From the NCBI GenBank assembly GCA_027067855.1, contig JAMOUX010000020.1:1-34157 (forward strand): 34,157 bases of DNA, read 5' to 3'. Position 1 is the first letter of the stretch. Each line of letters begins with the position of its first letter. The stretch comes from Candidatus Fermentibacteraceae bacterium. GTDB taxonomy: Bacteria; Fermentibacterota; Fermentibacteria; Fermentibacterales; JCC-6. Both the position numbers and the translations under genes were made by a program. A model generated the notes under the pieces. It was not told the origin of the DNA and did no database searches. It was given only the letters and a program-made list of their open reading frames with translations. Positions 1-34,157 of this stretch are shown one piece after another.

Positions 1-101
1 ACAGTTTATCGTAACGAGTATTCTCATCAAAGATCTTTCATATCAGGCGGCCGGGTTGTATTTTCAATGATCACCTGCGCAATATAACGAAAGGGATTCC
101 C

Positions 102-1280
102 ATGAACGGTTTCGAGCCCTCCGCCAGAACGCGGTCGATAATCATGCCGCCCATCGCCGGAATCATGAACAGGGTGCGGGAACTCCGGAACCTGGGAACC
201 GATATTGTCAGCATGGCCCAGGCGGTACCCTGGTACACCCCTCCGGACCGCGTGCTGTCCCGCTTCTCCGAAAAACTCCGGGAGGCCCGTCTGCACGGCT
301 ACGGTCCCGATCCGGGTTTCCCGGGGACCAGGAAGCTGGTGGCGGAAGACTTCGCCGCACGCAGGAACATCCGCCTGGACCCGGAAAAAGAGCTGCACCT
401 GACGTGCGGAGCCAGCCAGGCCTTTCTGAGCGCACTCCTGGCCGTCACGTCGGCCGGAGACAGGGTTTGCCTGGTGGAGCCGTATTATTTCGACCACCTT
501 TTCGCCGTGATCTTCTCGGACCTGGAACCGGTGATCGTGCCCATGCTCGAGAAGGACGGCGGATGGATATTTCCCATGGATCGCCTTGAACAGGTGATCG
601 AGGATATAAACGTACTGGTGGTGGTCAATCCCGGGAATCCCACCGGCCACGTGATACCCGACAAAACCATGGCCGAGCTTTCCCGCCTCACCATGAAACA
701 CGGGGTATTCCTGCTCCTGGACGAGACCTACGAGAGGTTCGTCTTCACCGGCGACGGCTGTCATCCCTGGTCGGCGGAAAGACTTCCCAACATCCTGACT
801 TTCGGAAGTTTCTCTAAAAGCCTGGGCATGGCGGGATGGCGCCTGGGATATCTCTTCGGCGGGGAAAAGATCCTGGAGCAGGCTCTCAAGGTCCAGGACT
901 CCGTTGTAATATGTCCTCCTTCGCCCGCACAGGTACTGCTGGAACTAGCCATCGGGGAGAAGGAATGGACGGAGACCATGTCCGCAAGCATCCGGCTGCG
1001 TATGCACGCGTGCGAACAGGCGCTGGACCACAACCCGCACTTCCACTGGAGAAAGGTCGGCGGCGGTTTTTTCACACTCGCGGCATACGACGGCGGAGCC
1101 ACGTCGGAACGGGTAGCCCTGCATCTGCTGGAAGAACACGGTATCGGCACCATCCCGGGTTCCGCTTTCGGCGACGCGGGAGAAGGGCACGTGAGAATCA
1201 GCTTCGGGTGCCTGCCCCCCGGCGAAGTGGATGCCGCCATGGAGAGAGTTTCTCACATGACCCTACCGCGAGTGCAATAA
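102..1280 (+). CDS. PLP-dependent class I/II aminotransferase
   Basis: A cytoplasmic fold-type I aminotransferase of 392 residues, the usual length for this family. The lysine that should form the Schiff base with pyridoxal phosphate lies in the stretch SFSKSLGMAGWRLGY, about residue 236. It is preceded by the expected VNPGNPTG loop (about 176-183) and the cofactor-contacting LLLDETYERF motif (about 205-214). The carboxy-terminal part contains the substrate-carboxylate arginine region GHVRISFG. The family transfers an amino group between an amino acid and a 2-oxo acid; aspartate, aromatic or methionine specificity cannot be decided here. The start is supported by an AAGGG-type ribosome site about 8 nt upstream. 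The 3' end overlaps the convergent DUF4416 gene by 18 bp. Confidence 0.9.
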   Translation: MNGFEPSARTRSIIMPPIAGIMNRVRELRNLGTDIVSMAQAVPWYTPPDRVLSRFSEKLREARLHGYGPDPGFPGTRKLVAEDFAARRNIRLDPEKELHLTCGASQAFLSALLAVTSAGDRVCLVEPYYFDHLFAVIFSDLEPVIVPMLEKDGGWIFPMDRLEQVIEDINVLVVVNPGNPTGHVIPDKTMAELSRLTMKHGVFLLLDETYERFVFTGDGCHPWSAERLPNILTFGSFSKSLGMAGWRLGYLFGGEKILEQALKVQDSVVICPPSPAQVLLELAIGEKEWTETMSASIRLRMHACEQALDHNPHFHWRKVGGGFFTLAAYDGGATSERVALHLLEEHGIGTIPGSAFGDAGEGHVRISFGCLPPGEVDAAMERVSHMTLPRVQ

Positions 1281-1805
1281 GCGCTTGTAGGTACTCCTCG
1301 CCCGGAGCATGAACTCCAGGAACCTCCCGTCCCTGAAGTCGGGGAAACTGTGGGACGGAGCGGTGAACCCGCCGTGCCCGTACCTGAGACAAACGTGGGC
1401 CCACACTCCGCTTCCGACATAAATCTTGTCCGGCGCTTCCTTGAATGACGCCAGGACCAGTTTGCCGAAATCCATGTACCCGGGATCCACGTTGATCGTT
1501 CTGTTTCCGCCTTCCCGCGATGATTCCTTTTCGATTTCACGGCAGGCCAGTTTCCAGGAAGGCAGGAGGGAAGGATCCGAAAGCCGGCGGAATCCCAGCC
1601 AGACCCTGCCCAGGTCGCATCCCATTTCCGCTTCGTAGTAGTCGGACAGGTCGAAGGGATACCTCGCGCTCTCCAGGACCGCTTCGCCGAAAACTTCTTC
1701 CAGGGCTTCCCCGATCCCCTCCGGAAAAGTATCTCCGGGAAAGATAACACTCACCAGGGGCATCACGGGCAGCGGACTCACCGGTTCCGACACGACCGCC
1801 TCCAC
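1263..1805 (-). CDS. DUF4416 family protein
   Basis: A 180-residue protein matching the DUF4416 pattern as I remember it: a central DYYEAEMG motif (about residues 53-60), then NVDPGYMDFGKLVLASFK (about 105-122), a GxGVxAxVxLRYG segment and a terminal region with PDF and a conserved arginine. The function of this family is unknown and no catalytic residues can be named. The start is a GTG; the ATG fourteen codons later is an alternative. It overlaps the 3' end of the N-acetyltransferase-like gene by 28 nt on the same strand, so the two are probably co-transcribed and translationally coupled. Its own 3' end overlaps the convergent aminotransferase. Confidence 0.8.
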   Translation of the reverse strand: MEAVVSEPVSPLPVMPLVSVIFPGDTFPEGIGEALEEVFGEAVLESARYPFDLSDYYEAEMGCDLGRVWLGFRRLSDPSLLPSWKLACREIEKESSREGGNRTINVDPGYMDFGKLVLASFKEAPDKIYVGSGVWAHVCLRYGHGGFTAPSHSFPDFRDGRFLEFMLRARSTYKRLLHSR

Positions 1806-2593
1806 GCCTCTTCGGCGGCCCCGGCCACCTTGCCGCTGATGCCGAAACGGGACTCCATCAGTCCAGGGTAATCCTTTCCCATCTTCTCGTTACGTTTCCC
1901 GGAATTATCCACCATCCTGAGATTCATGTTGTGGGCCGAGAACCTGGCGTCGCCGTTCCTAAGGTTAGCGTGAAGGCTGTTCATGCCCGGCGCGTCGAAA
2001 GATCTCGTCCAGTGTTCCATGAATTCCTTCCTGCTCACCGGGGCGGTCTTCAGCCTGTACCGCCATGTCTCGACACCGTCGCCGCTCGTGGTATAGAGGT
2101 CATATCCACCCTTCCCGTCGGGCTTCCACAACATCACCTGGTCACCCAGCGCGAGGGAGACGGTTTTCTCCCGCGAAAGCCCGACCGGTCGAGGCACGAG
2201 GTAACCGGGGTCCGCCAGGAAAGTTTCGCCATCCTGAAACTCCACCAGGAGCGCACAGTGTATGTCCCTGCCATGGCTCATGTCCGCCATGACCGGACGG
2301 CAACGGTACCCCTGGAAGGATAGTATGCATCTCAGGGTTTCCGTAAGGGAGAAACATGTTCCGCCGGTACCCGCTTCCACGTACCCTCTCATGACGGTGC
2401 CGGGAGAACGGGGAAGCTCGTCCGGCGGAGCCCCCCGGGTCTTAGCCAGGAACTTCGTCAGGTTCTCCCATGGAATCCCGGAAAACTCGTTAACCACCCG
2501 CAACAGTTCGTCAAGACCGGGTTTCCCCGGCGACAACCCGAAATGGTCGAAAAAGATACCGGCGGCTTCGATGCCGGAAGAACGTTTCCCCAT
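1778..2593 (-). CDS. Arylamine N-acetyltransferase-like protein
   Basis: A cysteine-protease-fold acyltransferase related to NAT enzymes, which move an acetyl group from acetyl-CoA to arylamines or hydrazines. The catalytic triad is visible: Cys in GTGGTCFSLTE, His in RDIHCALLVEF and Asp in FLADPGY, in the order and spacing of the family. The amino-terminal segment HFG...IPWENL also fits. At about 271 residues it has normal NAT length. The start at 2593 is preferred over an upstream in-frame start at 2644 because an AAAGGGGA ribosome site sits just before it. It runs divergently from the radical SAM gene, leaving only about 60 bp for both promoters. Some NAT-fold proteins act on other acyl acceptors, so the substrate is open. 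Confidence 0.75.
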   Translation of the reverse strand: MGKRSSGIEAAGIFFDHFGLSPGKPGLDELLRVVNEFSGIPWENLTKFLAKTRGAPPDELPRSPGTVMRGYVEAGTGGTCFSLTETLRCILSFQGYRCRPVMADMSHGRDIHCALLVEFQDGETFLADPGYLVPRPVGLSREKTVSLALGDQVMLWKPDGKGGYDLYTTSGDGVETWRYRLKTAPVSRKEFMEHWTRSFDAPGMNSLHANLRNGDARFSAHNMNLRMVDNSGKRNEKMGKDYPGLMESRFGISGKVAGAAEEAWRRSCRNR

Positions 2594-2653
2594 CCGGTGG
2601 TTCCCCTTTCTTTGTATCTTAGCACAGAACTTACCGGAAGGCATGGTAGTTTA

Positions 2654-3652
2654 ATGGAAGCCCCGCGGATACGCAAGTTCGGCACCTTCCTGAGGGAAAT
2701 TTTCGGTCGCAGGGTACACAAGGTGGGACTCGTGGGCGGATTCACCTGTCCCAACAGAGACGGCTCCCTGGGAACCGGGGGTTGCAGTTTCTGCAACCCG
2801 GCATCCTCCCTTCCGGCCGGGTACCGCGGAGGATCGGACTTCCGGAGACAACTGGAAAAAGGTTGCAGACACGTCTCGAAGCGTTTCGGAGTATCGCTCT
2901 TCCTTCCCTACTTCCAGGATTACACCACGACCTACGGAGACCCGGAGGAACTGGAGAGGATGTACGAATCGGTCCTCTCGTGCCCCGGAGTTGTGGGAAT
3001 ATCACTGTGCACCAGGCCGGATTGCCTGGACGACGGCGTGCTGGACGTGCTGGAGAGGCTTTCGCGGAAAACCTTCCTGCTGGTGGAACTCGGGGTCCAG
3101 ACCTTCGACGAAAGGCTGCTCGCCGACATGAATCGTCTTCACACCTCCGGGGATACCCTGGATGCCCTGGAAAGACTGCGCGACAGGAGCATTTTCACCG
3201 CGGCCCACATGATACTGGGCTATCCCGGTCATACCGTGGAGACGGCTGTCGGGGATGCCGCCATACTGCGCGAAGCCGGTATAGGCGGAGTCAAGTTGCA
3301 GAACTTCCACGTGGTGAAGGGAACCGCCATGGCGAAAAGGTACGCGGAAGGCGGGTTCGAGGCCCTGGATCAGAACGCCTACGTGGAAATGGCGGTTTCA
3401 TTTCTTGAAGAAACCGATCCCCGCGCAGTGATTCTCAGGCTCAACGGAAGCGCCCCGGCCCGTCTGACCGTGGCGCCGGAATGGTCCACCGATTCCAGAG
3501 CCACCACCGCCGGGATCGAAGCGGCGCTCGAGGCGCTGGACACCTGGCAGGGCAGGAAGACCGGGGCCTCCCGGGAGGATGTTTCCGGGGCACCGGATGC
3601 CGGTTTTCACCCGGTCCTCCGGACTATTGCAGAGGGTACTCCGCCTGAATAG
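2654..3652 (+). CDS. TIGR01212-family radical SAM protein (YhcC-like)
   Basis: A 332-residue radical SAM enzyme. The iron-sulfur cysteines occur in the special arrangement of the TIGR01212/YhcC family, CPNRDGxxGxGGCxFC (about residues 32-47), rather than the plain CX3CX2C spacing. Downstream are the FQDYTTTYG strand, the LCTRPDCLDD segment, the VELGVQTFD motif and the MILGYPGHT loop typical of the family. The exact reaction is not established in my knowledge. The ATG at 2654 is chosen because the upstream open frame back to 2543 lies in the divergent promoter and in the opposite gene. It is followed by asnS in the same direction after 74 nt. Confidence 0.85.
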   Translation: MEAPRIRKFGTFLREIFGRRVHKVGLVGGFTCPNRDGSLGTGGCSFCNPASSLPAGYRGGSDFRRQLEKGCRHVSKRFGVSLFLPYFQDYTTTYGDPEELERMYESVLSCPGVVGISLCTRPDCLDDGVLDVLERLSRKTFLLVELGVQTFDERLLADMNRLHTSGDTLDALERLRDRSIFTAAHMILGYPGHTVETAVGDAAILREAGIGGVKLQNFHVVKGTAMAKRYAEGGFEALDQNAYVEMAVSFLEETDPRAVILRLNGSAPARLTVAPEWSTDSRATTAGIEAALEALDTWQGRKTGASREDVSGAPDAGFHPVLRTIAEGTPPE

Positions 3653-3726
3653 ATTAAACTTTCCGAAATATGCATACAAACGTTGGAACGAGGCGGAAGG
3701 CCGTCCGGAAAACAATAGGGGTTTTC

Positions 3727-5100
3727 ATGATAGATCGCACGCCGGTTGAATCGATCCTGAACGGAACACACGCCGCGGGCGAGGTAACCGTGTACGGCTG
3801 GGTTAAAACTTCCCGATCGGGAAAGAACGTGACCTTCGCGCAGATTTCGGACGGCTCTTCCATCCGGCCCCTGCAGGTCGTTTTCGACAGGAACAGGTTC
3901 GACGATCTTTCCGCTCTGGCCACCGGGGCCTGCATCAAGGTCACCGGAAAGGTCGTGGAATCTCCCGGACGGGAACAGGCCCGGGAGCTGGAGGCCGTGT
4001 CGCTTGAGATAATAGGCCCGGCGGGAAGCGACTACCCGCTGCAGAAGAAAAGGCACTCCCTGGAATTTCTAAGAACCATCCCGCATCTCAGGGTCAGAAC
4101 CAATACCTTCGGAGCGGTGTTCAGGATGAGCCACCACCTGAGCATGGCGATACACCGGTTTTTTGACGAAAATGGGTTTTATTACGTTCATGCTCCCATA
4201 ATTACAACCAGTGACGCCGAAGGCGCAGGAGAGTCCTTCAGGGTGACAACCCTGCCCCTCGACGATCCGGACCTTAAAAAGGGCATCGACTTCGCCGATG
4301 ATTATTTCAGAAGGCAGGCCTTCCTCACGGTGAGCGCCCAACTGGAAGCGGAACCCCTGGCCATGGCCCTGGGAAAGGTGTACACCTTCGGGCCCACCTT
4401 CAGGGCCGATCCGTCGGACACCAGGTTCCACACCGCGGAGTTCCGGATGATAGAGCCCGAGATGGCGTTCTTCGATCTGGACGACGACATCGCGCTTATA
4501 GAGGAATTCCTCAAGTATACCACGGCGTACCTGCAGGAAAAGTGCGCGGAAGACATCGATTTTTTCACCAGGTTTTACGAGAAGTCCCTCCGGGAGAGGT
4601 ACGCCATGCTCCTGAACGCCGACTTCGCGAGGATAACCTATACCGATGCCCTGGAACTGATTCGCGAAAGCGGCAGGAACTTCTCCATGGCCCCGGAATG
4701 GGGCTGCGACATATCCACCGAGTTCGAGAGGTTCCTGGCCGACGAGCATTTCGGAAAACCGGTGTTCGTAACCGATTACCCCGCATCCATGAAACCCTTC
4801 TACATGCGCATGAACGACGATGGCAGGACGGTCGCGTGCACCGACCTCCTGTGCCCGGTGGTGGGAGAGATCGTGGGCGGCAGCCAGAGGGAGGAGAGGC
4901 CGGACATACTTCACAGGCGTGCCGTGGAATGCGGCATAGATCCCCATCGATACTCGTGGTACTTCGACATCAGGAGATGGGGTTCCGCCCCCCACTCGGG
5001 TTTCGGGCTGGGTTTCGAGAGACTGCTCATGTACTATACGGGTATGGAGAACATAAGGGACGTCATACCCTTTCCCAGATCCAAAGGCAGAATGCTGTAG
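3727..5100 (+). CDS. asnS: Asparaginyl-tRNA synthetase
   Basis: A class IIb aminoacyl-tRNA synthetase of 457 residues that charges tRNA-Asn with asparagine. The amino-terminal OB fold (about 1-100, starting VTVYGWVKTSR) binds the anticodon. The catalytic core has the AsnRS block SDAEGAGESFRVTTL, class II motif 2 (GPTFRAD followed by HTAEFRMIEPEMAF) and motif 3 (SGFGLGFERLLMY then RDVIPFPR). The EGAGE block and this form of motif 2 separate it from AspRS and LysRS. Motif 2 reads FRAD where many AsnRS have FRAE. The ATG at 3727 gives the family's standard length and has AGGGG upstream; a longer frame from 3670 lacks support. A directly encoded AsnRS implies tRNA-Asn need not be made only by transamidation. 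Confidence 0.95.
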   Translation: MIDRTPVESILNGTHAAGEVTVYGWVKTSRSGKNVTFAQISDGSSIRPLQVVFDRNRFDDLSALATGACIKVTGKVVESPGREQARELEAVSLEIIGPAGSDYPLQKKRHSLEFLRTIPHLRVRTNTFGAVFRMSHHLSMAIHRFFDENGFYYVHAPIITTSDAEGAGESFRVTTLPLDDPDLKKGIDFADDYFRRQAFLTVSAQLEAEPLAMALGKVYTFGPTFRADPSDTRFHTAEFRMIEPEMAFFDLDDDIALIEEFLKYTTAYLQEKCAEDIDFFTRFYEKSLRERYAMLLNADFARITYTDALELIRESGRNFSMAPEWGCDISTEFERFLADEHFGKPVFVTDYPASMKPFYMRMNDDGRTVACTDLLCPVVGEIVGGSQREERPDILHRRAVECGIDPHRYSWYFDIRRWGSAPHSGFGLGFERLLMYYTGMENIRDVIPFPRSKGRML

Positions 5101-5152
5101 ACAGGGGAAACCCCCGGAAGATATTCGCGGTTCCCGAACAGGATGGAGCGAC

Positions 5153-8100
5153 ATGGAAAAGAAGATGATAACCATCGACGGTAACGAAGCCACCGCCAGG
5201 ATAGGCCATAAGCTGAGCGAAGTGGTGGCCATCTATCCCATAACCCCTTCCAGTCCCATGGGAGAACATGCCGACGCATGGTCCGCCCAGGGCAAGACCA
5301 ATATCTGGGGTTCGGTACCGCTGGTACAGGAGATGCAGAGCGAGGGAGGAGCCGCGGCCGCGGTACACGGAGCGCTTCAAACCGGGGCGCTAACCACCAC
5401 GTTCACCGCTTCTCAGGGATTACTCCTCATGATTCCCTCGATGTACAAGATAGCGGCCGAACTCACCCCCGCCGTCTTCCACGTTTCGGCCAGGAGCCTG
5501 GCATGCCAGGCCCTGTCCATATTCGGCGATCACAGCGATGTCATGGGCGTAAGGCAGACGGGTTTCGCCCTCATGGCCAGCGCATCGGTCCAGGAGGCCA
5601 TGGACCTGGCCGTGGTGGCTCACGCTTCCACTCTAAAGGCCAGAGTACCCTTCGTACATTTCTTCGACGGTTTCAGGACCAGCCACGAGATACAGAAAAT
5701 AGAGCTTGTTCCCGACGAGGTGCTGAGGAAGATGATGGACGACGAACTGGTCATCGCGGCCAGGAACCGCGGGCTCGACCCCAACCGTCCGGTGGTGCGG
5801 GGTACCAGTCAGAACCCCGACGTCTACTTCCAGGGCAGGGAGACCGTGAACCCATATTACATGGCTACCCCGGGAATCGTCCAGGATTACATGGACAAGT
5901 TCGCCGAACTCACCGGCAGGCGTTACCGGCTCTTCGACTACGTGGGCGCTCCCGACGCCGAAACCGTGGTGATACTCATGGCCTCGGGGTGCGAAACCGC
6001 CCACGAGACCGTGGAATACCTCGTCGACAGGGGTGAGAAGGTGGGTCTCGTGAAGGTCAGACTCTACAGGCCCTTCCATGCGGACTCGCTTCTCGCGGCG
6101 ATTCCGAACACCGTCAAGAACATCGTGGTCCTGGACAGGACCAAGGAACCGGGAAGCACCGGCGAACCGCTCTACCTCGACGTGATATCGGCTCTTTACG
6201 AAAACGGCAGGAGCGACGTAAGGGTCATCGGCGGAAGGTATGGCCTTTCGAGCAAGGAATTCATTCCGGCCATGGTCAAGAGAGTCCTGGAAGAAGCCGC
6301 TACGGAAAAACCCAGGAACCACTTCACCATCGGTATCACCGACGACGTCACCCACACTTCTCTCGATGTGGACGACTTCGACATCGAACTCCCCGGAACC
6401 ATTCAGGCGGTCTTCATCGGCCTCGGCTCGGACGGAACCGTGGGCGCGAACAAGAACAGTATAAAGATCATCGGGGAAGAGACGGACAACTACGCCCAGG
6501 GATACTTCGTTTACGATTCCAAGAAAGCGGGAGCCAGGACCGTCAGTCACCTCCGCTTCGGCTCCAGGCCCATCAAGCAGACCTGCCTGATACGCAAAGC
6601 CGATTTCGTGGGATGCCACCAGTTCATCTTCCTGGAGAAGTACGACGTTCTGGGTTACGCCGCCGACGGCGCCACTTTCCTTCTCAACGCTCCCTACCAC
6701 AAGGACGAGGTCTGGGACAGGCTTCCAGCCAAGGTACAGGAGGCCATAATCCGCAAGAAGGTGAAATTCTACGTCATCGACGCTTACGAAGTGGCCAGGA
6801 AAACCGGTATGGGCGTGAGGATAAATACTATCATGCAGACCTGCTTCTTCGCCATCTCGGGCGTCCTGCCCAGGGACGAGGCCATCGCCAAGATCAAGGA
6901 GGCCATCAAGAAGACCTACGGCAGGAAAGGTGAGGACGTGGTAAGGAAGAACTACGAGGCCGTGGATCACGCCCTGGCCAACCTTCACCGGGTGGATTAC
7001 CCCGACAGGGTCACCAGCGATATACCCATCCCGCCGGTGGTACCCGAGGCGGCGCCCGACTTCGTGAAGAGGGTGACCGCCAAGATAATCGCTATGGAAG
7101 GAGACGACATCCCGGTTTCCGACATGCCGGCCGACGGCAGCTGGCCCACCGGCACGACCCAGTGGGAAAAGCGCAACGTGGCCCTGGAGATACCCGTGTG
7201 GGATCCGGAAACCTGCATACAGTGCGGCTTCTGCAGCCTCGTGTGCCCACATGCCGCCATAAGGATGAAGGTATACGACGGGAAGCACCTGGAACTCGCC
7301 CCGGAGACTTTCAAACACGCCGAGGCCCGGGGGGCGAAATTCAAGGGTATGAAGTTCACCATCCAGGTGGCCCCCGAGGACTGCACGGGATGCGGAACCT
7401 GCGTACACGTCTGCCCCGCCAAGAACAGGGAGAATACCGCCTTGAAGGCGATAAACATGCACGAGCAGATGCCCCTGAGAGAGAAGGAGAGAGAGAACTA
7501 CGCCTTCTTCCTCGGCATACCCGACTACGACAGGACCGCCGTAAACCCGATGAACGTCAAGGAAACGCAACTGCTCCGCCCTCTCTTCGAATATTCCGGA
7601 GCCTGCGCGGGATGCGGAGAAACCGCCTACGTCAAACTTCTCACCCAGCTTTTCGGCGACAGGGCGGTCATAGCCAACGCCACGGGTTGCAGTTCCATCT
7701 ACGGAGGCAACCTTCCCACCACTCCCTACACCTTCGACGATCATGGCAGGGGACCGGCATGGAACAACAGCCTCTTCGAGGACGCCGCGGAGTTCGGTTT
7801 CGGTTTCAGGCTCACCGCGGACAAGCATATCCAGGTGGCCGTGGAACTCCTGAAGAAGCTCGCTCCCAGGCTTGGCGACAACCTGGTCCGGGAACTTCTC
7901 GAGGCTTCACAGGATACCGAGGCGGACATCGCCAGGCAGCGGGAGAGGGTTTCGCTGCTTCGGGGAAAACTGGCGGAGATAGACGAACCGGACGCCAGGC
8001 TGCTTGAAAGCGTGGCCGATTACCTCGTCCACAGGAGCGTATGGATACTGGGCGGCGACGGCTGGGCCTATGACATCGGTTACGGCGGGCTGGATCATGT

Positions 8101-8683
8101 CCTGGCCCAGGGCAGAAACGTGAACGTCCTGGTCATGGACACGGAGGTATACTCCAACACCGGCGGCCAATGTTCCAAGGCCACGCCCCTGGCGGCCGTG
8201 GCTAAGTTCGCCTTCTCGGGCAAACCTCAACCCAGGAAAGACCTGGCCATGCTCTCCATGAGCTACGGCAATATCTACGTGGCCCAGGTCGCACTGGGGG
8301 CGGATTACGCCCAGACCGTCAAGGCGTTCAACGAGGCCGAGAGTTACAAGGGCTCCAGCATCATAATCGCCTACAGCCATTGCATCGCCCACGGTATCGA
8401 CATGACCTGCGGGCTGGACGAACAGAAGAACGCCGTGAAGTCCGGGCTCTGGCCGCTGTTCAGGTTCGACCCCAGGAAGATAGAAACCGACGGCAAGCCT
8501 CTCACCCTGGACAGTAAGGATCCGTCCATACGGTTCAGCGACTTCGCCTACAACGAGGCCCGTTTCAAGAGCCTCCTCAACACCATGCCGGAACACGCCG
8601 AGGAACTCATGAAGAAAGCGCAGGAAGAAATCGACCGCAGGTGGAGCATCTACAAACAGATGGAACAAATGACCTGGAAATAA
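5153..8683 (+). CDS. nifJ: Pyruvate:ferredoxin (flavodoxin) oxidoreductase, single chain
   Basis: A 1,176-residue homodimer-type PFOR that converts pyruvate and CoA to acetyl-CoA, CO2 and reduced ferredoxin or flavodoxin, central to anaerobic carbon and electron flow. Domains appear in canonical order: the thiamine/pyruvate amino-terminal domain (YPITPSSPMGEHAD near residue 25), a transketolase-C-like domain, the gamma and EKR domains, two 4Fe-4S clusters (CIQCGFCSLVCP near 687 and CTGCGTCVHVCP near 743) and the TPP-binding domain (GACAGCGETAY near 815, GGDGWAYDIGYGG near 966, TEVYSNTGGQ near 996). The carboxy-terminal cysteine-containing extension is present. It starts 52 nt after asnS behind GGATGGAG and ends just before a strong terminator. 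Confidence 0.97.
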   Translation: MEKKMITIDGNEATARIGHKLSEVVAIYPITPSSPMGEHADAWSAQGKTNIWGSVPLVQEMQSEGGAAAAVHGALQTGALTTTFTASQGLLLMIPSMYKIAAELTPAVFHVSARSLACQALSIFGDHSDVMGVRQTGFALMASASVQEAMDLAVVAHASTLKARVPFVHFFDGFRTSHEIQKIELVPDEVLRKMMDDELVIAARNRGLDPNRPVVRGTSQNPDVYFQGRETVNPYYMATPGIVQDYMDKFAELTGRRYRLFDYVGAPDAETVVILMASGCETAHETVEYLVDRGEKVGLVKVRLYRPFHADSLLAAIPNTVKNIVVLDRTKEPGSTGEPLYLDVISALYENGRSDVRVIGGRYGLSSKEFIPAMVKRVLEEAATEKPRNHFTIGITDDVTHTSLDVDDFDIELPGTIQAVFIGLGSDGTVGANKNSIKIIGEETDNYAQGYFVYDSKKAGARTVSHLRFGSRPIKQTCLIRKADFVGCHQFIFLEKYDVLGYAADGATFLLNAPYHKDEVWDRLPAKVQEAIIRKKVKFYVIDAYEVARKTGMGVRINTIMQTCFFAISGVLPRDEAIAKIKEAIKKTYGRKGEDVVRKNYEAVDHALANLHRVDYPDRVTSDIPIPPVVPEAAPDFVKRVTAKIIAMEGDDIPVSDMPADGSWPTGTTQWEKRNVALEIPVWDPETCIQCGFCSLVCPHAAIRMKVYDGKHLELAPETFKHAEARGAKFKGMKFTIQVAPEDCTGCGTCVHVCPAKNRENTALKAINMHEQMPLREKERENYAFFLGIPDYDRTAVNPMNVKETQLLRPLFEYSGACAGCGETAYVKLLTQLFGDRAVIANATGCSSIYGGNLPTTPYTFDDHGRGPAWNNSLFEDAAEFGFGFRLTADKHIQVAVELLKKLAPRLGDNLVRELLEASQDTEADIARQRERVSLLRGKLAEIDEPDARLLESVADYLVHRSVWILGGDGWAYDIGYGGLDHVLAQGRNVNVLVMDTEVYSNTGGQCSKATPLAAVAKFAFSGKPQPRKDLAMLSMSYGNIYVAQVALGADYAQTVKAFNEAESYKGSSIIIAYSHCIAHGIDMTCGLDEQKNAVKSGLWPLFRFDPRKIETDGKPLTLDSKDPSIRFSDFAYNEARFKSLLNTMPEHAEELMKKAQEEIDRRWSIYKQMEQMTWK

Positions 8684-8703
8684 CTTAACCGACCGTTACG
8701 GAA

Positions 8704-8737
8704 CCCCGGTCCCGTTACCTGCGGGACCGGGGTTTTT
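8704..8737 (+). terminator. Rho-independent terminator after nifJ
   Basis: An 11-bp perfect GC-rich stem (8704-8714 pairing with 8722-8732), a 7-nt loop and five T residues directly after the stem. It lies 20 nt past the nifJ stop codon and is a textbook intrinsic terminator for the asnS-nifJ direction. Confidence 0.93.
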
Positions 8738-8765
8738 CCGTATATCCGGGATCAATTCACGTACC

Positions 8766-8785
8766 ACCGGTCCCGCGGGACCGGT
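8766..8785. repeat. 20-bp perfect palindrome between convergent genes
   Basis: A perfect self-complementary 20-mer, ACCGGTCCCGCGGGACCGGT, lying between the convergent 3' ends of nifJ and sbcC. Its GGTCCCG/CGGGACC core repeats the arms of the neighbouring terminator. It has no loop and no T-run, so it is not itself a good intrinsic terminator. It could be a protein-binding site, a duplicated terminator arm or a structure ending sbcC transcription. Confidence 0.6.
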
Positions 8786-8835
8786 AGGGGATCATTCGTA
8801 TTGAAGAAACCAGACGGCAAGTCGCGCCCCCGGCG

Positions 8836-11800
8836 TCATTCCCCGGCGGAGCGATCTCCCGGTCGTCCACATCCGGGCCCGCGCACGATGCTCCTGCCCC
8901 ATGAACCTGGAATCACTTCCAGCCTGGCGCCTATACGCTCCTTGAGCGCGGTAACGTGGGATATCACACCGATGAGCTTACCCTCTCCGTGCATTTCTCC
9001 AAGAGCCTCCAGGGCGGTGTCGAGAGCATCTTCATCCAGGGTGCCGAAGCCCTCGTCCAGGAACAGCGAATCCATCCCCGTGTTTCCGCCGGCCATGCCG
9101 GCGAGCCCCAGTGCAAGGGCGAGGCTCACCACGAAACTCTCCCCGCCGGAGAGGTTTTCAGTCGACCTGGTCTCGCCGGCCTGGTAGTTGTCCACCACGT
9201 TGAGTTCCAGGGGATTCTTCCCGTCCAGGACCAGCAGGTAACGATCGGTCATCCTGCGCAGCTGCTCGTTGGCGCGTCTTACCATCACTTCGAAAGTAAG
9301 CCCCTGGGCGAAGTTCCGGAACTTCTTGCCGTCGCCGGAACCGATCAGGTCATGGAGGTTCTTCCATTTCAGGTATTCCCTCTCCCGGTCCGCCAGCTCC
9401 TTTTTCTTTTCATCCAGACGCTTCTTCTTCCGCCGGTTCTCCTTCAACAGGCTCCTCAGGTCCGCCGCCTTTTCACGCAGAATGCCCAGCGACTTTTCGC
9501 GCTCCTCGAGCATCGCCGCCAGTTCTTTCACGGAACCGTCGGTAAGCCGGCGGGATTCCTCAACGGCCAACCTTTCCCTCCTGTCATCCAGCCTGACGCG
9601 GAGTTCCTTCAGCCTGTCCTCCATTTCGGCGGCTTTCTCCGACAACTCCCTCATCTTTCCGGGAGCCATGCGACTTCCGAGAAAATCATCCTCTCCCCTG
9701 AAACCGGCACCCTTCAGGTTACATGCAAATTCCTTCTCCCGTGTCCGCAGGTCCGGGCGCTTCTTTTCCACTTCCTTCTTCAGAGAAGCGATCCCGGCTT
9801 CCGCTAACCGAAGGTTTCCACCGGCTTTCTCCAGTTCCTTCGCGGCTTTCTCCGCGGAATCGCCGGCTTTCGACATCTCCGCTTCCAGCCGGTTTTCCTC
9901 CTGGTCCGGATCGTCCTCTCCGAACAACCCGCGACGCCTGTCGATCTTCTCATAGTATTCCGTCTCCAGGCTCCGGAGTTCTTCCCTTCCGACCCGGAGA
10001 TCCTCTTCCAGTATCTTGAGTTTCCCTTCCAATTCCCTCAACCTGCCGTCGACAACGGATTTCTCTTTTTCCGCCCGGAGCGCCTCCTCGGAACATTCCA
10101 GCCACTTCCCGCGCCTGTTTTTCAAGGCTTCCAGCACCGGCGACGCCGATTCCGCGGAGAACTCCTCCACTCCCAGGGGCCGGAGCCTTTTCAGAATTTC
10201 ACTCTCCATCGAGGAAACGTCCCGGCCATACCTTTCCACTTCCTTCCCGATATTCCGCACGGCTTCCTCCGCCGTTCCAAGGAGGAGGACGGCCCGGTCC
10301 CTTCTTCCTCCGGCATCCGCGAGTCTTTTTCCGGCGGAGGCGATCTTCTCCTTAAATTCCTCTATCCGCTCGTCCAGCTTCCCGACCCGGTCCATGAGTT
10401 CGTCCAGTTCCCTCAATCTGAGATCCGCTTCATCGAAAACGGGCACCTTCCCGTCATCCACGTAAGGATGAACCGTCGAACCGCACAGGGGACATGGCTT
10501 ACCCTCCTCGAGCCCGGCCCTGTACTCCTCCAGTTCCGCCACCCTCGCAACCAGGGCCTTTTCCCGCAGAAGGGCATCCCTTTCGGCCCGGTACTCCCGC
10601 AGGAGCCTGCCGGCAAGCAGGGAGTTCCTCTCTTCAACGAGGCGCTCCAGCCTCTCATGCAGGGCCCCCGTCATCTCTTCGAGGGTCGAAAATTCTCCGG
10701 ACAGGGATTCCACGTTGCCGGTGAGCCGCTCCACTTCCTTCCCGGCCGCTTCCAGTTCATACTCCTTGGTGATCAGCCTCCGCCGCAACGACTGCAACGA
10801 CCTGAATTGTTCCTCCAGGCCGGTATATCCGCCAATCAGCCACCGGTCCTCCCGGTGCCTTTCCAGGTACTCTCCGGCCTTTTCCAACCTTTTCACGAGA
10901 GTGTCGCGTTCCAGGAGCAGGTTCTTCTTCTCACGCCTCAACTTCCCGATATTACCGGAGATTCCGCTAAGTTTCTCCCCACCCCTCCTGATGCCGCTTT
11001 CCAGTGCGGCCAGGTCACCATCCAGGAGCCTCACATCCCGAAGAAGCCGCAACGTGGATTCTCTCTTCCTTCGCACTTCCTCCAATCGTTTCCCGGCGGA
11101 ATCCAGATGTTCTGCGGCCTTGCGTTCCTTCTCTCTCAAGGCGGGCAGATTCCTCTCCAGCTCATCCAGTTTCTCCACGGTCTCCGCCAGTCCGGCACGC
11201 AATGTCTTAAGCTCGCCGTACATGCCTTCCAGGCTCGTGGCCGCCCGGGCCCTTCCAAGCCTCTCCATCTCGGGCGCGAATTCTTCCAGTTCCTTCAAAG
11301 CTTTTCCGCGGGATTCTTCCAACCCGCGTATCTCTTTCCTCAGGCTCTCCAACCCGGCTATCCGGCGGATCGCGTCCTTCAAACCGCGAATCTCTTCCGA
11401 AAACCCGGCCTCTTCACCTTCCAGCGCCTCCAGTTCCGCCAGGACCCGTTCCTCCTCCACGGGATCCATGAGGCGGACGTTTCCGGCTTCCAGTTCCAGT
11501 ATGTTAAGCCTGTCCCTTTCCATACGCAGGCGCTCGTGCACCTTCATGGATATCCTGCTGTAAATGTCGGTGCCGGTTATCTGTTCGAGTATCGGCGCCC
11601 TTTCGTCGGGATCCGCCCCGAGGAAAGCGGCGAATTCTCCCTGGGCGAGCATCATGGAGAGGGAGAAACGATGAAAATCCATGCCGGTCAAACGTTCCAC
11701 CACGCGAGGAACCTCTCTCAGCTTCGTTTCCAGCACCTCGCCCGTGTCGGCCCCGGCGATTTCGTGTCGGGGGGCCTGTAGCCTGCCCCGGGGGTTCGAC

Positions 11801-12105
11801 CTGGCCCGGTGCTGGCTCCAGTGGCAACGAAACTTGCCCTCCCCGGTTTCGAAGGTGACCTCGGCGTAACACTTCCCGGTAAGCCTGGACATTATCTCGT
11901 TGGAGGACTGGTTTATTCTTTCCAGGCGCGGAGTTCTTCCGTAGAGGGCGAGGCATATGGCGTCCAGGATGGTGGTCTTGCCCGAACCGGTCGGACCGGT
12001 GATGGCGAATATGCCGGAAGAGGTGTACGCCGGATGGGTGAAATCCACCTCCCACTCGCCATAGAGCGAGTTAAGATTCTCGAATCTCAGCTTCAGTATC
12101 CTCAC
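8836..12105 (-). CDS. sbcC: Exonuclease subunit SbcC (Rad50-like)
   Basis: An SMC-like ATPase of 1,089 residues that works with SbcD to cut hairpins and process double-strand ends. The Walker A motif ITGPTGSGKTTILDAICLAL lies near residue 35, followed by the family sequence LYGRTPRL. Two long heptad-rich coiled-coil arms fill residues about 180-520 and 560-920. They meet at a zinc hook, KPCPLCGSTVHPY, at about residue 536. The ABC signature LSGGESF, Walker B LFLDEGFGTLD and the D-loop are near the carboxy terminus. The gene starts inside the sbcD stop region with a 4-nt overlap, the usual sbcDC operon order. It has the high GC of the chromosomal segment. Confidence 0.95.
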   Translation of the reverse strand: MRILKLRFENLNSLYGEWEVDFTHPAYTSSGIFAITGPTGSGKTTILDAICLALYGRTPRLERINQSSNEIMSRLTGKCYAEVTFETGEGKFRCHWSQHRARSNPRGRLQAPRHEIAGADTGEVLETKLREVPRVVERLTGMDFHRFSLSMMLAQGEFAAFLGADPDERAPILEQITGTDIYSRISMKVHERLRMERDRLNILELEAGNVRLMDPVEEERVLAELEALEGEEAGFSEEIRGLKDAIRRIAGLESLRKEIRGLEESRGKALKELEEFAPEMERLGRARAATSLEGMYGELKTLRAGLAETVEKLDELERNLPALREKERKAAEHLDSAGKRLEEVRRKRESTLRLLRDVRLLDGDLAALESGIRRGGEKLSGISGNIGKLRREKKNLLLERDTLVKRLEKAGEYLERHREDRWLIGGYTGLEEQFRSLQSLRRRLITKEYELEAAGKEVERLTGNVESLSGEFSTLEEMTGALHERLERLVEERNSLLAGRLLREYRAERDALLREKALVARVAELEEYRAGLEEGKPCPLCGSTVHPYVDDGKVPVFDEADLRLRELDELMDRVGKLDERIEEFKEKIASAGKRLADAGGRRDRAVLLLGTAEEAVRNIGKEVERYGRDVSSMESEILKRLRPLGVEEFSAESASPVLEALKNRRGKWLECSEEALRAEKEKSVVDGRLRELEGKLKILEEDLRVGREELRSLETEYYEKIDRRRGLFGEDDPDQEENRLEAEMSKAGDSAEKAAKELEKAGGNLRLAEAGIASLKKEVEKKRPDLRTREKEFACNLKGAGFRGEDDFLGSRMAPGKMRELSEKAAEMEDRLKELRVRLDDRRERLAVEESRRLTDGSVKELAAMLEEREKSLGILREKAADLRSLLKENRRKKKRLDEKKKELADREREYLKWKNLHDLIGSGDGKKFRNFAQGLTFEVMVRRANEQLRRMTDRYLLVLDGKNPLELNVVDNYQAGETRSTENLSGGESFVVSLALALGLAGMAGGNTGMDSLFLDEGFGTLDEDALDTALEALGEMHGEGKLIGVISHVTALKERIGARLEVIPGSWGRSIVRGPGCGRPGDRSAGE

Positions 12106-13334
12106 GGCGTTTCCCGTTCCCCGTCGTCGAGCCCGGCAATTATTTCCCGGTAGGCCCGCATCAACTCATCTCTCTGCTCAACCGGAACCTCGTGCGCGTC
12201 CAGGCATCGTTCGAACACTTCCTCCGGGCCCAGATCCTCCAGCGATTCACCTTCACGCATGCTTCCCAGCACGCTCCGGACGATGCGGTCATTCCGGATT
12301 CTGAGCACCTCCAGCCGACTGCCCTCCAGGGCGGTTTCCAGCTTTTCCCGAAGGTCACCCATTACCCTGTCCCCCCGGTATATCACCTCCAGCCAGGCAT
12401 CGGAATCTCTTTCACGAAGGGAGTCTATCGTCCCGGATATTACCGTCCAGTCGCCTTCTATTCTTACCAGTTCCCTGAACACCGGCACCTCCGGAAACCC
12501 GATCCGGGGCTTTCCGTCACCGATCTCCACGAGGCAGACGCTCTTGGTCCGCCCCGCTTCTCCGAAACTCATGGGAAGCGGAGAACCGCTGTACCTCACA
12601 GGCGGCGCTTCACCCGCAGCCTGTGGAACGTGGAGGTGCCCCAGGGCCACATAATCGAGATAACGGGGAAACATTCCGGGAGCCACGCGGACCAGCGAAC
12701 CCACGTACAGCTCCCGCACGCCGTCGTCCTCCCCCACCCTGCCGCCCGCGGTGAACAGGTGGCCCATGGCAACCATCGGAACGTCGAGATCCGCTTCCTT
12801 TCCGAGTTCCAGCGCCCTGTCGAACACCGCTTCGTAATGCTTCCTTATGCCCTCCACCAGTTTTCGTTCCTTCTCGGCCGGGGATTCTCCCATCTCCGCG
12901 ACCCTCACGTCCCTGTCCCTGAGAAAGGGTACGGCACAGACCACGAGTTCCGGTTCGCCTTCGGTGTCACGAAGGACCAGCACCTCATCACCGGGATCAT
13001 CCGCCGCCGAGCCCGTCACGTGTATTTCGAGGGATTTCAGAAGGCTTCGGGGGGCGTCAAGAAACGACGGGGAATCGTGATTCCCGGCTATGATCACCAC
13101 GTGCCGGCACCCCGAAGATGCGACCCTGAACAGGAACCCGTAGTAAAGTTCCTGGGCCCTGTTGCCCGGCGTACCGCTGTCGAACACGTCCCCCGCCACC
13201 AGCAGCACGTCCGCACGCTCTTTTTCGATAACATCGGCCAGCCACTTAAGAAAAGCCTCGTGCTCATCGTACCTGCTGCGGCCGTAAAGCCTGCGGCCCA
13301 GGTGCCAGTCGGAAGTATGAACTATTTTCAACAA
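12102..13334 (-). CDS. sbcD: Exonuclease subunit SbcD (Mre11-like)
   Basis: A 410-residue metallophosphoesterase nuclease, partner of SbcC. All metal-ligand motifs are visible: HTSDWHLG near the start, VAGDVFDSG (about 46), IAGNHDSPS (about 81), a GHLF histidine and LGHLHVPQ in the second half. The carboxy-terminal capping domain is less conserved, as expected. With SbcC it forms the nuclease that trims palindromic or protein-blocked DNA ends. It is the first gene of the two-gene operon and the last GC-rich chromosomal gene before the AT-rich accessory region. Confidence 0.95.
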   Translation of the reverse strand: MLKIVHTSDWHLGRRLYGRSRYDEHEAFLKWLADVIEKERADVLLVAGDVFDSGTPGNRAQELYYGFLFRVASSGCRHVVIIAGNHDSPSFLDAPRSLLKSLEIHVTGSAADDPGDEVLVLRDTEGEPELVVCAVPFLRDRDVRVAEMGESPAEKERKLVEGIRKHYEAVFDRALELGKEADLDVPMVAMGHLFTAGGRVGEDDGVRELYVGSLVRVAPGMFPRYLDYVALGHLHVPQAAGEAPPVRYSGSPLPMSFGEAGRTKSVCLVEIGDGKPRIGFPEVPVFRELVRIEGDWTVISGTIDSLRERDSDAWLEVIYRGDRVMGDLREKLETALEGSRLEVLRIRNDRIVRSVLGSMREGESLEDLGPEEVFERCLDAHEVPVEQRDELMRAYREIIAGLDDGERETP

Positions 13335-13674
13335 GTTTTTACCGCCGGAGTTCGGTTATCGTATATGGAACAATGCATACACGCACGATGTTTTGCAAAA
13401 TCCGCAATTCACCGGTGCACCCCTCAACTTCTTATCAGTTTCAACCATACCCCGATTAAATATAATCTTCATAACATCCATATACCGGGGGTTAGGTTAA
13501 TAAGCCCGGCAATGCTGATCACTCACCCTACTTGATTTTTGCTTGCCGGGAAGCCACTTGACAGGGATCTGCAGGGGTAAATAGTGTAAGAAAAATCGAG
13601 TAATAACCTATTACGGCACGGGGAAAGATTCGCTTTTATCCGCAGTACCGTTAGACAACAAAGGAGGAAGCGAT
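13335..13674. other. Intergenic border between core and accessory DNA
   Basis: This 340-bp gap holds no convincing protein gene. A sharp fall in GC starts here. An imperfect inverted repeat is formed by CCCGGCAA at 13505-13512 and TTGCCGGG at 13543-13550, with 30 nt between the arms. A TATAAT at 13461-13466 lacks a good -35. The TTGACA promoter for the peptide locus is listed separately. The last 90 nt would be the 5' leader of that transcript. I recognise no known riboswitch in it. Confidence 0.5.
13558..13587 (+). promoter_or_regulatory. Candidate promoter of the peptide/radical SAM locus
   Basis: A perfect TTGACA at 13558-13563 is followed after 18 bp by TAGTGT at 13582-13587, which matches the -10 consensus at only three positions (the first two and the last). 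It lies about 90 nt upstream of the first small ORF and points toward it. The -35 is strong and the -10 weak, which would fit an activated or regulated promoter. Confidence 0.45.
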
Positions 13675-13725
13675 ATGTCAAGAGATTCGCCTCTGAACAA
13701 ACGTGTCCTTGCTCATGATTTTTAA
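13675..13725 (+). CDS. 16-residue peptide with strong ribosome site
   Basis: A very short ORF reading MSRDSPLNKRVLAHDF. It is preceded by AAGGAGG (13661-13667) with exactly 7 nt to the ATG, the best ribosome binding site in this part of the window. It ends 25 nt before the start of the cysteine-rich peptide. It could be a leader peptide controlling the operon, a second small peptide product or a translational primer for the next gene. It contains no cysteine and matches no family I know. The ribosome site is direct evidence; the function is unknown. Confidence 0.45.
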   Translation: MSRDSPLNKRVLAHDF

Positions 13726-13750
13726 TCAACTCTCTTGAAGGAGAAGCATA

Positions 13751-13945
13751 ATGCCCAAAGATAAAGGTACACACGGAACCGACAAAAAAGAGATGAGCAA
13801 GTTGACGCCTGATAAGGTCATCAACATCAACGAGGGAATCCAGAGCCTTCTGGATCCGCAAGCTGCCGAGAATCTCGACCAACTTCGGAAACAGATGATT
13901 TCTTGTTGCCTGCAGGCATGTGATTGCTGCTTGCAGATAAGCTGA
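13751..13945 (+). CDS. Candidate RiPP precursor with five-cysteine core
   Basis: A 64-residue peptide with a charged, cysteine-free amino-terminal part and a carboxy-terminal tail containing all five cysteines (52, 53, 57, 59, 60). The tail is built as SCCLQ-ACD-CCLQIS, an internal CCLQ repeat around a central Cys. The likely leader, about residues 1-49, has a hydrophobic/acidic segment (VININEGIQSLLDP). GAAGGAG at 13737-13743 lies 7 nt before the ATG. A SPASM radical SAM gene begins 75 nt downstream, past a hairpin. This is the classic layout of a radical-SAM-modified peptide (thioether-linked sactipeptide or ranthipeptide type, or a Geobacter 'geopeptide'-like class). The modification is inferred, not visible. 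Confidence 0.7.
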   Translation: MPKDKGTHGTDKKEMSKLTPDKVININEGIQSLLDPQAAENLDQLRKQMISCCLQACDCCLQIS

Positions 13946-13956
13946 AAACATGATGA

Positions 13957-13984
13957 GATGGCTGCCGGTTCACCGGCAGCCATC
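13957..13984 (+). promoter_or_regulatory. Hairpin between peptide and maturase genes
   Basis: A perfect inverted repeat: 12 bp of stem (13957-13968 pairing with 13973-13984) closed by a TTCA loop, beginning 11 nt after the precursor stop codon. No T-run follows, so full intrinsic termination is unlikely. In RiPP operons such structures typically stabilise the precursor message or reduce read-through into the enzyme gene, giving more peptide than enzyme. Confidence 0.75.
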
Positions 13985-14020
13985 CTGATTAATAAAATAA
14001 ACTCTCGGAGAAAATGATAT

Positions 14021-15430
14021 ATGTATGTTAGTAAGTATAATTTGTTTATAGATCTTGGTGAATATCCGGATTTGTCGATAATTCAGAATATTTTTCATGG
14101 CCAGTCAACGGTCGTTCCGAAAAGCCTGGCCGACTACTTGAAGAATGCCGCCCCTTCCGGCGACCTATCAGATCTACCTGATGCCATGCTTTCCTTGTTA
14201 AAGAAAAAAGGATTCATATATGATGTAAAAAAAGATGAAGATAAACAGATCGAAACAATCTATTCCCAATTCAGGAAAACATTACCCAAAGCCAATCCTT
14301 CCCGTCAATATCAACTAATTCTTACATATGACTGTAATCTTCGTTGCATCTATTGTTTCCAGAAAAAAATACGTAAGACAACCGACAATGCCGTAATAAG
14401 CGAAACACAGCTTAAAGACATATTCGACATCATACTCACCAAGGAAAGGGCTAATGAGGAGGAAATAAAACAAAAGGAACTCCCGACGCGTGTTCCTCTA
14501 ATTTCAATAGCGGGAGGAGAACCACTGCTTGATACGCCAGAATCCAAAAAAACGATTAGCAACATAATTCATTTCGCGAAACAGAATAATTTCCATTATT
14601 CCATAACTACAAACGGAGTTTTCCTGGATAAGTACATCCCGATATTCAAGTCCGCCGGATATTATCCAAGGGATATACAGGTAACGATTGATGGAACAAA
14701 AGAATATCACGATCGGCGCAGAATCGGGGTTGGAGGCGCCGGTTCATTTGATTCCATAGTGCAAAGCATCGATTCCATTCTTGAAGAAGGCATGCATATC
14801 AGCCTGCGTATTAATGTTGATGAAATGAATACTTCATCAATAAACAAAATAGCCGATTATATTCTTGCCAAGCAATGGACCGGTTACGATGAATTCTCTG
14901 CGTACCTGGCTCCGGTGACCGATCACAGCTCCGTCAATAAAAACTATAAATGGTTGAAGCAGGATGCCGGCCTGATCAGGGAGATAATGCGAATGTTCGC
15001 GGAGCGGCCTGAATTGGAAAGTATATTCACGATGAAGAATTTTCGTGGATTTCAGTATGTGAAACGAATAGTAGAGAAAAAAGAAAAGGCCGTACCTACC
15101 ATATGGCGTTGCGAAGCTGTGCTGGGACAATTGGTATTCGATCCGCAAGGTGATTTATATACATGCTTTGAAGGCGCCGGAAATGAATCCGCGAGAATAG
15201 GTACATACAGCCCTTCCTATGAAATAGATGCGCAGCGAGATCGGGAATGGAAAAGTCTGAATGCCATCGAAAATAAATATTGTCGCCGGTGCAGCTATCG
15301 ATTCGTATGCTCCGGGGGTTGTCCGTGGCATATCGTAGGACAACAGGCAACGGAGTGTCTGCCTGTCGAAGAAGAAATACGACTGGCCTGGAATTACTAT
15401 GCTCCAAGAGTTCTGGGATCATTGGCATAA
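14021..15430 (+). CDS. Radical SAM/SPASM peptide maturase
   Basis: A 469-residue radical SAM enzyme. Residues 1-95 form a non-catalytic domain containing a helix-rich segment and LLKKKGFIYD, similar to the substrate-recognition regions that precede many peptide maturases. The SAM-binding cluster motif is DCNLRCIYC (Cys 105, 109, 112), followed by the glycine-rich SIAGGEPLL. The SPASM domain for auxiliary iron-sulfur clusters has seven cysteines at about 364, 382, 421, 424, 430, 434 and 446 in the classical C..GxxxxC..CX2CX5CX3C..C order. Such enzymes install thioether or carbon-carbon crosslinks in small peptides. The adjacent Cys-rich peptide is the obvious substrate. GGAG lies 10 nt upstream of the ATG. 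GC is much lower than in the chromosomal genes. Confidence 0.88.
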   Translation: MYVSKYNLFIDLGEYPDLSIIQNIFHGQSTVVPKSLADYLKNAAPSGDLSDLPDAMLSLLKKKGFIYDVKKDEDKQIETIYSQFRKTLPKANPSRQYQLILTYDCNLRCIYCFQKKIRKTTDNAVISETQLKDIFDIILTKERANEEEIKQKELPTRVPLISIAGGEPLLDTPESKKTISNIIHFAKQNNFHYSITTNGVFLDKYIPIFKSAGYYPRDIQVTIDGTKEYHDRRRIGVGGAGSFDSIVQSIDSILEEGMHISLRINVDEMNTSSINKIADYILAKQWTGYDEFSAYLAPVTDHSSVNKNYKWLKQDAGLIREIMRMFAERPELESIFTMKNFRGFQYVKRIVEKKEKAVPTIWRCEAVLGQLVFDPQGDLYTCFEGAGNESARIGTYSPSYEIDAQRDREWKSLNAIENKYCRRCSYRFVCSGGCPWHIVGQQATECLPVEEEIRLAWNYYAPRVLGSLA

Positions 15431-15563
15431 TCACCGGGTTTCCGCTCGAGTTCCTCTCCCGCGGTTCGATCCATAATTCCTTCCTGATTATGCGCAATCA
15501 ACATAACATCAAAATATCCGTGTCATACTAATCGGCAGCCCATGCCGACCGGGGACTTTATCC

Positions 15564-15591
15564 TTGACCATGGGGTATAAGCAATTAATAT
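15564..15591 (+). promoter_or_regulatory. Candidate promoter upstream of the AlbA_2 gene
   Basis: TTGACC at 15564-15569 is followed after 16 bp by TAATAT at 15586-15591. A perfect TATAAT lies a little farther on (15594-15599) but has no -35 at the right distance. The AT-rich block sits about 90 nt before the AlbA_2 start and separates that gene from the maturase gene. Confidence 0.4.
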
Positions 15592-15678
15592 AGTATAATG
15601 TTATTCAGTTATACTGACTGGCAAAGAATCGTCCTGGATAAACGAAGATCGGCTATGAGAAGAAGTTGACCCAACGGA

Positions 15679-16617
15679 ATGAAAAGTCTTATACAAAGAG
15701 CATTGACTGCCAAACGTGAGTCGAAATACATCGATTTCAAGAGCGAACTTGATTTCTCTAAGCCCCATTCGTGGTGCGAAATCATCAAGGATATAATAGC
15801 AATGGCAAACTCCGGTGGCGGGGTCATAGTTATAGGATCGGATAATAAGGGAAAACCGACTGGATTCGATCCCACATCGCTTCTTGATACAGACGAAGCC
15901 GTGATGACTGATCGTATCGGAAAGTATACAGGGGTCCAGTTCGACGGATTCACAATTTCGGAACATACGAAAGCAGGAAATCGCCTTGTATTGATTCTTG
16001 TTGAGGGAGTTACAATTCCGATCGTTTTCGTGAAACCCGGAACATATGCGGTTAGTGATAAAAAACAGAAAACAGCATTTTCGGCCGGTACCGTCTACTT
16101 TCGTCATGGATCGAAAAGTGAACCGGGAAATAGGGATGATCTTCGAAAATTCATCGAAAGAAGACTTGAAGCAATCAGAAAATCGTGGTTGCAGGGCGTA
16201 CGAAAGGTTGTGAAGGCTCCCCCCGGAAGCCGAATTTATACATTCCCGCCGGGAGTGGAAGTACGAGAGTCCGCCTCATCAGATGCTAAGGCTGTCAGGA
16301 TAGTAGATGATCCTGACGCTCCTGCATATAGAAACCTTGATTACGATTCGACACATCCGTTTCGGCAAAAAGAGGCACTTAAGGAAATTAATCGTATCCT
16401 TGATGAACGCGCTACAATAAACTCTTATGACATACAATGCATAAATCGTGTTTACGGAATACGGAACAAGGATAATTTTTGCCATCGGCCCAAGTATTCC
16501 TCACCCCAGTATTCACAAGAGTACGTATCTTGGGTGATCGATCAATACGAGCGGAATAAGGAATTTTTCATAGAAACCAGAAAAATCGACCGTGCGCGAC
16601 GAGATAAAAACCGATGA
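15679..16617 (+). CDS. AlbA_2 (Schlafen-type) domain protein
   Basis: A 312-residue protein whose first half is an AlbA_2/Schlafen-like domain: the acidic-lysine start YIDFKSELDF, the helix DIIAMANSGGG, then VIVIGSDNKGKPTGFD and a later YFRHGSKSEP strand (about residue 145). This domain is often called a putative DNA- or nucleotide-binding ATPase and is common in transcription regulators and anti-phage proteins. The second half (about 160-312) lacks the ATPase carboxy-terminal domains of classic regulators. It contains a helical region with CINRVYGIRNKDNFCHRP and a basic tail that I do not recognise. It stands alone between AT-rich spacers, 105 nt before a nuclease-like gene in the same direction. 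Confidence 0.75.
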   Translation: MKSLIQRALTAKRESKYIDFKSELDFSKPHSWCEIIKDIIAMANSGGGVIVIGSDNKGKPTGFDPTSLLDTDEAVMTDRIGKYTGVQFDGFTISEHTKAGNRLVLILVEGVTIPIVFVKPGTYAVSDKKQKTAFSAGTVYFRHGSKSEPGNRDDLRKFIERRLEAIRKSWLQGVRKVVKAPPGSRIYTFPPGVEVRESASSDAKAVRIVDDPDAPAYRNLDYDSTHPFRQKEALKEINRILDERATINSYDIQCINRVYGIRNKDNFCHRPKYSSPQYSQEYVSWVIDQYERNKEFFIETRKIDRARRDKNR

Positions 16618-16722
16618 ATCATCTCACCGGATTTTAACTTCGCCATTCTTACTGAAGACCGGTGAGTTCAGACGCTAACCCGCTACCTGACACTTAGTTC
16701 AAAAGTCGAAGGAGGTTGGAGG

Positions 16723-17733
16723 ATGGATTACGCGGATTACCCGCGCCTGGTAGTTGAGGATATCGTCCGGCTTCGGCGGCGAATCGAGGATTCTCAACTA
16801 CCCGGGAAGCTGGTCGATGGCAACTTACTCATCGGTACATGGAATATCAGGAATTTCGGGCGGATATACGGGAAGTGGGATGAAAATACAGGAAGCCCAA
16901 AGCGCAATCTGCGGGCCATGGCATACATAGCTGAAATTGTGAAGCGATTCGATGTTATAGCCATCCAGGAAGTCAAGTTGGACACGTCAGCGATACGAAT
17001 GCTGCTGGAAGAATTTCTGGGCTCGCAATGGGGTCTGATCGTGAGTGATGTTTCCGGGGGTTCCAAGGGCAACTCGGAGAGGCTGGCCTTCATATATGAC
17101 AAACGACGGGTGCAGCCGTCGGGATTGGCGGGAGAGATTGTTCTCCCTCCCACGGCCGAAGGGGATCCGACGCAGCAATTCGACCGCACGCCATACATTG
17201 TGGGTTTCCAATCGGGCAAGGAGAAATTCGCGCTACTGACCGCGCATATCAAGTACGGCAACATACCGACGGAACGTTTGGGGGAACTCAAGGCCCTGGC
17301 CGAGTACATTGCGGTGGAGATACGACACCGAGCCAAGACGGGAAGCGAGGAAAACAACCTGATAGTTCTTGGAGATTTCAACATAGATGATCGGGGGGAC
17401 AATCCGTTGTTCCAGGCCTTCATCTCTACAGGGTTGGTTGTACCGTCCCAGCTGCTGAACTTGAAGACGACCTGCGCCGGCAAACCGAAATACTATGATC
17501 AGATCGCCTGGTTCATGGGTGACCTCGATTTACTCACGAGTGAAGGGGCCGGGGTCATCAACTTCGCCGGAGCCGTGTACCGGGAGCTGACGTTGAAACA
17601 GATGTCATACCGGGTATCGGATCACTTTCCGTTGTGGGCCGAATTTCTCATAGACCGAAGCAGCGAACAGATGGCTCGTACGCTGGGGGTAGACCCGGCA
17701 ATGCCCGACCCTTTGAACATAGTGCCGGACTGA
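16723..17733 (+). CDS. Endonuclease/exonuclease/phosphatase family protein
   Basis: A 336-residue protein with the EEP (DNase I-like) fold. Active-site motifs appear in order: WNIRNFG (Asn near 44), IQEVK (metal-binding Glu), TAHIKYG (His), VLGDFNIDD (Asp and Asn), YDQIAW and the terminal SDHFPLWAEF with the catalytic Asp-His pair. The family hydrolyses phosphodiester bonds in DNA, RNA or lipids. No signal peptide is seen, so a cytoplasmic nucleic-acid nuclease is most likely. The start has a strong ribosome site, AAGGAGG, about 7-8 nt upstream. It follows the AlbA_2 gene and could act with it as a defence or repair pair, which is an inference from neighbourhood only. Confidence 0.85.
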   Translation: MDYADYPRLVVEDIVRLRRRIEDSQLPGKLVDGNLLIGTWNIRNFGRIYGKWDENTGSPKRNLRAMAYIAEIVKRFDVIAIQEVKLDTSAIRMLLEEFLGSQWGLIVSDVSGGSKGNSERLAFIYDKRRVQPSGLAGEIVLPPTAEGDPTQQFDRTPYIVGFQSGKEKFALLTAHIKYGNIPTERLGELKALAEYIAVEIRHRAKTGSEENNLIVLGDFNIDDRGDNPLFQAFISTGLVVPSQLLNLKTTCAGKPKYYDQIAWFMGDLDLLTSEGAGVINFAGAVYRELTLKQMSYRVSDHFPLWAEFLIDRSSEQMARTLGVDPAMPDPLNIVPD

Positions 17734-18051
17734 CGGAAGCGGTCGAATCGCCCATTGCTATGCGGAAGCCGCCGAACCACTCGTTGCGGCCAACCTTATA
17801 ATCAAACTTTTCATTCACTTCCGCCCGATAAAACAATGAAAAATCTCCGGCGGGAGCCTGATCAGTCGGAGTACGCAGCACCGGACCGGGGGTCGATCGG
17901 TTCGACAAAAATCCCCAAGCCGACCGGTGACATCCTTCCTGTCGAACCGGAGGATATGTATTATCGTCGGCAGGAGGAAGCACCGGCAAGGACGGCCGCT
18001 CTCACGCAGCCGACTTGCCGGAAATACCCGGGATCCGAGGAGTTGTTGGTA
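17734..18051 (+). other. Spacer or possible N-terminal extension of the M50-like gene
   Basis: About 320 bp without an independent gene. The reading frame of the following membrane protein stays open from 17755, and an ATG at 17836 would add a 72-residue hydrophilic, proline-rich extension. That ATG has no ribosome site, whereas the one at 18052 does. The stretch is therefore more likely untranslated or vestigial. Confidence 0.45.
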
Positions 18052-18840
18052 ATGAAGTACCGTAAACCGGGTTTTTGGTATTTGATTCCCGCATGCCTGC
18101 TGATAGGCTATCTTGGTGCCCAAAAAGTACACGAAACCGGCCACTGGGCGGTTCTACAGGCCTTTCGACGGGAACCGGTCATGGGCTTTACGGGGCTGGT
18201 TCAGCTCTGGGACGTATCGCCTGCAAACCCGAACGAGTGGACGGAATACACCGACCCTCTTGATGGCGGGAAAGGCTGGTTACACCTGACTTCACTTCCC
18301 CAAAGCCCGGTGGAATGGGTTGGCATGCTTGCCGCAGGTCAAATTGCGAATCTTCTTGCCGTAGTGCTGGGATTGCTTATCGCGTATAATGGTAAATATC
18401 CTTCAAGAGAAATGGGATTGATACTGGTACTGGTCAATTCACTCGGGCAGGCCTTGTACCATTTACGGAACCTGTTCCGGCCAGCGGGTGGCGATGAGTA
18501 CTTCATAGCATCCTATCTAAAAACATCAAAAGAGTGGATAACGGTTCCTTTACTGCTGATCTATATCGCCGCCACAATTCTTGCCATCCGTCAGATCGAG
18601 GAATGGCGGGAGCGCTGGAAATTTATGGGAGCGGCGTTTCTAAGCAGCCTTGCGCTTGGACCTGCCCTGATGATAGCGGACAAGGTTGTCCGTAATCAAA
18701 TAAACCTGGACAATCCTTTGTTTCAGCCGGTATGGGGATTTTCCATTCCTGTATTAATAGTTGATGCGGCGGCATTCATTGGACTCCGGCTTTGGGTAAA
18801 AAGAGTAAGAAGGATAAAAGAAACCCTCCAAGCCGGCTAA
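18052..18840 (+). CDS. Membrane HExxH protein, M50 peptidase-like
   Basis: A 262-residue integral membrane protein with about six hydrophobic segments. The first (about residues 8-25) runs straight into KVHETGHWAVLQ, a zinc-metalloprotease HExxH motif placed at a membrane boundary as in M50 (site-2-type) peptidases. A later PAGGDEYFIASYL segment has the GGD that many HExGH membrane proteins carry as a third-ligand loop. The start at 18052 has GAGGAG about 10 nt upstream. It might process a membrane or peptide substrate, possibly the upstream cysteine-rich peptide, but two unrelated genes lie between them. It could also be a non-proteolytic relative. Confidence 0.6.
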   Translation: MKYRKPGFWYLIPACLLIGYLGAQKVHETGHWAVLQAFRREPVMGFTGLVQLWDVSPANPNEWTEYTDPLDGGKGWLHLTSLPQSPVEWVGMLAAGQIANLLAVVLGLLIAYNGKYPSREMGLILVLVNSLGQALYHLRNLFRPAGGDEYFIASYLKTSKEWITVPLLLIYIAATILAIRQIEEWRERWKFMGAAFLSSLALGPALMIADKVVRNQINLDNPLFQPVWGFSIPVLIVDAAAFIGLRLWVKRVRRIKETLQAG

Positions 18841-18962
18841 CTCCGGTTGCGACAATGAGGGGGCCTGGATTATCAAGATAGGAAAAGGGGTTGTTTAAGG
18901 TGGATTTCTGTCTTGTGTTCACGGCTGACACGAAGCGGAGTGGCAACCGATTCCTTTCTGAT

Positions 18963-19040
18963 TCATGCCATCACCTTCAGATGGTTCCTGTTTTTATAGT
19001 AAACCTCCGACGGTGTTCTCTTCCCAAGACTCGTATCGTA
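18963..19040 (-). pseudogene. IS3-family transposase orfB 3' fragment
   Basis: The minus strand reads YDTSLGKRTPSEVYYKNR followed shortly by a stop. This matches the usual carboxy terminus of IS3-family OrfB transposases (SLGxRTPxEVY). Only about 26 codons remain. The fragment ends exactly where the plus-strand IS remnant begins, so it appears to have been cut by that insertion. The 122 bp between the M50-like gene and this fragment hold nothing else recognisable. Confidence 0.65.
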
Positions 19041-19791
19041 GCCTCCCCCATTTGAGTGACAGTTGATAGAAAGAGACTTTCTGCGAAAACCAATTCAGGA
19101 GGTCGAGTTGAAAAGGTCAAGATTCACAGAAACACAGATAGTAGCAATTCTTGCGGAAGCAGATGCAGGAATGGCTGTGACAGAGGTGTGTTGCAGGCAT
19201 GGAATCTGTGGAAATACTTTCTACAACTGGAAAAAGAAGTATGGTGGAGATCTCAGCCTTGAGAGTGATGCTTTGAAGGAATTAATCTCGAAAAAGCTCT
19301 GACGCCACCGGAACGCCTGGAATCAGCATCTTTTCTGGTGGCGGAGCAGGTATTGAGTGTAGTGAAGGCCTGTGCTGCGGTTGGACTATCCGGATCAGCC
19401 TGGTACCGCGCACCAGTAGACAGGCCTGAGATGGATCGAGAGGTAATAGATGCTCTTCAGGAGCGATAATGGCCCTGAATTCATCAGCCAGGTACTTGCT
19501 GATTGGCGCGAAGAGAATGAAGTTGAACTTGCGCCACATCGAGCCCGGAAAACCCAACCAGAACGCTTACACTTACATAGAAAGATTCAATCGCACTTAT
19601 CGTGAGGAGGTTTTGAACGCTTATTTGTTCGATAGTCTGGATCGTGTTCGAGAGATTACAGAGAATTGGATGAGAAGTTACAATGAGTGGCGGCCATACA
19701 GCTCTCTTGGAGGCTTGCCGCCAACCGTTTACAGAGAAATGTTAACTGCAGATGTCTCCTCTTATGAACTGTCCTCTTTAATAGGGGGGAG
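19041..19791 (+). mobile_element. Degenerate IS3-family element (IS407-like)
   Basis: A remnant of about 750 bp bounded by imperfect terminal inverted repeats. The left end has CTCCCCC and GAGTGACAGTT (19043-19064). The right end, read on the other strand, has CTCCCCCC and GAGGACAGTT (19767-19791). Inside are a shortened orfA and a broken orfB in the plus direction. Intact relatives are about 1.2 kb, so roughly a third is missing. The exact outer bases are uncertain by a few nucleotides and no clear target duplication is visible. Confidence 0.75.
19108..19302 (+). pseudogene. IS3-family orfA, internally shortened
   Basis: Starts with TTG behind AGGAGG and reads KRSRFTETQIVAIL, the standard helix-turn-helix start of IS3/IS407-type OrfA. 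It continues with CCRHGI and FYNWKKKYGG. From there it jumps directly to DLSLESDALKELISKKL, the normal end of the protein. Compared with the family as I know it, about 24 codons of leucine zipper between these parts are missing without loss of frame. An element lacking the zipper should not be able to form the OrfA/OrfAB complex. Confidence 0.75.
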
Positions 19792-19798
19792 TACGTGA
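19303..19798 (+). pseudogene. IS3-family orfB, deleted and frameshifted
   Basis: The first part reads an OrfB amino terminus (VKACAAVGLSGSAWYRAP) until a stop near 19467. The sequence then jumps to the rve-domain end, RSDNGPEFISQVLADW, so the region with the first catalytic Asp is deleted. Another frame change near 19528 leads to NLRHIEPGKPNQNAY and IERFNRTYREEVLNAY, ending SLGGLPPTVYREM. A 6-bp duplication also inserts TY in the NAYIERF motif. The transposase is clearly dead. Confidence 0.8.
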
Positions 19799-19936
19799 CC
19801 ACCCAAGCCGAATAAGGACAATTTTGGTCGATATGTCATTCAGAAATCCAATATCGTCTGCCTCGCTTCTATCCCTTGTAGTAGACGTCCCCATCGTTCA
19901 CGAGGCCATCAATGGCGCCTCGTCTATGTTCACCCT
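19792..19936. other. Unassigned DNA between IS remnant and Argonaute operon
   Basis: About 145 bp with no recognisable gene. It may carry the 3' trailer of the minus-strand Argonaute operon. A TTCACCCTTCAAACTTCAC stretch at 19929-19947 resembles, inverted, a stretch near 24,740. Confidence 0.3.
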
Positions 19937-20254
19937 TCAAACTTCACTCTTCACACTTTTCTTGTTCCATGTCCTGTTTGAGCCAGTTATGAGACTTTTC
20001 CAGGGACAACATGTTCCATCCAGCATGTCGGGTTTGGCGGGTTTCTGTCGGGTATGATACCCGGATACATAATGGGGGCTCGCCACTTCATCAAGATACA
20101 CGTCGTCAGGCCGGCGGTCGGTGGGTTGCTGCTCCTCGAACAGGAACACCCGGAAGATCTGACCGAACAGCGCATTGCCATTCACGAAATCACACACCGC
20201 ATAACGGTCCGCCAGAAGTCCTTTCTGTACACTGCTGACGAATATTTGGCCCAT
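19937..20254 (-). CDS. Hypothetical small protein downstream of pAgo
   Basis: A 105-residue ORF in the same direction as the Argonaute operon, beginning 65 nt after the pAgo stop. AGGAGA lies 8 nt before its ATG, which favours this strand over a competing plus-strand ORF at 20054-20257. The sequence has no membrane segment and no motif I recognise; two cysteines lie in GTCCPWKS. The last 25 residues are basic and low in complexity, as if the natural end had been lost. It could be an operon member, a remnant or chance. Confidence 0.3.
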   Translation of the reverse strand: MGQIFVSSVQKGLLADRYAVCDFVNGNALFGQIFRVFLFEEQQPTDRRPDDVYLDEVASPHYVSGYHTRQKPAKPDMLDGTCCPWKSLITGSNRTWNKKSVKSEV

Positions 20255-20319
20255 TAATGTATCTCCTGTGAGCAAAGCTAGAAGTCACCAATTTAGCAAG
20301 TCATTCTTTTTCTTTTTTG

Positions 20320-21744
20320 CTACATAAAATATCGGTAATCATAGACTTCATTGACTATATCCGGTGTTAACTTGACCACATCGGCAAAGACCTGTGAGTA
20401 AACAAGCGTAACCGGAAGCGTCTTATAAAGTGTGTTGTTGTTCCAGTCCATCTTCGTAAGGGCGAGAACGCTCGAACATGTATCGTGCCATCCACCTTCT
20501 CCAGAAAAACGGCGAAGCATAATTGGAGATGGAAGTGGTTTAAGCGCTGCCTCCTTAAATACCGGCTGATTTACTCTTTGCGGGTTAACATTCATCACAC
20601 TGCCTTGCGTCCAAAGCAGACATTCTGAGTCTGTTAGAGGCTGATAAAGGCCACGATCAACCGGATAACTCGAAGGAGCGGGTTTATTTATTTGGCTACG
20701 CGGGCCATCGACTTTCAGACCGTACCAGTTTGTATTCCGTATGATCTGAACTAGCTCAACCTCCGTGTTGTTACCAAAGGCATCAAATGCCCCTTGTATT
20801 TCGTCTTCCTTAAAATGCGTTGTCTTATGAACAAATATCTTGCGCGGTACCCGTCCGTTGTGACTGTTTTGATAAAGATGGAGGCATTTGGACAATACGG
20901 ACTGCATCTCCTGGTAGCTGAGATATGGGTTACCTTTTCGGTCTGTTATAAATTCTCGTGTATCGTAGGCAACAAACTCAAAGCCAGTTCCGTCCGGGTC
21001 GAATACCTGACTACAGCAGGTCGTGTAGTCATGACCGTCCTTGTGTTTCTTGATAGCGTAACTCAAACCGATGTATGCTTCGTCTTTATCCCAATCAGCA
21101 AGCTTCCATGGAATGCCTCCCGCCTTAGCATAGAGCGCAACGCTTATTCCCCACATCACATTTGCACGGCAGTTCCGTGTAAAGGCAATATCGTTGAGAA
21201 TCTGGATGGGCAAATTGAGCGGTGCGACCTTTGACTTTATCCGGTCGTGCAGGTTGAATCCTTCATATTCAAAGCACTTTTTCCACCTTGCGGGTAAAAA
21301 TACGAGTAGTACGTCGAACGCATGCCTTTGTCCGAGCAATCCAGATATGGACTGAAATATCGTGCCTGCAAGAGCAAACCCATCACCCGATGCGGCCATG
21401 CTATTGCATTCTGGAGACATGCCACATTTAATAGCGTTCCCAGGCGCAACAAGGGGAACACGGAACACTTTCTGGAAACCTTCATACTTTATGTAATAGT
21501 TTAGCGCCTCTCTTGGCATGGCGCTCTGCTGAAGTTCGGTCACAATGCTATCCAATTTAGATAGATATTCAGCTGGGGCGAGATAGGCGAGCCTGACCTG
21601 ACCGGGAAGACCGATCCTGGCACTATAGGGACCGTGCTGCGCGAGGCCTTGGAGCGGATGCGTGTTAGTCTGACCTCCCTGAAACAAAAGTCGTGGTTCA
21701 GGCAGGATACAATGCGCGGGAAGGATTGAAGTATCAGTGACCAT
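20320..21744 (-). CDS. Short prokaryotic Argonaute (MID-PIWI), inactive type
   Basis: A 474-residue protein with the MID and PIWI domains of short pAgos and no PAZ domain. The MID region shows [17 protein letters not shown] followed by K and LPIQILND, the 5'-phosphate pocket pattern. The PIWI start reads AYIGLSYAI, where active Argonautes have the first catalytic Asp, so it should bind guide and target without slicing. The protein ends in the DYRYFM-type terminus common in this group. The gene overlaps SIR2-APAZ by 11 nt; ATGs at 21744 and 21750 are both possible, and GGAG favours 21744. Known homologues load RNA guides, sense invading DNA and switch on the partner's NADase. Confidence 0.9.
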
Positions 21745-23509
21745 TACCATCTCCACGGCGGCTGTAAGCCGTACGGGTTCCGACCTCAAAATCCGCACTG
21801 TAGTTTACATCCGGGAAACAGGAGACCTTTATAGCCGCCCCCGACCCGACAGAACCAAGTAAAATTCTTATCCAGGCATCCAGCAGCAAATAGGACTTAC
21901 TGTTGTATCGTTTTAGTCGCCGTTGACGCATAAAATCCCGTGCTTCCTTTCGTTTGGCGAGCGGTTTTATCCAGATCTCTGGCCTGAGCATTACCCAAAG
22001 CCTTCCGTTGCGCTCTTCGAGCCGAATCGACACGGCTTCTGCCCAGGTCACATCCTGAAGGCCCGGCACATTACCGGTGATTGCCGGATTGTTGTTGAAC
22101 CCCAGTGCTTTCCGTAAGCCCCTGAAAAGTTTGTTTTTAGCAGCATCGTACCGTACGACTGCATAGTACGTCCTATTCTTACGCCGGAGAAAGAGGGGTT
22201 TATCCCTGCAGAGGGCCCTGGCAAGTGCTTCCCCAAAAAATGATTTCATAATGGTGGAATCAGATACTGCTTGTACCGTATTGTCGAAGTCAAAGGGCTG
22301 AATGGATCTGATGTTATCCTTTGGCAGAACCTTTACAATCTCTTTTTCATCCCCCCAGAAAAGAACCTTGTCCGTATACGTCAGAATCGCGTTTGGCGAC
22401 TTTTTGATCATTTTTGCCTTCAGGTCAGCAAACGTCATTGTATTCGTCAAGTCGACGGTGCCACAACGAGCTGGTGAAGCGAGCACGGGTAAGGCATTTG
22501 TGCGCAATATTGGGAACTGTTTACCAGGAGCAGGAAGTGGAATAGAAACGCTCCTAACTCGGGCTGTTCTCACCCTATCATCAAGGGATTGAGACTTACC
22601 ATCTATCTGACGCCATATTTTGGAGAGCATTTCGTCGAAAGTTCCAGTTTCAACGAGATAAGCTTGCACGCCCCTATTTCGTGCATATTTGATAAGCTCC
22701 AGCACATTCCCAGCCGTCCGAGGGAATTTCGTAACTGTCCAGAAAAGGCCATGCGGGAATGCGTTATTTTGGTCGATAGCCTCACGAAACATGGACATGA
22801 CGTTTTCATCACGTCCGCTATACCCGGTCACGACCAGCCCGAACCGTGCCCCTGCGGCAATAAAGCATTTCTGAATTTCACGGTCATTGCTGAGCAAGTC
22901 CGCTTCCAGGTTCTTGATACTCTGATAGCGAAAATCGCCATGGATTTTAGAGTATATTGGAAAACGCTCTGCATTCAGCGCATCCAAAGCAGCGTATGAC
23001 CCTTCCAGATTAAAAGTTGACAAGTTATTGCCACTAACATTCGCATAGGCTGTTTCGATTACGTCGTCAAAATTCGTAGTAAAGATAATCCTTGCCTGCC
23101 CCATCGCAAGCAAGGCCGCCAGAGCACGGTGGCCTATATTCAAGGAGACTTTGTCACTTGCGAGAGCCTCATTAATATACTTTTGCTGCGCAGCTAGGTC
23201 ACCGCCAAAGGTCAGATCAAAATAGAAAGAGTATTCTTCCGAACTCCACAAGGCTGGGAATCCTTTACTCTCCATGTACGCCTGTATTTTCTGTTTTATG
23301 GCGTTGTTGTTGATATCATGAGACTGCAGGTCCTGATTTTCATGCAGGCAATAATAGCGGCGTTTCAGATCCCATATGATATCAGCCGCAGTCGGAAGCC
23401 CCGCGGATCTCGATGTGCCCGCGCCAAGGAACCACATTATGTGCGGGGCATTCTGCAAGTAATGCCGAAAAAACTCATTTTCTGACATTATGGATACTTG
23501 GTCACTCAT
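21734..23509 (-). CDS. SIR2-APAZ effector of a short-Argonaute (SPARSA) system
   Basis: A 591-residue effector. Residues about 25-260 are a SIR2 NADase domain: [18 protein letters not shown] (nucleotide binding), [12 protein letters not shown], the catalytic histidine in [10 protein letters not shown], and [12 protein letters not shown]. Residues about 330-591 form the APAZ region that replaces the amino-terminal and PAZ lobes of long Argonautes and docks the short pAgo encoded next. In characterised SPARSA systems, guide-directed target recognition makes the SIR2 domain degrade NAD+, killing or arresting the infected cell. The start overlaps the hsdS stop as ATGA and also has GGGGAG upstream, so it may be both coupled and independently initiated. 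Confidence 0.92.
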
Positions 23510-24706
23510 GCTTGAAGCTCCCCGTTCATCAAGCGTGGTAGCAGGAGGTCGCGGGCTGATTTCAGTTGAAATATTAAGCGCTTCAGACAGCGTACCTGTT
23601 GAATTATGTCGCGAGAAAACCTTGAAAACTCGCGAATAATGGACCTTGGGGGGAGGACAATTTCCATCTGCCGAAATCGACCTTTGCTTATTTCGGGATA
23701 AGTGGTGCCTTTTGCATTGCTACGAATTTCGGTTACTCTACTCATAAGATTGAACAGAAGGTACATACACAAATCATCTTCATGGGGAATAATATTGATA
23801 AATCCCTGATTTGTGCAAACCTCAATGTCCATCAATGCAAAATATCCTACTGATGCACGGCTTGTCATAAGAATAGTCTCTGCTGGAACCATTTTAGCGG
23901 ACGATTCTCTAAGACCTTTCTCCGTAATTTTACGTTCAGAGTCAAGGAGTACTAAACAGTCGTTTTTTGTGACATCCGATGGGACAACCCATGTAATATC
24001 CCCGCCCCAATATTCTGAAACTTTGGTTGAAGGTGTGCCGCCACCAACCGTTTCACAGATGTCTGCCATTTTTTTCCTCTCCCACCCTTCCGGCACGCCG
24101 CCTTTGATCTTGATGTGTTCATGGCCGGGGAAGCGGAGGTGGACGAACCATTCCTTGTAGAGCTGCTGCGCTGCCTGCTCCAGCAACTGAATCCGCCGCC
24201 GGTTGTTTTCGATGAGGTCGTCGTATACGGAGAGGATGGAGGCAATGCGTTGTTGCCGGAGCAAATCGAAATCAGGTATTTCACCACGGAGGATAGTATC
24301 TGTATCCACTGCGGGATAAGATGTCCACTTAGTATTGTTGGTGAGATACCCGGTAAATAGTCTATCAGTTACTGTATAATAATAGATAAAATAGGGACCT
24401 ACATTCTCTTTGGCCCTGAGAACAGCAAATTTCGTTGATGCAACTGTGTTAACAGGGGGTTCCTTAATAAAAAGAAACGAACGTAAGTTGGGGTGAACCG
24501 TAGCGAGAATAATATCCCTACCCCGAACAATCTTTTTAGCTCGACTAGGGGCTTCATTTAACAAAAGTCGCTTTGGCCTTTCAACAAAATAACCTGAGGC
24601 AACTGATGATATCTATATACAATATTTTATCATAGTGGTAGGCCTTCATAATACCTTCAGGATTTATATCCACGAAATTTGCGAGAAGTGTGATCCTATC
24701 GCCCAT
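23506..24706 (-). pseudogene. hsdS: Type I restriction specificity subunit hsdS with one frameshift
   Basis: A nearly complete HsdS broken once. The minus strand starts at 24706 (ATG after GGAG) with MGDRITLLANFVDINPEG and YHYDKILYIDI, then hits a frame change at about 24608-24615 inside an AT-rich TATATAGATATC run. The other frame continues SSVASGYFVERPKRLLL and on through TRD1, a central helix (VYDDLIENNRRRIQLLEQAA), TRD2 (from about KGGVPEGWERK) and the terminal helix [13 protein letters not shown]. Restoring two bases would give a normal 400-residue protein. HsdS provides DNA-sequence specificity to HsdM/HsdR. As it stands only a protein from an internal start could be made. Its stop overlaps the SIR2-APAZ start. 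Confidence 0.85.
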
Positions 24707-25808
24707 ATTCCCAACTCCATTGAAAAATTCAAAGAGTGAAGGGTGAAGTTTGAAACCGCTCTCCCAAGGCCTTTCTCACCCTTCAAATTTCCAGCTTCAC
24801 TATTCTTCATCCGTTGCCTCCTTTCTGGCCAACCCGCTTTGATCTCCTCTATGCTCGGCAGGCTGCCTTTCAGGTCGTCGGGGAGGGTTTCGGTGAGCCC
24901 GGTTTCGCAGTCAGCCACGCCGATGGGTTTGGAAAAACCCCGCAGGGCGTATTCGGCCATGATCCGATTTTTCCCCTTGCAATAGCAACAGGCCGATGGC
25001 GGGTTTGTCGTCCGGGTGATGCATCAGGTCGTCCACGGCGGAAAGATAGAAATTTAACTGCCCCACAAAGGCGAAGCCGGCCCCAAGTTCCAGCAGGAAT
25101 TTCTGAATGTGATCCACCAGAGCCTGTTCAACCTCCCGCTCCCGGCGTGGGTCGGCAGTGCCGAGAAAGTCGAACAGGTATGGGTCCTTGAACACATGGG
25201 CCGCCATGTTGGAATCCGAGGGAGGCAAGGCAAGCTCAAAATTGTTGATCGCCTTGCCTTCACGTTTGTGGAGGCCGGATTCAATCTGCATCACCAGTAT
25301 ATTGCGGCTACAGCCGTTTTCAGCGGCTTTGGCGGCGTACCACAGACGTGTTTCCGGACCCGGGCATTTTTCAAGAAGGGCCAGGTTGGTTCGCCAGGGA
25401 ATTTGTGCAACGGTGCGTTGCACTATTTCACGATTTGGCCACGCCTGGGCGAACTTGCGCACGTATTTGAGGTTCCGTGTAGACAGGCCGTTCATGTCAG
25501 GAAAAGCTTCCTTGAGGTCGTGCGACAGTCTATCGATGACCTTTGCGCCCCACCCCTCCCTTGTCTGACGATCAAGGATGGTCTTGCCGATGTCCCAATA
25601 CATCAATACCATAGCCACGTTGGCCGCATGATCACCCGCAACCGCTCTGAACGAATGCGTTCTCTGATTTCAGCCAGAAGCGTCCCATAACCTTCCGGCA
25701 ACTCTTTCTTTCCCGGAGAACCGGCATCGACGCCCCTTTGCATGCCCGTCCCCTGAACTTTCGCAGTTTGTCGTTCCGGGCGGGAGAGGGTTGTCGTCTC
25801 TTTTTCAT
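24664..25808 (-). pseudogene. YhcG/DUF1016 PDDEXK nuclease pseudogene
   Basis: A DUF1016 (YhcG-type) gene read in several frames. An ATG at 25808 overlaps the hsdM stop as ATGA and begins MKKRRQPSPARND. The family's PEGYGTLLAEIRERIRS lies in a second frame, and NVAMVLMYWDIGKTIL through ELALPPSDSN, HVFKDPYLFDFLG and ELGAGFAFVGQ in a third. At that point the nuclease core (the expected DLLFYHLxLRCxVVxELK region) is missing and the text resumes with LNFYLSAVDDLMHHPDDKP. A last frame change leads to AEYALRGFSKPIGV and LPDDLKGSLPSIEEI. The protein cannot be functional because the PDDEXK centre is gone. YhcG genes are often inserted between hsdM and hsdS, as here. Confidence 0.85.
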
Positions 25809-26065
25809 ACCCCCAACTCCTCAAAGTTTTTCTTGATCTTAGCAGCCAGTTTCATCGTTTCGGAATTCAGGTCTCCTAGCTCAACATGGATATCCCACAA
25901 TGCTCCTTCGAAATCGAAGTCGTCGTCTTTTTCCTCGGGTGCGAAGCCAACATAACGGCCGTGGGTCAGACTCCAGTCATTAGCCTTGATTTCGACACGG
26001 TCTACGAGTTTGACTAGATCCTTCACATCGCGGAGCTTTGCCTTGGGGAAGCGCTCAGTTAACCA
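25805..26065 (-). pseudogene. hsdM: hsdM 3' fragment (DNA methyltransferase C-terminus)
   Basis: The last 86 codons of a type I restriction methyltransferase: WLTERFPKAKLRDVKDLVKL, then NDWSLTHGRYVGFAPEEKDD, FDFEGALWDIHVELGDLN and an ending NFEELGV. The pattern SLTxGRYVGxAPEE is characteristic of HsdM carboxy termini. A stop codon lies immediately upstream of the Trp codon (26066-26068), and the SAM-binding and NPPF parts are absent, so the gene was cut at about 26066. It differs from the intact hsdM at the right edge of the window. Confidence 0.8.
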
Positions 26066-26378
26066 TCAAACCTGACGGTGGAAATAGCGCAGCTGCTTGA
26101 GCTGGGTGACGGCCAGCTGCCGGAATTTGTTCCTGGGTAAAACATCGTACAGGTTTATCGTAGTCTGCCTCAATGGTTTCCATGGCTTGGACTGGGTAGT
26201 CTTGCCGTTTTCCCACTGTTTTATAGTGGCAAGCAAAGTTCACTCCCAGATTTCATGGGCCAGCTTTCCCTGGCTATTCCCAAATACATTTCTGTCTCTT
26301 ATCCAGAAATGAACAAAAGTGATATAATAGGTAGCATATCAGGTGAGAGTGGAAACCACAAACGTCAAAGCTGTGGGT
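26066..26378. other. Unassigned DNA at the broken end of hsdM
   Basis: No reliable gene. The minus strand has a fragment reading TIKQWENGKTTQ and, farther on, FRQLAVTQLKQLRYFHRQ ending at 26066. The QWENGK part recalls helix-turn-helix antitoxins, but the match is too short to name. On the plus strand an extended -10 (TGATATAAT, 26320-26328) has no gene behind it. Confidence 0.3.
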
Positions 26379-26886
26379 TTATGCAACCTTTCTTCCATAA
26401 ATTCTTGACGTCGGATTGATCTCCTTCACGGTCATGTACTTTCTTCCGGTCTCCCACCTGTCGCCAGTCTTCACCAGCAAGGCCGTAACCGGCCTGAGCA
26501 GCGCCGCTTCGTTATGCAAGGGCCTGCAGTCCACCCCTCAGCCTTTTTCCGAGTTTCCTGTCGTATCTTTCGAGCATCTTGGACGTACCAATATGCCTGC
26601 ACTCGCTTTTCGCCGGACGATAAACGACGAAGTCTTCCTCAAACTTATTTTCCAGCCAGCTTGACAGCTTGGGTACCGTCTTCCCGTACTTCCCGATCAC
26701 GATCTCCGGACGGCTCCCTAGTCTCATCCACATCCCTCGACCCAGGCACTGTACAAATGTCCTCTCGGTCACATCCTTCCGCATCTCCTTTCGGGGTGCG
26801 TAGCCTGGCATTCCTCTGCAAATGCACATGGCAGCGGTTCCATCACCTCGGGAAAATGTCTTATCGTCCATTTGTGAGATGATCAT
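26379..26886 (-). pseudogene. IS256-family (Mutator) transposase fragment
   Basis: The carboxy-terminal half of an IS256-type transposase spread over frames. RCHVHLQRNA in one frame is the family's W-xRCxxHxxRN block. PRKEMRKDVTERT and WLENKFEEDF with CRHIGTSKMLERYDRKLGKRL follow in a second frame. Near 26,515 the frame changes again to NEAALLRPVTALLV and WETGRKYMT, the family's normal ending. At least two frameshifts and loss of the amino-terminal half make it non-functional. Confidence 0.75.
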
Positions 26887-27343
26887 GTGATCTCTTCGTC
26901 AGGACTTGCTGTTTGAAGAAATATGGATCATACTAGGAAGCTGTCGATCAGACAGACTCAGAATTTACAGAAGCAATGATGCATAACCAAAGTTGTGACT
27001 ATTTGTGAGCAAAACAGGAAGCTAGATTGGTAACTGAAAGTCAGAAGTGTCTTTTGCCAAAGGCCCGGCCGGAATAACTTTTCAGGTATTTTTCAAAAAC
27101 CAGGATTCGTCTGAGTTGCTCATAATGATCCAAACATAGTGAGAACCCATCAGATATTTCAGGCTTCATTCTACGGTACCTTTCCGAAGCGAAGGCTGGT
27201 GGAGGGCTGGCCGCCTTCCAGAAATCCAGTCTCCCCAGCGCCAACACATCAAAACCCTTTATTTACAATGCCTTGAGAGCTTCTAAGTGCCGTTCGACCC
27301 GGCCCTACGCGGGAAATGTTTTTCTCCACATTTTCCACAAGCA
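26887..27343. other. Unassigned DNA right of the IS256 remnant
   Basis: About 460 bp without a gene I can support. A minus-strand ORF at 27041-27247 (67 residues, containing SDGFSLCLDHYEQLRRIL) has no recognisable motif or clear ribosome site. Confidence 0.3.
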
Positions 27344-27378
27344 GAGAATGGACGTGGGTTCGATTCCCACTGCCATAT
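27344..27378 (+). other. tRNA/tmRNA-like T-arm fragment, possible att relic
   Basis: GTGGG at 27354-27358, a TTCGATT loop and CCCAC at 27366-27370 form a perfect T-arm. It is preceded by GGAC as in tmRNA 3' ends (GGACGxGGGTTCGATTCCC) and followed by TGCCATATCA. No matching 5' acceptor, D-arm or anticodon arm lies in the preceding 80 nt, so it is not an intact tRNA. A bare 3' fragment is what the distal end of an element integrated in a tRNA or tmRNA gene leaves. No integrase or second copy is in the window. Confidence 0.45.
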
Positions 27379-27415
27379 CAAACGCGGTGATGTCATAACT
27401 CGGGCCTGAAATCTC

Positions 27416-28447
27416 TTATTCAGATTCTTCATCTTTTTGTTCCAGTTGTTTGATCACCCGATCAAAGTCACTCTCAAACAACCGGTCCTGCACGATTCGG
27501 TATTTTTCAAATTCGCTCTCGGCATACGCCCTGGCCAGCTTTGCCGTCACCTTGCCGGCATCGCGCAGAATTTCACGATCGTCAAATTCCAGAAACATAT
27601 CCAGGCGTTTGGCCCAATCTTCCATGGTCATGGGGATTTTTCGCTTGGCCCGCTCCTCGGCCAGATCCAGGTAGGCATTGACAATCCGTCCCAGTGACTC
27701 CAGTTCATCCCTGGTCAGATAATTTTTGGCAACCGAGACATCGGATTGCAGAATTTTGCCGTCCGGAGCCTTTTCCCAGGTGGTCAGCCCCATGTTTGGT
27801 TTCGAGGCGTTCGCGCGACTTGCGATCAGTTCAGCTGCGGTCTGCCCATGAATCGCATAGTGCAGTTTATTCTGCACCTTGGCAAAAAACGCCCTGGTGG
27901 TCGGGGCATCCTTATTGTAATCGATACTGGTGGCGTAAATATCGGTGATTTTCTGATAAAAACGGCGTTCACTGAGACGGATCTCGCGGATTTCTGCCAG
28001 CAACCGTTCAAAATAATCTTCACCAAGAAAGGCGCCGTTTTCCATGCGCTTTCTGTCCAGCACATAGCCTTTGATGGCAAACTCCCGCAAAACCCGGGTA
28101 GCCCACTGGCGGAACTCGGTGGCGCGGATGGAGTTGACCCGGTACCCCACGGATATGATTGCGTCGAGATTGTAATGTTTGGCCGTGTAGGTCTTGCCAT
28201 CCGAGGCAGTTATTCGGAATTTCCTAATAACTGAATCCGGGGCCAATTCGCCGCTGGCGAATATATTCTTCAGGTGCTCGTTAATGGTTGGAATGCTTAC
28301 ACCGAAAAGTTCCGCCATCAGCTTTTGAGACAGCCAGATGGTCTCATCTTCATACCGTGCTTCGATGGACTGTTCCCCCGCCTGGCCGGTAAAAATAAGG
28401 AATTCTGCGGTGGAATTTCTGATCAGTTGGTTTTTCTTATCACTCAT
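27416..28447 (-). CDS. RhuM-family protein
   Basis: A 343-residue protein of the RhuM family, often annotated as virulence protein but found widely beside restriction systems and in islands. Visible family features are the amino-terminal TIWLSQKLMAELFGVSIP helix-turn-helix-like region, then NIFASGEL, the KHYNLDAIISVGYRVNS segment and FRQWATRVLREF (about residues 112-123), followed by a helical carboxy-terminal half with a FARAKLHYAIHG-like stretch (FAKVQNKLHYAIHG). No enzymatic motif is known. It is the last gene of the restriction operon, starting 15 nt after the HNH gene. DNA binding is a plausible role from the amino-terminal region but is not proven. Confidence 0.85.
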   Translation of the reverse strand: MSDKKNQLIRNSTAEFLIFTGQAGEQSIEARYEDETIWLSQKLMAELFGVSIPTINEHLKNIFASGELAPDSVIRKFRITASDGKTYTAKHYNLDAIISVGYRVNSIRATEFRQWATRVLREFAIKGYVLDRKRMENGAFLGEDYFERLLAEIREIRLSERRFYQKITDIYATSIDYNKDAPTTRAFFAKVQNKLHYAIHGQTAAELIASRANASKPNMGLTTWEKAPDGKILQSDVSVAKNYLTRDELESLGRIVNAYLDLAEERAKRKIPMTMEDWAKRLDMFLEFDDREILRDAGKVTAKLARAYAESEFEKYRIVQDRLFESDFDRVIKQLEQKDEESE

Positions 28448-28462
28448 AGGATTTCTCCAACA

Positions 28463-29560
28463 TCAAGCTTCCTCCGCTATTACATTAAAAAGACCTATTC
28501 GACTGCATCCCTCAAGGAAAGCTGTTTTCAAAAAATTGCTATCTGCAAAAGGGTACTTGTCTGTCTGTCTGATCAACGTTGCCAGATAATCAGCAGGAGT
28601 CCGTCCATCTTCATGCCATTCATCAAGCACCTGTGCCACCCAGTATTTTCCATCGCTTTCACCGCAACATTTGGCTTTGTAGCGCTTTTCAATGCCGTAT
28701 ATGTCTTTCCAAGTTTCGATCTCTTCGTTCAGCTTTTCCGGACCGAATCCAATATCAAGATCATCGGGCTCAAGATGATCTATATCCGATTTCTTGAGCC
28801 TAATCTCAATTTCAATCTTATGGCCGGGATTGGCATAGGGATAAAAAACTTTCCGGCGGAGCATGCCTCCTGTCGGGTCCTTGGGTGTGAATGCGGGATC
28901 TTTACTGGTTTTGTAGCTGCTGTTGCAATGATGACAAGCGGGAACGAGGTTGTGGAAATTGATTGAGTTGAATGGGTAGAGCGCCTTGGGAAGATAGTGG
29001 TCGTAGGCTTCCCGTTTTGTGTGATAAATTCCCTGCATATCCGTGATGCCGCAAAATGGACATTTGCCTACGGTATTGGCCCGCATAAAATTGTTATAGT
29101 GGTCGTCGATATTGCAAATCTTTTCTTTAAGCGCCTTAAGGCCCAGAAGCTCGCTTGAATACAATCCCTTGAAGAAGGCGGCGAGTTCTTTGCCCAATTC
29201 CGGGTGTGCAGGCAGAACATCAGCATAGCGGGCGATGTGGAGTGCCGGATTATTGGCGCAAATTCCCTTGATGTCGTTATTGGCCTGATACCATCGCTTA
29301 AACTGAGCAATTTCAGGCCGAGCCAATCGAGCGAAGAGGTTATAGATCCGTTCGACACTGCCATAGAAGAAATCCCCACCCTTGGTGTCACTATAAAAAA
29401 ATGCTGTCATCACCTCTTTGAGGTTCGGATTGGCATCAAAAAGAGCCAAGTTGAAAACTCCACACTTCGGAGCACGACACCACACCTGATAGAAGATGAA
29501 ATTAATAAAATTTTGCATCTTCTCCATCTGATGGGGAACATATTGATACGAAAACAGCAT
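28463..29560 (-). CDS. HNH endonuclease, restriction-operon associated (PtuB-like)
   Basis: A 365-residue protein with a zinc-stabilised HNH nuclease domain in the middle: KCPFCGI (about residue 190), YDHYLPKALYPF with the catalytic histidine, then NFHNLVPACHHCNSSYKT (about 225-242). The amino-terminal 180 residues and the last 120 are helical and probably contact the ATPase partner. The start overlaps the ATPase stop by one base (TGATG), so the two are translated together. An ATPase plus HNH pair is the composition of the anti-phage Septu system (PtuA/PtuB). This protein is longer than typical PtuB proteins, so the name marks a resemblance only. Confidence 0.8.
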   Translation of the reverse strand: MLFSYQYVPHQMEKMQNFINFIFYQVWCRAPKCGVFNLALFDANPNLKEVMTAFFYSDTKGGDFFYGSVERIYNLFARLARPEIAQFKRWYQANNDIKGICANNPALHIARYADVLPAHPELGKELAAFFKGLYSSELLGLKALKEKICNIDDHYNNFMRANTVGKCPFCGITDMQGIYHTKREAYDHYLPKALYPFNSINFHNLVPACHHCNSSYKTSKDPAFTPKDPTGGMLRRKVFYPYANPGHKIEIEIRLKKSDIDHLEPDDLDIGFGPEKLNEEIETWKDIYGIEKRYKAKCCGESDGKYWVAQVLDEWHEDGRTPADYLATLIRQTDKYPFADSNFLKTAFLEGCSRIGLFNVIAEEA

Positions 29561-31299
29561 CAGTCCTGCTCCTCCATACTGTCCATAATGGATTTAATCA
29601 GCAGAACCTTTTCCACCGAATCGCCCAGTTTCCGGTTGATTTCTTCAATGAGTTTTTCTTTATCTTCCCCGTCCTCGAAACGCTTACGCAGATCCTCAAG
29701 AATCTTTTGTGCATGACCGCCAATGGTTTCACGTTTGCCGAAAGTGTTCATGGTGATCTTGTTGATGGACGCGCCCAGGGTGTTGTATTCAGGCGTGGTG
29801 ACCGTCACAACGCCATCCGCCTTTTTGAACACCAGCACCTTGTCGGGTTTACTGTCGGAAATAAGAAACGGCGTATGGGTGGTAACCAGCATTTCGTGGC
29901 TGTCATCCGAGCCTTTGAAACATTGGTGCAGACGGGTGACAAAGTTTGAACGCCAGTCAGGATTAAAATGAGTTTCCGGCTCATCGAGCAGAAACAGACT
30001 GTTGGTGTTTTTAAAGAGCAAACACAGTCCCAGGCTGTGCAAGAGCTGATGTTCACCATCGGAAAGGGATTTCAGCAGAACAGGCGTTTCTGTGTCCGTT
30101 TTCCTGATCCAGAAATTCTTGATGCGCATTATTCGCTGATCCGAGGCCAGGGTTGGAACCGTTTCGGTTACATACAGGCTGTCGGAATGGTACAGATCAC
30201 TCTTCAGGGTATCGCTTACCGAGTAAAGGTTGAGGGTCAGGAGCACCTGAAGGGCCTGAAAGAGGACAACGGGAGATTGGTCAAAATTTTCCCTGAACGC
30301 CTCTTTTGTCACTTCATCGACAAAATAGTCGAGATAAAGCGTGTCGGTGGATTCATCATCAAAGAAACAGGTGGCACAGCGTTTGAGGCGGGTGACAATG
30401 GGATCGAAGTTGTCAGCGGAACTCTTGTCCGCTTCAAGCGGTTTCATCAGATTGACACGGTAAGTTCCAGTTTCTGCATCCCTGCTCAGCGCCTGATTAT
30501 CAGTGCCAAAACCCTCAGCCACCTCTGCGGAAACCTCGATGCTGCGTTTAATGATAATGCGAAACTCTTTCAGCTTCTCAATTCCCACATCTTTGCGGAA
30601 TGGTTTCAGGGTGTCATCGTCCTGAAACAGCAAATTACAGAGCAGAATCGCCTGACTGAAACCGCTGTCCAGATAGGCCAGCCGGCTTTCCGGCCTGCCC
30701 GGATAGGAAAGTTGGTTCTTAAGCGCATGCCAGTATTCATCAAACTGGATAAAGCGCATCTTGAAGAAAGGCAGGCTCAGTATTTCGTTTTCACCGGATG
30801 AGTAGCCCAGTACATACTCGGGCAAGAGAAAATCCCGCTCCCGTTCGGAAATGGCATCCGGGTTATCGGATTTAAAATCGGCCTGATTGAGCCAGGTCAG
30901 TTGGGGAGACTGACCGATCTCTTTAATGATTTTGACTTTGGCAAATTCAGGTGACCCCGAATTGCGAAACTCATCCGGTACCCGAATAAGATATTCCAGT
31001 TCAAAACCGTTGGGACTGCCATCACCGTTTTTAAAGCCATGTGGGTTGTCTTCTTCATCAAAAAGAAAACTCTCCGGCAGGAAACTGCGGCGTACCCGCA
31101 ATACTTCCAGTTGAAAAAAGATCGCCGCTAGTGCCTCCAGCAGATTGGACTTGCCGCTGCCATTGGGACCGGCACAGACAAAGGAGGCAAAGCCATCGTC
31201 CTGTTGCAACGCCCACTCTGTACGGAAATGGTGCTCAAAACCCGCTTGCAGACTGCGGAATCTATTGGGATCGGTGATTTTGAGACGCAGCAGTTTCAC
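29560..31299 (-). CDS. Restriction-system-associated AAA ATPase (PtuA-like)
   Basis: A 579-residue RecF/OLD-like ABC-type ATPase. Walker A is CAGPNGSGKSNLLEAL (about residue 44-59). An LSDGEHQLLHSLGL signature lies near 420 and Walker B SLFLLDEPETHFNPDW near 440, with the following VTTHTPFLISDS switch histidine. The middle part lacks a long coiled coil or a TOPRIM domain, so it is not an OLD nuclease. The carboxy-terminal helices (about 520-579) may bind the HNH protein. It overlaps hsdS upstream by 4 nt and the HNH gene downstream by 1 nt. Such ATPases are regularly seen inside type I restriction operons and probably license the nuclease on sensing foreign DNA, an inference from Septu. Confidence 0.85.
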   Translation of the reverse strand: MKLLRLKITDPNRFRSLQAGFEHHFRTEWALQQDDGFASFVCAGPNGSGKSNLLEALAAIFFQLEVLRVRRSFLPESFLFDEEDNPHGFKNGDGSPNGFELEYLIRVPDEFRNSGSPEFAKVKIIKEIGQSPQLTWLNQADFKSDNPDAISERERDFLLPEYVLGYSSGENEILSLPFFKMRFIQFDEYWHALKNQLSYPGRPESRLAYLDSGFSQAILLCNLLFQDDDTLKPFRKDVGIEKLKEFRIIIKRSIEVSAEVAEGFGTDNQALSRDAETGTYRVNLMKPLEADKSSADNFDPIVTRLKRCATCFFDDESTDTLYLDYFVDEVTKEAFRENFDQSPVVLFQALQVLLTLNLYSVSDTLKSDLYHSDSLYVTETVPTLASDQRIMRIKNFWIRKTDTETPVLLKSLSDGEHQLLHSLGLCLLFKNTNSLFLLDEPETHFNPDWRSNFVTRLHQCFKGSDDSHEMLVTTHTPFLISDSKPDKVLVFKKADGVVTVTTPEYNTLGASINKITMNTFGKRETIGGHAQKILEDLRKRFEDGEDKEKLIEEINRKLGDSVEKVLLIKSIMDSMEEQD

Positions 31300-32885
31300 G
31301 ATTGACTGTTCCCCTGGCCTTTTATCAGTACGCGGTTTTTGTCATCATCATAGTCCTGCGTCATTTGACCGTTTTCCAGCAACTGGAATACCCGCTCCTT
31401 AATCCAGTCATATTCATCCACGCCCAGTTCCGGCGGTTCATCCTCAATCAGTTCATCCAGTTTCAGTTGTGCCTGTTGCATAAACTGTCCGACATCGAAT
31501 GCTTTGCCGCCCAGTTGCGCAAGATAGCTGGCCAGCCAGTTCTCGAGGGCATCTCTGCGTCCTGTCGTTTTTGCCAGACTGCCGAGATCAGCCGGTTCAG
31601 GTAATTCGATAGACCTGGTTTCTTCCTCTGTCATTTCTTCAGCCTTCACATCACTTTCTTTTCCCTGTTGTTCATCCCGTTCTTTTTTAACCAGTGGAAC
31701 CCTCGACAAATCCAACTCGCCCTTAAACGCCTTTTGACTTAATGCGCCATAGAGGTTTTCAAGCTCGGCGAGACTTTGCTGGTATTGGGATTTGATGGTT
31801 TCAACCTTTTCAACGATAGCGGCAAATAGGTTTTGGAGATTAATAGGAGGGTAGCCAATAACAATACTCTCAATTTTTGCAGGTGATGTATGTCGAACTT
31901 TTGCGCCAGTAGCTTTGGAATGAATAATTTTACGAATCGATTTTTGATTAAAAAGGTGAAAAAGAAATAGCGGCTGGATAGTTTTTTTTGCTTTAACCAA
32001 ACCCAATCGTTGGTTGTGCAAATAGAGATTGGATTCTGGAACAATTAGGGGGCTACCCAATAGTCCGGGAGCTTGCTCAGTCATAGCTATAAGCAAATCA
32101 CCTTTATTAAGGATATATTCTTGAGGTGTTTCCCCTACATAGTACTTTTGCCTGTCTCCTCGGTCTCTAAAACCGCCTTTTTCAAAAAAATTACCCGGCG
32201 TAAGTAACACAAATGGGCCGCTGTTCTGGAAGAACTCACTTTTAAACGCAAATCCATGCTTGATTTTAATTATCACTCCAAGATTACATTCACTCCAGCC
32301 TTTCTCATTCCGCACCGGATCACCAAACATCTCCAGAAAGACGCTTTTGAGCAGTTCATCCAGTTGCTGCAAGTGTTGCTTGCGCCGGGCAATCAGCCCT
32401 TCCACCTTGCCCAGCAGATGGGCAATGCGGATTTGATCGTCAAGTTCTTCAGGAACTGGAATCTTGTATTTTTTTATCTCCTCAAGGCTTATTGCTGGAT
32501 AGGCTGAATCTTTGATTAGTCTCGAAGGAGGGAATTGATTTAGTACTAGCCGGAGATATTCTCCATGAATCTTGTCGTTTGGTATCAAAATAGCCAAATG
32601 GCTGACTACATAAGCAGGGCTTTGCAGAGCATAGATTCTACCCTTGGTTGCAGACACGCCACTCTTCGCAAACAGTATTGAACCTTTGGGGTATAATTTC
32701 AGCTTTCGTTTTTTTGCGGTCTCCTCTGATACAAGTTCAAAACCAGCTTCACTTTTTCCTGCCAGCAAATCCTCAAGACTGCCAGCACGGATAAAGGGAG
32801 TTCCTTGCTCGGAAAACTCATTTTTCTTTGGTGCACCTTGGCCAGCTGACACAGATGCAATTGAATGAACGGTGACCTTTTTCAT
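31296..32885 (-). CDS. hsdS: Type I restriction specificity subunit with C-terminal extension
   Basis: A 529-residue HsdS. TRD1 occupies about residues 1-150 and ends in the family's KYKIPVPEELDDQIRIA. The central conserved helix is HLLGKVEGLIARRKQHLQQL (about 163-182) with LKSVFLEMFGDP. TRD2 follows (about 205-345) and the distal helix has SLAELENLYGALSQKAFKGEL. Normal HsdS proteins end here, near 400 residues. This one continues for about 130 more: an acidic linker rich in E and K, then GRRDALENWLASYLAQLGG and DEYDWIKERVFQLLENG. It recognises the bipartite target for the adjacent HsdM. It overlaps hsdM and the ATPase gene by 4 nt each. Confidence 0.9.
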   Translation of the reverse strand: MKKVTVHSIASVSAGQGAPKKNEFSEQGTPFIRAGSLEDLLAGKSEAGFELVSEETAKKRKLKLYPKGSILFAKSGVSATKGRIYALQSPAYVVSHLAILIPNDKIHGEYLRLVLNQFPPSRLIKDSAYPAISLEEIKKYKIPVPEELDDQIRIAHLLGKVEGLIARRKQHLQQLDELLKSVFLEMFGDPVRNEKGWSECNLGVIIKIKHGFAFKSEFFQNSGPFVLLTPGNFFEKGGFRDRGDRQKYYVGETPQEYILNKGDLLIAMTEQAPGLLGSPLIVPESNLYLHNQRLGLVKAKKTIQPLFLFHLFNQKSIRKIIHSKATGAKVRHTSPAKIESIVIGYPPINLQNLFAAIVEKVETIKSQYQQSLAELENLYGALSQKAFKGELDLSRVPLVKKERDEQQGKESDVKAEEMTEEETRSIELPEPADLGSLAKTTGRRDALENWLASYLAQLGGKAFDVGQFMQQAQLKLDELIEDEPPELGVDEYDWIKERVFQLLENGQMTQDYDDDKNRVLIKGQGNSQS

Positions 32886-34157
32886 CCAATCATCTCCCGC
32901 AGCTCAAGCAATTCCCTTACAATACCGCCCTCAACCTTGCTCAGTGTATCGCCACCGGCTTCCCCAACCTCGGCCTTGAGCAGTTTGTCCAGAATCACCT
33001 CCGGTGCTTCATACTCCACCTCTTCAAAAACATCCTCCTTGTAGCGGCTGAACGAGAGGTCATAGCCCTCATCCTTAATTTCACTGCGGGAGACTACAAA
33101 GCATTTCTGTTTGCGGTCGGTGTCGGTTTTTGGATTCCGGGCATGGAATTTTTCAACAATATCCTGCAGGTCGCCATGGCCTTCCAGCTTGGTACGTTTG
33201 TCATCCAGGGAGTAGCCGTCAGAGTGCATCCCGTAAAACCAGACATGATCGGTGGCAGGTTGGCTGACCTTGTCTTTCGGACCCCAGACCTTGGTGAAAA
33301 GCAGAATGGCAGTGCTGACCCCGGCATAGGGCTTGAACACACCGCTGGGCATGGTAATGACCGCCCTGAGGTCGCAGCGTTCTATCAGGGTTTTGCGCAA
33401 CTGCTTGAATGCCTTGCCGGAACCGAACAGAACGCCCTGGGGCACAATGACGCAGGCCGTTCCACCCTTTTTCAACAGGCGGTAGATATTTTCCACAAAG
33501 AGCAGCTCGGTCTTGGTGGTGGCAAGTTGCAGATTTTCGTTGATGTCACCTTTGTCGATGCTGCCGGTAAAGGGAGGATTGGCCATCACGATGTCATAGG
33601 TGGCCTCTTCGTTATAGCTCTTGCTCAGGGTGTCCTTGTAGTCAATTTGCGGCTCGTCAATACCGTGCATCATCAGATTCATCAGCCCCAGACGCACCAT
33701 GGTGCTGTCAATGTCATAGCCGCGCAGGGTGTTTTGCAAAATGTTCTGAGCATCTTCGGTAAGGGCCGCCGCCACCGAGGTGCGGACAAAGCCGTCTTCA
33801 TCGGGTTGCAAATCCTTGGTCCCGGCCCTGAGCGCCAGTTGTGTTACGATGTACTGATAGGCGCCGAGCAGAAAGCCGCCGGTGCCGCAAGCGGGATCAG
33901 CCATTTTATGCCCCAGTTGGGGCTGCACTAGCTCGGCCATCAGCTTGATAATGTGGCGCGGGGTGCGGAACTGGCCATTTTTGCCGGCAGTGGCAATTTC
34001 TGCCAGCAGCATTTCATAGACATCGCCCTGGATATCCTGAAAGGCCTGCCCCTTTTCTTGGGAGTCTTTCTCCATGATCTCGAAGATCTCATCAATGGTC
34101 TTGACCGCCTCCACCATCAACGATGGCTTGGGGATGATGAACACGGCGTTTTTCATG
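32882..34157 (-). CDS. hsdM: Type I restriction DNA adenine methyltransferase, partial
   Basis: The carboxy-terminal 424 residues of HsdM; the frame reaches the window edge and the missing amino-terminal helical domain lies beyond it. The start is not in the window: the Met at 34156 is internal. Visible motifs are GQFRTPRHIIKLM, the SAM-binding DPACGTGGFLLGAYQY and the catalytic IVMANPPFTGS of N6-adenine methyltransferases, then PQGVLFGSGKAFKQLRK. It methylates adenine in the sequence chosen by HsdS to protect host DNA. HsdR, needed for cutting, is not in this window and would have to be upstream. It is the first visible gene of a five-gene operon. Confidence 0.92.
   Translation of the reverse strand, partial: MKNAVFIIPKPSLMVEAVKTIDEIFEIMEKDSQEKGQAFQDIQGDVYEMLLAEIATAGKNGQFRTPRHIIKLMAELVQPQLGHKMADPACGTGGFLLGAYQYIVTQLALRAGTKDLQPDEDGFVRTSVAAALTEDAQNILQNTLRGYDIDSTMVRLGLMNLMMHGIDEPQIDYKDTLSKSYNEEATYDIVMANPPFTGSIDKGDINENLQLATTKTELLFVENIYRLLKKGGTACVIVPQGVLFGSGKAFKQLRKTLIERCDLRAVITMPSGVFKPYAGVSTAILLFTKVWGPKDKVSQPATDHVWFYGMHSDGYSLDDKRTKLEGHGDLQDIVEKFHARNPKTDTDRKQKCFVVSRSEIKDEGYDLSFSRYKEDVFEEVEYEAPEVILDKLLKAEVGEAGGDTLSKVEGGIVRELLELREMIG

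Follow-up and report, generated by a model that had tools for sequence, protein, structure and literature searches.

A probable minimal RiPP cassette with a five-cysteine precursor and a radical SAM/SPASM maturase in a Candidatus Fermentibacteraceae bacterium

A contig of a Candidatus Fermentibacteraceae bacterium (JAMOUX010000020.1, positions 1 to 34,157; this whole stretch is called the window here) encodes a 64-residue peptide with five cysteines in its tail and, directly downstream, a predicted radical SAM/SPASM enzyme. We read the two genes as a minimal RiPP cassette of precursor and maturase that was probably gained by horizontal transfer and that branches deeply within a broader, unnamed group of maturases whose precursors have a CC core, and we hold this reading as a whole with good, though not full, confidence. 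A precursor/maturase pair had been proposed in the first-pass annotation; the integrity of the enzyme, its CteB-like predicted fold, the enrichment of CC-core open reading frames (ORFs) upstream of related maturases and the occurrence of five-cysteine peptides beside homologous maturases elsewhere all support this. Such a pairing is a known kind of RiPP system.

Upstream of the cassette, a consensus scan gave a weak candidate promoter (TTGACA-16-AATAGT, 10/12 consensus; 13558 to 13585, forward strand), with the number of sites not above that in shuffled sequence. The first small ORF (13675 to 13725, forward strand) encodes 16 aa, MSRDSPLNKRVLAHDF, and is preceded by a strong ribosome site, AAAGGAGG; it is a candidate leader ORF or second small peptide. 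The putative precursor gene (13751 to 13945, forward strand) has an AAGGAG ribosome site upstream, and both small ORFs with their ribosome sites are present as originally described. The leader would span about residues 1 to 50 and the core about MISCCLQACDCCLQIS, in which cysteines 52, 53, 57, 59 and 60 form the tail CCxxxCxCC. The claim that this tail is distinct from six-cysteine SCIFF peptides holds, with five cysteines counted and the cut-off of the SCIFF model missed. Within the core, a CCLQ unit is doubled (TGTTGCCTGCAG and TGCTGCTTGCAG; 13904 to 13936, forward strand), with copies at residues 52 to 55 and 59 to 62, an offset of seven residues. According to the codon listing, the DNA of the two copies differs at two bases (TGT/TGC and CTG/TTG), both synonymous, which fits selection acting on the protein. 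At least five cysteines within the last 14 residues were found in 10 of 9,876 ORFs of 25 to 110 aa from 923 kb of loci, and two of these 10 were the window ORF and its homologue in locus L049, both immediately 5' of a maturase; when random DNA matched in composition was scanned, such a tail occurred in 2 of 67,049 ORFs. The 64-aa peptide matched no family in NCBIfam or Pfam, and no match was found in plasmids or in the relatives searched.

Motifs, profiles, AlphaFold and Foldseek all led to the prediction that the following gene (14021 to 15430, forward strand) encodes a radical SAM/SPASM peptide maturase of 469 aa, with an RRE-like N-terminal domain (about residues 1 to 91), a radical SAM barrel (about 95 to 300) and a seven-cysteine SPASM region (about 360 to 450). 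The protein has the motifs CNLRCIYC (CxxxCxxC; C105, C109 and C112) and GGEP and the SPASM set C364-x17-C382-x38-C421-x2-C424-x5-C430-x3-C434-x11-C446. All three cluster cysteines and the full seven-cysteine set had been said to be retained, and indeed, no other cysteine than these ten was invariant across the 38 homologues aligned. Pfam recognized the radical SAM domain (PF04055, 55.7 bits, above the cut-off) and gave no match of its own to the SPASM domain. The best curated family was CefB (NF038107) with 153.5 bits over residues 1 to 435 against a cut-off of 600, yet the window cysteines do not stand at every fifth residue, as the name of this Cys-every-fifth maturase would have it. Also below their cut-offs were the second-best family, the Cys-rich target maturase TIGR04463 (136.8 bits; cut-off, 525), PapB (NF047865, 121.3 bits; cut-off, 340) and SCIFF/CteB (TIGR03974, 99.5 bits; cut-off, 425). 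With PapB/freyrasin the maturase shares a homologous catalytic region, whereas the window core has none of the Cys-x3-Asp (CxxxD) units. At the level of curated NCBIfam and Pfam families, neither cassette protein was assigned.

The AlphaFold model (pLDDT 90.6) has an intact fold in which a beta3-alpha domain at the N terminus is accompanied by the barrel and the SPASM region; residues 1 to 91 form three strands followed by helices, with a pLDDT of >90 in most blocks. With the whole model as query, the top PDB match in Foldseek was CteB (5wgg; E = 1.8e-18), followed by the anaerobic sulfatase-maturating enzyme and TigE, and a profile of the 38 maturases aligned with CteB across nearly its full length. 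The CteB/SCIFF ranthipeptide system (PDB 5wgg and 5why; TIGR03974) and the window pair have in common the radical SAM and seven-cysteine SPASM domains and an adjacent small Cys-rich precursor, and the N-terminal domain of the window enzyme may likewise be of the RRE type, but the SCIFF precursor has six cysteines rather than the five in the CC..C.CC arrangement of the window, and the two enzymes, although CteB is the best structural match, are only about 21% identical in the structural alignment.

Single-protein scans of 85k genomes and IMG/VR yielded no close relative, and an alignment scan of IMG/VR gave partial, generic matches only. Distant maturases with 25 to 33% identity were found in many phyla, at least 80 by alignment scan and more by genome searches; the nearest relative among the matches listed had 33% identity. 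In the maturase tree, the window enzyme is a long lone branch grouped with that of locus L058 and with the VAGCHD group (support, 89/84; not starred). When the 500 nt upstream of maturases were analyzed for 29 loci taken as the wider clade of the window, small ORFs with a CC core and a ribosome site numbered 12 in 14.5 kb, compared to 30 in 612 kb elsewhere, a background of 42 times more sequence (P = 1.3e-10). The cores with CC comprise CCWN and CCFQ (L049), CCFN and CCFQ (L171), CCWN (L048), CCWW (L059), CCWF and CCWY (L066), CCLN (L063) and CCAK (L087); CCLQ of the window, in a peptide directly upstream of its maturase, fits this set. On the maturase tree, the CC label requires 6 changes. 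Precursors of L059, L063, L066, L087, L074, L077 and others start with MK[SA]L, often with D.[LI]W, whereas the window peptide begins with MPKDKG and is without the MKSL/LW leader motif found in most related precursors. No publication that pairs CC-core precursors with such maturases turned up in literature searches. Of the 22 previously unreported pathways described in PMC9062424, Asp-Cys clusters 59 and 115 come nearest in spirit.

A large peptide group, AQCC[AS]K...GCH[DN], was found in 19 loci. Its highly conserved pattern, MK[SA][LVI]...AQCC[AS]K.[ST]..V.GCH[DN], occurs beside a maturase of its own clade in L050, L051, L060, L072, L073, L074, L075, L076, L077 and L080 and also in L084, L088, L090, L091, L092, L065, L114, L117 and L126, a few kilobases from the maturase in L084 and L092. 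Where the neighbors were checked (Bacteroidota, Spirochaetota, Myxococcota and Bacillota), they included a methyltransferase resembling ArsM and a fusion of thioredoxin with thioredoxin reductase. Neither the peptide nor those of its maturases that were tested are named by any curated family. The peptides are possibly RiPPs with a link to arsenic or redox processes, and the family appears more striking than the locus of the window. In L058 of Theionarchaea, which holds the nearest maturase relative of the window among the matches listed, a precursor candidate made of repeated nine-residue CALEVQPTF units (5744 to 5971) lies ahead of a tandem pair of maturases and an MFS transporter. CCW-type peptides adjoin an M56 (BlaR1-like) peptidase in L048 (3063 to 4849), L059 (3954 to 5586) and L066 (25 to 898), and L048, as probably also L059, has a BlaI-type repressor; this arrangement suggests a signal-controlled RiPP.

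CteB forms thioethers, and its auxiliary cluster is able to bind a substrate cysteine (PMC8326336). Since the window maturase resembles CteB, we propose, by analogy only, that it probably makes thioether-type cross-links on the CC units of the peptide. The leader would be bound by the RRE-like N-terminal domain, and the radical SAM cluster would generate a 5'-deoxyadenosyl radical, by which hydrogen would be abstracted from residues of the core; the auxiliary SPASM clusters would hold a cysteine thiolate, leading to carbon-sulfur (thioether) links on the CC units. If the enzyme behaves like those of the CteB type, each bridge would cost 2 Da. Export and leader removal would be carried out by machinery encoded away from the cassette. 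Going further, and quite tentatively, one may see the window and the related loci as one broad RiPP class with a Cys-Cys core (CC-hydrophobic-N/Q/K/aromatic) in Paenibacillus-like bacteria, Actinomycetota, Spirochaetota, Bacteroidota, Myxococcota and Theionarchaea, whose maturases would make an undescribed type of bond, for example, one linking vicinal cysteines, and of which one branch would be tied to arsenic methylation.

If the two genes are a RiPP pair, the modification could also be other than a thioether: carbon-carbon cross-links might be formed, or the core might serve as a vicinal-dithiol ligand of a metal or metalloid after modification elsewhere in the peptide. Such a reading draws on a separate, starred clade of the same tree, in which peptides of the type MKSL...AQCCAK.S..VAGCHD lie beside ArsM-like methyltransferases and thioredoxin/thioredoxin-reductase fusions, and on the Trp-rich nature of several other cores (CCWFWGCCWYWG and CCWWISCWL). 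However, the window core contains no Trp, no arsenic gene is near the window cassette, and the fold and auxiliary-cluster cysteines are closest to those of the thioether synthase CteB; we therefore consider it unlikely for the window enzyme.

Five-cysteine precursors that end with CCFQI, like the CCLQI of the window peptide, were found in L049 and L172 (CINLCCWNCCFQI) and in L171 (CLQITCCFNICCFQI), each before a homologous maturase. They belong to three operons (L049, L171/L176 and L172/L177) in genomes G093 and G540, which are of one Paenibacillus-like genus, and in G735 of another family. To judge from sequence identity, the genus of G093 and G540 looks like Paenibacillus, since G489 (same genus, g61) and L063, which bears the name Paenibacillus, have identical precursors. 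These operons share with the window the five-cysteine core, the hairpin and the homologous maturase, but they carry two tandem maturases, behind which lie a membrane protease of the M50 type and an ABC ATPase, whereas the window has a single maturase. The M50-type protease of L049 and L176 is distant to the daptide protease family. In a comparison with nine peptides, the L171 peptide was the best match to the window peptide, with a score of 55 that was reached by 4 of 50,000 full shuffles and by 97 of 50,000 when the leader and the Cys tail were shuffled separately. The leader of the window peptide alone gave no significant match to L171. The shared tail is thus the main signal. A lack of conservation beside homologous maturases had been named at the outset as evidence against the locus, but at the motif level such conservation was found, both as the CC-core enrichment and as the five-cysteine CCFQI peptides.

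The peptide ORF might instead be a Cys-rich frame that arose by chance, and the maturase an orphan acting on another substrate; the lack of a near homologue of the peptide in the relatives and plasmids searched speaks for this reading. The rarity of the tail, the strong ribosome site, the position, the hairpin, the synonymous-only CCLQ differences and the five-cysteine counterparts beside homologous enzymes all speak against it, and we regard it as highly improbable.

Between the peptide and maturase genes lies the hairpin that had been noted in the cassette (13956 to 13985, forward strand), with a 13-bp stem, a UUCA loop and a stability of -27.3 kcal/mol. Its stability indeed exceeds that of shuffled sequences (z = -5.6), and none of 200 dinucleotide shuffles was equally stable. 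Strong hairpins 3' of the precursor gene were found in most homologous loci with a gap of at least 60 nt, including L171, L059, L063, L087, L077, L091, L075 and L080 (z-scores in homologous loci based on mononucleotide shuffles). They follow TAA, TAG or TGA alike and have no common sequence; a T-run lies downstream of the hairpin in L049 and L172. The window hairpin is probably an attenuator or an mRNA-processing site, and its recurrence after precursor genes points to attenuation or processing that would keep the peptide more abundant than the enzyme. Rfam gave no significant family and no SECIS match in the region. Since the host encodes a SelB (G000:C15:27796-29655; 324.7 bits versus a curated cut-off of 242.25) and the hairpin begins about 11 nt past the TGA after the core, we also weighed read-through of this TGA as selenocysteine, with the hairpin as SECIS and a longer peptide ending at the TGA at 14014 to 14016, just before the maturase start. 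This least probable of the readings was rejected because the hairpin recurs in the same place behind precursor genes ending with TAA or TAG (L171, L059, L063, L087 and L091); moreover, homologous peptides stop at or just past the equivalent residues (CCFQI* and CCFQINNA*), Rfam does not recognize a SECIS element, and a G, which is reported to be necessary in the loop of bacterial SECIS elements, is missing from the UUCA loop.

The AT-rich character ascribed to the cassette DNA was confirmed, with GC contents of 42% for the maturase and 48% for the peptide gene compared to 57 to 61% for asnS, nifJ and sbcD. In the genus, the family and the sampled phylum, no homologue of the maturase beyond the generic radical SAM level was found, and both cassette genes were absent from the other sampled genomes of the phylum. 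From the low GC content, the absence of both genes elsewhere in the sampled phylum and the setting next to a downstream defense-rich region, the cassette appears probably to have been acquired by horizontal transfer. The contig as such belongs to the genome, as asnS (AsnRS) is shared with most congeners at 69 to 77% identity. The neighbors had been described as core genes, which is right for asnS but not for sbcD, for which no match at E of ≤1e-60 was found among 18 congeners.

The defense-rich region 3' of the cassette includes SLFN/AlbA, SIR2 plus short Argonaute, DUF1016-like, AAA/HNH (PtuAB-like) and type I restriction genes. At 15679 to 16617 (forward strand), an SLFN/AlbA_2 domain is fused to an EC042_2821-like nuclease domain and weakly resembles the candidate defense family PDC-S19. 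A short Argonaute beside a SIR2-PNTD (APAZ-type) protein (20320 to 23509, reverse strand) forms a SPARSA-like defense pair (PADLOC, 623 and 666 bits). The defense island at 23506 to 34156 (reverse strand) holds two type I specificity subunits with a probable methyltransferase, as well as a PDC-S02/DUF1016-like protein and an AAA and HNH pair resembling PtuA/PtuB. A predicted membrane protein with an HETGH motif (17905 to 18840, forward strand), a possible metalloprotease, had no match in Pfam and did not occur in 41 further genomes of the phylum. As the protease of the cassette it was rejected: it has no significant likeness to the M50 protease of L049 (BLAST, E = 3.2), and two unrelated genes intervene. 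Next to the window pair, no transporter and no proven protease were found, and no gene was shown to be homologous to the proteases or the ABC ATPase of the related operons.

Radical SAM/SPASM maturases are a main source of new peptide chemistry, and the window locus offers a two-gene, readily expressed test case for a subfamily with paired-cysteine substrates that no curated model names. Since the five-cysteine pattern recurs next to homologous enzymes of an unrelated phylum, it offers a concrete candidate rule for the substrate. For the host, the presence of SelB means that the annotation of TGA codons in its genome needs care. The breadth of the CC-core set was unexpected, and if it is true that this set, the ArsM branch included, makes metal- or metalloid-binding peptides, the enzyme class would be tied to stress physiology.
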